The notes under the pieces were generated by a model. The model saw only the letters and a list, made by a program, of their open reading frames with translations. It searched no databases and was not told where the DNA came from. Made by a program: the position numbers and the translations under genes. Below, in pieces: positions 1 to 64,000 of a DNA stretch of 64,000 nucleotides. The stretch spans positions 62,056,541-62,120,540 of the forward strand of contig JAQMRL010000008.1 in the NCBI GenBank assembly GCA_035578175.1, given 5' to 3'. Source of the DNA: Catonia carolina (Eukaryota; Arthropoda; Insecta; Hemiptera; Achilidae). Positions within the stretch are counted from its first letter, which is position 1. Each line of letters begins with the position of its first letter.

Positions 1-805
1 ATTAAAATTAGATTATGTTTATTGAGGTTAGTTAGTTAGTTTGTTTTTTTATTTCTAATGTCTTCTCTTCTTCTTCTTACTATCAAGGATTAGGCATAAG
101 CCTGTTACGAACTCACAAACCATCTTGCACGTCTACAGAAACATGAGACATTCCAACCCGTACATCTCGACTACTGCTATCTTCTTCGAGGTCTTCCCAC
201 CTCCCTTTTTCCAACTGGAACATATTCTGTCACTTTTAGAGGTATTCTCTCCTCTGGCATCCGTTCCAGATTTTGCCGCCATTGATTCCGGTACTCCTTC
301 ACTTTTTCATGCAAGCTAAATACACCCAACTCGGATCTAATTTCTTTGTTACGTATTAGATCCAGCTTCGAGCAGCCCTTCACCCTTCTTAAAAACCTCA
401 TTTCAGCTGCTTGGATCCTACTTTCTTGGCGTTTTGTGGTAACCCATTACTCACTTCCATAAAGAAGGACTGGGGCTGCCATTACCTTGTTGAACTTCAG
501 TACTGTCTCTGTTCTAGCTCTGTTACCCAGTGTCCTGTTAATGGTACCACAAATAGCTTGAAATTTATTTATTTTACTTTCGACATCAAAGTCCCAATCA
601 AAGCTCACATTGCAGCCCAGATAGTTATAGTGAGACACTTGATCTAATACTACATTGTTTAAAACAATCTTCGAACGAGTGGGATACTTCCCTCTGAATG
701 CCATAGGATTTCTAATGTTTTATTACTAATGTTAGGTTATATTGTTAATTATTTGCATTGGCAAGAGAAAGTTCTGTGTGTGTGTTTCGCACCAGATATT
801 TTCTG
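1..805 (+). repeat. Family B repeat, 3' end, split by an insertion
   Basis: The 3' portion of the dispersed repeat called family B here. Bases 1-60 match the part that reads TTGAGGTTAGTT in other copies. The match resumes at 708 and runs to the usual 3' end, GGCAAGAGAAAGTT followed by a GTGTG/CACAC mini-hairpin, near 805. The gap at 61-707 is a separate retrotransposon insertion flanked by a duplicated 10-mer. The copy is cut by the window edge at its 5' side. No coding function is seen. Confidence 0.8.
61..707 (-). mobile_element. 5'-truncated non-LTR retrotransposon, C-terminal RT fragment
   Basis: A minus-strand non-LTR fragment. Its 3' end is on the left, marked by a TCTTC-rich run that is a GAA-type tail on the other strand. 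Two minus-strand frames remain, at 704-447 and 401-177. They carry end-of-RT features: NYLG in the thumb-like region, VLLYGSE, and a C-terminal block with LERMPEERIP and GRPRRR. The frames are not contiguous, so at least one frameshift or stop lies between them. The 10-mer ATTTCTAATG occurs at 51-60 and 708-717 and is the target-site duplication. The endonuclease and most of the polymerase are missing. Family assignment beyond 'APE-type non-LTR' is not certain. Confidence 0.85.
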
Positions 806-1002
806 GTTTAATATTGGGTACTTAATATGTAAGAAAAATTTTTCGTAACAGAATACTTTATTATTACTATTACTATTGTTGATGTTGGTATGTATTGTTA
901 CAGGGGGGTGTTATATTCATTTAATTATCATTTATTAAATTGTTGCTTATTTTTATTCAATAAATTCCTCTGGCCATTGGGTGGATTGTAAGAGAAATAA
1001 TA

Positions 1003-1320
1003 ATTATAGTGGTAAAGTTGCCGTCATGAGTCAGCTGTTTGACAGCTGATGTACGGAGATGAAGATTCCATGGTTCAAAACCTAGTAAAGATAGTTAACT
1101 TTTATACAGATTTGAATAGTAGACAGTGGTTACTGGTGTATTTTGATGATTTGGAGTTCAATTAACCGTACATTTTCAGGAATGGTCAGCTCGAGTGTAC
1201 AAGACTAAACACCTCATTTACACGTCATGTATATTTTCATCTCATTGGGTCTTGGGGTTGCTTATTGTTCTTAATTTAACAGATTGTAGCATACACACAT
1301 TAAGGACAAAAAAAATCTGT
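1003..1320 (+). mobile_element. tRNA-derived SINE, family C copy 1
   Basis: A SINE with a tRNA-like head. An A-box-like TAGTGGTAAAGTTGCC is followed by a B-box-like GGTTCAAAACCTAG, then a body reading CAGTGGTTACTGGTGTA and a 3' part with CTCATTGGGTCTTGGGG. The same order of blocks occurs on the minus strand near 34.7-35.1 kb and on the plus strand near 61.8 kb. The B box is degenerate, so it is unlikely to be transcribed. Confidence 0.75.
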
Positions 1321-1571
1321 TTTATTCATTCTATAGATATGTCTGTAAATTTTTTATCTTCTCCTGACTATATTTTCTACTTTTTCATGATATTTATGAA
1401 TCTGTTCTGATTTTGCTTAATTATATACTTCATTTTCATACTTTGAAGTCCATGAATTTTTTCTGAATATTTTATTATGTTACTAATTCATTTCTCTGAG
1501 AATTTGTGTTAATATTCTGCTGCATAAGGGCTTCCTGTTGAACTACCATTTTATTCTCACAATTTTGAATT

Positions 1572-1920
1572 TTTACTTTCTCTTCCCTTACGTGAATATA
1601 TAGAGAAGAAAAGTATTGTTTTCATATTGATTTTTTTAAAATCAAGTTTTCACCGGATATACATATTTTCAGGCCTCCTGAACTCAGAAAACATGATTTT
1701 AGTGATTTGTCTGTGTGTGTGTGTGCGCGCGCGTGCGTGCGTGTGTGTGTGAACAAATTATTTTAAGAATGGAATATTGTAGGAAGTTGAAACGTGGAAC
1801 TTAAGTTAGGTACCACTGCTGGACTTGGCATGAACATTCTCATAAAAATCGGTCAATCGGAAGTAGTAGTTTATTCGTGTAATTTTACACTTTTTTTGAG
1901 ATTTTTACAAATGTTTTTTA
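1572..1920 (+). repeat. Family B repeat, 5' part with TG/CG microsatellite
   Basis: The 5' end of family B: ACTTTCTCTT, then AGAAAAGTATTG, then TTTTCACCGGAT. It includes the internal alternating purine-pyrimidine tract at about 1708-1752, at the same position where other copies carry it. It stops near 1920. A short 3' end of the same family reappears at 2525-2590, beyond a family A insertion, so the two may be remnants of one copy. Confidence 0.75.
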
Positions 1921-2100
1921 TAAGCTGTTTGCATCAATATAGCAATTTCCCCTGTATTGTTGCCACCAAAGATACACACAGAACTGCCGCAGACACTACA
2001 CTTGTCATTGTCGAATAATGCCACATGGTAGACTGATTCTGGAGAGGTACCACAACCTGGACTGGAGAGAGAAGTCCTCCAGCAGGGTAACGTGGTACTG

Positions 2101-2497
2101 TTTGTTGTTTAGGTCAACAGCCGAAAGGCTGGTTTGAACCTGCAGAGGTTTTACTAAGTAAAACGAGGAGTGAGGTGGTTTACCTTTGCCTTCCTCACTG
2201 AGTGGAAAAGTACGCTTATCAGCATGCCGGGCCCTCTGAAAAGCACATATTTTCCACTCTGCAAATGACACCGTCACTTCATTCGCCACAGGGTCTGGCT
2301 GTATAATGAAATTCATTACTTTCAGAGAAAATAACTCTGATTAGTGTCTTTTACACCTCTAACTCTTCTGTCCTTAAATGATTCAGTCATTTAATTGGCT
2401 GACCATGTGATAAGAAACAGAACTATTTATTTTAGCCCTGCAACGAACAGATTGGGTGTAAATAATTTGACACTCCACCTGTCTGCTCTGGGCAGAA
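2101..2497 (-). repeat. Family A repeat, copy A1
   Basis: A full-length copy, about 400 bp, of the dispersed repeat called family A here. It begins on this strand with a TTGTTGTTTAGGTCA block, which is the 3' end of the family (GACCTAAACAACAACAA on the other strand). It ends with sequence matching the family 5' start (GCAGACAGGTGGAGTG on the minus strand). Internal landmarks are GGGCCCGGCATGCTGA and CAGCCAGACCCTGTGG, read on the minus strand. No open frame is shared between copies. It is probably a SINE or another short non-autonomous element. Confidence 0.8.
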
Positions 2498-2524
2498 TGT
2501 GGTACTACAAGTACATAATGCTGC

Positions 2525-2590
2525 GCATTATGTTTATTATTTGCATTGGCAAGAGAAAGTTGTGTGAGTGTTTCACACTAAATTTTTCTT
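2525..2590 (+). repeat. Family B repeat, terminal 3' fragment
   Basis: Contains TTGCATTGGCAAGAGAAAG followed by TGTGTGAGTGTTTCACAC and a T-run, the characteristic 3' terminus of family B. It directly follows family A copy A1. Confidence 0.7.
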
Positions 2591-2599
2591 TTAGCTTTC

Positions 2600-3400
2600 T
2601 AAAAAAAACCATTAAATGGTATTTTTATTAGACCAAAAAATTGGTGTCGTAAATTTTTTGTCTAAATCAGTCATCATGTGTAGTAGCATGGTAAATACTG
2701 GTTTCTTTTTTTAGTTGGGTGATTTGCTGATGATGATATGTAATGTATTGGATTTTTACCATTTATTTAACTTCTGTGTTCTACAATAAAATTAAATAAA
2801 TATAACCCCTCCCACCCTAATACATGGCTGGTGAGAGGAAGTATCACCATACGGTTTTTCATGCTGTAGTATAACTATTGGTATTCGAAGCTATAGTTTC
2901 AGTCGTATTGAAAAAAATGTTCCTCATTCATATATTTGACTTTTTTAGGCTTAAACACACTTGACTTATTTTATGAAGTGTAATTTATATAGGGTGATAT
3001 AAATCATGGTGTTTTCACATTGATAAGTACTTTTACGTTTATTGACTTCATAAGTCAATTATTTAACTTTTTTATTAGCGTCTTTGTTGATCATTTTCAT
3101 TTAGTGTCTGGCAGTTAAGATAAACTTAATTGTTAATTGATAAGCTGGATTAATTGCATTTAATAAAGTTAGAAAATAATTCTACAACCAACTTCATTGT
3201 AGCACAGCTGTCAATGGGGATATTTTTGAACATTTAATTTAACTTTTTGTGTAATTTCCAATGTTTTTCATTATTTAGTTAATAATAATCAATGATCATT
3301 TAACAAAAGAATATAATAAAAATAAAACAAAAAAAAATAAAAAAATTTTTTTATAGTGTGTGGGATTCGAGCTCACGGACTCTCAAACGGTATTATCAAT
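2600..3400. other. AT-rich spacer, nothing recognised
   Basis: Low-complexity AT-rich DNA without a convincing coding frame. A tRNA-like B-box motif (GGGATTCGAGCTCACG) at about 3361-3376 could be a SINE remnant read on the minus strand. I see no splice-site-bounded exon here. Confidence 0.4.
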
Positions 3401-4308
3401 AGTAAAAATCTGGTGTGAAACACTCACACAACTTCCTCTTGCCAATGCAAATAATTAACAATAAACTTAACAATTGTAATAAAACATTAGAAGTAAACAA
3501 AAAACTAACTTCAAAAAACATAACCTTAGTTTAATCATGAGTGAGACGCAAAATGAAAATCGACCTCAGTTTGACTTAAAAATACGGAAAATCACTCTTT
3601 CACGGTAAACTAGGCTCCGTAGAGAAGAATGCTTTATATAAAAGTTGTAGATCTTTTAATTTCCTATAAATTTGATCATATACACTTTTGTCGTAAAATG
3701 CATACTAAGGCCGAAATTTTAAAAAATCGATTTTTCACACGTTTTCGTGAGAAAAAACAGAAAATCGCTAATTACCGCTAAACTAAGCGTTATACAAATA
3801 AATGTTTGAAATAAAACGTGTAGGATTTTAAATTCTCTACAACTTTTATTACATACTTTTTTGCGCTAAAATGCATATTAAAGTCGCAATCTTAAAGCAA
3901 AACTTTTTTTACACAAAAACTGCCTTACCAAGAATTTCAGGAAACATGGCGCCTACCCTATCTTGTAGAGAATAAAAAATTGAGTAAATGAGGCGATTTT
4001 TAAAAAAATCGTAGGATCAGTTTTTGAGAAAATTAAAAAAAGTGAAAAATTACACGAATAAACTACTACTTCCGGTTGACCGATATTGTTGAAAATGTTC
4101 GTGTCGGGTCCGGTAGTGGTATGTAACTTAAGTTTCAAGTTCGTATGATGTTCCGTTCTTGAGATATTGTGTCCACACACAGACCAATCGCTAAAAACAT
4201 GTTTTTTGGGCTCAGGGGGTCTGAAAACGTGTAGATCCGGTGAAAACTCCATTTCGAAAAATCGACATGAAAACAATACTTTCCTTCCTATAGGCAAGAG
4301 AAAGTAAA
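3401..4308 (-). repeat. Family B repeat, full length, inverted partner
   Basis: A near full-length copy of family B on the minus strand, from its 3' terminus (AAAAATCTGGTGTGAAACAC on the plus strand) to its 5' terminus (TAGGCAAGAGAAAGT). It holds both internal ~150-bp subrepeats, each beginning near GATT..CGGCCTTA and ending near AGTTTAGCG. Its TG tract is very short (TCTGTGTGTGG on the minus strand), unlike the expanded tract in its partner at 4459-5412. A frame of about 114 codons exists here, but it is just the repeat read through and is not conserved as protein. Confidence 0.85.
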
Positions 4309-4458
4309 AATCAGCTACACACGCATGGCTACTGTTCAGATAACAATTGATGCAAAATTTTCTTTTGTAATTACAGCACTGTATGAAAATTGAATAATAT
4401 TTTGTCTTAATTTACTAATAAATTCAATTATTAGGTATTAAAATCTTTTAAATACTCA

Positions 4459-5412
4459 TTTTTACTTTCTCTTGTCTATATGAATATATAGGAAGGAAAG
4501 TATTGTTTTCATGTCGATTTTTCGAAATCGAGTTTTCACCGGATCTACACGTTTTCAGACCCCCTGAACCCAAAAAACATGTTTTTAGCGATTGGTCTGT
4601 GTGTGTGTGTGCGTGCGTGCGTGCGCGCGCGCGCGCGCGTGTGTGTGTGTGTGTACAAAATATCTCAAGAACGGAACATCATACAAACTTGAAACTTAAG
4701 TTACATACCACTACCGGACCAGACACGAAAGTTTTCATCAAAATCGGTCAACTGGAAGTAGTAGTTTATTCGTATAATTTTTCACTTTTTTGCGATTTTC
4801 TCAAAAACTGGTCCTACAATTTTTTTAAAAATCGCCTCATTTACTCAATTTTTTATTCTCTACAAGATAGGGTAGGCGCCATGTTTGCTGAAATTCTGGG
4901 TGAGGCTGTTTTTGCGTAAAAACATTTTCTTTTTAAGATTGCGGCTTTGATATGCATTTTAGCGCAAAATGTTATATAATAAAAGTTGTAGAGAATGTAA
5001 AATTCTACACCTTTTATTTCGAACATTTTTTTGTATAACGCTTAGTTTAGCGGTAATTAGCGATTTTCTTTTTTTTTCTCATAAAAACGTGTGAAAAATC
5101 GATTTTTTTAAAGATTTCGGCCTTAGAATGCATTTTACGACAAAAGTGTGTATAATAAAATTTGTAGAAAATTAAAAGATCTACAACTTTTATTGAAAGC
5201 TTTTTTTTGTACAGTGCCTAGTTTAGCGTGAAGGAGCGATTTTCCGTATTTTTAAGCCAAACTGAGGTCGATTTTAATTTTGCGTATTTCACTAATGTTT
5301 TTTGAGGTTAGTTTTTTGTTTATTTCTAATATTTTATTACTAATGTTCGGTTTATTGTTAATTATTTGCATTGGCAAGAGAAAGTTGTGTGAGTGTTTCA
5401 CACCAGATTTTT
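4459..5412 (+). repeat. Family B repeat, full length with expanded microsatellite
   Basis: The most complete plus-strand copy. It runs from TTTTTACTTTCTCTTG to CACACCAGATTTTTT. Short inverted termini can be seen: ACTTTCTCTTG at the left against CAAGAGAAAGT near the right. The alternating TG/CG tract at about 4597-4654 is expanded. Two tandem internal subrepeats start near 4936 and 5111. The copy is arranged head-to-head with the minus copy at 3401-4308, with a 150-bp spacer. The element is non-coding; it could be a non-autonomous DNA transposon, but no target-site duplication was established. Confidence 0.85.
4597..4654. repeat. (TG/CG)n microsatellite inside family B
   Basis: Alternating purine-pyrimidine run of about 58 bp: TG repeats, then GC, then TG. 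It occupies the same internal site as shorter tracts at about 1708-1752 and 9222-9257. The sequence has Z-DNA-forming potential. Confidence 0.9.
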
Positions 5413-5459
5413 TTAGTCTGTTTCCTAATGACTGGAGTAAGAAAAGTAAGATTACACCC

Positions 5460-7075
5460 TTATAATGAGATAAATGTCGGTAGTACATTGTCAAAGTTGA
5501 TTTCCTTATATGTCTAATTTGCTGGGAAGCATAATATGTATATTATATATATTGCTGCTGACTGGGGCCGACGACACATAGTGAAACCTTGCTTGTGAGT
5601 TTGGTGGCCCTGAAAAGGAGCTGTTGTTGATGGTCGGAAGCGACGAGCCGGCTTGTTGAAAGCAGAGCCTGAAGAGTGATGGACGGCTACCGGGTTCAGG
5701 CCTAGCCTTCCCTCAGTGGCAGTTGGGTATAAATATAACCAACTACGGTGGCATGCGGGCCGCACATGCGCAGTAAGTAGCTCCCCCACCACAGCGTCAA
5801 CTAAAGATAACAGGCTGCCTCTAAAGTAGTACTCACTACTCATTGTGTTCTGTTCATGCGGTTATCGTTTTGACATGTCTGTCGCTGTCGAAATTAGTTG
5901 CGCGCATACAAAATACGGGGGAAAATGTCTGCGATTCATTTTGGGGTTATAGGCAATAAGTTTTTTTCTAAATGATGTACCTATCATAAGTTTTGACAGG
6001 CCCGAAAGAGAGGTACGTCATACCCTCATTCTGTTATATTTACTATACAGTTCTTTTTGTTAAAATTTCATACAACTGATATTGTGTGTGTGTAGTTGAT
6101 TTCTAAAAATTGACGAATGTTTGGTATAAAGTTCACAACTATTAAAAATGATTCAGCTTCTTGGAATACTAACAGGAAGGAGACACCAGACACGATGATC
6201 TATCTCTGACTTCCCTTCAAAAAGTGATTTTTTTAAGCTCATTTATTATTTCTATTTCTGCCCTACGTATATCAAATTACAGATAAAATTTTATATTTTA
6301 TAACAAAATAATAAAACGCGTATTATGTCGTCCTGGAAAAAAAGTTTCATTAGCCTACGTGATACACAAAAAATACGATGAGATTTAAACGTCTAATTTT
6401 GTACGAGCGTATCTTATCTAAATATCAGAGTATAATAATAACATTTATAGTGTAATAAAATAAGATTCATTAGGAAGCGAAAGTAATTTTTTCAGAATGT
6501 TTTGATGAAACATGAGCTTGTTAGAGTGTAGTGAACGAAACTGGCCGACAGCGTGCCCTACCGTACCGCGTATTGTCACTATTGTGCTTGAACACCGTGC
6601 ACTGACTGAAATGAGTTTGAGGGGAACGGCGGACGCAACACATTCTCTCTCTGTCTCGCTACCCTCCCTACATGCCGCCGTAAATGGCGAACAGTATACC
6701 CACTGCAGTGTGACAGTGGTGGCCCCCAGAGCCCCGCAGTGTCGGGTCGGCGTAGGCCATCTGCCGATAGCGCGGCCAAGGCGATTCTCTCCGGGTCGGT
6801 GAAGGCTGACCAGTGTGGGAATATGTGTCCACCACCGGTAGCGTAGACCAGGGATGGTCCATCTGGTCTCGGCTGGGCTCTTCTTTCTTCTTCTCCATTT
6901 GGCATTTGGTAGGTGAATGCAACTTGCGGTTCAATGCGGCTGCTTAAATACCCCTCCAACAATTCCACTTCATAGTGAAGGGGAGGCACAGCTGGCTGCG
7001 CTTCCCGCGGCAGGCAGGTTCTCGGATTATCTGTAGGCACTGGTAATGGTGGGGGGCATCAGCGACAATACATAT
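5460..7075. other. Unassigned GC-richer region with a plus-strand TATA-like motif
   Basis: Bases around 5550-5900 and 6500-7075 are clearly GC-richer than the surroundings. A TATA-like GGGTATAAATATAACC lies near 5727 on the plus strand, with no recognised gene downstream. A minus-strand frame at 7040-6579 (153 codons) is rich in Pro and Arg and matches nothing I recognise. It sits directly downstream, in the minus direction, of the LTR-like segment at 7076-7878, so it might be leader or gag-like sequence of that element. I see no splice-site evidence for a host exon. Confidence 0.35.
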
Positions 7076-7878
7076 TGTGACACTTATTGCTAAGGTCCGT
7101 GTCGGGATCTAGGTAATTAAATAATTAATACACTGAAGTTTACGATTACAAATATTTATTACACTAAAAGGTTCGCAAAACAAATAATAAACTAATTAAA
7201 ATGACTTATTACAATAAATAACTTAATAATTTACTTCAAATAAATAATAAACAATAAATAATTTACTTAGCCTACTTACAATCACCTTTATAATACACAA
7301 ACATACAAAACATAGAAATTGAATTCACAGAAATTACACATTAACTTTACAATACATTCACAAAAAGATTTTACACAATACACACACAACAAAGGCAGTA
7401 TAATAGTCATCAACAAACACAATGCTCGGAATAGTTAACCTGTTTAACAACCTGATAATCGCTCGTCGAAGATCAAACGGATACTACTGACTGGACCGCG
7501 CTCAGGGTCTCTTTATATACCTTTTTACAAAGATTTTTCGAGAAGAGAATAGAACAACATGCAAAAATAAAGTACAAAGAAAATAACTCTTTATTAATGA
7601 GTGCTAGAAAAATCCGTTGTAAACAGGTCAACAATAGGTCTTTTGTAAATAGAAAACGTAAACAACCTGCCCCCCTCATAATAGCTGTACACGATACCCG
7701 ACCTTTTACGATAGTTATTACAACCCTTATGAATAGACATACCTTTATGGTTAAAACTGCCATTTATTGTTGTTATTGTGTGTTGTTATTCTTGTTTCAC
7801 ACTCTATTGTCCTCTTTACTATTTTTATGAATGAAATTCTGGAACCTTCCTGAACCGTCTTTTTTCGATATCGTTACA
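7076..7878 (-). mobile_element. Candidate LTR with TATA box, initiator and poly(A) signal
   Basis: Read on the minus strand, this segment begins TGTAACGATATC and ends AAGTGTCACA, so it has TGT...ACA ends. The parts come in the order expected of a retrotransposon LTR. A TATA box (GGTATATAAAGAG) lies near 7535-7523. About 25 nt later comes an initiator-like TCAGTAG near 7495. An AATAAA lies in GTGTAATAAATATTTG about 330 nt further on, near 7160, and a short U5-like stretch follows. No second LTR, no clear 5-bp target duplication and no standard tRNA primer site were found. It could instead be a solo LTR or an unrelated promoter region. Confidence 0.5.
7500..7536 (-). promoter_or_regulatory. Minus-strand TATA box plus initiator
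   Basis: GGTATATAAAGAGACC is followed about 25 nt later by GTCCAGTCAGTAG, a good match to an arthropod TCAGT initiator. This is a textbook insect core promoter spacing and would drive transcription leftward. The context suggests it belongs to the LTR-like segment. Confidence 0.55.
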
Positions 7879-8290
7879 ATGTATGTATAGTGTGAGCTTG
7901 TAAGTACATGTATATATAGTGTGACCTTGTTATTAATAGTCAATGGGAAAAAGTATCAGTACTTGCAGTTCAAAAACAAACATAACGTGAAAGGAAGTTG
8001 AGAAGTTGATGTATATAACTATAAAATACCAGTGGGACAATATATCCTTGGGTCCCCCTACAGACCCCCTTACAAAATATTTATAAAAATTCTTTTGCAC
8101 ACTATTACTCATAGATTATATAATAGGAAAACGCAAATAAAAGCTACGCAACATAGTTCAATCAATACTGAAGAAAATTGGAGAGAAACAACCGGCAATG
8201 AGGGGTTGAGCAGTAGATTTCTTTGAAGTGCTACAATCTGGTAAAAAATTTTTGAAAACATAAACCAGAGTAGCAGTAGAAAAGAGGTTA
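7879..8290. other. Unassigned AT-rich spacer
   Basis: Contains two related phrases (TATAGTGTGAGCTTG and TATAGTGTGACCTTG) about 40 bp apart near 7890-7930. Nothing else is recognised. Confidence 0.35.
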
Positions 8291-8299
8291 TAGTATCAC

Positions 8300-9098
8300 T
8301 GGGACTTAATTTCAAGCTCCCTGAACCCAAAAAACATGTTTTTAGTGATTGGTGTAAGTGAACAAAACATCTTAAGAATGTAATAGAGTATAAAGTTGAA
8401 ACTTGAACTTAAAAGTAGTTACCACAATGAAACCAGACTAACATTTCCTTCAAAATTGGTCCACCGGAAGATGTTTCACTTGTTTTTTTCACTTGTTTTT
8501 TGTACATGGTTTATTTGTGTGATATTTTACTTTTTTGCAATTTTCCCATAAACAGTTCCTACAATTTTTTTTTAAATCACCTCATTTACTACATTTTGTG
8601 CTCTACAAGATAGGGTAAGCGCCATGTCTGCTGAAATTCTTCAGGGGCATGTGCTCTGATAGGAAAAACAGTTTTTCTAAGACTGTGGCCTTATTATGCA
8701 TTTTAGGGGAAAAGTGTACAAAATCAAAGTTTTTCTACAACGCTTAGTTTAGCATCAATTAATTTTTTTTTCATCTAAATCAGTAAAAAATTAATTTTTT
8801 AAGATTGTGGCTGTAGTATGTTTATGTCAAAAGTGTATGTAATCAAAGTTATAGAAAATTAAAAACCTACAACTTTTATTTATAGCATTTTTCTCTGCAG
8901 AGCTTAGTTTAGCGTCAGTTAGTGTTTCCCCTTGATTTTAAGTTGAACAGAGGATAATTTTCCTTTAGCAGCATTCATTTTTGATTAAAATTAGTTTTTG
9001 TTTTTTGTACTATATTGTTTACTAATGATTAAAGATAAGTTATATTGATCATTATCTACATTGGCAAGAGACAGTTCATGTGATTGTTTCACAACAGA
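8300..9098 (+). repeat. Family B repeat, divergent copy lacking its 5' end
   Basis: Starts inside the family at CCCTGAACCCAAAAAAC and runs to the normal 3' end (GGCAAGAGACAGTT, then TTTCACAACAGATTTTT). It is more diverged than the copies at 3.4-5.4 kb. The next copy starts immediately after it, so the two are in direct tandem order. Confidence 0.8.
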
Positions 9099-9100
9099 TT

Positions 9101-9610
9101 TTTACTTTTGCTTGCCTATATGAATAAAAAGGAAGGAAAGTATTGTTTTCATGTCGAATTTTCATTGGATCTACATGTTTTCAGACCCCCTGAACCCAAA
9201 AAACTTGTTTTTAGCGATTGGTCTGTGTGTGTGCGCGCGCGCGTGCGTGTGTGTGTGAAAAGAATATCTCAAGAACAGAACATCTTACGAACTTGAAACT
9301 TAAGTTAGATATTAGTAGAGGACCCGACACGAACATTTTCATCAAAATCGGTCAACCAGAAGTAGTAGTTTATTCGTGTCATTTTTCACTTTTTTGCGAG
9401 TTTCTCAAAAACGGCTCCTACAATTTTTTTTAAAAATTGCCTTATTTACTAAATTTTCTATGCTCTACATGATAGGGTAGGTGCCATATCTGTTGTAATT
9501 CTTGGGGAGGTTGTTTTCTTGTAAAAAAATTGTTTTTTTTAAGATTGTGACTCTAATATGCATTTTTTTGCAAAAATGTATTCAATTAAAATATAGAGAA
9601 TTTAGAATTG
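9101..9610 (+). repeat. Family B repeat, 5' half, in tandem with the previous copy
   Basis: Begins TTTTACTTTTGCTTGCCTAT, carries a TG/CG tract at about 9222-9257, and fades out near 9610 within the first internal subrepeat. Confidence 0.8.
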
Positions 9611-11011
9611 TAGTAAAAAGCACCAATTTTGTAGTGGAAAAACGAAGCCTCCACCATTTTGTAGTATAAAATGAGGACACAACACGGCGCCTCTACCATA
9701 TTATGTAAGAAATACATTGGCAGCTGCAAAGTTCAGTAGCGTAGACAGCGTTTTCCCTTCACCGAAATTCGGAGTGGACGAACACCATTGTAGTTGCCAC
9801 CGGGCAACCCCAAGGGCGGTCCACATCAAAACCATAAGACGAAGAGAAAAAAAGGCAGTCCAAACTACAAAACATTGAAACATTGATTTTCGGGGGCTCC
9901 ACCATCCAATTTTAGAAACCAACCAGGAACTGAATTGGATTCAGGGATTAATTGGCAACCCAGCGATGTGAATAACGTAGCTCAATTGATGGTAAAAACT
10001 CGCTTTTAGTACTGCGAAGGTTTGGTTAAAGAACCACACAGGTCTAGACGCAATGACATTTGACACAGAAAAAAATAATGCAAAAAATTAATGAGTAGCT
10101 AAATTAATTTATTAATGAATAACTAAAAACTAAATAAAGTAAATAAAATTATGATTTTTAAGTAAAACGGTTAATTCATTTAAAATTTGAAAAAAATAAT
10201 TAGTTAAATAACAATACAGTTTAAAATAAAATAAAAATTGGAATAAATTAATTTTAACAAAACTTGATTTAACAATAGAAAATACTTAATATGAATGTAA
10301 TAAATTAATAGGAATATTTAAGAAAAACTATTTTTAAAGTCCTTGGACTGAAACGGGGAAAACAAATCTCTTGGGAAGAGTTTAATAAATGATTTAAGGT
10401 GAAGAAAAATAAATATAGTAATGTATTTATTTGTCGGGGAAAAAAACTAAATAAAATTAAGACATTAAAAAAATGAATTGTGAGATGAAATTTAGTAAAA
10501 GAATTACTTAGAAAAATTTAAGTAACTCAGTGGTCGTTGAACAAGAGTTTAAAAGAAAATTTTGTCATATTTAAGATTTAAAAATTTAAAAAGAAGAAAA
10601 ATATACTGAATTTAATAAAGTTTTTTTTTTTCTTAAAATTAATTAAACATTTTAAAGAGATTTATTTAGTCTATAAATAGGATATTTAAAACACCATAAT
10701 AATATTAAGAAACATTATGAATTTAAATTTAAAAAAAAATAGATTTAAAAAAAAATTGTTTAAGTTAAAACCTGAAAAATTATTAAACATGGTACTTAAA
10801 TTTAAATTTAGGTAATATTCCCATATTGGGAAAGAAAAATAATTTACCTGTAAAATTTGATGTTATCGGTTCGACATCCTGTCCAAGACAAAGCGTAAAA
10901 ACTCAACGCACACAAACGTAAAAAAAGGTCATTCCCCTAACGTTCACGAATAGAAGCGTTCGAGGCGGCGAAAAATGCCGATACATCGGAAATACCAAGA
11001 ATTTAAAGGAG
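9611..11011. other. Unassigned sequence, left part of an AT-rich block
   Basis: Bases 9640-10060 are of mixed composition. From 10060 the DNA is strongly A-rich on the plus strand, with very few C residues. I find no coding frame or splice structure of note. It appears to be the left part of the block whose right part resumes after 17588. Confidence 0.35.
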
Positions 11012-12673
11012 GAAAATTATATGGAAAATAAAACGACGGTAACAGTGGGAGTGAGAGAGAGAATCAATCGTGTAAGATAGAAAGAGAGAGAGATACAAAT
11101 TACACGTGTGAGTAACTGAACAATAAAGAAGTAACGACAAAAATGAAATCGGACACCGGACGTAAGCCTAAGAATTAAAAACGTAAATTTAAATACGGAA
11201 TAAAAATCTAGTGAACTAAAACCAACTAGAAATAAATGAATAAAATAATTAGATTTAAAGAAGGAAAAAATACATAACCCTTAAAATAAAATAAATCCGG
11301 CACAAAAATCAGAAAAACGGGATTGTAAATGAATTGAGAAGATTTTGGAGACAAAATCTTAGAAATTCATTACACTCCCCCCCCTTAGGAAGAGAAAAAA
11401 AAAGAAAAACTAGATCTGAAGAAATTAAAGGTAGTGGCGTTGATGACAAGAAGAAAAATATCTCGTTTTCTGCAGAAATTGGTCAAGCAATCTTTACATG
11501 CAATGAACATTGATAATATAGCATATAATTCAATTGATATAATTAATTGTTAGTTTAAAATTTGATTTAAATTACTCTATCATATAGTATTAATTAATTT
11601 GAATCATAATCATATATCATTAATTTTATTTTGTAAGTATAACTGGTGTGTTTGTATATATTTTATTTTTAAAGAATTGAATCAAGTCTTAATTTATTAG
11701 AATAGATTGTAATTACTTGATTATTTGTTAGTTTGATTGCAAAAATTACTAAAAAATTTTCCTGAACAATGTGAATTTGAAATTAGTGTATGAATTTTAA
11801 AATGTATGTGTTATTATACCTAAACATATATACATAAACATAATAGTAAAATAAATTTGATTAACAATAGCACCCCAAGGATTTGGTGTTAGGGTAGGTG
11901 TAAGAGAATTTTAAGGGCAGGAATTAATAAAATGTATGGAATAGTTGGGATGGAAAAATGTATGTTAGAGGAATTATCGGTAATTGGTAAAAAGAAAAAT
12001 TAGGAATAATATCAATTGGACGATGACTAATTTGTATTAGGAAAGCTATGGGAAAGAAAGGAATTGTTCTGAACATGTGACCTCTTGTAGATGGACATCA
12101 AAATGGCTGAATTGTAGTTGAAGATGGAAAATTGTTCAAGTTCTTGAAGTTTCTCTAGTTGGAAGGTTGTATTATCGATCCAGTTTGTAATGTTGGAAGT
12201 TTATATTCTTGAACGGGATATGTGATGAGTCCGTAAGCAGAAAGTGTCGGTATGTTCTCATAACAGCTGTATGTTGTTTATTTTAAATGTTAATACATTT
12301 GGCTTTGATGTACAGGAACAACCAATGTATTGTAAATTTGAAGTCGAAGTGGTAATTCTTGAAGATCTGGTAATAGAATTTCTTTAGGTAAAATCTTTGT
12401 TGAAATGTGTTATGAAAAATAGCGTTCTTGAGTTTGTTGTAACGACGTTTTTAAGTTGATACAAAAATGTGATAAATAAAATACAAGAAATTCTTCATAA
12501 TGGAAAAGATTGTGAGTTTTTCTGCGTTTCATCAGCTTGAAGTCGGAAGACGATATCTTTAAATTCATGATGTTTTTGTTAGTTGAAAAAAATCTTGAGG
12601 ATTGTGAACTGTTGCATTCAGATGCTGTATTGTAGACTGGTACGATACGCTGGAAGTCCATTGGTCCTCTTGT
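11012..12673 (+). repeat. 1662-bp direct repeat, left copy
   Basis: Matches 15926-17587 at a constant offset of 4914 bp over its full length, with no length change noticed by eye. Only two base differences were noticed (12290 and 12298 against 17204 and 17212). The copies flank a 3252-bp non-LTR retrotransposon. Left flank is ATTTAAAGGAG, and the right end of the copy is GGTCCTCTTGT. The repeat itself is AT-rich and non-coding apart from an 83-codon frame on the minus strand that is present in both copies and not recognised. Confidence 0.95.
11337..11400 (-). other. Hairpin and polypurine-tract-like motif (left copy)
   Basis: AAGATTTTGGAGACAAAATC and the following TT form a perfect stem-loop with 8-bp arms. 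Next to it, the minus strand reads AAGGGGGGGGAG and then TGTAATG, which resembles the polypurine tract and start of a 3' LTR. The duplicated copy repeats this near 16251-16314. No matching second LTR was found, so this remains only a hint that the host block is an old LTR element. Confidence 0.3.
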
Positions 12674-12872
12674 CCCCTCTTACCTCTTACCCCTCCTAGG
12701 GAGTACAGGACCTTGTAGATGGTGGAGGGGCTTGCGTGCTCCCAAGACCCGGAGAGCTATGCCGGCGGTAGTGTAACTACCAGCAGGGCCTCCCAAGCCG
12801 GACAGGTCAAAGGGTAGGAGCCAGACGAAGAAGTACTCCAAAAACGACGTCGTTGGGCCAATCACCCACACG

Positions 12873-15800
12873 TTGAAAAAGCGGATTCAAAGTCACATAA
12901 ATAGCCTCGGACAGGACAGGAATTTTCGGAATAAAAGACTGGACAAACCTAATTTACGATTTGGAAATTGGAATATACGCACTTTGACTGGAAAGGAAAA
13001 GGAAATAGTAGAGGAGATGAAAAGGTATAAAATGAGTGTTCTGGGAGTTAGTGAGATTCGGAAAAGAGGATGTGGAGAGAGACAATTGGATGATGGATAT
13101 GTGCTCAGATATTCAGGAACGACTGATGCAGGACGGTTAAAAGGAGGAGTTGGTGTCATACTGGACGAGAACACTAATAAATTAGTAAGTGGATGGGAAG
13201 CCAGGAGTCCCAGGATTATAAGAATTGATCTAGAACTGTCAGAAAATATTTCCATTATTCAGGTCTATGGCCCAACTGAGGATGCAGATAATAGAGAAAA
13301 GGATTGTTTTTGGGAAGATCTAGGTAGAGCAATGGCAGAGGTAGAGACAGGTCGAAAGGCATTTATAATGGGTGATTTTAATGGAAGAATAGGAAATGAT
13401 GAAACAAGATGGCATGGTTGTATGGGAAAACATGCCGGGGAGTCAGTGCGGAATGATAATGGAACACGTCTGTTGGAGTTCTGTATTGGTCACCAGCTGC
13501 TGATTGGAAATACGTGGTTCATCCATAAAACCATACACAAAGTCACTTTTGTGGCTGAAGGCAGAGATACTCAAAGTATTATTGACTACTTTCTGTACCC
13601 ATCTACTATAAGATATGCAGTAAAGGATGTGAAGGTTATAAGAGGTGCAGAGATCGATACAGATCACAAACTTCTTGTTGCAGACACCAGTTTTCAGAGA
13701 AAAACCACAATGAAGCAGAAAGTCTATCAAAGGATTAAAGTAGAGGAATTGGAAAATATTGATAAACAGAATGCATTTCAGGCTGAAGTGGAGAGAGAAT
13801 TGACTCTAGCTGAAGCTCAAATGACAGATGAAGCTCTGTCCACAAATATTGAGGTTCAGTGGAAAAACATAAAGGAAACCTTATTAAAAGCAGCAAATAA
13901 GGTATGTGGAAAAAGAAAAGTGGGTCAATTCAAGAGGAGAACAAAATGGTGGACAGAAGAAGTGAAACAGAAAGTCAAAGACAAAAAGAATGCATATAGA
14001 GGATACATTAGATCGGGAAGAAATGAAGATTGGCGGAAATATATTGAGTGCAGAAACCAAGCAAAAAAAATAGTGAAGGAGTCGAAGGTGAAGGCTTGGG
14101 AGGAATTTGGAAATGAAATCGATAGAAATTTCAAAAATAATGTAAAAAAGTTCTGGACAATTTGCAAAAGTATACGTGGAAAGTTTGGAAAACAAGTGAA
14201 CTCAATAAAGAATAAAGAAGGGAAACTGATGACGGCTACGCAAGATGTACTTGAAACCTGGAAAAAGTTTTTCGAAGATAAGTTCAAAGAGGATAGGTTT
14301 GAGGAAGCTATCACTGTAGATGTGGTCAATGATGCAAATGTGGACTATCAAATGAATTCTGATATAACAAAGGAAGAGGTTAGGGATGCAATTCGAAAAA
14401 TGAAGGTAGGGAAAGCAGCAGGAATAGATGAAATACATGCTGAATACCTGAAGAAAGGAGGTGAATGCATAGTGAATAGCCTAACAAAATTATTGCAGGA
14501 AGTCTGGAAACAGGAAAAGATTCCAGAAGAATGGGAACAAAATATCATTATCCCACTGTATAAAAAAGGTAACTCAACTGATTGTGAAAACTATCGCGCA
14601 GTGTGTTTGTCATCGGTTGTACTGAAAATTTATACCCGAATTCTAGAGAAAAGACTTCGTGCGGTGGTGGAGGACCAGTTTGAGGAGGAACAATGTGCCT
14701 TCAGACCAGGCAGACAAACTCAAGACCATATTTTCTCGCTGAGATCAATCTGTTCGAAGTCTATAGAAAAGGGAAAACGGGTTTATCTGGAATTCTTGGA
14801 CCTCAAAGCAGCTTTCGATACGGTCCCAAAATGTGTTGTATGGGAGACGCTGGTTGCCAAAAACGTATCACCAAAATTACAGCGAGCAATAAAAAGTGTT
14901 TTTAATAATGTGACTGCAGTGATCAGAACGTGTGGAAGGATTTCAAGACCGTTACAAATGGAAAAAGGAATTAAGCAGGGAGACAGTTTGAGTCCACTAC
15001 TTTTTGTGATGATAATGGACGAAATTAATAAAATCTGCAAAAGAAGAACTGACAGAATGATGGTGGGACGTTGGAACTTGAGGCCCATATTTGCTCAAGC
15101 TTTGTTATTTGCAGATGACATAGTTCTTATTGCTGACTCTGAAAGAAAGCTTCAAACTGCAGTAATTGAATGGAATGAAGAGATTAAAAGGAAAGGCATG
15201 ACACTGAATATCAATAAGAGTAAAGTGATGGTGGTTAATGGCTTGGAAGGTGAAGGAATTAGGATAGATGTGGAAGGACAGGTAATGGAACAGGTGAGGT
15301 CATATGAGTATCTGGGTACAGTAGTAAGGGACGATGGGAAAATAGATGATGAACTAAGAAATAGAATCTCTAAAGCTAGTCGGGCCTTCTATGCAACCAG
15401 AAATTGTATTTTTGGAAAAAAAGAAGTGGGTGCCACAGTAAAAAACAGGGTCTATAAAAGTATTATTGAACCAATAGTCCTGTATGGTGCAGAAAGCTGG
15501 CCCTTGAAGCAACAACAAATGAGCAGAATCAGGGCAGTTGCAATGAAGTGCCATAGAAGGACAGCTGGGAAGACATTGAGAGATAGAGTAAGAAGTGAAA
15601 GAATCAGGGAGGAAATAGGAATGAAGGATGTGAAGGAAGTAATAGATAGAAAACAATTGGGATGGTGGGGTCACATACAAAGAATGGATGACGAAAGGAA
15701 AGCCAAGCAGTATGCAAACGTGATCGTTGGCGGGAGTAGGAAAAGAGGGCGTCCACGATACTCATATGATGAGCACATACGAAGATTGGGAGAGGAAAGA

Positions 15801-15884
15801 GGCATGGCCCTAGGGCAAATGAGACGATTGGCGGCGGATAGAGTACAATGGAGGAAGTTGTCCGAGACTACCCCGACGCTGTAA
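12873..15884 (+). CDS. Endonuclease-reverse transcriptase polyprotein of the non-LTR element
   Basis: A multifunctional retrotransposon protein that nicks target DNA and copies its RNA at the nick. Residues about 28-275 form an APE/exonuclease III-like domain: NWNIRTL (33-39), catalytic Glu in SEIRKRG (E61), GDFN (D168, N170), and TDH (D264, H265). Residues about 495-830 form the reverse transcriptase. Block A is LDLKAAFD (D643), followed by KQGDSLSPLLF (701-711) and the FADD box (746-749). The C-terminal region has YGAESW, a GHIQRM-like motif (933-938) and RGRPR (958-962). A basic linker lies between the domains. The frame is open from 12777 with no stop until 15884. Codon 12873 is TTG, and the first in-frame ATG lies after the first endonuclease motif, so initiation is unclear. 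It may be non-AUG. Confidence 0.93.
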   Translation: MKKRIQSHINSLGQDRNFRNKRLDKPNLRFGNWNIRTLTGKEKEIVEEMKRYKMSVLGVSEIRKRGCGERQLDDGYVLRYSGTTDAGRLKGGVGVILDENTNKLVSGWEARSPRIIRIDLELSENISIIQVYGPTEDADNREKDCFWEDLGRAMAEVETGRKAFIMGDFNGRIGNDETRWHGCMGKHAGESVRNDNGTRLLEFCIGHQLLIGNTWFIHKTIHKVTFVAEGRDTQSIIDYFLYPSTIRYAVKDVKVIRGAEIDTDHKLLVADTSFQRKTTMKQKVYQRIKVEELENIDKQNAFQAEVERELTLAEAQMTDEALSTNIEVQWKNIKETLLKAANKVCGKRKVGQFKRRTKWWTEEVKQKVKDKKNAYRGYIRSGRNEDWRKYIECRNQAKKIVKESKVKAWEEFGNEIDRNFKNNVKKFWTICKSIRGKFGKQVNSIKNKEGKLMTATQDVLETWKKFFEDKFKEDRFEEAITVDVVNDANVDYQMNSDITKEEVRDAIRKMKVGKAAGIDEIHAEYLKKGGECIVNSLTKLLQEVWKQEKIPEEWEQNIIIPLYKKGNSTDCENYRAVCLSSVVLKIYTRILEKRLRAVVEDQFEEEQCAFRPGRQTQDHIFSLRSICSKSIEKGKRVYLEFLDLKAAFDTVPKCVVWETLVAKNVSPKLQRAIKSVFNNVTAVIRTCGRISRPLQMEKGIKQGDSLSPLLFVMIMDEINKICKRRTDRMMVGRWNLRPIFAQALLFADDIVLIADSERKLQTAVIEWNEEIKRKGMTLNINKSKVMVVNGLEGEGIRIDVEGQVMEQVRSYEYLGTVVRDDGKIDDELRNRISKASRAFYATRNCIFGKKEVGATVKNRVYKSIIEPIVLYGAESWPLKQQQMSRIRAVAMKCHRRTAGKTLRDRVRSERIREEIGMKDVKEVIDRKQLGWWGHIQRMDDERKAKQYANVIVGGSRKRGRPRYSYDEHIRRLGEERGMALGQMRRLAADRVQWRKLSETTPTL

Positions 15885-15902
15885 GGCACATGGGGAGAGA
15901 GA

Positions 15903-15925
15903 AAGAAGAAGAAGAAGAAGAAGAA
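15903..15925 (+). repeat. (GAA)n 3' tail
   Basis: GAA trinucleotide repeats follow the stop codon by about 20 bp and end the retrotransposon. The last GAA merges with GAAAA at the start of the right target copy, as expected for target-primed reverse transcription with short homology. Confidence 0.9.
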
Positions 15926-17587
15926 GAAAATTATATGGAAAATAAAACGACGGTAACAGTGGGAGTGAGAGAGAGAATCAATCGTGTAAGATAGAAAGAG
16001 AGAGAGATACAAATTACACGTGTGAGTAACTGAACAATAAAGAAGTAACGACAAAAATGAAATCGGACACCGGACGTAAGCCTAAGAATTAAAAACGTAA
16101 ATTTAAATACGGAATAAAAATCTAGTGAACTAAAACCAACTAGAAATAAATGAATAAAATAATTAGATTTAAAGAAGGAAAAAATACATAACCCTTAAAA
16201 TAAAATAAATCCGGCACAAAAATCAGAAAAACGGGATTGTAAATGAATTGAGAAGATTTTGGAGACAAAATCTTAGAAATTCATTACACTCCCCCCCCTT
16301 AGGAAGAGAAAAAAAAAGAAAAACTAGATCTGAAGAAATTAAAGGTAGTGGCGTTGATGACAAGAAGAAAAATATCTCGTTTTCTGCAGAAATTGGTCAA
16401 GCAATCTTTACATGCAATGAACATTGATAATATAGCATATAATTCAATTGATATAATTAATTGTTAGTTTAAAATTTGATTTAAATTACTCTATCATATA
16501 GTATTAATTAATTTGAATCATAATCATATATCATTAATTTTATTTTGTAAGTATAACTGGTGTGTTTGTATATATTTTATTTTTAAAGAATTGAATCAAG
16601 TCTTAATTTATTAGAATAGATTGTAATTACTTGATTATTTGTTAGTTTGATTGCAAAAATTACTAAAAAATTTTCCTGAACAATGTGAATTTGAAATTAG
16701 TGTATGAATTTTAAAATGTATGTGTTATTATACCTAAACATATATACATAAACATAATAGTAAAATAAATTTGATTAACAATAGCACCCCAAGGATTTGG
16801 TGTTAGGGTAGGTGTAAGAGAATTTTAAGGGCAGGAATTAATAAAATGTATGGAATAGTTGGGATGGAAAAATGTATGTTAGAGGAATTATCGGTAATTG
16901 GTAAAAAGAAAAATTAGGAATAATATCAATTGGACGATGACTAATTTGTATTAGGAAAGCTATGGGAAAGAAAGGAATTGTTCTGAACATGTGACCTCTT
17001 GTAGATGGACATCAAAATGGCTGAATTGTAGTTGAAGATGGAAAATTGTTCAAGTTCTTGAAGTTTCTCTAGTTGGAAGGTTGTATTATCGATCCAGTTT
17101 GTAATGTTGGAAGTTTATATTCTTGAACGGGATATGTGATGAGTCCGTAAGCAGAAAGTGTCGGTATGTTCTCATAACAGCTGTATGTTGTTTATTTTAA
17201 ATGCTAATACAATTGGCTTTGATGTACAGGAACAACCAATGTATTGTAAATTTGAAGTCGAAGTGGTAATTCTTGAAGATCTGGTAATAGAATTTCTTTA
17301 GGTAAAATCTTTGTTGAAATGTGTTATGAAAAATAGCGTTCTTGAGTTTGTTGTAACGACGTTTTTAAGTTGATACAAAAATGTGATAAATAAAATACAA
17401 GAAATTCTTCATAATGGAAAAGATTGTGAGTTTTTCTGCGTTTCATCAGCTTGAAGTCGGAAGACGATATCTTTAAATTCATGATGTTTTTGTTAGTTGA
17501 AAAAAATCTTGAGGATTGTGAACTGTTGCATTCAGATGCTGTATTGTAGACTGGTACGATACGCTGGAAGTCCATTGGTCCTCTTGT
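15926..17587 (+). repeat. 1662-bp direct repeat, right copy
   Basis: The second copy of 11012-12673, starting GAAAATTATATGG and ending GGTCCTCTTGT. It continues into unique DNA (TGAAAAGACAGC) instead of the retrotransposon. The near-identity of the two copies suggests the duplication is very young, or that it is an assembly effect. Confidence 0.95.
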
Positions 17588-20570
17588 TGAAAAGACAGCT
17601 GATGGTTGAGTAAAGTGGGTGAAAAAATTCTTAGGAAAAATATACAGGAATACTTGGGTATGACCTAGGAATTGATTAAATTAGGGATATGGATGCTTTA
17701 GAAATAATTGTGTCAAGAATAGGTATGGCATGTATGTTATGAAGTACATTATTGGAAGTTGGATAAACAGCATGAGGAAGCATAAGGGAAATTTTGATGA
17801 GTATGATAATTTTTGGAAGGAAAACTCGTGTGAATAGGTCGTATGAGAATACTAATGGATGGAGTGTACTATTTTACAAAAAGAAAATTTGTCTTTTGAA
17901 ATGGAAATTAAAATAACCTAATTAATGTTTTTAGAAACACATTGTAACCAGATAAAAGTATTTTGTATAGTACTATATTTATCTGTAAAGATTTATTAAC
18001 TTTAATAATAGTTTGTTTTAAATTGTGCAAATTATTTTATGGATCAAATGAAAGTTTTATAAGTTAATTAATTTTGTAATTTCATCAACATAGTTGAAGT
18101 TAAACGAGTATGGCAGTATTATAAAAATGTTATAAGTTGGTATTTACTATTAGTACAAAAGAATAGGTCACTTGAGCATCTACCATATGAGCAGAGAATG
18201 AGATATAATTGTAAAATAGCATTTATGAGTTAAAAACATGGACGGAAGAGTAAAATATAAGATTTAGCTTGATATGAATATAATATAAAAATGTTAATTG
18301 GTGTTTTAAATATACTCTGTAACTTAATTCTAACTTAAATACTAGCTTATGAGAATATAATGTAATAAATTCGACGTGTCGCAGTGATCGTTGTTGTATA
18401 GTTGAAAGATTACGAAAAAGTTTTTTTTTTTTTTTTTTTTTTTAATTGTAATATTTTTAAGTTAAAAGTCCAAAGGAAAATTATTTTTCTAATATATTTA
18501 TTGAACGTTAAAAGTTCCACTTGTAATAATTGTTTTTCCATGACAACGCGTAAAACAAAATTTGTTGTATGACAAAAGTAACTGTTGTAATAAATGTTTA
18601 TTTACGAGAAATCTTCTTATTAACACTAATTTTTTTTGTGATTGTAAAAGTTCTTTTGCGATCAATGTTTATATGAGAAAATGATTGTTTAATTTAAAAA
18701 AAATATTATGTAATAGTCTTTAAAATAGTTGTTTTCGTGTGATAGGTCTTTGTTACACTGATTATTTTCACTGTAATAAATATTGTTTCAATAAATTTTC
18801 GCGAACATTTAACTGTATTATGTAAAAAGAAGTTTGGTCATTGATTTTGTAAAATGTAAAAAGAAGTTTGGTCATTGATTTTGTAAAAATGTATTCTGGT
18901 ACGTAGGTAAACCTGGTAACTGTAGATTGATGATCTCTGACGGATGATCATAGCTGACAGGAACTTAGTAGGATGCTGGTAGTTGAAAAACAAGATTGGT
19001 CACTGCGTTTGTCGGCTCTCTTAATGACTAATGGTGTATGACTCACTTGATCTGCGGTGATTCTGGGAGTACTCAGGAAAAGTCTCCATCTGTTGACAAG
19101 TTAAAAGCAAATTAAGCTTACAAAAATAATATATTTGTTAATATGTGTTCCTAACAAGCTTTGTTGTAGTAAAAAATCATCGTAGAGGGAAATAATTATT
19201 AAATACATGAATAAATAATTAATGATTATAAATAAATATATGTATAATGACAAGTGATTATAAGTTTATAAGATTATAAGTATATAAGATGATAAGTCGT
19301 GAGGAGTACATTTACATACTAGTTTAGAAAAATTATCCCATTGTAATGCGCAAAACAAAAAATTATCTGTAGACTGTGAACTATTTTGTAATAAAAATCT
19401 ACTATGTTCTCCTTAAACAGGAAGCATCAATCAATAGTCTAACTAATCTATTAATATTTATTTCATCGCTTAAAAACTAAAACTCTTCTTGAGTAAATAC
19501 TGTCTTACAAACTAAAGTTCTTGCTGAATAAATATATCGTCTTAAAGTCTAAAGTAGAAAATGAAATCAACTGAAAACGTAGTACTGACTGAATAGCACA
19601 TACATTACTACACCTAGCCAGAACCTAGGCATAGAGGGCACAAGGCTCCTTTCCAGCGATGCCAGAAACCATGACTTCCTTGTACTTGAAGTTTGAGATG
19701 AGAAAATATAAAAACAGTAATATACTTATAACTAAAATGCTTGTAGTGTAACTTGTAACTCATAAAATCATAATTCCTTAACCTAATATTCAATAATAAT
19801 CATTCATATAATATAATATCAATTATTTAACGGGTGACTGCTGAAGATTAAAAACATTGCGCTGAAGGTGATGCACTAATGTAACTATGTCTAGCCAGAT
19901 CCTAGACACAGAGGGCACAAGGTTCCTTTCTGGCGGATGCCAGAAACCGTGACTTCCTTGTACTTGAGATTCATAAATAATAAAATAATAAAATCATCCA
20001 TCGTTGGAGTGGCTTAAAAACTAAAGTGAAGGCTGAAAATAATCTTATAACTAACTTAAATCTAATTATGTTGTAGTAAAATCTGAGAACAGCAATGTAA
20101 AATGAATGTATTTAGAAGTAGAAGGAATGGAATGGGATAAACTCACGACAAATGCTAAAAACAAATTAATAGGGAAAGTAAGGGCATGGATATAAGGAAA
20201 AAATAAAATAAACAAAATGAGCATACAAGGTGTTTACAAAGGTAGGAAACCTAATAAGAAGCAACATGTCTTCAAACAAGTCGTACCTCATTCTAATTAT
20301 TGAAAAAAAATCTAGGGATAGCAAAGAAAATCCTAACAGGACATTGTATGTGGTGTGAAAATTTGGAAAATACCTGAAAATTTAGAAACGAGTTTCATGA
20401 ATCAACGGAAAGTTAACTCCGGACAAAAATGGGCAGAAAACAGAGCAAAGAAATCCAAAAACAAGAAGAACGGACACACGTCGGGCAAAAATTTGGAGAA
20501 ACAACAAAAAAAAGATAGAAGGAAAAATGCACTACGATTGCATTTTTAGGTTTTATTTTTTTCTACGATT
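17588..20570. other. AT-rich unassigned block with small tandem repeats
   Basis: A strongly AT-rich stretch with no recognised exon. A tract of about 23 T residues lies near 18420. A ~34-bp unit (GTAAAAAGAAGTTTGGTCAT...) occurs twice in tandem at about 18820-18888. A ~80-bp unit containing GAGGGCACAAGG and GACTTCCTTGTACTTGA occurs twice, near 19612-19690 and 19888-19968. None resembles a known protein-coding feature. It probably continues the block left of the non-LTR element. Confidence 0.4.
19612..19968 (+). repeat. Two diverged copies of an ~80-bp unit
   Basis: Both copies read CTAGCCAGA-CCTAG, GAGGGCACAAGG, GCCAGAAACC and GACTTCCTTGTACTTGA in the same order. They are about 270 bp apart and differ at several positions. 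Role unknown. Confidence 0.75.
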
Positions 20571-20574
20571 GAAT

Positions 20575-20858
20575 AAAACTTTTAGGAAATTAAAAGATCT
20601 ACAACTTCTATTTAGAGCATTTTTTTCTGCAGAGCCCAGTTTAGCGTGAAAGAGTGATTTTCCGTATTTTTAAGCCAAACTGAAGTTGATTTTCATTTTG
20701 CGCCTTTCACTCATGATTAAAATTAGTTATGTTTATTGAGGTTAGTTAGTTTGTTTGTTTGTTTATTTCTAATGTTTTATTATTAATGTTAGGTTATATT
20801 GTTCAGTATTTGCATTGGCAAGAGAAAGTTCTGTGAGTGTTTCACACCAGATTTTTAC
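20575..20858 (+). repeat. Family B repeat, 3' third
   Basis: Runs from the second internal subrepeat (AATTAAAAGATCTACAAC) to the 3' terminus (GGCAAGAGAAAGTT...CACACCAGATTTTT). It ends about 100 bp before the first RBCK1-like exon, in the sense orientation. Confidence 0.85.
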
Positions 20859-20960
20859 AAGAGAAAGAAAGAATTAAAGCTAAAATTTTGATTTTGTTTA
20901 CTTTATAAAATGTTAACCTCGTTAATAACAGAATTGTATGGTATCTTGTTCCTTTTACAG

Positions 20961-21072
20961 AGAGTGTATTATTCAAACTGTCGAGCATAACACACACATG
21001 GAAGTGGAATGTCCATATGCTGATGATCAATATAAATGTGATGGTGTCATTCTTCATAGGGAAATAAAAGAG
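20961..21072 (+). CDS. RBCK1: RBCK1-like exon: end of RING1
   Basis: Acceptor CCTTTTACAG and donor GAG|GTACAA. After one leading base (third base of a codon split with the previous exon), 37 codons read ECIIQ...[23 protein letters not shown]. This aligns with the last part of HOIL-1 RING1 and the linker to the IBR. The exon lies 102 bp after a family B 3' end and just before the intron that holds the mariner at 21221-22529. Confidence 0.9.
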
Positions 21073-24000
21073 GTACAATTCAATCTGTATTAATAATAAT
21101 GTAAACTTAAGGGCAGTCAAAAAAAAATTTTTTGTATCATGACCAGAGGTTTAAAAGCAGTTGTAGTTGAAAAGACCTGGCTTAAAATTTCTTTTTAACA
21201 AGGTTTTATTTAATTGTATATGAGTTGTGGCTATTAAATAATGAGACTGATGCTGGTGTGGATCAAGGAGGCATGCTCCAACTGCCATTAATCAACAGCT
21301 GTTTAGTGTGAACCTTTCTCTTGTATGCAGCTAGTCTCACTTCTGTAAACAACACCGTTTAGTCAGAGCCTACGTTCGCGTTATTATTGCTTTTTGTTTT
21401 GCCGGATAAAATGGTTAGTGTATCAGTAGAGCAACGAATTATTGTGAAATTTCACTTTAAACTTGAAAAAACTGCTACTGAAACTTATAATTTACTGAAA
21501 GAAGTGTAAGGCAGTGAATGTTTATCGTGGGCACGTGTTTTTGAATAGTTTAAGCATTTTAAAGATAGCAGAGAAGACGTTGAAGAAGATTCACAGCCAG
21601 GTCGCTTTTCAACATCTAAAACAGATAAAAATGTCGAAAAAGTCAGTAATTTGATTCGGTCTGACCGTCGATTAAGTATTTGCGCAATTGGTGAAACTTT
21701 AGTTATTGATAAAAATGTCTACAACAAATTTTACATGACAATTTTATCATGCGAAAAGTTTGTGCTAAAATGGTGCCTAAAATTCTAACGTTTGAACAAG
21801 AAGCTCGCAAAAATTTTTGTACTGACACTTTGTACACGATTGAAAATGACTCAAAGTTTTTAGAAATGATAACAACATGTGATGAAACGTGGTTTTTTAC
21901 TTATGATCTGGAAATGAAGTGCCAATCCATGCGCTGGAAGAGGCGAACTTCACCGAGAGCCAAAAAGCTCGAATGAGCAAGTCAAAATTTAAAGTGATGA
22001 TTGTTTTTGTTGATATCCATGGGATTGTGTACCTTCACTGGGTTCCTGAAGGTCAAACAATTAATCAATATTACTACCTTGAGTTACTTTCCAAACTACA
22101 TCAAAGAGTAAGGAAATAGCGCCCCGAAATGTGGAAGGACAAATCATGGGTTCTCCACTATGACAATGCGCCAGCTCATTCTGCGTTATCTGTCTAGAGG
22201 TTCTTAGCCAAGTACAGCATCTCAGTGTTATAACATCCACTTTATTCACCAGATCTTGCACCATGTGACTTCTACCTGTTCCCTATGGTGAAATCTGCAT
22301 TAAAAGGGACAAGATTTAAGTCTGTGGAAGCTGTAAAAGAGAAAGCAGCACATCCTGAAGGAGCTGACAGAAGATGACTTCCAGCACGGTTTCCAACAAT
22401 GCAAAATTCACATGGAGCGTTGTAGGGATAGAGAATGAGTGAATATTGAAGGTGACAATAAGTGATTATGTATAAAATTAAAATTAATTTTTTTACAAAG
22501 TCAGTCTTGTTATTAATAGCCACACCTCGTATTGCTCGACCAAAAATTTGAATAAATTAATACAAGTTTTTTTGTTTCTTCCTTATTTATTAGACATTAA
22601 TTTGCTGTAGGAATAAATCCAATGGTTATAAAGTAAAAAAATTGAAAAAGGAAATTGGGAAAAAAAATTACAGATTTCTTATAACTACCACCAAATAGCT
22701 TGTTCTTTTTTATATAAACCGTGAAAATTAGATAATGATATTATTAAAAAAGAGTGTTTTAGGTGTAGCTTTGAAAAAAATTGTCTGTAAACCTATTTTG
22801 TTTGTTTTGCAATACTTGTTAACTAGGTCAAACAAATTCAACATCTTTTATTTATTTTAGTAGTTGCGCGATTTTATTAGCATTATGGATTTGTAATCAC
22901 AATTTATTAATGTTTGAGTTTAGATATTTTATGTTTCCTTTTTCTCAAATTATTTTATTCATTTTTCAAAAAGAAGCATAGTAATTTAGTTTCCTTATGT
23001 ATGATTTTTTTACTTTCTCTTGCCTATATGAGTACGTAGGAAGGAAAGTATTATTTTCATGTTGATTTTTCAAATCGAGTTTTTACAGGATCTACACGTT
23101 TTCAGACCCCCTGAACCCAAAAAACAAGTTTTTAGTGATGTCAGGTAAGTCAGGTACCACAAGAGGACCCATCACGTACATTTTCATCAAAATCGGTCAA
23201 CCGGAAGTAGTTTATTCGTTTAATTTCTCACTTTTTTGCAATTTTCTCAAAAATGGCTACTACAATTTTTTTTTTCGCCTCATTTACTAAATTTTTTATG
23301 CTCTACAAGATAGGGTAGGCACCATGTCTGCTGAAATTCTTGGAGGCTGTTTTCTCTTTAATATGCATTTTAGCGGAAAAATGCATATATAATAAAAATT
23401 GCAGAGAATTTAAAATCTTACCACTTTTATTTTAAACATTTTTTTGTATAACGCTTAGTTTAGCAATTTTCTGTTTTTTTCACGAAAATGTGTAAAAAAA
23501 AATAATCAACTTTTTTAAGATTTCCGCCTTAGTATGCATTTTACGACAAAAGTGTATATAATCAAATTTGTAGGGAATTAAAAGATCTATTATTAAGTAA
23601 AATTTTATAAAATAAAAAGAACTTCTATTTGACGCATTTTTCTCTACAGTCTAGTTTAGCGTGAAAGAGTGATTTTCCATATTTTTAAGCCAAACAGATT
23701 GATTTTCATTTTGCATCTTTCACTCATAATTAAAATTAGGTTATGTTTATTGAGGTTAGTTTTTTGTTTATTTCTAATGTTTTATTATTAATGTTAGGTA
23801 CAGATATCAGATGACTTGATATCCCATAGCGGAGCGAGTGAGAAGGAAATATGTGGCATAACTACGCATGCGCCCAAAGGTCTTTACCATAATAATCCAA
23901 ATCTGAATACGTACTACAGTCATTATCTTGCTTGTTAGTTTACTGCATGGATGAACGCTTGCTCATAACAATGAGTAAAATTATACAATATTATTGGAAT

Positions 24001-27000
24001 GGCGCGTCTGGCTTGTTCGAGTGAGAGCGTTATGCTTTCTCTCACTCCCACGGCTAGGGGACTTTAGTTCATCTGAATACTGTATATTGTTCATTATTGG
24101 GCATTCAGAAGAGAAAGTTTTGTCAGTGTTTCACACCAATTTTTTTCTATTTTTTTTTAGATTGTGCCTGAGGCATTATATAATCAGTTTTTGGATAAAT
24201 CTCTTAATGTCATTGGCAGCAGTTTACAAAATACAGTGCATTGTAAATCAGTAGATTGTAATATGTTCTACATATGTGATGATGATATAAATACATTCCA
24301 TTGTGAACTATGTAAAGCAACTAACTGTGTACCATGCAAGGTAAGACGATTTACGTTATAATATTTATTATTTATATAACTTTTATAATTATTATTATTT
24401 TATAATTTTTTATTATTATTTTTAATTATTTTATATTATTATTTTATAACTCTGATTAGTGTCTTTTACACCTCTACCTCTTCTGTTCTTAAATGATTCA
24501 GTCATTTAATTGGCTGACCATGTGATAAGAAACAGAACTATTATTTTGCAGGGCTAAAATAATAGTTCTGTTTCTTATCACATGGTCAGCCAATTAAATG
24601 ACTGAATCATTTAAGAACAGAAGAGGTAAAGGTGTAAAAGACACTAATCAGAGTTATGTCATCTGAAAGTAATGAATTTCATTATACAGCCAGACCCTGT
24701 GGTGAATGAAGTGAAGGTGTCATTTGCAGAGTGGAAAATATGTGCTTTTCAGAGGGCCCGGCATGCTGATAAGTGTACTTTTCCACTCATTGAGGAAGGC
24801 AATGGTAAACCACCTCACTCCTCGTTTTACTTAGTAAAACCTCTACAGGTTCAAACCAGCCTTTTGGCTGATGACCTAAACAACAACAACATTTATTATT
24901 TAATTACCAGCAGACCTGGACTCACTTTGCTTTGTCTACTAAAAATCTTGTACCGACAATAAAACCGTAACTAAATAATAATAGACCTCCTCTCAGCTTC
25001 GATTGCTATATAAAACTGAAAAACAATGAAAATTGCTGTTTAATTAATATATTACCGTGCAATGGCATTTAAAGCAGTAAAAATTTCTTTAAAATAATGG
25101 AATTGAAGATACTGTTCAATCTTTTATAGGGCAGTAATGCAGGGAAAATATATATATGTTATAAAATATTAAATTTTGCTGTACAGGGACTTGAATAAGG
25201 TATTTCTAGTGCCAGAACAGAAAGATTTTTTTTATGTTAAGTCCTGGTAAGTATGTTTATTAAAACAACTTGTAGTACTATATAACAAAAATATATATAG
25301 AATAACTGATCTTAACTATATATTAGCATGAATGCTTCCTTTCCCGTAAGAAACTTGAATTTTCTAAACACTGTACTAAAGTAACGACAAAACAACACGG
25401 TATCATACGCTGGTATGAATCCTTACCACATACGTGCAACTGAGGAAGCATATGGTTGCTGCACGCAAATTTTCAATATGTGGATAGCCTACTAACCAGA
25501 GAACATCTATAGCACCATAAAATGTCAATAAGGTTCAACTGCGAAGCTTATTCTTAAATAAACTCGACCGTATTGTCAGTGGTAAGTGCACTTACCAAAG
25601 ACCTATAAAAGGTTAAATATTAACCCTTTCCGCTCGACTGTCAGATCTGATCTGACATGATAGTATTACCATTCCACTCGTATGTCGGACCAAAAATAAT
25701 ATTCAGATTATTTTGCGTGTTTTTATATTAGGTTTTAGGTATCAATTTCTAGTTATAGTTTATTTTATTTTATTTTTTACAACAGCAGTGTATGTTTTGC
25801 AGGTTATATTTTAAAAGTTTTTAGGTGAGAAAAAGCATTTTTTATGTATCATTATTAACATTAAAGTAATAACAAACATAAAAAGTATTATATGCTCTTA
25901 AAACTAATAACAACACTTTATGCGTACAATTAATACAACAGGGTACCAACAAATCATAAAATAATTACAAGGGGAGGGGAATCACAGTGCAAACATTATA
26001 CAAGTGGAAAGGGTTAACTGAATTTACTGCTTTAAATAATATATTGGCATGAAGGAGCAGAGCGATACCTTTCTATGCACTTACTAAACCGTATTGAGTT
26101 GCTGTACTGGACTGAAGCCAGTGTGCTACAGGAATAGCGCCACATACAGTAGTGGTGGGAGAACGCAACAGCTTAATGGCGGGCAGTGTCTGTTTGTTCA
26201 GTTTTATAATAAAAAAATTTTTTAGCTTGAAAAGTATGCGCTGGCATACGGTTTGAAACTACATTAATTACAGTTTGAAACTGAAATTCTTTAGTATTCT
26301 GAGTCTAGGAATTCACTTGTGAAGGTTATAAATTTGATAACTATAACAGTTATGGAGATACCTAATTTTTTTTTGATTTTCTGGTAGGATTTACTGAAAA
26401 AAACAAATATTTGGGAATTTTTAGCAAATCTGCATGACAATAGCTTTCAAACCACACTGGAACCATTAAAATTGGGCCAGTACAACTCCATAAATGGTTC
26501 TCTCAACAAAACATTTTACCATAGATAAGTTTTCTGTTTGTGCAAGTTAACATTTTAAGTGCCACCCTAGAAAGAATTGACAATCTTGATGGGCAAACAT
26601 ATTTTGTTTCAATAATTTGGTTAAATTATACATAAAAATAATATTTTTATTCTTAATAGATAATATATTTTGTAAATTCACTGCAGAATAATTAAAGATG
26701 CAGCCGCACTTTTACCGAGTAGAAAATAAAATTTCACAGCAATGTGTTTTTCACTTAAACTTGCCATCATAAAAAACGAAACAAGAACAAAACAGCGCTA
26801 GCAAAAACAATCACTGCAGATGAATATTGAACTCGCAATGAGTTCCGCTATACACGTCTGTGCGGCAGAAATGTGTACTGCACCAGCACTGCCCACGGCA
26901 GTGCTATTCCGGTTACTTTTGGGTACACCCTCATAGAAAATTAAAAACCCTACAACTCTTATTTCAAGCATTTTTCTCTACAGAGCCTAGTTAAAAGGCA

Positions 27001-30000
27001 ATTATTGATTTTCCGTAATTATAAAGTTCTACAGAGGTGATTTTTATTTTGCATCATTCACTCATGATTAAAATTAGGTTGTTTTTCATTGTATGTTGTT
27101 TACTCATGATCAAACATAGGTTATATTTTTCATTATCTACATAGGCAAGTGAAAGTCATGTGAGTGTTCCACACTAGATATTTTTGTTTATTATAATTTG
27201 AAATTTTATAATATTGTAAATTAACGTTGTTTTTATATGTTGTACCGGTATATTAATGTTGCATCACTAGGCAGTTCACACAGGAATGGATTGTAAAGAG
27301 TATCAAGAACAACTGTCAATTCTTTCTGAAACTGATGAAAAAGCTAGAGCAACTCTAAAAATGTTTGAGGTAATTATTTTATTTGTGAAACATTGTACTT
27401 AGTAAATTTATTAATCGACAAGTAATGGGAACCGCACTGATGCATCAACTTGTAGAGCGCAGAGTGAATGCTCATAAGTCCTTTGTCAGTAATTGTAGTT
27501 ATATCAACCTGCAAATCAATTTGTTCACAGTAAAACTATCTACAATCTAGTGGCAAACTAAATCTTTTTGGTCTATTTTCACGAGGTTTGGTAGCTGTGG
27601 AAAAAAAGAAGTAAAACAAGAATGGAAACATAAATGTTCTCAGTATTTTGTATACAAAGTCGTTTTTTTAACAAATAAACACTTGATATTGCATGGTAAA
27701 AGATTTACCTTGAAAATAAAGTGATTTTTTTACGGTTTTGTTGACAGCTTTGAGAAAAGATTGATATTATAGATGACCTGACTGGGTAGATTATTTCCGA
27801 ACTAAAAATAGTTTTTTTCCCTTTTTCTATTACTGTTATTTTTAATTTTTATTTTTCTTGCCTGTATGAATGTATAGGTAGGAAAGTATTGTTACCATTT
27901 TTTTTACTTTTTACACAACTTCCCTTCTGCTACAGCGTGTTTTCGTTGTATACTGAATGTTCAAATGTCAAAACATTCTCCCAAATAAATTCATTTATGT
28001 AAGGTCATTACTGATAGAAAATTGTGAAAAAATTACAGGCATTTTATAAAACATATCAAAACTTGAAAATCGGTTGTGTTTTTCTCTAGCTACAGCGGGC
28101 GAAACACTTTCACATGTAAAAACTTTTGATGAAGAAAGGGAATGTTTACTCTCTCAAATGCTGCATACCACGCTAACGGTTCCATAGAGGCAGAAGAAGA
28201 GCTTTGATTTCATAGCTTCTACGCGCCATTACGATTTAGTAGGTAGTTCTACCAACCTTACAGATGAAGTATTCCCTTTATGCCAATCACACTCACTGTT
28301 ATATTGAACAGCGAGCATGTATTTATTTACTAATCAGAGAGTTGTTCTTTGATTATTTATCGCTGTGTTTACAAGTTACATTGTCTTGAAGATGGGACGA
28401 CTTCAAAAGTAAACTTGGCAACTTACAACCTTCGTTTCAACCTGTCTATCAATTGAATTTGCATTCTTTTTTATATGAAATTATAGAGCCATTCAAGGCA
28501 CGTAATTTGATGTATGAACTGAACAAATTGCTTCATAAATACATTTTCTGTAGACTTTTAACGCTGGTAACTACCAGGGCAGCTGAGATTGGCTCCAATA
28601 TCAGAAGAGTTATGAAAATATTCTTAAGTCTGCCACTAAGGGTCGTATAAATGGCGTGATTTCATCTGGAGTGTGAACCTACCCTTCCCATTTCACAGGA
28701 ATAATAATTCCACTACCCGTCTAGGCATACGTCTATCGTCAGTTTTGTTGGCCGGCCATTGATCTTGTATTTAAAATAAAATAGTGCGTTGTATTAATAG
28801 TGTTGTAATACAACTGTGGAAGAGTCTTAACTAACAAATGCCATGAAGGCTGCCGTGTTCAGTGCATTACCGTAATCTGTTTTTGATCACCATGGCCTAG
28901 ACATACAGTGTTTTTGTTTATATTAGTATAACAAGGATAATAACCACCTAGTTGTCCTGTCCACAGTACATACACATCCGTTACGAGGCATAGCAACCAG
29001 CAATCAGTACATTAAGGGTACTGTGGATCCCTATCTTACTCAATGTTTTCAAAGGTATATGCAAACACCTTATAAATATGTTTCTCAGGAACCAATTGTG
29101 ATAGAATCCTAAATTGTTTTGTATTAAAGATCAGTTCCTTTTACATATTTTAAATGTTTAACTTTTTGCTCTGTTAGAAAATATAGTTTTGGTAATTTTT
29201 TTAAAAAGAGGAGATTTTTGAGGTCAACTTTTTTTTTCTCCTAAACTATTAAATATTTTTTATAAGTATACATTCAGTTGAAAGAGCATAACAACCTCTA
29301 CAACTCCAAAAAATTTCATTGTTATATCTTTTATGGGAGCTGAGAAATGTGCACCTGAATATGAAAAAATAAAGTTTTGAGAAAAACATATTTAAAGTTG
29401 TCCAATAAACTTTCTTACTAAACATTTGGTAAGAAAATAAATCATAAGAACATTTCTACACTACCTACAAATCTGATAAATACATAGTTTTAAAACAGGA
29501 ACTTCAAACAATATTTTAAGGTTAAAAACAGAAAATCAAAAATTTTCATGATTTTTCGATCCACAGTTCCCTTAATGACTTTTCGAGCTAGATAAATTGT
29601 TCTAGAATATTATTATGACATGTCAGTTCTATATCTTGTACTAAATCAATGTTTTTCAACTGTGAAGAGTTTTGTAAATGTTATGCTATATTGTAAGAAG
29701 AATTTTTGGATATCATATATGAATTTTATCTGTTTTGTTTAAAATGTTATTGTTAAATTTCAGCAAATGATAGTTAATAAAGAAGCGATTCATTGTCCAC
29801 AATGTGACATTATGGTGATGAGGACTGATGGTTGCGATTGGATTCAATGCTCAATGTGTAACACTGAAATTTGTTGGGCTACACTTGGCCCACGCTGGGG
29901 ACCTTTAGTGAGTACTATCTATTAACTGATTTTTTTTTTCATCAGTCTCGACTGGTTTGATGCAGTTCTCCTAGATGTTCTATCTTTCGCAAGTCATTTA

Positions 30001-31754
30001 ATATCTACATACCTGCAACATCCTACATCTTTTGTAATTTACTTTAAATATTCTAACCTTTGCTTCCCTCTGCAATTCACTCCCTCAATATTACCCTCCA
30101 TTATTGATAGACCAATACCTGGATGTCGCAAGATATGCCCCACTAGCCTATCCCGTCTTCTGGTAAGATGTTTCCATAAACTTCTTTCATTCACTCGTCT
30201 AAGAATCTCTAAATTACTTATTTTGTCCACCCACCTAATCTTTAATATTTTCCTATAACATCACATTTGAAAAGCTTCTATCCTCTTCTGTGCCTCCTGT
30301 CACCCACGTTTCGTTCTCGTATAATGTTACACTCCAAACATAGTGTTATAAGAAATTTTTCCTGATCTGTAAATCAGTGTTTGTAGTCAGTAAGCTGTTT
30401 TTCATTCAAAATATTTACTGAATAATAACAATTCATCAATTTAGCATCCAGTAGTTAATACAATTTTAATTATTTGTCAGGGTTTTTATTATTTTTTTTT
30501 TATTAATGGTTAATTTAACGAACAGATCGCAGAAGCTGTTCATACAAAGAGAAGTTTTTTTTTTTGGTTTAACGTCCGGCTGTTGTGCAATTAATGCTAA
30601 TGCAGGCGGTGAAGGATGAAATGATTTTTTGTAACATATGAAAATATGCCATGCCTGAATGGGATTCGAACCCAAAACCGCATGATGAGAGGTGAGCACG
30701 TTACCAACTACGCCAATGTGGCCGGCAAAGAGAAGAATGTATTCTTTTAACACTTCTGTTAACTTTTAATTGGACCTAGTATTTAAGTGAGCATTCTGTA
30801 GTGCTTTTGATGGGTTGAAATACTGGAGTACTTGTTAACAAATTTAAAACATGTTGACAATTTAATCTGTAGACTTTATCGCTTGATGGATATAATTTCT
30901 AAAGAGGGAAAGTTATTACGCGAAGTAATTTCTGTTACTTTGAGAACTCGCGATTTCTGCACATTGTATTTTGTACCTACTGTACGTTATATAATAAAAA
31001 ATGTGAATTATTGAATGATTGAGTTGACAATCCTACATAGGGTTTTTGATAAAATAAAAATAAATGTAGGCCTATGTACTTTTATAATCTTGATACAAAC
31101 GCGTATAATACTGTACTATATTTAGCTGGTGAATTGATGAACAAATAAGTAAGATTGTTCACATGGCAGACTAACGACTTGAGGTATCATTGTATTTTTT
31201 CATTGCAATGGCGGATCAGCATAGTGAAGTCTCTGTGATTCTACCCTCTGAGCTCAACGTGTTAATATGGGTAATATTCGAAGTCGTCTTCTTCATTTCA
31301 TTGATTAGGCAGCTTGGCCTGTTCCAGAAACCATCTCCTTCTTGAGTGGCCAACACTCCTCTAACCTGTGGGTTTGTAAGTTCTAAGACATAAATCCCTA
31401 TTAATTCACTAATGAGAAATGCGTAGTTTTAAAATCTTGAGCACAGGTGTGGGTAAATAATACTTGTGTACAAAAGAACATAAGAATAATTTGTTTTGTT
31501 TCTACTGGTATTTGTGATTGTTTTTGTAGCTGCAATATTTTCTTACTCAAGTAGAGTTGCAAGAAAGTAAAATTAGTATTAGTCGTGTGTTAGCAGGCAT
31601 CTGTATTTATTATTTAACTCTAAGTAGGTAAGTAATGTTTTTAAAAAGTAACTTGTGTTTGTTTTCTTATCAGGGCCGTGGAGATGTAAGTGGAGGATGT
31701 CAATGTAACGTCAATGGGGTCCGTTGCCGCCCAAATTGTAAAAATTGTCATTAA
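20961..31754 (+). CDS. RBCK1: HOIL-1/RBCK1-type RBR E3 ubiquitin ligase, C-terminal five exons (partial)
   Basis: RING-IBR-RING ligase; in animals HOIL-1 works with HOIP-type ligases and can make oxyester-linked ubiquitin. Five exons (20961-21072, 24161-24340, 27271-27369, 29764-29907, 31674-31754) splice in phase 0 to give 204 residues plus the stop, all with AG acceptors and GT donors. In order they give the end of RING1 ([14 protein letters not shown]), the IBR Cys pairs ([26 protein letters not shown]), RING2 ([27 protein letters not shown]) and the tail ([10 protein letters not shown], ending NCKNCH). The catalytic Cys should be the one in DGCDW, matching human C460. The UBL, NZF and start of RING1 were not found and should lie upstream. 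A first base of 'a' at 20961 implies a codon split with a missing exon. Confidence 0.93.
21221..22529 (+). mobile_element. Near full-length but inactivated mariner element
   Basis: 1309 bp with terminal inverted repeats built around GTGGCTATTAA (left 21221, right end 22529) and a TA at each side. A plus-strand transposase can be followed from ATGGTTAGTGTATC at about 21411 through [17 protein letters not shown] (first catalytic Asp), [22 protein letters not shown] (second Asp) and [16 protein letters not shown] (third Asp region), but stops and frame breaks interrupt it several times. It is therefore a pseudogene copy of the usual ~345-aa protein. It lies in the first readable intron of the RBCK1-like gene, in the same orientation. 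Confidence 0.92.
23010..23802 (+). repeat. Family B repeat, nearly full length, 3' end displaced
   Basis: Starts TTTTTTTACTTTCTCTTGCC and follows the family through both subrepeats to ATGTTTTATTATTAATGTTAGG. It is then interrupted by about 300 bp of other sequence, and the last ~45 bp of the family reappear at 24104-24150. The TG tract of other copies is missing here (short deletion after AAAACAAG). Confidence 0.85.
23803..24103. mobile_element. ~300-bp insertion interrupting a family B copy
   Basis: Foreign sequence of higher GC content between the two parts of the family B copy. It has CATGCGCCCAAAGG, GGCGCGTCTGGC and CTCTCACTCCCACGGC. Its own ends and duplications were not resolved, and the class is unknown. 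Confidence 0.5.
24104..24150 (+). repeat. Family B 3' terminus abutting a splice acceptor
   Basis: ATTCAGAAGAGAAAGTTTTG, then TCAGTGTTTCACACCAA and a T-run. This matches the end of the family B consensus. The T-run merges with the polypyrimidine tract of the acceptor at 24160. Confidence 0.8.
24161..24340 (+). CDS. RBCK1: RBCK1-like exon: IBR domain
   Basis: Acceptor TTTTTTTTTAG and donor AAG|GTAAGA. It has 60 codons in phase 0: [15 protein letters not shown]..., then zinc-binding Cys of the IBR ([28 protein letters not shown]). It is a strong match in order and spacing to the HOIL-1 IBR. The acceptor tract is directly next to a family B 3' terminus. Confidence 0.93.
24446..24657. repeat. 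Near-perfect 102-bp inverted repeat with 8-nt loop
   Basis: The arm at 24446-24547 is the reverse complement of 24556-24657, with at most a few mismatches, around the loop GCAGGGCT. The sequence of the arms is the 5' quarter of a family A repeat. The right arm continues into the rest of family A, so the left arm is an inverted extra copy. RNA from this intron would form a long hairpin 106 bp downstream of the exon donor. Confidence 0.93.
24556..24893 (+). repeat. Family A repeat, copy A2
   Basis: Plus-strand family A from AATAGTTCTGTTTCTTATC to GATGACCTAAACAACAACA. It contains CAGCCAGACCCTGTGG and GGGCCCGGCATGCTGAT. Its 5' part is mirrored by the inverted segment at 24446-24547. Confidence 0.88.
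24894..25623. other. Intronic sequence, nothing recognised
   Basis: AT-rich intron of the RBCK1-like gene, with no repeat family that recurs in this window and no exon-like frame. Confidence 0.4.
25624..26013. mobile_element. piggyBac-like MITE with TTAA target duplication
   Basis: Begins CCCTTTCCGCTCG and ends AAGTGGAAAGGG, so the termini are imperfect inverted repeats (CCCTTTCC.CT). TTAA occurs exactly at both sides (25620-25623 and 26014-26017), the signature of piggyBac-superfamily insertion. 390 bp with no coding frame, hence non-autonomous. Located in the intron between the IBR exons. Confidence 0.85.
26547..26720 (+). mobile_element. Fragment related to the piggyBac-like element at 36.2 kb
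   Basis: TTTTAAGTGCCACCCTAGAA, followed by an AT-rich stretch and AAAGATGCA, parallels the left end of the 36193-38072 element (TTGAGTGCCACCCAGAAG ... AAGATGCATACATG). No right end was found. Confidence 0.5.
26935..27176 (+). repeat. Family B repeat, 3' quarter
   Basis: AAAATTAAAAACCCTACAAC through GGCAAGTGAAAGTCATGTG and CCACACTAGATATTTTT. It is in the sense orientation and ends about 95 bp before the next RBCK1-like exon. Confidence 0.8.
27271..27369 (+). CDS. RBCK1: RBCK1-like exon: end of IBR and linker
   Basis: Acceptor GCATCACTAG and donor GAG|GTAATT. It has 33 codons in phase 0: [16 protein letters not shown]..., ending [15 protein letters not shown] is a hallmark of HOIL-1 just after the IBR. 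The pyrimidine tract before this acceptor is weak. Confidence 0.92.
27370..29763. other. RBCK1-like intron, mostly unassigned
   Basis: A short family B 5' fragment (TTCTTGCCTGTATGAATGTA, AGGAAAGTATTG) lies at about 27850-27895. The rest is unassigned. A plus-strand frame at 28453-28650 matches nothing I know and has no splice signals that fit the gene. Confidence 0.5.
29764..29907 (+). CDS. RBCK1: RBCK1-like exon: RING2 with catalytic cysteine
   Basis: Acceptor AAATTTCAG and an excellent donor GTGAGT. It has 48 codons in phase 0. Zinc ligands HCPQC and CSMC surround DGCDWIQC; the Cys codon at 29833-29835 corresponds to the ubiquitin-accepting Cys of HOIL-1. [13 protein letters not shown] follows, a motif characteristic of HOIL-1 and not of parkin or HOIP. 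All key residues are present, so the ligase should be active. Confidence 0.95.
29936..30345 (-). mobile_element. 3' end of a non-LTR retrotransposon (family D, copy 1)
   Basis: A minus-strand fragment ending in an A-run. The frame at 30230-30039 reads [13 protein letters not shown]...[15 protein letters not shown]...[18 protein letters not shown], the extreme C-terminus of a common insect non-LTR polymerase. Its plus-strand reading begins CATCAGTCTCGACTGGTTTG, as in the second copy near 60.05 kb. It is 5'-truncated and frame-broken outside this frame, and lies in the last RBCK1-like intron in antisense. Confidence 0.85.
30545..30724 (-). mobile_element. tRNA-derived SINE (family E)
   Basis: On the minus strand, a tRNA-like head: A-box-like TTGGCGTAGTTGGTAACG, then B box GGGTTCGAATCCC, followed by CAGGCATGGCATATTTTC. 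A fragment of the same family occurs at about 51783-51855. The head does not fold into a proper acceptor stem, so I call it a SINE and not a tRNA gene. Confidence 0.8.
31674..31754 (+). CDS. RBCK1: RBCK1-like terminal exon
   Basis: Acceptor TTTTCTTATCAG. It has 26 codons in phase 0 and TAA at 31752-31754: [26 protein letters not shown]. This Cys-rich extension, ending in CxxCH at the stop, is specific to HOIL-1, where it forms part of the extended zinc-binding region after RING2. Confidence 0.95.
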
Positions 31755-31877
31755 GTTAATAAGTACATTACCAATTAGAATTACCTAGAACACTTTTTTT
31801 AAGTTAATTTCTATTTTCTACCATTTGTTTTATTATTGTTACTTACCTTGCATATGTTAGTAGTTACTAAGTGTAGA

Positions 31878-31883
31878 ATTAAA
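31878..31883 (+). terminator. Possible poly(A) signal ATTAAA of the RBCK1-like gene
   Basis: ATTAAA about 125 nt after the stop codon, followed by a T-rich stretch. No AATAAA occurs between the stop and the mariner remnant at 31917. The true 3' end could be further downstream. Confidence 0.4.
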
Positions 31884-31916
31884 ATTTTTTTACTTTGTAA
31901 GATATTCAGAAATATA

Positions 31917-32557
31917 GGATCTGTCCCAAAAGTTTCGGTAATTTGTTTTTTTTACAATTTACTGAACAATAATTTACAGTCTCTTTAGAACTTTTCAAAC
32001 TCCTCCAGACTCACCGCACACTTTTTAAAGCTTCACCCACTGCTCATTGGCTACCTGGAAGGCCTCAATGGGAACCGTTTGTTGACAGGCTGTCGAAGCT
32101 TCTTTTACCCTTTTCAGCATGCCGTGGTGGTGTCTTTCCAGAGTTTTTTTAATCTTGGAAAACAAATAAATCAGCTGAAACAAAAGAATTTCAGGCTTTA
32201 TTTTGTAGCGTTCGAGTAATTCCTAGCACTTCATTTCATCGGTGAGAACTTTTGGCACCATCTTGGCGCAGACCATCCTTATGTCAAAATCCTTGGTTAA
32301 AATGCGGTGAACAACTGATATGGGTATGCCACTTTCTTCAGCTAATGTCTGGATTGCATTCATCAATCTGAAAGTCATCTCAATTTTTTGGACCACATCA
32401 TCAGTTTGTGGCATTGACAGGCACCCAGATCACTCATTAGCGGTTTCCTGATTTTCCCGAAATCTCATATGCCACTTTTATTCTATAACTAAAAGTTGTA
32501 ATGCGTAAGTGGCTGATTGTGGCAATTTTATTACTGGAACTTATGGGACAGACGCTG
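31917..32557 (-). mobile_element. Internally deleted mariner with intact inverted repeats
   Basis: 641 bp bounded by related ends (GGATCTGTCCCAAAAGTTTC at left, and CTGTCCCATAAGTTCC on the minus strand at right), with TA at both sides. A minus-strand frame at 32414-32223 reads IQTLAEESGIPISVVHRILTKD...[13 protein letters not shown], the N-terminal helix-turn-helix region of mariner transposase. The DDD catalytic core is deleted and only C-terminal traces (HHHGMLKRVKEA) remain. It is non-autonomous and sits just downstream of the RBCK1-like stop. Confidence 0.9.
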
Positions 32558-32559
32558 TA

Positions 32560-34725
32560 TATTGACTGTTAAATCGCCTTGAAATTTTTAAGTTTTTAGT
32601 CTTGACATTATATATTAATAATGAATAGTAGTAAGGTAAATTAAGAATGGAAAATAATGTTTGTGATAGCAACTGTGGGTGATAATTATTGTGGGATCAG
32701 GTTAATCTCTTGACTATCAGATCTTATAAGTAGTTCATTACTTTTTTCTTCCTTAATACTACATTTCAGAGCGAATACTGACCTCTTGCAGTTTATACTT
32801 CCAATTCAGGCCAATCCTTGGTATACTTTTTATTCTTGTAACAGAGACATTTCTGTAGTATGGATCATTGGCTCATAGCCCAACCTTGAACCAGGAAAAC
32901 TAGAGTTTTTTGTCAGGGATTTCCTTTAATAGCTGTGAAGGGAGTTTTAAATTAGCTTTGGACACTTACTTCCACGTTATCCTAATAAGGGTTAGGATTT
33001 GCTTGTGGTATAACATTTCCATTGTACAGTCTTACTTGGTATTTGTAACTAGCTCCTTATTTCCTATCAGTTTTAATCAAAAGTCAGATACCCACCCATC
33101 TCTCTACTTTACAATCCCAGTAGTTATGAGTTGTGTTATTCCCTGAGACTTTCTAGTTGTTATGGAACCATCAGGTTGTAGGATGACAAGGTTTAATGTT
33201 TTCCCTAGAGCTATTGTTCATTATAGATGATTTAATTGCTAAAAAGACATTTTGGATTTAAAAACCTTTTTATCAAATTTACTCAGCAAATATTCTTCCT
33301 TAAATATGTTTCATGAGTCTCCCAGCCAAGTACCACTATGGTAAATCAATCATGTTTTGTTTATCTGAAATTGAGCTTAGTAAAGCCTTTTACGAGAAAA
33401 TATTGTGAAAGTTGGTCTGAGAGTCAAGAGGTTAAATTTTATGTTATCTTAAAGGTTATGATACTTATTGATAAATAAATGATCAATGAAAAATAAACAA
33501 TAATTTTTAGTAATCATATTACATATATGCATCTCAACCAAATATTTTAACTAATATTTAATAAAAATTTTAATTAACTTCATTATATTTAAGAGCTAGC
33601 AGATAGTGAAACTTTTCTTAGAAATATTTTTGTATACTATTGGATGTATTCTTTGATAAAGATTATTTATCTAGATTACTCCGTTAAAATGCCAAATAGG
33701 AAATAAATGTTATGTGATACAGTAAAATATTAATCTTAATGTACCAAATGTTGCAATAATGTAAGTCTAATTAGACAAAAATGACCATCTCAAGTTAATA
33801 CATTTCCGTGATCAAATATTAAAATAAATAAACTTAGTTAGATATTTTTTTTCTAAGTGAATCAAATTTTAAATAAATGTTACAGAGTACATTTTATAAG
33901 TTATCTAAACTAGTCATGGGTGTATTTTTTCAGATTATGAAGAGTACCATAAGCTACACAATGTACCTATTTTTACTAATGAGCTGTATAAATCGGATTT
34001 ATTTAACACATTGGAGTGTACTGTTTTTCATAAAATAATGTCACTAGATCGTGGGCATTTTAAGCTGTTTTCAGAGAATGATAGTAAATTAACTACAAGA
34101 TTTACCTCTTTAACATTGGCAACTATTTAAAGCTCTAAATTTACACTTTCATTAAATTTAAATATTAACAATAAAAAGTAATCAGAAAATAAAATATTTA
34201 TTTGTAAATAACGCCAAAAAATAAAATAAGAAGTTTGTAAAATAGTAATGATTAAAATAACCCTAAGTTTTCACAAAAAATTATATAGGCAAAATATTTT
34301 ATGTGTAACTAAGAATTACACATTATAAACAATACATAAACTTTGAAAACGAAAGCAGGATAGTAGATTTACAGTTTGTGCTGAATAGCTTGGTAGTAAG
34401 TCACCTCTGAGGAATGAATGCAGGGAAAATAAAACTGAAATGCAGTGAGAAATTTCCTTTTTAATAATGTTACACTTTAACTTATTCTGTAATGTTGCGT
34501 TTGCAATAAATCTGCTGATCCTTAGCTATCGTTTCGTTGTTCAAAACGGATCATTATTGTCTTTGTAATAAAGTTTGCCTGTAAGTTTACCTGTACAAAA
34601 TAGAACAATTTAAAAGCAGATTAAAAGGACACAAGGTTATTGTTTTCTTATATTAATGTATTATGTTTTGTTTTTATTTGATAATTGTAATTGTTGCTAT
34701 TAACTAACGTGAATGATGATGTAGA
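32560..34725. other. Unassigned AT-rich region downstream of the RBCK1-like gene
   Basis: No recognised exon or repeat. AATAAA motifs occur near 33472 and 33700 and could serve as distal poly(A) sites of the upstream gene. Confidence 0.4.
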
Positions 34726-34729
34726 ATGA

Positions 34730-35066
34730 AAATAATTTTTTTTCTTAATAATCTAACGAATGTACGTTGCAATCTGTTCACTTCAGAACAATAAGCAACC
34801 CCATGACCCAATGAGATGAGGATGATGTGTATGATGTGTAAATGAGGTGTAGTCTTGTAGAGACCCAGGCCGACCATTCCTGAGAGAGTATGATCAATAG
34901 AACCCCAACCATCAAAGTACACCGGTAACCACTGTCTAGTATTCAAATCTGTATAAAAGTAACTAACTTTACTAGGATTTGAACCAGGAACCTTTGTCTC
35001 CGAAAATCAGGTGTTAAACAGCTGACTCACGGCGATGACTTTACCTCTAGACCAACCCGGTGGGTC
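34730..35066 (-). mobile_element. tRNA-derived SINE, family C copy 2
   Basis: The best-preserved copy of the family. On the minus strand it starts CCACCGGGTTGGTCTAGAGG (A-box region), has GGTTCAAATCCTAGT (B box), and then GACAGTGGTTACCGGTGTA, ATTGGGTCATGGGG and a short A-rich end. Two other copies are at about 1.0 kb and 61.8 kb. Confidence 0.88.
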
Positions 35067-35069
35067 GAA

Positions 35070-36190
35070 AATAATTAAGTTGGAAAATATAAAATAATGT
35101 TTGTTGATATTACAAACACAAAGATTGTTATTTAACTTTTTTAACTTAAAAAATGTAACCTTGATCATTACATCAACCAAGTGAATATGAAACATCAAAA
35201 AAATTCCCTCATAGTAAATTGGTATTAAAATTTAAAAAAAATCCCTCCTTTAGATAACACTGCTTTAGATAATTCATCATTTCGCATTCTGGTTACATTA
35301 ATGCTGCCATGCTATTCTGCACAAAATTTAAATTCCATAAACAATACAACAAACACAAAATTTAAGTGCAATGCAAAATTTAGTAAACAATTATGCCATT
35401 ATACAACTTGTTGATCTTATGGTCATAGAAATTATTACATTTAAAAGTTAATGCTTTTAGCGATAAATTTGAGAACCTAAACACTCTAAAAAGAGCTTAT
35501 AAAAACTTATAGATGAAACTAATCTGTTCTGTTCCATTTAAAACAACTTATTGTATGATGATGAGCAACACTCCTCCTTAGTATTTTAGATCCATTTGCA
35601 GCGGATACATACATAAGCTCCAATGTGTTAAGAAGAAACCGATACTTCTAATTTATTTTTTTAAACTAATTTTTTTTTATCATTTAGTCATACCATTTTA
35701 AATTAGATGATTATTGTTTTTAACTAGAGTAGTATTATAAAATATTTTTTCATACAAGTTGATTTAGCTCTTGCAGCTTTAAGCCAGTATTAGTTTTCAT
35801 TTAGATTTGGAAAGAATTCACATGTAATCCTTTTCTTTAAAACACAATAAATAGCATCTAGAATCAAGTCATAAATTCATGCCCATTATCATAAAATTGT
35901 GTTTATGACCATGCATGGGAATGTACACTAGATAGTAGCTGTCGTTTTCAAATAGATACGAGGTTTTATTCCAAAAATGAAGCCATCATTTTTAGGAATA
36001 ATATTGGTTATGAGCAACTCTGGTATATTAAACGCTAGATATATTCATCATTGGTTTTCATTAAAAGGCTGATGAATAAAATAATTCAATTAATATTGTG
36101 CTAGTGTCAACAAAGAGTTTGTATTTTTGATATTAAATTTTATTTTATATTACGTTATTTCTTATCATCTAGTTTTCTATTGTAGTACTT
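35070..36190. other. Unassigned AT-rich region
   Basis: No coding frame, splice-bounded exon or recurring repeat was seen. Confidence 0.4.
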
Positions 36191-36393
36191 AACACGTTGA
36201 GTGCCACCCAGAAGAGATTAAAACTCGTTGAAGAATCAACATATATTTTTTTAAATAATTTGTTTAAATTATATATAAATGTACTTCATAAAGAATATAT
36301 TTTCCAATTTAGAGGAAAAAATATTTAAGATGCATACATGATGCTAGTGGCCCTGCGAATAAAATGTTCAACTAAGGGGGTGGTGGACACACA

Positions 36394-36645
36394 TCGTCCA
36401 TCCAATGGTAAACTCGCGAATGTGCAAATTCTCAGTTTTACAGGAGAGCAAAAAAATTCAATGCTTTCTTCTTTAAAACACTTCATGTATTTTTGTAACT
36501 TTACAAAGGCTGTATCTCCCTACCCGAACAAGATACATATTCGCGAGTTTACTACAACATGCGTTGGGTTGTATACATCAGCATGCACTAACAAACTCAT
36601 ATTTGCTAAATTTGCACATTCACAAGTTTACCATTGGAGGGACGA
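36394..36645. mobile_element. ~250-bp MITE with ~36-bp inverted repeats
   Basis: Left CGTCCATCCAATGGTAAAC... and right ...GTTTACCATTGGAGGGACG are imperfect inverted repeats about 36 bp long. No coding capacity. It lies inside the piggyBac-like composite. Confidence 0.85.
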
Positions 36646-36980
36646 TATTTTTAAATTTTGAAGAAAAAATATTAAAGACGCATACATGGTGCTAGTGGGC
36701 CTGTGAATGAAATGTTCGACTGACATTATTTTCAGATAAGGGCAGATTAACTTTAACGCTTCACCTTTGAGGCTTGTTCTGAGATAGGGGGGTGGTGGAC
36801 ACACGTGTGGTGCGCAAGTTGTTAATAATTTTGTTTGCTACTAACGAGTGCATTTTCAGTTACATGATTATTTTATTGTTTGCATACTGGTAAAAAATAT
36901 GAAGTGATGTGACAAAATTGTGAGTTCTAGACCTAAAATAAAACATCCTCAGAAAAAACTAAAAAAATAATTTATTACAT

Positions 36981-37414
36981 GTGAACTTAAAAATTGAAAT
37001 TTCACCAGATTATGAGCCGTCACTTGATTGTGAGCAATTTGAAGAAGAATATTTTCAGCTAGTGTCACTCTCACAAAGTTTAATTAAACAGCATGAAGCT
37101 GCAGTTTTATCTAGTACAGATACCAAATCAAACAAAACAACTTTGATGAAATTACCCAAAATAACTATACCTTGTTTTTCAGGTGAAATTCATAATTTCA
37201 AAACTTTTCTTCTTTATTCAATGATTTTTCAAAGTAATAGTAGTTTATCTGAGGTACAAAAATTGCTCTATCTCAGAACAAGCGTCAAGAGCGAAACGTT
37301 AAAGTTAATCTGCCCTTATCTGAAAATGATTCCTTTTTAGCATACAATCTCATTCAAAATAGGTTCACCAATGCACATCTGCCAAACGATGTTTCATGTA
37401 AACCAGATAACTAA
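36981..37414 (+). pseudogene. Bel/Pao LTR-retrotransposon gag fragment, frameshifted
   Basis: The plus-strand frame to 37340 carries KLPKITIPCFSGEIHNF and SLSEVQKLLYLRTSV, the DUF1759-type signature of Bel/Pao gag. Near 37315 the match moves to another frame (SENDSFLAYNLIQNRF), which ends at a stop at 37412-37414, so one frameshift is present. LTRs, protease and polymerase are absent. The fragment sits within the piggyBac-like composite and is dead. Confidence 0.85.
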
Positions 37415-37733
37415 GTTTCACCAATTAACACAACTAGCTTATCTTGGTTACAAAAACCCACTTTTTATGTGAAACATTTTACTAATAAAATATGGTTACT
37501 TTTGATTGCAGTAATCAACTAAGGAAAGCCGCTTAATATTATGGTTTACAATTTGTAAAATATAATGTAGAAGTTATTGTAGTAGTGGTATAAGTGTTTG
37601 ACTAATAAATAAAGAATGTTTTATTTGATTCGTGTTTATTATAGGATTTATTAAATAAAACTACATTATGATAAAACACTTATTTCCTATTTACGAATAA
37701 TAAGAAAATTTATTACAAAATAACTTTTATAAT

Positions 37734-37853
37734 CTAATGATCATTTTCAGAAATAATTATTTGTATTAACATAGTTCTTAATTCTTTGATGATATTTTTT
37801 GCTAGTCGTATCTGCTTTTCTTGGGAAGGGCCAGCGATTTCTTCGTCAGCCAT
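37734..37853 (-). CDS. 39-aa minus-strand frame, possible transposase N-terminus
   Basis: ATG at 37853-37851 in the context TTCATAATGG, then MADEEIAGPSQEKQIRLAKN..., with the stop at 37736-37734. It begins about 220 bp inside the right terminus of the TTAA-flanked element, where a piggyBac transposase would start. The sequence is too short to assign. It could be a truncated transposase N-terminus or chance. Confidence 0.35.
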   Translation of the reverse strand: MADEEIAGPSQEKQIRLAKNIIKELRTMLIQIIISENDH

Positions 37854-38410
37854 TATGAATAGTAATTACAATAAAAAATTAAAATAACGCACTGTAATAT
37901 GCTCACTGTTCTTTTAAGTAACACTCCATGAAGTTATAGAGACGATAACTGAAAAGCTAATGATGTATGGACACATGAAGAAAGATAAGCCATGGGACAC
38001 ACACCTGGTGCTTTTGGCTCAGCAGTTGAGGTACTATTTGGCACCACCTATGCGTCTGTGGTTCTCAACGTGTTAAGAGGTTCAATTTGCCTAACTTTAA
38101 TGAAATTTTATGTAAAAAATAGAAATTTTATGTAAAAGAAAGTTAATCGTATTTTAAGTATAGTGTTAAGCTTTATTATAATTTTTCTTAAGTTTATTTG
38201 ATTTTCAGTAGATTTTAATATCAATTTTTAACTTGGTCTTCCAGTTATAATCAAATGAGTAAATGATCAGGTAGTTTTATTGCATTAAAATTGTAATTAT
38301 GTAATTACGCTGAAAAATTTTTCTTTTCTGAGATTTAGGGGTAACCAAGGCAAAGTATCTATCTGGACATTACCTTGAAAAAGATTATACTATACTTTTT
38401 TATATTAAAT

Positions 38411-39255
38411 GAGGGTGAATCCAATATAAACGGGATTTTTTTTTTTAAAAATTCATTTATTGACAAACAAAAGGTTCTTACAATTTTTTTTCACACTTTT
38501 TCCCGTTTTAAAAATACATTTTTCCCAGCAAGAAGGAACGTTTTTTATTGCAGTATTGTAGAATGAAGCTGGTTGCGTCAGGAGCCAATTGTGCACAAAT
38601 CCCTCCACACCTTTGTCATCTTCAAATCTTTGCCCTCCTAGAGTTTCTTCAAGTGGTCCAAACAAATATAAATCACATGGCAATAAGTTCAGGCTGTAAG
38701 GAGAAAGATCAATTGGAGTCCAGTGCATTTCCTGTAGTTTGTAAGCCTCTGATAGACCTCCAAACATCTCAACTTCTGATTTTTGGTCAAAAGACGAGGG
38801 ACCCATCTGGCACACACTTTACGACTGTAGATTGTTTAAGATGACCGCTTTACAGCTTCTATAACTTATTCCAAAATGTTCTGCAATTACTGATACTCTC
38901 ACCTGTCAATCATCTTCAAGAATGTCTTGAACCACACGAATGTTTTTGTTTGTAATGCTGGTCTGAGGATGGCGATGGTGTTACTGTTAATCCACACGTT
39001 CTCGTCTGTCCGTGAACTCTTATGCCAGGCAAACACAACTTCCTTGACAATTTTTGATCACCAAACTGTGCAGTCATTCTCCGGAAAATTTACGTCGCTT
39101 GTACTTCTTTACAAGCAAGAAATTGTATTATTTAGTGTTTCGCATAGGAGAAGAAACCTGTTGCTCCGACATCGTGAGCGTTACTGACGATCCGGTTGGA
39201 AATGCGTATTGGCTGGCTCTCCTCATTTCTAATGGCCCCGCCCAAGCATACTAGA
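38411..39255 (-). mobile_element. Mariner remnant with internal deletion
   Basis: A minus-strand mariner. The frame at 38815-38453 reads LSPYSLNLLPCDLYLFGPLEETLGGQRFEDD...TQPASFYNTAIKNV...WEKCI, which is the third catalytic Asp region and C-terminus. To the right is KVCARWVPRLLT (reading from about 38825), belonging to the earlier linker, so the catalytic centre between them has been lost. Exact ends are uncertain. Confidence 0.75.
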
Positions 39256-40335
39256 AGTGCAAATCCAGTCCTACCAACTGTTAATGCTGAGGAACAAAAA
39301 TCCTGTTTATATTTGATTAACCCTTGTATTATTGTATTTTTTTTTGTATTATGTTATTTTTTATCGTCTAGTTCGTCTATTTTAGTTAAGAGGTTCCATT
39401 TTTTTAAATGAAATTTTGAGTAAAGAATAATTTTTAAAAAAATTAATCTTATTTTAAGTGTAGTGTTAAGTTTTATTATGATTGAAAATTTTTTTAAGTT
39501 TATTTTTGCTATAAATAGATTTTAAAATAAATTTTTAACTTGGTCTTCCAGTTATAGTCAAATGAGTAAATCATCAAGTAGTTTTGTTGTGTTAAAATTT
39601 TATTTGTGTAATTTGTTATACTGAAAAAAAAATTTCTCAGATTTAGGGGTAACCAAGGAAAAGTATCAATCTTGGTATCACCTTGAAGAAGATTAAACTA
39701 TAAGAAATATTATTGTATTCATTGGTATTATGTAATTTTTTGTCTGTTTTAGTTAAGAGATTTTAATTAAATTTTTAGTAAAGAATAATTTTTGAAGAAA
39801 ATTAATCGTATAAGTGGTAGTGTTAAGTTTTATTATGATTAAAAATTTATTTAATATTTTGTAAATTTATTTCATATTTAGTAGATTTTAATATCAAATT
39901 TTAACTTTGTCTTCCAGTTATAATCAAATGAGTAAGTAATCAAATTGTTTTGTTTCATTAAATTCTATTTATTTAATTTTTATAGTTAACGTTTTCTTAT
40001 CTGAGATTTTGGGTTAACCAAGGCAAAGTATCTCTAAGTTAGTATAATCCCCTTGTAAAAGATTAAACTCAAACTTTTATATTCTTAAGGCTGGAATTAT
40101 TAGTTATTCTCGGTGACCATTCTTTTCATGTATTCATGTGAATATAAACATTGTGTTACAGTTTTTTTTTTCCTAAGGAAGTGAATACTCAGGAACTCTT
40201 AATAAACATTTCACTTACAATAGATAGATTTTAATATCTTAATAGATAGATTTTATAATATCTCTTTTACCATAGTGTTTCATTACTATTTTGATATGTA
40301 ATGAAATATTTTAATAATATTGCATAAAAACCACA
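39256..40335. other. AT-rich region with a repeated ~350-bp unit
   Basis: Three partly similar stretches start near 38085, 39385 and 39755. Each contains AGTTAAGAGGTT or AGTTAAGAGATT, then TAGTGTTAAG, TTTTAACTT.GTCTTCCAGTT, AATGAGTAA and TAACCAAGG(C)AAAGTATC in the same order. They form a diverged direct repeat of unknown nature with no coding frame. Confidence 0.55.
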
Positions 40336-40339
40336 TGGG

Positions 40340-40722
40340 CAGGATTATTACTTGCACTTGATCTGCTAATTCCAGGGCTACAAAAAATCGTTATGTTTCT
40401 TATCAGATTGTCAGCCAATTACATGACTTATGCAGTTAAGAACAGAAGAGGTAGAGGTGTAAAAGACTCTAGTCAGAGTTTCTCTTCTGAGAGTAATTAA
40501 TTTTGTTATACAGCCAGACCCTGTGATGAATGTAGTGAAGGTGTCATTTGTAGAGTGGAAAGTACGTGCTTTTCGGAGGGCCCGGCATGCTCTGACAAGC
40601 ATACTTTACTACTCAGTGAGGAAGGCAATAGTAAACTACCTCACTGCTTGTTTTACTTAGTGACGCCTCTACAAGTTCAAACCAGCCTTTCGGCTAATGA
40701 CCTAAACAACAACAATTATTAT
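40340..40722 (+). repeat. Family A repeat, copy A3
   Basis: From GCACTTGATCTGCTAATTCC to AATGACCTAAACAACAACAA. It contains CAGCCAGACCCTGTGA and GAGGGCCCGGCATGCTC. Diverged copy. Confidence 0.88.
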
Positions 40723-41149
40723 TTTTATTTACAAAACATAGACAGACCTTTGTTCAAAAATGTTAAAGATGCTGTGACTACTGGCCCTGCATCAATACAG
40801 TTGGACAAGGTCATTGACATATTTCAATAAAAGTCTGTAAGGGTTTTCATTGGCTTCAGTATTGAGGTGTGTTTGTGTGGGCTGTTGTACGGAGCATCGG
40901 GCATTAATCCAGTATTTTTATTATGTTGTGTCATTGCTTAATGAGTCTCTTGTTTTAGTGAAAAGCAATTTTTTTTTTGTTTCAAGCTGTGTTCAAAAAG
41001 TAAATTAATTTTTTTAAGTCTCAAGCTGCAAAATATCTACCTGTACTTAATAAAAAAATAAATACTAAAAAATTGTGTAAGTTTAGCCTTAGTGGCTAGG
41101 TTTCTTTAAGAGTAAATGAATCGATACTTCATTAAAAGCATAAAGGGAA

Positions 41150-41475
41150 GTGAGGTGTGGGCACTTTGAAGTGGGAATAAAATAAGTTACTGGGGGCGGA
41201 AATGAGGTTTCCAAGAACAGTGAAGGGCTGTACCTGGAAGGTAGGGTGAGCAATATGGATATACTTTATGAGATGGATATTTTTTAACCTAGATGAGAAA
41301 GTGAAAATTCACGAGAGGTACTGGTGCAGCCATGTGGAACGGATGAGAGAGCAACAACGCTTGCCCCATTTAGCTTACAAATATAAACCTAGAGGGGTGT
41401 TGGGACACCCAAGAAGATGGCTTTCCAGAACAGGCTGAACTGCCTAGTCTGTGAAGTCAAGAAGAAGAAATACAA
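41150..41475 (+). pseudogene. Non-LTR retrotransposon C-terminal fragment with GAAGAA tail
   Basis: The plus-strand reading around 41292-41423 gives DEKVKIHERYWCSHVERMREQQRLP...KPRGVLGHPRRW, resembling the C-terminus of an APE-type non-LTR polymerase. It then hits a stop and an AAGAAGAAGAAA run. It is a 5'-truncated remnant. Confidence 0.75.
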
Positions 41476-41936
41476 AACATGTTTTGAATCAAAATTTATT
41501 ATGAATTCTAAAAATTAAATCAAAGTTTTAAAAAATATCTCTTTTACCAGTGTGTAATAATTCAGTTTTTAGTCTCCTGTAAAATGACCGTTATATTATT
41601 TTACAATTAAGCCTATGGATATGGTTATATTATTTAATTTTCTAATGGTTGTTTTGTCCAAGTTTTTTTGGGATTTAAGGTATACGTGATCCCAATAATC
41701 TCAGATAAGTAAGTTTATACTGTTTATTTTCTACTTAGCAATATACTTGATTCATTAAAAAAAAAAACATATTGTGATAGAATTCTCATGTCCAGAATAT
41801 TATCATGTAATAATGATTTCTAGCGCTTGTTATAAAATTTTGTTAATGTTTGCGAAATCTGTTAATTTTAATAGTTGAATAGTTTATGGAAATTAAATTG
41901 TTGATCTATTTGTTATTTATATTATAAAAATATTTA

Positions 41937-42557
41937 ATTTTTCACTGACCGGTTACAGCTACTATATCACTTAGTTTTTTTTACCTTTTATTTGTATAAT
42001 CTTACTTTCTATCTGTATCGGTAAATCCACCATCTTTAAAGTACATAAAATTGAAACTAAATTTTTAAAAATGTATTAAAATATTTGGTAGATGTTGTAT
42101 CTTTAGTCATTTATATAAAAATGTTTAATTATTCAAATTTAATTTCATTCATGTACAGAATTTTTTCTGTACAAATAACAGCAGCAGTCAATATTATATC
42201 ATCATTTTTAAATTAAACAAATTCATTAAAAATGTCTTCAAACTATCATTAAACAACGAAGGCAAGACATTTTAAATGAACTGGTTTAATTTAATAATTA
42301 TGAAATTATATTTACTGCTGCTTCTATCTGCACAGAATATCAATGTAGTTAAATTTGAATATTAAATAGTTTTGTAAAGAATGATTGACGATATTACATC
42401 TTCTAAAAATTGTAATAAATGTTTAAAAAGTTTAGTTTCAATTTTATCTACTGTGTTGAAGGTGGATTTACCAAAACATGTCAGCAGAAAATAGGATTAT
42501 ATAAACAAAACTGCAAAAAACAAGTGAAACAGCAGTTGTAACAGGTCAGTGAAAAAT
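41937..42557. mobile_element. Large diverged inverted-repeat element
   Basis: Outer ends AATTTTTCACTGACC (left) and GGTCAGTGAAAAATT (right) are exact inverted repeats. Further matches run inward: GGTAAATCCACC and GGTGGATTTACC, TGAAACTAAATTTTT and AAAAAGTTTAGTTTCA, and AAAAATGT against matching partners. The arms extend nearly to a centre near 42.25 kb, so this looks like a foldback transposon of about 620 bp. No coding frame. Confidence 0.8.
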
Positions 42558-42926
42558 TAAATATTTTTACAATAGGATTGAATTTAGGCTGCAGAATGCA
42601 TGTTAGATTTATTTAATAATGAAGATATTATTATATATAGTTATAGTTCTGGTAGTGTAGTAGTGTATCCCTAAAGTTCTTAGTTTAATCTTACTTCTGA
42701 CTTAAAAACAAATTTTTTGCTTAAAATAATTGTGTTAAAGTAGGTATTTTTTAATAATGTTTGCATCTTTTAAAGTTAGTGATTTTTTAATGTTTTTATG
42801 TAGAATTATTAGATATTATATATTTTATTATTATTATTATATTATATACTATATTATATTTTTTCAAACATCCTGTGTAGGATTATAAACAGCCGTTTTA
42901 TTTAAAATTGAAATATATGTTTTTCT

Positions 42927-43176
42927 AACCACCAGAATATGTTAACAGAAAACATTAACACACAGGTTTGAATATGACAATCAACTGATTAAGTTGGCAA
43001 GATTTTTTTTAGATATAAGAATCGACTATTCCTTATCTACCATGGTAGGAGTAGGAAGTTTGTAATTTTGATGTAAAAAATTTAAAAAAAAAATAATTTA
43101 CTGAAGATGTGTACAAGATACACGAAAGCGCTATAAACATTGGTAAGTGTTTTCTGTTACCATATTCTGGTGGTTA
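42927..43176. repeat. ~250-bp inverted-repeat element
   Basis: AACCACCAGAATATGTTAAC at the left and CATATTCTGGTGGTTA at the right, with the inner match AACAGAAAACA.T against AGTGTTTTCTGTTAC. Probably a small MITE-like element. Confidence 0.6.
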
Positions 43177-43387
43177 AAAAAATATATATTTCAACTATAT
43201 TATTTATATGTAATTTTTTTTAATTAAAATTGATATGCTCAAATGTATTAAGTTTCTTGATGAGGTGTAAAAATTTATATGGATGACTTCCAAAAACCAT
43301 ATTTGGTATGATAAAAATTAAAAATTGTATAAGTACATAAATCAAAATTATGTAATTTTGATTTATCCATCTCTCCAAATATAATTT

Positions 43388-44345
43388 TTACTTTCTCTTG
43401 TCTTGTATGAATAATATATAGGGAAGGAAAGTATTGTTTTTGTGTTGTTTCACTGGGAATACATGTTTACAGGCCTTCCTGAACCCTAAAAACATGATTT
43501 TAGTGATTGGTCTGTGTGAACACAATATCTAAAGAACAGAAAAGCGTACGAAATTAACACTTGGAACTACTAGGGGACCCAACACAAACATTTTCATCAA
43601 AATCGGTTCACTGGAAGCTGTAGTTTATTTGTGAAATTTTTCACTTTTTTGCAATTTTTTAAAAACGGCTCAATTTTTTTTAAATTTTCTCATTTTCTAC
43701 ATTTTTTTATGCTCTACAATATATGGTTTCTATCATTGTAATAGTGTCTCCTTAATGTTCTCAGCTTAATTTTACATCTAATTTAAAAAAAATTCTTCTA
43801 CATAAAATAATTGTTAAAGTAGGCTCTTTTAATAATGTTGGTTGGCATCTGTTTGTGCACCATGTCTGCTGAAATTCTTGGAGGACCTGTGCTCTCGTGG
43901 TAAAAAATTGTTTTTTTTAAGATCACGGCCTTAATATGCATTCTACGGAAAAAGTGTGAACAGTTAAAGTTGTAGAACATTAAAAAAGCTACAGCTTGTA
44001 TTTCTAATATATTGTTCTACAACCCTTAGTTTAGCATCAGTTACTGAATTTATGTATTTTGCTCATCAAAATCATGAAACCTTTTAATACTGCAACCTTA
44101 GTATACATCTTACGACAAAAGTGTATAATCAAAGGTATAGGAAATAAAAATCCCTGCAATTTTATTTCAAGCATTTTCTTCTATAGAGCCTAATTTAGCG
44201 TCAGGTAATGGTTTTCCATATTTTTAAATCGGAAGAGGTTGATTTTCATTTTGTGTCATCCTCCCTCGATTAAAATTAGGTTAAGTTTTTCATTTTACAT
44301 TGGCAAGAGAATGTCGTGTTAGTGTTCCACACCAGATTTTTAAAA
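43388..44345 (+). repeat. Family B repeat, full length, diverged
   Basis: From TTTTTACTTTCTCTTGTCTT to CACACCAGATTTTT. It contains the family landmarks CCTGAACCC.AAAAAC, TTCATCAAAATCGGT and both subrepeat ends (TTAGTTTAGC and CTAATTTAGC). The TG tract is minimal (GGTCTGTGTGAAC). An extra stretch of about 100 bp near 43725-43850 interrupts the family order. Confidence 0.85.
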
Positions 44346-44709
44346 TGACTGATAATTGCCTTAAAATAAAAAACTTAAACGTAGAATGTAAATTTTTTGA
44401 GGAAAAGAGAGAATTACCTCAGAAATGTTAAGAAAGAAACTACTTTGTATCTCATCCTAAAAAATGTATATTATTGTTTGTTACCATTAATAATATAGTT
44501 TTTAAGAAACAAGCTCAATCTTGATGGACTAATATGAAAAACATCATAAGGGATGTTGATATGTATTCTTAATTTAGATTCATGTTTTTATCTGATAGTA
44601 AATAAAATTTAGTTTTATTAATAAAGAACATTCATGATCTTTTTTATATATTTGCTCATTTTTGGTTTTTAAAAAAAAAACAAAAAAAATTAATAAGGAA
44701 TGTTAATTA

Positions 44710-45445
44710 AATTTTTTAGCAAATATAAGGGTATATTGAAAACTAATGCCTTCATCGCTGTAACTATTAGTAATGGCCATATTTTTTATACATTAGTGTG
44801 AAATGATAGATTAAACTGTCACCAATATAATCACTTTTCCACATAGTTGCTGTTAACAGCGACAAATTTAAGCCAACATATTACACTTTGGAAAAATCCG
44901 TCACGGAAGAAATCTCAAGTTTTCGTACAGCACTATTTCCTCATCTTCGCTATCACCTGTGCATCTGAGGAGAAACGCTTGCCCTTGAGATGTTCCTTAA
45001 GCTTCAGAAAGAGGAAAAAGTCACAAGGCGCAAAATCTGGGCTTGCTAGTATTATGATAAATACTTCATCATGTAGATGAAGTAAAACGTTTTGAAATTC
45101 AAGCTTCTCTATTGTTGTACGCGTTTTCAGACTTGCGTAAGGACAAGCATTGTCATGATGCAGAATTGGTTCTTTGGACTAACCCTATGCAGCCATCGCT
45201 TCAGATTTGATAAGAGTAGCAACATAATGTTCGGAGTTAACAGTACAGCCATGTTTTAAAAACTCCATATCAATGATGCCATAATGATACCAGAAAACGG
45301 TAATCATGACTTTCCCGACAGATCGCATTGTTTTGAATTTTTCAGTTACGGCTGTGAATCGCTGCTAGGGTGACTTGTTTACAAAGAGTTCCAGCACATG
45401 ACTAACCACTTTTAAGACTGTCTGGCCCATCATTATAATAGTTGT
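44710..45445 (-). mobile_element. Decayed mariner fragment
   Basis: A minus-strand transposase. CVAVNS and the PDFFRDGF-like region near 44900, HLKGKRFSSD near 44985, the ASPDFAPCDFFLF region near 45030, LHHDNACPYASLKTRTTIEKLEFQ near 45130, and ITVFWYHYGIIDMEFLKHG.TVNSEHY near 45260 appear in the right order but in broken frames. The N-terminal part is missing. Confidence 0.8.
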
Positions 45446-45449
45446 AGTG

Positions 45450-46380
45450 ATGGAGGCACTTTTTTCAATACACTCTCGTATGTTGGAAATTGTATTAGAA
45501 TTGTTTATAGATTTTAATTAATTAAAATAGTACCTATTGCGAGTTAATTGTACAGTGATATTTTCATATATTTTATGTAAATCTAGACTCAGACTGTGTT
45601 CTCATTAAGTGCCAAAATATTTTTTAACAACTTTGATTCATTACAAAATATATTAATATATGTAATTTTAGTCAGTTCTAACCATTTTACAATCTTCAGA
45701 TTATTTTAAAAAAAATTTTTAGTTGATTTAAAGTCGCATCAACAGCTTGGCCATTAGTGACTAAAGCTGTGGTTATGGTGGAACCAGAACGGTGCATTTT
45801 GACTTGTAAATTTCCAGTCCCTAGCTGGAAATCAAATTCGGGATCTTTCTCTGATTCCATTATAGTAATTTTAATGCCATGTCAATGTAATATGAATGAC
45901 AGTTTTTAAGGTTTTTTCTGCCGAATTTGTAATAATTGATTATTATTATCAATATAGGTTAGTGGTTCAGGTGCTTCAATAAATACAATTATTATTTATC
46001 TCATAGAAATATGGATCTCTTTTTAAGTAATGGGTAAAGAATTAACTTAATGTTTTTTTTAAAAATAATTATGTAGGTTAAAATAAATAATGCTCATTAG
46101 TTTACTAGTTTTCTTTTGTTTGAATCATGCAAACTGCAACATCATTATATAAATTACCATTGAGTATAAAATGATTAATAAATTTTTCAAATTTTTACTA
46201 GAAACAAAAGCAACGCCATTATGTTAAAAGTGACTGAACACACCACTGATAACTACGCCTGTTTTTTTACATTTTTAAAATCATTTTAAAATATTTTAAT
46301 TGGTTATATTTTTACTGTTTTACTGTTTCTTATAAAATAAAAAGTTGAGAGAACCGTAAAAAACTTAAGTTAAATTATAA
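45450..46380. other. Unassigned AT-rich region
   Basis: No exon or recurring repeat recognised. A phrase near 45770-45860 (GGTTATGGTGGAACC, GGGATCTTTCTCTGATT) is of slightly higher GC content but has no open frame of note. Confidence 0.35.
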
Positions 46381-46385
46381 TTACT

Positions 46386-46560
46386 GGCTGCCTCCATGGC
46401 GTAGTGACAACGCCCTACCCTACAAAGCGGGAGGTCCCAGGTTCGATTCCTAGCTAGGGTCTGAAAAATTTAACAAGTTAAAAGCCACCATTACAGTACA
46501 GAAACCCACAGTAGTCACCAGTGACCAAGCGATCTATACCATTTAAAATAAACTAAAAAA
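46386..46560 (+). mobile_element. tRNA-derived SINE (family F)
   Basis: A-box-like ATGGCGTAGTGACAACGCC and B box AGGTTCGATTCC with tRNA-like spacing, then an unrelated body ending in ACTAAAAAAAA. The would-be acceptor stem does not pair well, so this is a SINE head and not a tRNA gene. Confidence 0.7.
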
Positions 46561-46569
46561 AATGACTAC

Positions 46570-47470
46570 TCATTTGTTATTGAACTGGGAAAACATAAAA
46601 AAATGGAACAATAAATTCTCATTTATGGAAATAATCTATTCTTTAATATAATAACACATCAGTTTATTAATATGTGCAGCTAAATGTAATGATTTGAAGT
46701 AATCATTATGAATGACAGTAATACTGAGAAGTTTATAATTGTACGTAAATGCGGAATATGGTGAAGCGCAGTAAGGCTAAGTAGAAACTGCAGTTGGCTG
46801 TTAGGAGTTGATACGTTACTATTGTCAGTAAAAAAACATTATTCTAACTAGCTTTATAGACTCTCAACTCTGATATTCTTTGAGTTGTTGAAAAATCCTA
46901 AACTAAACTTTTACCTATGTCCGTCCATCACATCCAGATGTCAGAAACTTTACAAGCGATAGCAGCATACGGTTTTCGAATTCGTAATCTATGCTAAAAG
47001 TTAGTGGGCAAAATATGGGTTTGAAGTTCCGGTTTTGATTGGAAGTGGCTCAAAACTGGAAGTCAAAAAAACAAAATCGAAATTTGGAAACAAGAATAGT
47101 TTCATTCGATTTCTCGTAAAGAGTAACTTTCTTACTTGGCTTTTCTTAAGGCTTGATCCCATTATGAGGAAGGATAACCCCCAATTTTTTAAGTGAACAT
47201 GCAGTGTGACTTCTCGAGTCTACTCCTTTTATTTAGAAAAAAATTCCACCAACCATGAAACGCTTCATCTTATGAAAAGGATTTTTTGTTTTCTTTTTTT
47301 TAAATTTTGTCGGCTCTACAAAATACAATCTACATCTACTGCAGTACAAATTACTAAAACAGTAGTAAAATATCGACATGAATACAAACTATAGTGTAAC
47401 TACTTCCAACTGTTATCAGTTACGGATGAGTAATTAAAAGTTGATGAACATATAATTTACACAATGAGAA
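46570..47470. other. Unassigned AT-rich region
   Basis: No supported gene. The short plus frame at 47206-47394 is not exon-like. Confidence 0.35.
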
Positions 47471-47475
47471 CTAAA

Positions 47476-47652
47476 CTATGCTTGAAGGAGACTAATGTTT
47501 TCAGAAAAGTATGTAACAGTTCCAAAAGCAATGTTTGGTGCAGCACATGGAATAGAGTCAGTACTATCCCCTCCACCAACAAAACTGTTAACATCTAACT
47601 TCAAGCTGTGGGGTGAAACTTCACCATGTTTTGCATTTACTCTATGTTCATA
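47476..47652 (-). CDS. Candidate terminal exon of an unidentified gene
   Basis: A minus-strand open frame with normal amino-acid composition: ...AKHGEVSPHSLKLDVNSF, then VGGGDSTDSIPCAAPNIAFG and TVTYFSENISLLQA, then TAG. The track-style start is a GTG, two codons after a TAA. A better reading is a splice acceptor at TATGAACATAG just before AGTAAATGC, which keeps the frame open. I do not recognise the protein. It lies downstream, in the minus direction, of both LITAF terminal exons, so it could be an alternative last exon or belong to another gene. Confidence 0.4.
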   Translation of the reverse strand, partial: YEHRVNAKHGEVSPHSLKLDVNSFVGGGDSTDSIPCAAPNIAFGTVTYFSENISLLQA

Positions 47653-47867
47653 AATAAGTTTGTCTGTCACATGTTATTTATAAAAGTATGTGTAAATTAA
47701 TGTGATATTCATTTGTTATTAAGTAATTTTGAAGATTTTTTTCTGTTACCTTTAATGATACTGTATTATTTTATTATTATTATTATTTGCATGTTACTGT
47801 TAAGTAGTTTTTATACTTGATTAAAGTTTTTATTTTAAAGTAATTGCAAATTATAATTTTTTTTAAA

Positions 47868-48255
47868 TGCCCATAACAGACAGATAGTGTTAAATTATTT
47901 GCACTCGATCTGCTAGTTCCAGGGCTACAAAAAATAGTTCTGTTTCTTAGAACACATGGTCAGCCAATTATTTGACTGAAACATTTAAGAACAGAAGAGG
48001 TAGAGGTGTAAAATACACTATTTAGGTTATTTCCTTTGAGAGTAATGAATTTCATTATACAGCCAGACCCTGTGGTGAATGAAGTGAAGGTGTCATTTGC
48101 AGGGTAGTAAGTAGATGCTTTTCAGATGGCCTGGTATGCTGATTAGGCATACTTTTCCATTCAGTGAGGAAGGTAAAGGTAAACTACGTTTTACTTAGTA
48201 ATGCCTCTAGTGTCAAACCAGCCTTTTGGCTGATGACCTAAGCAACAACATATTT
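47868..48255 (+). repeat. Family A repeat, copy A4
   Basis: From GCCCATAACAGACAG to GACCTAAGCAACAACATAT. The AGCAACAAC variant at its end is shared with copy A5 but not with other copies, supporting a common origin by segmental duplication. Confidence 0.9.
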
Positions 48256-48395
48256 TTTTTAAGAAATACATTTTACCTACAAACTAAAACTATGGTTTCA
48301 TATAACAAATATTCAGTTGTTATTCTCACGTTGTATTCATTGGCTTTTAATGTGTATGGTTTTGTGAGAAGTAAAATGCTTTAACCCTTATACAT
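48255..48395 (+). repeat. Spacer duplicated at 53640-53775
   Basis: TTTTACCTACAAACTAAAAC, CAAATATTCAGTTGTTATTC and GTAAAATGCTTTAA recur in the same order at 53640-53775. It forms part of the tandem unit that carries the LITAF terminal exon. Confidence 0.85.
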
Positions 48396-48624
48396 CCAAT
48401 AGCCAGCCAATATACGGTTGTTAGATGATGATTGTGTAAGTACTCAACAGTTTGTGTAATAGTGAAGGTCAATGTACTTCAATTAGTGGGGAATTTTCTA
48501 TTGATCTGTGAATTTTGTGGTACCACTGAATTCCGACTTTTTTTTTAAGAAAACCATGTAAAGGCTGTATCTCATCTAAAATTAGAGTTATAATGTGTTT
48601 TAAAGCTCGAATGGTAAGGGTAGG

Positions 48625-48628
<4 letters not shown>

Positions 48629-48668
<40 letters not shown>
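48629..48668. repeat. Poly(T) tract of 40
   Basis: Forty consecutive T residues. Could be the A-tail of a minus-strand retroposed sequence or a simple expansion. Confidence 0.95.
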
Positions 48669-48669
<1 letters not shown>

Positions 48670-48869
48670 TATATTGTTCAGTAATCTTCCTTATAGCAAA
48701 ACCAGTTGATTTGAATATGACCTGAAAAAGGGAATAAACCCTCTGAGATTCGTATAATACCTAATTTTAGACACTTCTTCACAATGCAACTACTGTATTC
48801 TAATTTTTTTCTACATGCACGTGTTCACAAAATTCCATGCTCTCATATATTAACATATATCATACTAGC

Positions 48870-49085
48870 GGGTTCCGCGTGGCTTCGCCCACGCAAATAT
48901 AACAAAGAATCAGCTGTTTAAGTATACTCTCTGTATTTCTTATGGGAGGGTATTTTTGCACATTCTACCATTTTGCAAAATCCTTTCTTAGCAACAGCTT
49001 AGAAAACTTAAGTTGATCTATAAATCAGGACTTCTCTTTTTATATAATAGATAGCGCCTCCTCGTGGCTTCGCCCATGCAATTTT
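48870..49085. repeat. Two copies of a CGTGGCTTCGCCCA repeat end
   Basis: ACTAGCGGGTTCCGCGTGGC and CTTCGCCCACGCAA near 48868, and GATAGCGCCTCCTCGTGGCT and TCGCCCATGCAA near 49048. They look like the same short repeat terminus twice in direct order, a phrase often seen at the ends of dispersed elements in insects. Confidence 0.6.
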
Positions 49086-49089
49086 AAGG

Positions 49090-49945
49090 CTATGATTCTG
49101 TATTTTAATTTGCTAATAACTTAAGTCACAAATATAATTTTTTTTTGGAATTATGTATAAAGAACAATTCACACACATGTCGCGTCACTGTTCCGAAATG
49201 GAACCGGCACGGCCACTCGAAGTCAAAAATGATGACAGTATTCACACACGTACGTCAGTTTTTCTTCCGTCAAACTCCATTCAGTCATTTTACATAGAGA
49301 CAAACACGTCCGTAAAAAACAAAATATCGTCGAGAAAAAAAAATCATTTTGACGGTTCGGTGACGGCGACAAGACTGATGCGCCGGATTCGGAACAGTGC
49401 CCGATGCTCAGTGTATACAATATCATTAATTTTTCAAGGAAGAATATTTTTCTGTGACTGATAAATAACTGTAGGAATGGGTCAATGACATCAGCTCAAA
49501 GAGAGCAGTTTTTCTGCCTTCCTTTTACCATAGACAATCCATGTTTACTTGACTCTCACGTACGCTTGAATAGCCATATAGTGTGGTAAGTGACTACCTT
49601 ATTTTTTTAAAATACATTATCTTAGGGCATTTGATACATCAAATTTTTGCTAGACATTTTTCTATAATACCAGACTAAGAAAAAATTATTTATTGCCAAA
49701 TTTTGATAAAAATGCGCAACTGCATAAATTACTACAATTTTTTTGTAAATTCGCTGTAACTGGCATAAAAAACTGAGTTCATGTTTGTTTTTTAAAACAT
49801 CCCTCAAAGTTTTCTTAATGTCTCACAAAAATTTCAAATTTTTTGGATAAAATTGCTGAGTACCGGAGCGATCTCAGGATTAGTGTTGAAGAGTTTTTAT
49901 TCTCAAACCTGTCGGTCGCACGAAGGTCAATTTTATTTTGCCGTA
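49090..49945. other. Unassigned region with one CpG-containing frame
   Basis: A plus-strand frame at 49153-49461 (102 codons, Ser/Thr/Arg-rich) is not recognised and lacks supporting splice or promoter signals. It could be part of an unclassified repeat. Confidence 0.3.
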
Positions 49946-50152
49946 AAGCACATTGAGGGGGTTTCTAGTAATATATAAATAAATTGTGATTTGATAACAC
50001 AATTTTTAAATACATACATTTTTATTATATCTAAATATAAAACAGTACATTAAAAAGTATACTGTTTGCAGATTTTAGTGGTAGCTTGTGTTTGAAACAG
50101 TAATAATTTTGTAAACTTATAACACATGGAGATTTTGTTTTGTATGAAATAG

Positions 50153-50261
50153 TTATCGGTGGTAAACAGCTATAACTACGCCACAGTTAGGACATGCATG
50201 AACTACATCTTTCATTTTGTTTATAAGACATGGTATACAACAGCAACAACAAATCCAACCA
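50153..50261 (-). CDS. LITAF terminal exon, distal copy
   Basis: Acceptor TTTTTTTTTTATTCCAG on the minus strand, then T|GGT TGG ATT..., 35 codons and TAA. The protein differs from the proximal copy only at two conservative positions (GVVIAVYHR versus GVIIAIYHR). Two further differences (GGT/GGA and GGC/GGA) are silent. The frame, acceptor and stop are all intact, so it could be used as an alternative last exon. Confidence 0.85.
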
Positions 50262-53200
50262 CTGGAATAAAAAAAAACTAAAATGTAAGTAAATTTCATT
50301 CAATATTAGTACCTTCTCTAAAATAATTATTTCCATTAGTAATATAAGTTACCCATAACAGGCAGGTGGAGTGTTAAATTATCTGCATTTGACCTACTAG
50401 TCCCAGGGCTACAAATAATATAGGGTAATTCATTTAAAAGTAGCCCGCTGCATTTAACAGCGGCCTTCGGCACTCAATTGGATTCAAATAGTAAATGAAT
50501 AAATAGAATTACTTAATACATAATTTTACATATTTATTTAAAATTTATATACAAATTTCAACTTCACCTTTACAGTAGATGCTGAAAGTGGCGTCCTTGA
50601 GCGCTTACACATTTTTGCGCTCGTTCAATGTTATTAATGCACACACGACGCAATACGGAAACGTCTATAGCTTGAATGGCTGCCACGATGTTATTAGCTC
50701 ATGTGTACTGCAGGGGTTTGTTTGGTAAACAGTTCCTTTTAAATAACCCCATAGAAAAAAATCGCACATACTCAAATGAGGTGAACGAGGAGGCCACAAA
50801 TCTTCACTAACAACTCGCATGGGTAAAGCCTGATTGATATGAGATAGGGACTGGCGAGACGTGTGACATGTTGCACCATCTTGCTGGAAAAAATTGTACT
50901 CTATAATAATATAATAATTAAATAATAATAATATAAATTGTACTATAAAGGGCAGTCTATCACATCGTGATCAGTGCTGCCAATACAGCTTATGAAAATT
51001 ACTTGAGCGGCGGGCTACTTTTAAATGAATCACCCAAATGAATCTGTTTCTTTTAACCCATGTTCAGCCAATTATTTGACTGAAGCATTTAAGAACAGAA
51101 GATGTAGAGGTGTACTATATTACATGTAATTTCAATAGAAGCTTGCACTGTACACATTTCCTCTACTTGCCTCCTCCTTTTTATTCTGAGTAGTCAATAT
51201 AGGTACCGGTTGTTAGAAAAGTATGCCTCTTAACTTTTACCAGTGTTTAATACTTATGTGTTTGTATAAATTTATTTCTTGTCAAGTTATTCTGGTTGAT
51301 TATATAATCCTGTTTTAGTTTATATATATCACGTACTGATTGGTACATGCGTAAATTACCATAGTCATCATTGACCGGTACTGCAGTACGCTTTAATCTC
51401 TTGTGCACTGAACGGAAACCCAAACTGAACTGGGGAATTTCTTTGTACTATAATATAAACAGCCTTACATTTTGTGTTGACAATTATAAAAGCAAACACT
51501 GATGAATATAATAAAAGACGTATTACAGAAGCTTCTATTGATATTACATATGGCATAGTCAGTGTTATCTCCTCTGAGAGTAATGAAGTTCATCATTGTA
51601 TGGCCAGACCCTGTGGTGAATGAAGTGAAGGTGTCATTTGCAGGGTGGAAAGTAAATGCTTTTCGGATGGCCTGGCATGCTGATAAGCATACTTTTCCAC
51701 TTAGTGAGAAAGGCTATTGTAAACCACATTTTACTTAGTAAAGCCTCTAGAGGTTCAAATATGTTGCTGGTTTAGAAAATATTTTTAGAGGTTTGAAAAT
51801 ATGCCGTGCCTGAATGGGATTCGAACTCAAGACTGCATGATGAGAGGCGATGACCTTAGCAACAACATATCGTTATAATGAAGCCTGCTAAAATTAAAAT
51901 CAGCTTTTCATAAACAGCTGACTAATTATAAAAGATACATTTGATTGTTGGATCGCAAGGGTCAGTTTGAATGGCTGATGTGTTAGTGGTCTAGATTGTA
52001 CGGGATATTTCATTACAGTGAAGTTTGTTATTTTGTCCTGAGATATTGTATTTTAAAATACAGGGTGGCGCACATAAAAGTAGCCCTGTAAATAAAGTGC
52101 AACACAATTGAAATGAAATCTGTTTATTTACAAATACGAATAATTTTTTTTATTATTTTAATCAATAGTCTAATATTGTTACGTTATTACACGATATGTT
52201 GAAAGTGATCACCGTCAGCTTGTACACATAAGATAGCGTAGCGTAGCATATTCTGAAATACAGACTGGAGTTCAGGAGCTGCAATGATGCATGTGATGTT
52301 CATGATCGAGATCTTTAGGTCTTCAATGGGTTTTGGATTGCTGGCATATACTTTATTCTTTAAATTTCCCCATAAGTAGTAATCACAAGGAGACAAATCC
52401 GGTGGTCGCGGCGGCCATAAGCCTGAAGAGATAGTCCTCTCATCGGTAAAAACACTACGCACACGAGCCAGTGATTTGCGAGATGTGTGACAAGTCGCCC
52501 TGTCTTGTTGGAAAAAAGAATATGTAATTTCGTGTGGTGCTAATTGATTAATAAATTGATCAAAAATCTGCAGGTAGACATCGGTATTAACTGTTGTCTC
52601 AAGAAAATTGGCCCAACAATTCGTTCCGCTGAAACGGCACACCAAACACCGATTTTCATGTCACCGGTTGTTCATAAAAGGCATGCGGGTTTATGGCAGA
52701 CCAAATTCTTCCATTTTGGGCATTAACATAACCTGACACATGAAACCATGCTTCATCAGAGGAAAAGAAAAGATATGGGTCCATTTCACCGTCCGCTACT
52801 TTTTGAAGTAGCCAGTTACAGTATGTCACTCTCTTACCTTTATCTGCTGGCAGAAGTTCATGAACAGCACTGATTCTGTAAGGTTTCAGTTTCAAAGCAT
52901 GTAAAACTCTTTGACAAGATCTGCGTGACACACCAACTTGCTGTGATAAATGCCGAGTGGACTTACATGGACTTTGTTCTATACGAGCTGCAATGTTAGC
53001 AACAACTTCAGGTGTTCGGATTAAATTAGGCTTATTTCTTGATGTATTTTCAATTGAGCTCGTACTACGCCACTTTTGTAACAACATTTGAACCATCCTC
53101 TTGACAAGAATAGTACTCTGGGTATTTCTCACCAAACTTTTCACGCGTTTCATTAATTGAACCGTTTTGAACATAGCACTCGACAATAAAAACTCTGTTC

Positions 53201-56200
53201 CAGTGAATATGATGGCATTGTAACAACTAACCAGTCTACATCTGGTGTGTGTACCAGGTGAATGATTTATATATTTATCTCTGGTGTGTACTAAGCTTCT
53301 GTGACATTCACATTTTAAGGTTAAACATGCAGGTTGTACATGGGAAGGGAAAATGGGGAGAATTTTCCTTGACTCGGCATAAACATTATACAATCTCGGC
53401 TAAGTTACAGGGCTACGTTTATGTGCGCCACCCTGTAGATTCGGTAAGGGACATTATTTATTTTATTTTATTGTTGATAAATTATGTAAATTGCTTTGTT
53501 TTAAATGTTTAAGAACTTATTTCATGAACTCATTGTTGTTATTTTTATGGGTTAGTTTTGTTGAATAAATATATGTGAAATTAATTAAATTAAATAACTT
53601 TAATTTAGTTTACTATAACAAGTAATAACAATTTTTTTTAAATAGATTTTACCTACATACTTAAACTACTTTTTTCTTATAGCAAATATTCAGTTGTTAT
53701 TCTCAGGTTGTATTTCTCATTGGATTTCAACATGTATGATTTTGTGATAAGTAAAACGCTTTAATTTTAGTTTGCCGTAAAGCACAGTGAGGGGGTTTCT
53801 AGTAATATATAAAGAAATTTTGATTTGATAATAACACAATTATTTATGAACATAATTTAAATATTTTCAGTTTTGCCAATTTTATTCCAATATCTATACA
53901 CATTTTTATTATGTCTAAATATGAAACCATATATTGCAAAGATTTTGTTTTGTATGATTTTGTATGAAATAGTTATCGGTGGTAAATAGCTATGATTACT
54001 CCACAGTTAGGACATGCATGAACTACATCTTTCATTTTGTTTATAAGACATGGTATACAACAGCAACAACAAATCCATCCACTGGAATAAAAAAAAACTC
54101 GAATGTAAGTAAATTAAATTTACGAGGGTTATCCAGAAAAAACCTCCGTTTTGAAATAAAAAGTAAACGAGTGAAGATACAAAAACTTTATTATATACAT
54201 ATTAAAACTACAGTTTTTCTCTATTTTTCGACATAGTCGCCAAACAGATTCAAGCACTTGTCGTACCTTGGAACTGTCTTTGAAATACCCTCTGCACAAA
54301 AATCTGCTGCCTATGAATGTAGCCAACCATTCACAGCGTTTTGAAGCTCTTTGTCATTGGTGAACCGCTGAGATGCAAGCCATCGCTTCATGTTCGGGAA
54401 CAGGTGAAAGTCACTAGGAGCCAAGTCCGGGCTGTATGGGGGATGATCGAAAACGTCCCATTTAAACTTGGCCAAAAGTTCATTTGTTCTTCGAGCTGTA
54501 TGAGGGCGAGAAAAACTTGAATTTTTGGCCAAGTTTAAATGGGACATTTTCGATCATCCCCACATACAGCCAGGACTTGGCTCCTAGTGACTTTCACCTG
54601 CTCCCGAACATGAAGCGGTGGCTTGCATCTCAGCGGTTCGCCAATGACAAAGAGCTTCAAAACGCCGTGAATGGTTGGCTACATTCACAGGCGGGAGATT
54701 TTTATGCAGAGGGTATTTCAAAGACAGTTCCAAGGTACGACAAGTCCTTGAATCTGTTTGGTGACTATGTCAAAAAATAGAGAAAAACTGTAGTTTTAAT
54801 ACGTATATAATAAAGTTTTTGTATCTTCACTCGTTTACTTTTTATTTCAAAACGGAGGTTATTTTCTGGATAACCCTCGTACTATTCTCTAAAATAATTA
54901 TTTCCGTTAGTAATATAAGTTGCCCATAACAGGCAGGTAGAGTGTTAAATTATTTGCACTCCATCTGCAAGTTCCAGGGCTACAAAAAATAGTTCTGTTT
55001 CTTATCACATGGTCAGCCAATTATTTGACTCGAGAATTTAAGAACAGAAGAGGTAGAGGTGTAAAAGATACTAGTTAAGAGTTATCTCCTCTAAGAGTAA
55101 TGAATTTCATCATTATATAGCCAGACCCTGTGGTGAATGAAGTGTAGATGTCATTTGCAGGGTGGAAAGTAGATGCTTTTCAGAGGGCCTGGCATGCTGA
55201 TAAGCATACCTTTCCACTCAGTGAGAAAGGCATTTGTAAACCACCTCACTCTTCATTTTACTTAGTGAAGCCTCTCGATGGAGGTTTAAACTAGCCTTTC
55301 AGCTGATGACCTAAACAACAGTTATACATGGTTATTGAGGTCACATGTCACTTTGCCATAAACTTTGATTTATACATTGTATTTAAAAAAAGAATGGAAC
55401 AAGTTTTGACAAGTCATCGTAGAACTTTTGTAATTTATCAAATTATTATTGGTTTTCATGGAGAGCTTGATGTTGACAAAAAAATACATTGTTTTCAGAG
55501 AATGAGCTTAACAAATGAAAATGTACTATAGATTTTAAAGAACCAAAGTATTGATTTCTGACAGGAGGTGAATGGAGCCTTTTTCTCCATAAATTCTTCT
55601 TGCATTATTTAGTAAACAGGTTATTGATGTTACAGTAATATAATCAAAACTAAAACTAGAAGTGCCATGCACCTTTCAAACCTGCAATCTACCTAACTAT
55701 AATCGACTGTTTTGTGTGATTCACACTGTAAGAGAGAAAGGTAGTATAGGGAGAGACTGATATATAGGGTGGAGTATTTGTATACAAGAAGACAAAAAAT
55801 ATGAAAATATGCACATCAAAAGAATTTATCTACGACTAGAAAAACTAATCATCGGACCAGTAGACGATCTCAGAGAATCATTGGATTCTTGGTGTAACCA
55901 TTGTTTCTACTGCTTCTCTCCCAACTTCCTTTAGCCAGATGAAAGAGTAAATAAGAGATTCTCTTGCAAGTATTTGACAGATATCAAGTATACTGAATTC
56001 CTGAAAGAGCTGTTCAAAAGGATACCTTGGTAGTTTTTTTATTAATTATTCTTAAAATTAGCTTCTGAATTTTCTGTATAGTCTTAAGAAAAGAAGTTAG
56101 TATGCTGGCAGTTAATTTCACAAAAACAAATTATGACCAGATTCAACCCAATACGTTTTTCAGGTTCAAAACAAGCATTCACTGATACAATATGTTGATT

Positions 56201-56951
56201 GTTATCACTGTTATGGTACCCTAGTACTAGGTATCATATGGTAAAGGGTTGTATAGACTGTACTTGAAGAAAGGGGATGGTGTATATGGTAAAGGGTATG
56301 TGTGAGGAAAGTAAGAGATTTGTGTAGACAAGAGTGGTTTGCAAAAGAGAGTGGTCTGAAGCAGGGAAGATTATTATCCCCTCCTCCTCTTCATAATGAC
56401 AATGGATGAAATAGAGTGAAAAAGAGGACCAAGGAAAATACTGGAAGCTTATTGTTTGCAGATGATCTGGGGAAAGTTAGAAGAGAAGGTGGAAAGGGCA
56501 CTGGATTTATGGAACAAAGAAGGGATTTCATGTCTAGTCTGGTCTGAAATTCAGTGAAGAAATAAAGCAAAGTGCTGGTGATGAAGAGATATGAGGAGGT
56601 AAGGCAGTTAAATAATTCACATATTTATGAATTGTTTCTCATCAGATGAAAAATGGGAAAAAGAGATTATGTGTAATGCATACTTTGTGCCAATTTTGAC
56701 TTATGTAGATGAGACAAGGACTGGGGGAAAGAAGGTATAAATAGAATCCAAGTAGCAGAGGTATAAATTAAGTATTTACCCTAACAAACAAATAATACAT
56801 CCACAACAGATTGCTTTGTCTCCTGGAATATATATTCGCTCTGTTACAATGACTACATGACATGAAGGACATAACATCTGGATTGGATTGGGACCAATAG
56901 GAATTGCTGTTACAGTACCACCTGGACCGCTCTGATATGCAAACGTCGGCA
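50153..56951 (-). CDS. LITAF-domain protein, 3' exons with duplicated terminal exon (partial)
   Basis: LITAF-like proteins are small endosomal/lysosomal membrane proteins whose zinc-binding domain clamps a hydrophobic Cys-rich segment into the membrane. The exon at 56951-56780 gives MLCPSCHVVIVTERIYIPGDKAICC and ends with two bases of a Gly codon. Either terminal exon (54081-53973 or 50261-50153) supplies the third base and continues GWICCCCCIPCLINKMKDVVHACPNCGV..., ending IYHR or VYHR at a TAA. The two knuckles are CPSC and HACPNC. The segment preceding CPSC is Pro/Gly-rich, as usual for the family. A first codon split after its first base implies a further upstream exon, not found. This is one gene with alternative last exons, or one working and one spare exon. 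Confidence 0.9.
50423..51035 (-). mobile_element. IS630/Tc1-mariner-type element, internally deleted
   Basis: 613 bp with 28-bp inverted ends (GGGTAATTCATTTAAAAGTA left, TACTTTTAAATGAATCACCC right). The minus strand still encodes FFQQDGATCHTSRQSL...SEDLWPPRSPHLSMCDFFLWGYLK, the second and third catalytic regions of the same transposase family as 52061-53435. The N-terminal half is deleted. Inserted into family A copy A5. Confidence 0.88.
51114..51560. mobile_element. ~445-bp MITE nested in family A
   Basis: Ends ACTATATTACATGTAATTTC (left) and the reverse complement of ATATTACATATGGCATAGT (right) are imperfect ~30-bp inverted repeats, with TCAATAGAAGCTT inside. The frame at 51556-51368 is probably incidental. 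Confidence 0.8.
51783..51855 (-). mobile_element. SINE family E fragment
   Basis: GAAAATATGCCGTGCCTGAA and GGGATTCGAACTCA match the SINE at 30545-30724. It is truncated and lies inside family A copy A5. Confidence 0.75.
52061..53435 (-). mobile_element. Near-complete IS630/Tc1-mariner-type transposon
   Basis: 1375 bp with ends CAGGGTGGCGCACATAAA and TTTATGTGCGCCACCCTG, a ~30-bp inverted repeat, and a TA on both sides. One transposase on the minus strand is split by a single frame break near 52650. The copy is young and could perhaps be mobilised in trans. It lies in the intron between the two LITAF terminal exons, in the same direction. Confidence 0.93.
52187..53393 (-). pseudogene. DDxD/E transposase with one frame break
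   Basis: The N-terminal part (53393-52656) holds helix-turn-helix regions (TRHLSQQVGVSRRSCQRVL), the first catalytic Asp in SSDEAWFHVSGYVN, and WSAINPH. The C-terminal part (52645-52187) begins near the break and has FFQQDRATCHTS (second Asp) and PPRPPDLSPCDYYLWG (third Asp). The usual family protein is about 340-360 aa, and the two frames together are close to that. Residues before about SSAMFKTVQL are probably not part of the original protein. One frameshift or indel between the parts makes this copy inactive. Confidence 0.88.
53640..53775 (+). repeat. Spacer of the tandem LITAF unit, second copy
   Basis: Matches 48255-48395 (TTTTACCTACA..CT.AAACTA, AAATATTCAGTTGTTATTC, GTAAAACGCTTTAA). 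It continues into GCCGTAAAGCACAGTGAGGG, which matches 49943-49965 in front of the other exon copy. Confidence 0.85.
53973..54081 (-). CDS. LITAF terminal exon, proximal copy
   Basis: Acceptor TTTTTTTTTATTCCAG, then T|GGA TGG ATT TGT... and TAA at 53975-53973. It completes the Gly codon left by the exon at 56780. It encodes the membrane-inserted Cys-rich stretch (ICCCCCIPCLI) and the second zinc knuckle (HACPNC). It is the nearer of two equivalent last exons. Confidence 0.92.
54123..54879. mobile_element. Foldback element made of two mariner 3' ends
   Basis: 757 bp with TA on both sides and very long inverted arms: 54123 to about 54478, and about 54530 to 54879. Each arm carries the last part of a mariner transposase read outward (PYSPDLAPSDFHLFPNMKRWLASQRF on the minus strand; the same with LLPNMKRW on the plus strand), its 3' UTR and the terminal sequence CGAGGGTTATCCAG. 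The N-terminal halves are absent. The spacer of about 50 bp is asymmetric (GTTCTTCGAGCTGTATGAGG). It is inserted just downstream of the proximal LITAF exon's acceptor flank. Confidence 0.93.
54905..55322 (+). repeat. Family A repeat, copy A6
   Basis: From TGCCCATAACAGGCAGG to GATGACCTAAACAACAG. It lies at the right border of the tandem LITAF unit. Confidence 0.9.
55325..56225. other. LITAF-gene intron, unassigned
   Basis: The plus-strand frame at 55328-55531 is not recognised. No splice-bounded exon was found on the minus strand between 55.3 and 56.7 kb. Confidence 0.35.
56230..56760 (+). pseudogene. Decayed non-LTR reverse transcriptase fragment
   Basis: SGLKQGRLLSP near 56355 and GSLLFADDLG near 56445 are the RT motif before the active site and the active-site FADD box. 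They are in broken frames with stops around them. It is 5'- and 3'-truncated, antisense to the LITAF-like gene, and lies within 20 bp of its exon donor. Confidence 0.8.
56780..56951 (-). CDS. LITAF-like exon: proline/glycine linker and first zinc knuckle
   Basis: Acceptor TACTTTGTGTGTTACAG and donor TTAGG|GTAAAT. Two leading bases (TG) finish a codon from a missing exon, then 56 codons: PTFAYQSGPGGTVTAIPIGP, NPIQMLCPSC, HVVIVTERIYIPGDKAICC, GCIICLL, and two bases of Gly. CPSC is the first half of the zinc site. A mariner element begins only 17 bp upstream of the exon on the minus strand. Confidence 0.9.
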
Positions 56952-56968
56952 CTGTAACACACAAAGTA

Positions 56969-57874
56969 TGAGGTCTGTTAGAAAAGTATTCGACCTTATT
57001 ATTTTTGCGAAAACCTGATGGATGTGAACTAAGCGCACTTGCGTGAGCCGTCCTTGAACCTTCATGTGCATGCATGAATTTTTTCCCAACTGTCCATAGT
57101 GTCAGTCACTGGCAAGCAGCGGTTGAGTGAGGTAGTGTGTAGTGCTTTCATCGTTTTTTTGCGAGGAAAATGATGGAACAACTGGAGCAGCATTACTGCA
57201 TCCACAAACAGTGACCCCAACTTCATGAACACCATAATCACTGGTGATGAGTCTTGGGTGTACGGGTGCGACCCAGAAACCTATCCCAGTCGCGTAGGGG
57301 AGGCATTCCACATCACCAAGACCAAAGAAGGCCCGACAAGTGCACAGCAACGTCAAAGGGATGCTGATCGCTTTTTTTGATTCCCGCAGTGTGGTACACC
57401 ACAGAGTCAAACAATTACCAAAGATTACTACAGGGATGTCCTCCGTTGCTTACGTGGTACTGTGCAACGCAAGAGACCTGATTTGTGGTCAACAGGAAAT
57501 TGGCGCCTCCAATACAACAATGCTCCAGCACATTCCTTGCACTTGATTCAGACTTTTTTGGTGAAAAACTAGACTCCTATGGTTCAACAGACGTTCCTTA
57601 CTCTTTTGCTATGGCCCCCTGCGATTTCTGGCTGTTCCCCAAACTCAAGAGGCCATTGAAAAAAACATAATTTCAGACAAGAGAGGGCATTATGGCAGCA
57701 ACGACAGCTGAACTAAACTCCATTCCGAAAGTGGCTTTTCTGGAATGCTTTTAACAGTGGCAGAAGTGTGTGGAGTCCTAAGGAGTCTTCTTTGACGGTG
57801 ATTAGCTTTCCAATGCTCCAGGTATGCCAGTTTTTCCGCTGGCCAAAGGTCGGATACTTTTCTAACAGACCACG
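56969..57874 (+). mobile_element. Mariner element, 5'-deleted, abutting a splice acceptor
   Basis: 906 bp with inverted ends (GGTCTGTTAGAAAAGTAT, and ATACTTTTCTAACAGACC) and TA on both sides. The plus-strand transposase begins inside the catalytic core: GDESWVYGCDPETYPS near 57241, MLIAFF near 57359, DYYRDVLRCLRGTVQRKRPDLWSTGNW near 57423, YNNAPAHS near 57510, and DFWLFPKLKRP near 57625. There are frame breaks, and the second catalytic Asp appears to be changed to Asn. The N-terminal part is lost. Confidence 0.92.
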
Positions 57875-57879
57875 TAATA

Positions 57880-58440
57880 TTATGAGCAAAATAAAGTTAA
57901 AATATCTGATATAAGACAAAATAGAACAATATCTTATATAAAATGGTTTATCAGTAGCTTTATTAAGAGGGGAGTCTACTAAAACATTTGTGTCGTGCCC
58001 CAAATTAGTGAAAATATATTTTGTGTCTAAAATGCAATAATTCTGTGTAGTAAATCCTTAATTAAAACTATTTCAAAAATTTATCCTCACTCACTCAAAT
58101 TAAGGTGGGATTTTCAAAGCAGCCACTTTTTTAAAGGACATGCTGTGGGTGTACTTTGGCCAATTCACTTGACATTGGGGTCAAATAAAAGATAAAATCC
58201 CATCTGGGTCACCATGCACGTATAGCTGGATTTTTTCTTTGAAATTCCTCAAACAGTTGTAAAACTTTTGATCAACATACAAATAAAAAAATTTTCAAAA
58301 CAGTATAACCTTTTGAGTACAAGGACTGTAGAGGATAACATTTTGACTGATGTTTAAAATAATATTTCGGTAATTGGCTGTGTAGGACAAAAGTTATAAT
58401 TTCTGAAAAATTGTAACGTTTCTCAGTTTTTGAACAAGGT
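57880..58440. other. Unassigned region
   Basis: Nothing recognised. If the LITAF-like gene has more 5' exons they should lie here or further right on the minus strand, but I could not identify one. Confidence 0.35.
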
Positions 58441-58444
58441 AGTA

Positions 58445-58873
58445 CAGTCGAACTTCTATAACTCAAATGTGAATATATTACATTGTACCAACAGACTATG
58501 GTACTAGTGTTTTGTGGTCGACCAAAGATTCATCAATTCAAAGAAATTCATTGTTTTGGTTTACGCCTGTTAGGCGTAAACATAGGCGTATATAAAGACA
58601 ACCCGAAAACTTTGAGGGTACCCTTTTATTGTTGAACATTTCCTCTTAAAATAAAAGAAGCAGCACTGTACCTACATTTTTCAAAAGATCATAAACACTA
58701 TTTTGAGAACTATGACATATGTTTGTCAAAAGAAACAAAATAAATAGTTTGACTTAGAGAAATGGCGGAATTCGAATTATAGATGAATTTTTACATGGTA
58801 AATGCATGGAAGGCTGAAGGGAACTGAAATTCAATTAGAGATATAGAAAATTCAAGTTAAAGAAGTTTGACTG
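58445..58873. mobile_element. pogo/Tigger-like MITE
   Basis: 429 bp with ends CAGTCGAACTTCTATAACTC and TTAAAGAAGTTTGACTG, inverted and flanked by TA. The CAGTCGAAC.TCTATAACTC terminus is typical of pogo/Tigger-type elements. A perfect internal hairpin, TTTACGCCTGTTAGGCGTAAA, lies near 58559-58579. No coding capacity. Confidence 0.87.
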
Positions 58874-58879
58874 TATTTT

Positions 58880-60045
58880 CACAAAATAAATTGTTGATTT
58901 TGTTATGACATTGCTTTTATGTTTATTTATTTATTGAATTAAAACAAATATTATTAAATGTACAATTTTATTTAGAATATGTTGCTCTTGAAAATAGAAA
59001 AAGTTAAAAAGGAGTTTTTTTAAGGTAGATTCCTCCCATACCTGAAATTAAGAGTTAAAGTGGGTTTGGCTCCATAATTCTGTTCTTACTATCTTTTTGA
59101 ATTTCCTATAAGTTATACAGTAGTTGACAATGGTATTTTTTAATGATATTAGTAAAGTTGTAGAAGACTGATTCTTTAGACCAAAAATATAATCTAGGAA
59201 CAGGGTCTATTTGATACATTCTGTATCAGGAACAAATAAATACACTTGTACAATAGGTTTGTTGGGACCTGATGCTTGCCAAGGGGATTGCCCCTCTTTA
59301 ACGGGAACTTAGTGAGTAAGGGGAAGTTGGCTATCTCTTTCCAACCGGCAACGAATACAACACGCTACTAGCAAATCTTAAAACATTTTTACTTAACACA
59401 CGTCACATCATGTGTTAACTCAGATTGAATTCAAATAACACAACCTAACTCGCTCACAAACTGCACAAAATAGATTTATATGAACTGAGCCGAATGTGTT
59501 TACTACTAACTAGCTAGATAAATATTTAAAGATAAAAAAATTGTTTAGCCTGATTTTCATAAGGAGAGCGCTGGGAAAAACGTGTGTCCGCATTGGTATA
59601 GTCTTGTATGTACTGCAATACCAGTGCAGCGTATGTAATTAACAATGGAACAGCATGCCTACAAAATACGATGGGTGTTGTCAATTTTCAACAACACTCT
59701 TGACTGTACATCTAACTGTAGGTCGGAGGGGTATGCAGGGTTGAAGTCGAGTATGCGCATGCGTAAACCAGCGCTCACAGCAATTGGCTTGGCCTTTAGC
59801 TGTGTGACTAAATGTAAGATTGTATTCAACTTAAGTAAGTGATAAACTGTTGGCTTGGTTCGTTTATTCTTTTAATATCAACTAAGTCATACACTACTAA
59901 CAACGAAATACAGAACCGTACTTGTTCTGTATAATCTTTCTTATTATTCATTGTTTACTTATTCTGTCAATACCAAACAATGTTTAAAGACGGAGGAAGT
60001 GGAGCAGGAATCCTGTTTTAGAAGCAGTCATACATTATTAATAAT
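58880..60045. other. Unassigned region
   Basis: Mixed composition. The stretch 59260-59370 is slightly GC-richer (GGGACCTGATGCTTGCC, GGGAACTTAGTGAG) with no recognised feature. Confidence 0.35.
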
Positions 60046-60049
60046 TTTT

Positions 60050-60470
60050 TTTTGTCATCAGTCTCGACTGGTTTGATGTAGTTCTCCAAGCTGTTCTATC
60101 CTGTGCAAGTCGTTTCATTTCTACATACCTGTAACACCCTACATCTTTTGTAATTTTCTTTATATATTCTAACCTTTGCCTCCCACTACAATTCACTCCC
60201 TCAGTATTACCCTCCATTATTGATGGAGTAAAACCTAGATGTCTTATGATATGCCCTCTAGCCTATTCCTTCTTCTGGTAAGATGCTTTCAAATACTTCT
60301 TTTTTCATCCACTAGCCTAAGAACCTCTAAATTACTTATTTGTCCACCCACCTAATCTTTAATATTTTTCTATAACACGCAATTTAAAAAGCTTCTATCC
60401 TCTTCCTTTCTACAGCCTCTATCACCCACGTTTCACTCCCGTATTATGCTACACTCCAAATATAGTGTTT
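60050..60470 (-). mobile_element. 3' end of a non-LTR retrotransposon (family D, copy 2)
   Basis: The same sequence order as 29936-30345: CATCAGTCTCGACTGGTTTG, CTACATACCTGTAACACC, ACCCTCCATTATTGATGG, CACCCACGTTTCACTC. It is more decayed; no long frame remains. Confidence 0.83.
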
Positions 60471-60479
60471 TAAGAAATT

Positions 60480-61750
60480 TTTCCTAATCTGTAATTCAAT
60501 GTTTGTGGTCAGTTAGCTGTTTTTCATTTCAATTAATAAATGAATTAATTAATCTATGAATTAGTAAGAAGTAACTACTAGTAAATAACACATCAGAGAC
60601 CTGTCAGTGAATGGTGCTATTCATGCATGTCACTCATGTCATTTCATTCATTCTTTCACCCACCATCATATTCCTGGTCGTTTATTTTTTAACAGTTGTG
60701 AATTTCATTAATAAAGTTAATAAAAAAAACTTATTCTATTTAAAGCACATAATGTTTTCAGTTTTCATTTACCGCAGCTGTTACTTTGACAGCGTCAGTG
60801 GCAAAAAATGCCACTGTGCGCATCCCCACCTTTACAAACTGACTATCGTGAAGAATTCTATGTGAAGGGGAAGTGTCTGGTCTTACCGCCTCAATTATAC
60901 TTTAGTGAGTATACTAAGCCATAACAACAACCAGTTTGCAGCGGGGTGGTGCACTACAACCTAAACCAGAACTAAGATGCTCTTTTGTTCCTAGAACTTT
61001 TTTGAACCCAGTCTAAAGTATCAGTTACATAAATTTCCCCCACCACTAGTTCCAATAGATTTCAGGCTAACTAGAATTATATGTATTCTTTGCTCAGTTG
61101 GTATTATTTCTGTACTAACACTAAACATATCAACACTATTTAGCTCTATACTAAGTTGTACTAAGAAAAGACTAAACCTATTCCAACCATGGTGAGTTGT
61201 AGAAGGTCTAGACGGTTTTTAAATAAAATTATGTTTTAACCATTGTAAGCCAGATAAGATCACTGGTTACGGAATAATATTGATTGTTAATTTATGGATT
61301 TGTAATTTAGTTCATTAATCACTATTAACTTACTGTTTACCACATCACTTTACAAGTTTTCAGTTTTTCCAATGTTATTATAAAATAACATTAATGCTCA
61401 AGTCCTTGATAGTTGGTCTGTTTCCTAAAAATTATAGTGTGTTGTAAAAGTAATTTAATTTTTAATTTATCATCTTTTGTATCAGTGCTGTGTCTAAACT
61501 ACAAAACAAAAATCCATAGAACAAGTCCACGTACAGCATATTTAAAGTGTTTCAAGTATTTCTTTTCCCGTTTCATCACATCAAAATTTAGTTTAAACAA
61601 TTTTTCAAAAAAACTGGATTGTGATTTTATTTTGTTTCCATGTAGTTAAGTAACTGTATGTCATACACTAATAAATAGTTGTTTGTTTTTAAACAAAATT
61701 TAATACAGCTGATTTGCATATCTGTGTAAAATAAACATCTTTAAAGTTGC
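60480..61750. other. Unassigned AT-rich region
   Basis: Plus frames at 60611-60865 and 61413-61649 are hydrophobic, AT-driven and not exon-like. No repeat recurs in the window. Confidence 0.35.
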
Positions 61751-61756
61751 AAACAC

Positions 61757-62020
61757 TTACCAGGTTGGTCTAGTGGTAAAGTTGTCAGCTGATTTTCAAA
61801 GCCAAAGATTCAAATCCTAGTAAAAGTAGTTATTTTTATATGGATTTGATTGCCAATACATTTGATAGTTGTAATTCATTTAATCATACTCTTGGGAATG
61901 ATGGGCCTGATTCTGTTCAAGACTTCATTTATAGGTCATACCTCATCCTTAAGGGGTTACTTTTTGTTCTTAAATTGAACAGATTGTAACATGCACACAA
62001 TTAAAAAATTGCAACACGTG
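61757..62020 (+). mobile_element. tRNA-derived SINE, family C copy 3
   Basis: CTTACCAGGTTGGTCTAGTG, GATTCAAATCCTAGTAAAAG, then AATCATACTCTTGGGAATGA and GAACAGATTGTAACATGCAC. A diverged copy with a short deletion in the head. Confidence 0.8.
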
Positions 62021-62024
62021 GTCA

Positions 62025-63025
62025 TAACTGAAAAATTGTGGATTATGTAATTATGGGCTTTGATGTGCTAAAATTTCAAACCTACTTAGCCAGTTATCGT
62101 GGGATTATTATACCGATCAAATTTGTGGTAAAATATCACCTGGGGTATTTGAATTATAACAAATTGTCAGATTGAATGATAAAAAATTGAATAGCAGCTT
62201 ATCATGGTTTAATTTTATTTCATATCAGGTATGCCATATTAGTACGAGGTAATTCATCATAGTGTAATGTATCGAAAGAGTTTTTAAAATACAGAAAAAA
62301 CCTGTCGGTAGTATGATTGGAGTCAACCATCTTGCCTCATGCAGATCACTATTTAAAGAGCTGCAATTGCTCACAGTTCCTTCTTTGTACATTTTTGAAG
62401 TGATAATGTACATAAAGCAAAATACCGCAGCTACAGAATTTAGATGTTCACAACCACTACACAAAAAACAAAATCGATTATTATGTTGCTAATCACAAAA
62501 ATAAATTGTTGCTAAATTATTGGAACAAAAACCAACTTATTCAGGTAGAAAATACATCAATAAATTGCCACAAGGTTCAAAAAGTTGTGAAAATTTAAGT
62601 CATTTTAAAAAAAAGCTAAAACAATAAGTAAGGTACTTGATTGATGAAACATTTTAGTTTTTGGTTGAAAAGTATTTAACTTTTAATTAAACAAATATTG
62701 TGTACTATTTGATACAAAGGGGTTCATGACAAGACTACTGAAGTAAGCAGTAGCAGAAACAAATTTTTTGGTGGTAAGTGATGTATTTATCATTGTGATT
62801 AACTTTTTGTTTCAGTTTTATCTTGACATGTCCTGTACTCCCTTTTGGAGTTTCCTGGATGCAAAAAAAAATAATTGAACCCAAGACTTTTTGCTTTTCA
62901 GGCAAGAGTTATGTATTCTTGAAACCAATATCCCAGACAGGCTATAACATTTTTTTACTCAGTCACACAACTGCTGAGTGTTAATGTAGAAATTTATTAT
63001 TTAAACCTTATTCCACGTAGCTTTG
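62025..63025. other. Unassigned region
   Basis: No exon or repeat recognised. Confidence 0.35.
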
Positions 63026-63029
63026 GAAT

Positions 63030-63170
63030 TTCCCGGCCCGTGATGTAGTGGTCAGTGCATCTGGCTTCTACACCGGGGTACCGAGTCCGACTCCCAGTCA
63101 GATCTGATATTTTTTCATCATCACCCTTCTTATTGTCTGTATCAGGAGTAATTACAACACAGTCGGACAT
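63030..63170 (+). mobile_element. tRNA-derived SINE (family G)
   Basis: A-box-like TGATGTAGTGGTCAGTGC and a B-box-like GAGTCCGACTCCC with tRNA-like spacing, then a short body and ACATAAAATAAAAAAA. The acceptor stem does not pair, so it is not a functional tRNA gene. Confidence 0.65.
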
Positions 63171-63171
63171 A

Positions 63172-63340
63172 AAATAAAAAAATTGTTTTTGGGGTTCTGG
63201 GGACTGAAAACGTGTAGGCCTACTTCCAGAAAAAACTCGATTTCAAAATATCACTTGAAAACCATACATATAATAGGACATGCTATTCATTATTTACACT
63301 GAAAAAGAAAGTCGTGTGAGTATTTTACTCAATTTTTGTT
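63172..63340 (-). repeat. Family B remnants
   Basis: TCTGGGGACTGAAAACGTGT and AAAACTCGATTTC correspond to the family B 5' part on the minus strand. A plus-oriented 3' end (AAAGTCGTGTGAGTATTTTA) follows near 63307. Both are short and rearranged. Confidence 0.6.
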
Positions 63341-63344
63341 CGTT

Positions 63345-64000
63345 TGTGATTGGGGGTGAATTTTTAAACACGGACTCCCAATGGAGTCAGTTCAAGTTTG
63401 GCTACCAGCTGATATGATGAAGTTGCTCGCTCAACTGGTCTGGTAGACGTCTGAGGACATTCTTGAGCTGTGAGATATGCGACAAGAATTCAAAGTTAAT
63501 CCATTTATTATTTTCAGTGTTACGGTGAATATAGCCTCGAAAAGCGGCCGTGGTTAATTTCGCATCTTTCAGCGAAAAATACCATAACAAGAAAGTTTAT
63601 ATTATGCAATTTAATATTCTAAAGAATTTGGAGTTGATGTCTTAACAGTAATCATTAACCAAATACGAACTTTAAAAGTAAAAATCTCTGTAGATTGTAG
63701 TTTCCACGTTATTTGTAATTAGATACTGACGTAGTTTCTTACTTATATACATGGAGTAAGTAAGAATCTTATTATATTTTACTCCGTGCTCCGTGCTTAT
63801 ATATTTTTAAACGGGGATCGAGTTCGATAGTTCATCGAATGAACAATAGTCGATGATTTCGAGATACGTGTTCTCGATTATTCGAAAAGTAAACTTCAAA
63901 TTCGTGCATAGTTGGATACATTGATTTAATAGCGTATTAAAATAATGAATAAGTTTGGTACCAAAAGTATTGTTATTAAATATGTGTATAGGTGTGCTAA
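63345..64000. other. Unassigned right end of the window
   Basis: A minus frame at 63590-63402 ending LRRLPDQLSEQLHHISW has fairly normal composition but is not recognised and has no clear splice context. The palindrome-like CTCCGTGCTCCGTGC lies near 63781. Confidence 0.3.

Follow-up and report, generated by a model that had tools for sequence, protein, structure and literature searches.

How does a single retrotransposon come to lie exactly between two near-identical, kilobase-long copies of non-coding DNA? The question is raised by positions 11012-17587 of a 64-kb window (the whole stretch of DNA analysed here), where a segment that we call X is followed by a non-LTR element and then by X again, both X copies being in direct orientation and non-coding (Table 1).

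Table 1. Features of the X - element - X locus, in window coordinates
Feature	Positions	Strand	Remarks
Left 1,662-bp X copy, non-coding	11012..12673	+	99.88% identical to 15926-17587; junctions
Inferred first-strand nick region	11002..11014	+	TTT at -10 to -8 before GAAAATT
Non-LTR retrotransposon, 3,252 bp, between X copies	12674..15925	+	single copy in the 64-kb window
5' region ahead of the listed frame	12674..12872	+	no Rfam match, ordinary folding
1,003-codon frame, APE (residues 32-250) and reverse transcriptase (564-816)	12873..15884	+	Pfam match
(GAA)n tail, one GAA unit common with the right X start	15903..15925	+	
Right 1,662-bp X copy	15926..17587	+	C at 17204, A at 17212 vs left copy

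Two direct copies of X with a retrotransposon between them

BLAST and a base-by-base comparison gave the same coordinates for this arrangement, which the first-pass annotation had described as a 3,252-bp APE-type element exactly between two 1,662-bp direct copies. The copies keep a constant offset of 4,914 bp, and the two mismatches that had been noticed proved to be the only differences between them (12290 T vs 17204 C and 12298 T vs 17212 A); a 1.66-kb match at 99.88% identity is no chance event. These mismatches are spaced by 8 bp and, as two random mismatches would fall so close with a probability of about 0.01, they may represent one mutational event. Each falls in one arm of a 6-4-6 hairpin, which pairs perfectly in the left copy but not in the right one; such a placement could reflect a templated double change. 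The 64-kb window contains no N bases, and blastn at E 0.001 identified no further copies of X or of the element within it.

The left flank joins X as AATTTAAAGGAG/GAAAATT and the left X joins the element as CCTCTTGT/CCCCTCTT; at the other end, the tail joins the right X as (GAA)n/GAAAATT and the right X joins the right flank as CCTCTTGT/TGAAAAG. Past the left copy, the identity breaks off with the first base of the element, and past the right copy with the first flanking base. The duplication and the element share their boundaries at both ends, as is expected of a target-site duplication made by one insertion event. The earlier description of a left copy ending at the 5' end of the element, and of a GAA tail running into the right copy, agrees with these junctions, with one GAA unit, common to tail and target, leaving the left end of X uncertain by that unit.

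The coincidence of the ends bears on a history in which X was first duplicated in tandem and the element landed later, by chance, exactly at the X-X junction. Tandem duplications of about 1.66 kb are common in general; however, an unrelated insertion would fall within 4 nt of a pre-existing junction with odds of about 0.003, even given that it landed somewhere in the 3.3 kb, and it would require a separate short duplication of its own, which was not seen. This order of events, which the first-pass annotation had listed among its alternatives, is thus very improbable.

The arrangement is also superficially LTR-like, and X could be regarded as the terminal repeat of the element itself, a non-LTR polymerase gene within LTR-like repeats, rather than as host DNA. 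LTR retrotransposons typically have terminal repeats of the type TG...CA with a 4-6 bp duplication outside. X has neither the TG start nor the CA end, and no short duplication in register was found outside the two copies, the longest common word in 30 nt of either flank being 5 nt long and out of register. Moreover, the element has its own GAA tail ahead of the right X, and the GC content of X (29%) resembles that of the flanking 2 kb on the left (30%) and on the right (27%), compared with 41% in the element. LTR-like terminal repeats were rejected on the ends of X and the absence of an outside duplication, and we give this reading hardly any weight.

Coding frame and relatives of the element

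The single frame of the element carries the domains PF03372 (APE) and PF00078 (reverse transcriptase) above the cut-off, with PF14529 below it, and the top PDB matches of its protein are LINE-1 ORF2 protein chains. With an APE and a LINE-type reverse transcriptase predicted in one frame, the element is classified as an APE-type non-LTR retrotransposon (LINE). The first-pass annotation had called this 1,003-codon frame intact. Its length stands, but the word is too strong, because the frame opens at TTG, is open only from 12777 (TAA at 12774) and has its first in-frame ATG at 13017, inside the stretch matched by APE and with no ATG ahead of that stretch. In their listed form, the relatives P0001 and P0002 also start near this region, at an ATG, so that the element may have either a non-AUG start or a damaged one.

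Rfam yielded nothing for 10500-18200 at E values of up to 5, and nothing at the gathering score in the 64-kb window, so no known ribozyme family was detected in the 5' region. A ribozyme at the 5' end of the element was rejected on this result and on an ordinary folding energy (z -0.33, 12660-12890).

Elements of the RTE clade are not known to carry an RNase H domain, and Pfam at E 0.001 found no RNase H match in the element protein. The clade is further described as having a 3' UTR that is very short and consists mostly of trinucleotide repeats (PMC1852546), and the element, a short APE-RT element of 3,252 bp, has 18 nt between its stop (15884) and the GAA tail (15903). The RTE-clade element SR3 is likewise about 3.2 kb long with APE and reverse transcriptase, but its reported duplications are of 10-12 bp vs 1,662 bp here (PMC1291365). 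The predicted anatomy is therefore as expected of the RTE clade; we do not file the element there, because the tree described below holds no known named RTE reference.

A protein search, which scored only the 7,995 candidates with most words in common, returned 89 proteins at E <= 0.001, the best five being 44-47% identical; alignment A1 comprises 10 of the 89. For the reverse transcriptase tree (40 rows), 39 of the 89 matches were picked by rank or species name, leaving out P0022, a chimeric gene prediction. The window protein grouped with the five proteins P0001-P0005 (100/100), in a set of rows of which none is known to be a named RTE reference; the long branches of Oesophagostomum and Tanacetum meet at the root.

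No relatives of the element were confirmed in viral contigs, in bacterial and archaeal genome contigs or in phages. A plasmid search matched 53 records, none over more than 80% of the query and all below 60% identity, and among the best 20 of the 53 most bear an annotation as group II intron reverse transcriptase; all these collections may lack records of the window's own genome. One of the 20, a record named as an Alicyclobacillus fastidiosus plasmid, NZ_CP104070.1 (L001), carries at 3001-4419 a LINE-like reverse transcriptase with 29% identity over 48% of the query. It has 2 listed features in 39.8 kb (its gene table is incomplete) and is perhaps DNA of eukaryotic origin filed under a bacterium.

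The 3' junction and the putative nick

At the 3' junction the target begins with GAA, the unit of the tail, a trinucleotide that starts at 2.2% of window positions. At this one locus the shared GAA is what pairing between a nicked TTC end and the tail would leave, and this microhomology between tail and target agrees with target-primed reverse transcription.

Ahead of the duplicated target, a TTT run occupies positions -10 to -8. For Bov-B and other RTE-type LINEs a Tn-TA signature has been reported, with a T run about ten bases ahead of the duplicated target and TA at the cut (PMC13295347). Our locus lacks the TA: G and G stand at the nick, or nearby A's if the shared GAA is counted with the tail. 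Since TTT is found at exactly -10 to -8 in 81 of the 1,436 GAA sites of this AT-rich window (5.6%), and anywhere in -14 to -8 in 16%, and since TA is absent, the run supports a nick of this type weakly.

The junction also bears on the assembly error that the first-pass annotation had considered, in which haplotypes with and without the element (inserted with an ordinary short duplication) would have been joined and X shown twice. The low divergence of X would fit allelic sequence in a low-diversity species, but a false join would have had to hit the boundary of the element exactly, without N and with few shared bases there, and the microhomology at the 3' junction is as expected of a real insertion. 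We consider such an artefact improbable.

An insertion-coupled duplication as the favoured history

The reading that we prefer, at a probability of about 0.55, is that one LINE insertion by target-primed reverse transcription duplicated 1,662 bp of its target, on the same molecule or jointly with the sister chromatid; the weights given here to the competing readings are our judgement and were not computed. This one-step history is favoured because the ends of the duplication are the ends of the element, a position that chance landing would seldom produce (see above). The endonuclease would have nicked the bottom strand at about 11012, and the GAA tail of the RNA would have annealed to the exposed TTC end and then been copied. 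The 3' end of the cDNA would next have joined top-strand DNA ending 1,662 nt downstream, where the far joining point may have been a second, distant nick on the same molecule or a broken end of the sister chromatid. Gap filling or ligation would then have left the target present twice.

As the usual duplications of APE LINEs are far shorter, this single 1,662-bp case is a rarity and no evidence of a new mechanism. For C. elegans Rte-1 a direct repeat of about 200 bp has reportedly been noted. The first-pass annotation had given a few to tens of bases as usual for non-LTR elements. Published values are 10-20 bp for APE LINEs (PMC6895275) and a median of 21 bp in canonical human mobile-element insertions (PMC12350158). 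HzRTE-1, of the RTE type, is described with duplications of 7 and 10 bp. Among non-LTR elements, R9 of bdelloid rotifers likewise stands out for the length of its target duplication, but this is of 126 bp (cited in PMC6895275), about 13 times shorter than X, and R9 is, by the title of its description, rDNA-specific.

The closest likeness is found in human L1 insertions in NER-deficient cells, where direct duplications of at least 1 kb hold an APE LINE at their junction, in most cases with a tail on its 3' side (PMC5223499). In that report the duplications range from 5 bp to 5.3 kb with a median of 1,495 bp (single table rows give 5,896 and 6,765 bp), 18 of the 47 that are over 100 bp exceed 1 kb, and one clone of the complemented cells has a 1,520-bp duplication (PMC5223499). 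The L1 case differs in concerning an engineered element with a poly(A) tail in cell culture, whereas the window holds a natural locus, another LINE and a GAA tail. In tumours, a 22.6-Mb tandem duplication that carries an L1 at its junction, explained by sister-chromatid bridging, resembles our locus in the single LINE between two direct copies and has an endonuclease motif at the 3' junction; it differs in being somatic and of megabase scale (PMC7058536). A kilobase duplication around a LINE is unusual in size, but comparable events are already on record. The long target-site duplication put forward in the first-pass annotation thus remains live as the most likely reading and falls within known LINE behaviour (L1, over 1 kb), although the annotation overlooked unequal exchange, the classical rival.

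Unequal crossing-over as an alternative

In this alternative, two insertions of one family in the same orientation, each with an ordinary short duplication, would have occupied the two ends of X on homologues, and unequal crossing-over between them would have given the recombinant X-element-X and, as the reciprocal product, an element without X. The product has a structure identical to the one observed, and the window is repeat-rich. LTR elements duplicate only a few bases of their target. An arrangement of the size of Drosophila px1, where the LTR element DM412 lies between the copies of a 1.5-kb duplication (PMC13322080), therefore needs no long target duplication. The tandem duplication at Drosophila Bar, with a single roo between the copies, is ascribed to exchange between two roo copies, an ascription that concerns Bar and not px1 (PMC13322080). 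Both cases share with our locus one transposable element between direct copies of host DNA, but they involve LTR elements, and the Bar copies are substantially diverged vs 2 differences in 1,662 bp here (PMC13322080).

A GAA opens the final 21 bp of X, which would permit a second insertion there with a 21-bp duplication; however, GAA is present in 42% of the 27-nt stretches of the window, and the 14 nt preceding this GAA (at -21) hold no T run. For the exchange, two members of one family must also have inserted independently, 1.66 kb apart, with matching orientation and on different haplotypes, and the exchange would draw the X copies from two haplotypes. The probability of at most 2 differences between these would be 0.011 at a pairwise diversity of 0.5% and 0.000009 at 1%, rising to 0.35 at 0.2% and 0.77 at 0.1%. 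The near-identity of the copies thus leans towards the one-step insertion only if the host is polymorphic. We regard unequal exchange as a strong rival, though a less probable one than the one-step insertion.

Other repeats in the window

Large palindromes were observed at 3404-5412, 41920-42574 and 54121-54881, with opposite-strand self-matches of 82%, 76% and 93% identity, respectively; on their structure they are perhaps fold-back or inverted-repeat transposons. Sequences related to the first of them occur at 8310-9612, 23007-23799 and 43384-44290, with others among the best 60 matches by length. Copies of a dispersed repeat, about 200-400 bp long and 79-96% identical to one another, occur at 2102-2494, 24546-24901, 40347-40727, 47868-48261, 54921-55320 and 51556-51759. 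On the minus strand, 52187-53393 holds two adjacent frames, neither of which (each taken without its first codon) has a Pfam match at E 0.001; we take them, by eye and perhaps wrongly, to be a mariner-type transposase split in two.

Implications for LINE insertion

The locus bears on how LINEs choose the attachment point of the second strand. If unequal exchange made this locus, it would be a small and clean duplication of the Bar type produced by a non-LTR element. It is quite unlikely, though conceivable, that the second-strand step of this lineage is relaxed in the germline of its host, with kilobase target duplications arising regularly as a steady source of small segmental duplications. 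If the favoured one-step insertion is true, the locus would be a natural and nearly unmutated kilobase duplication, suggesting that the outcome seen for L1 in repair-deficient cells also occurs in a germline, and such insertions would seed segmental duplications.
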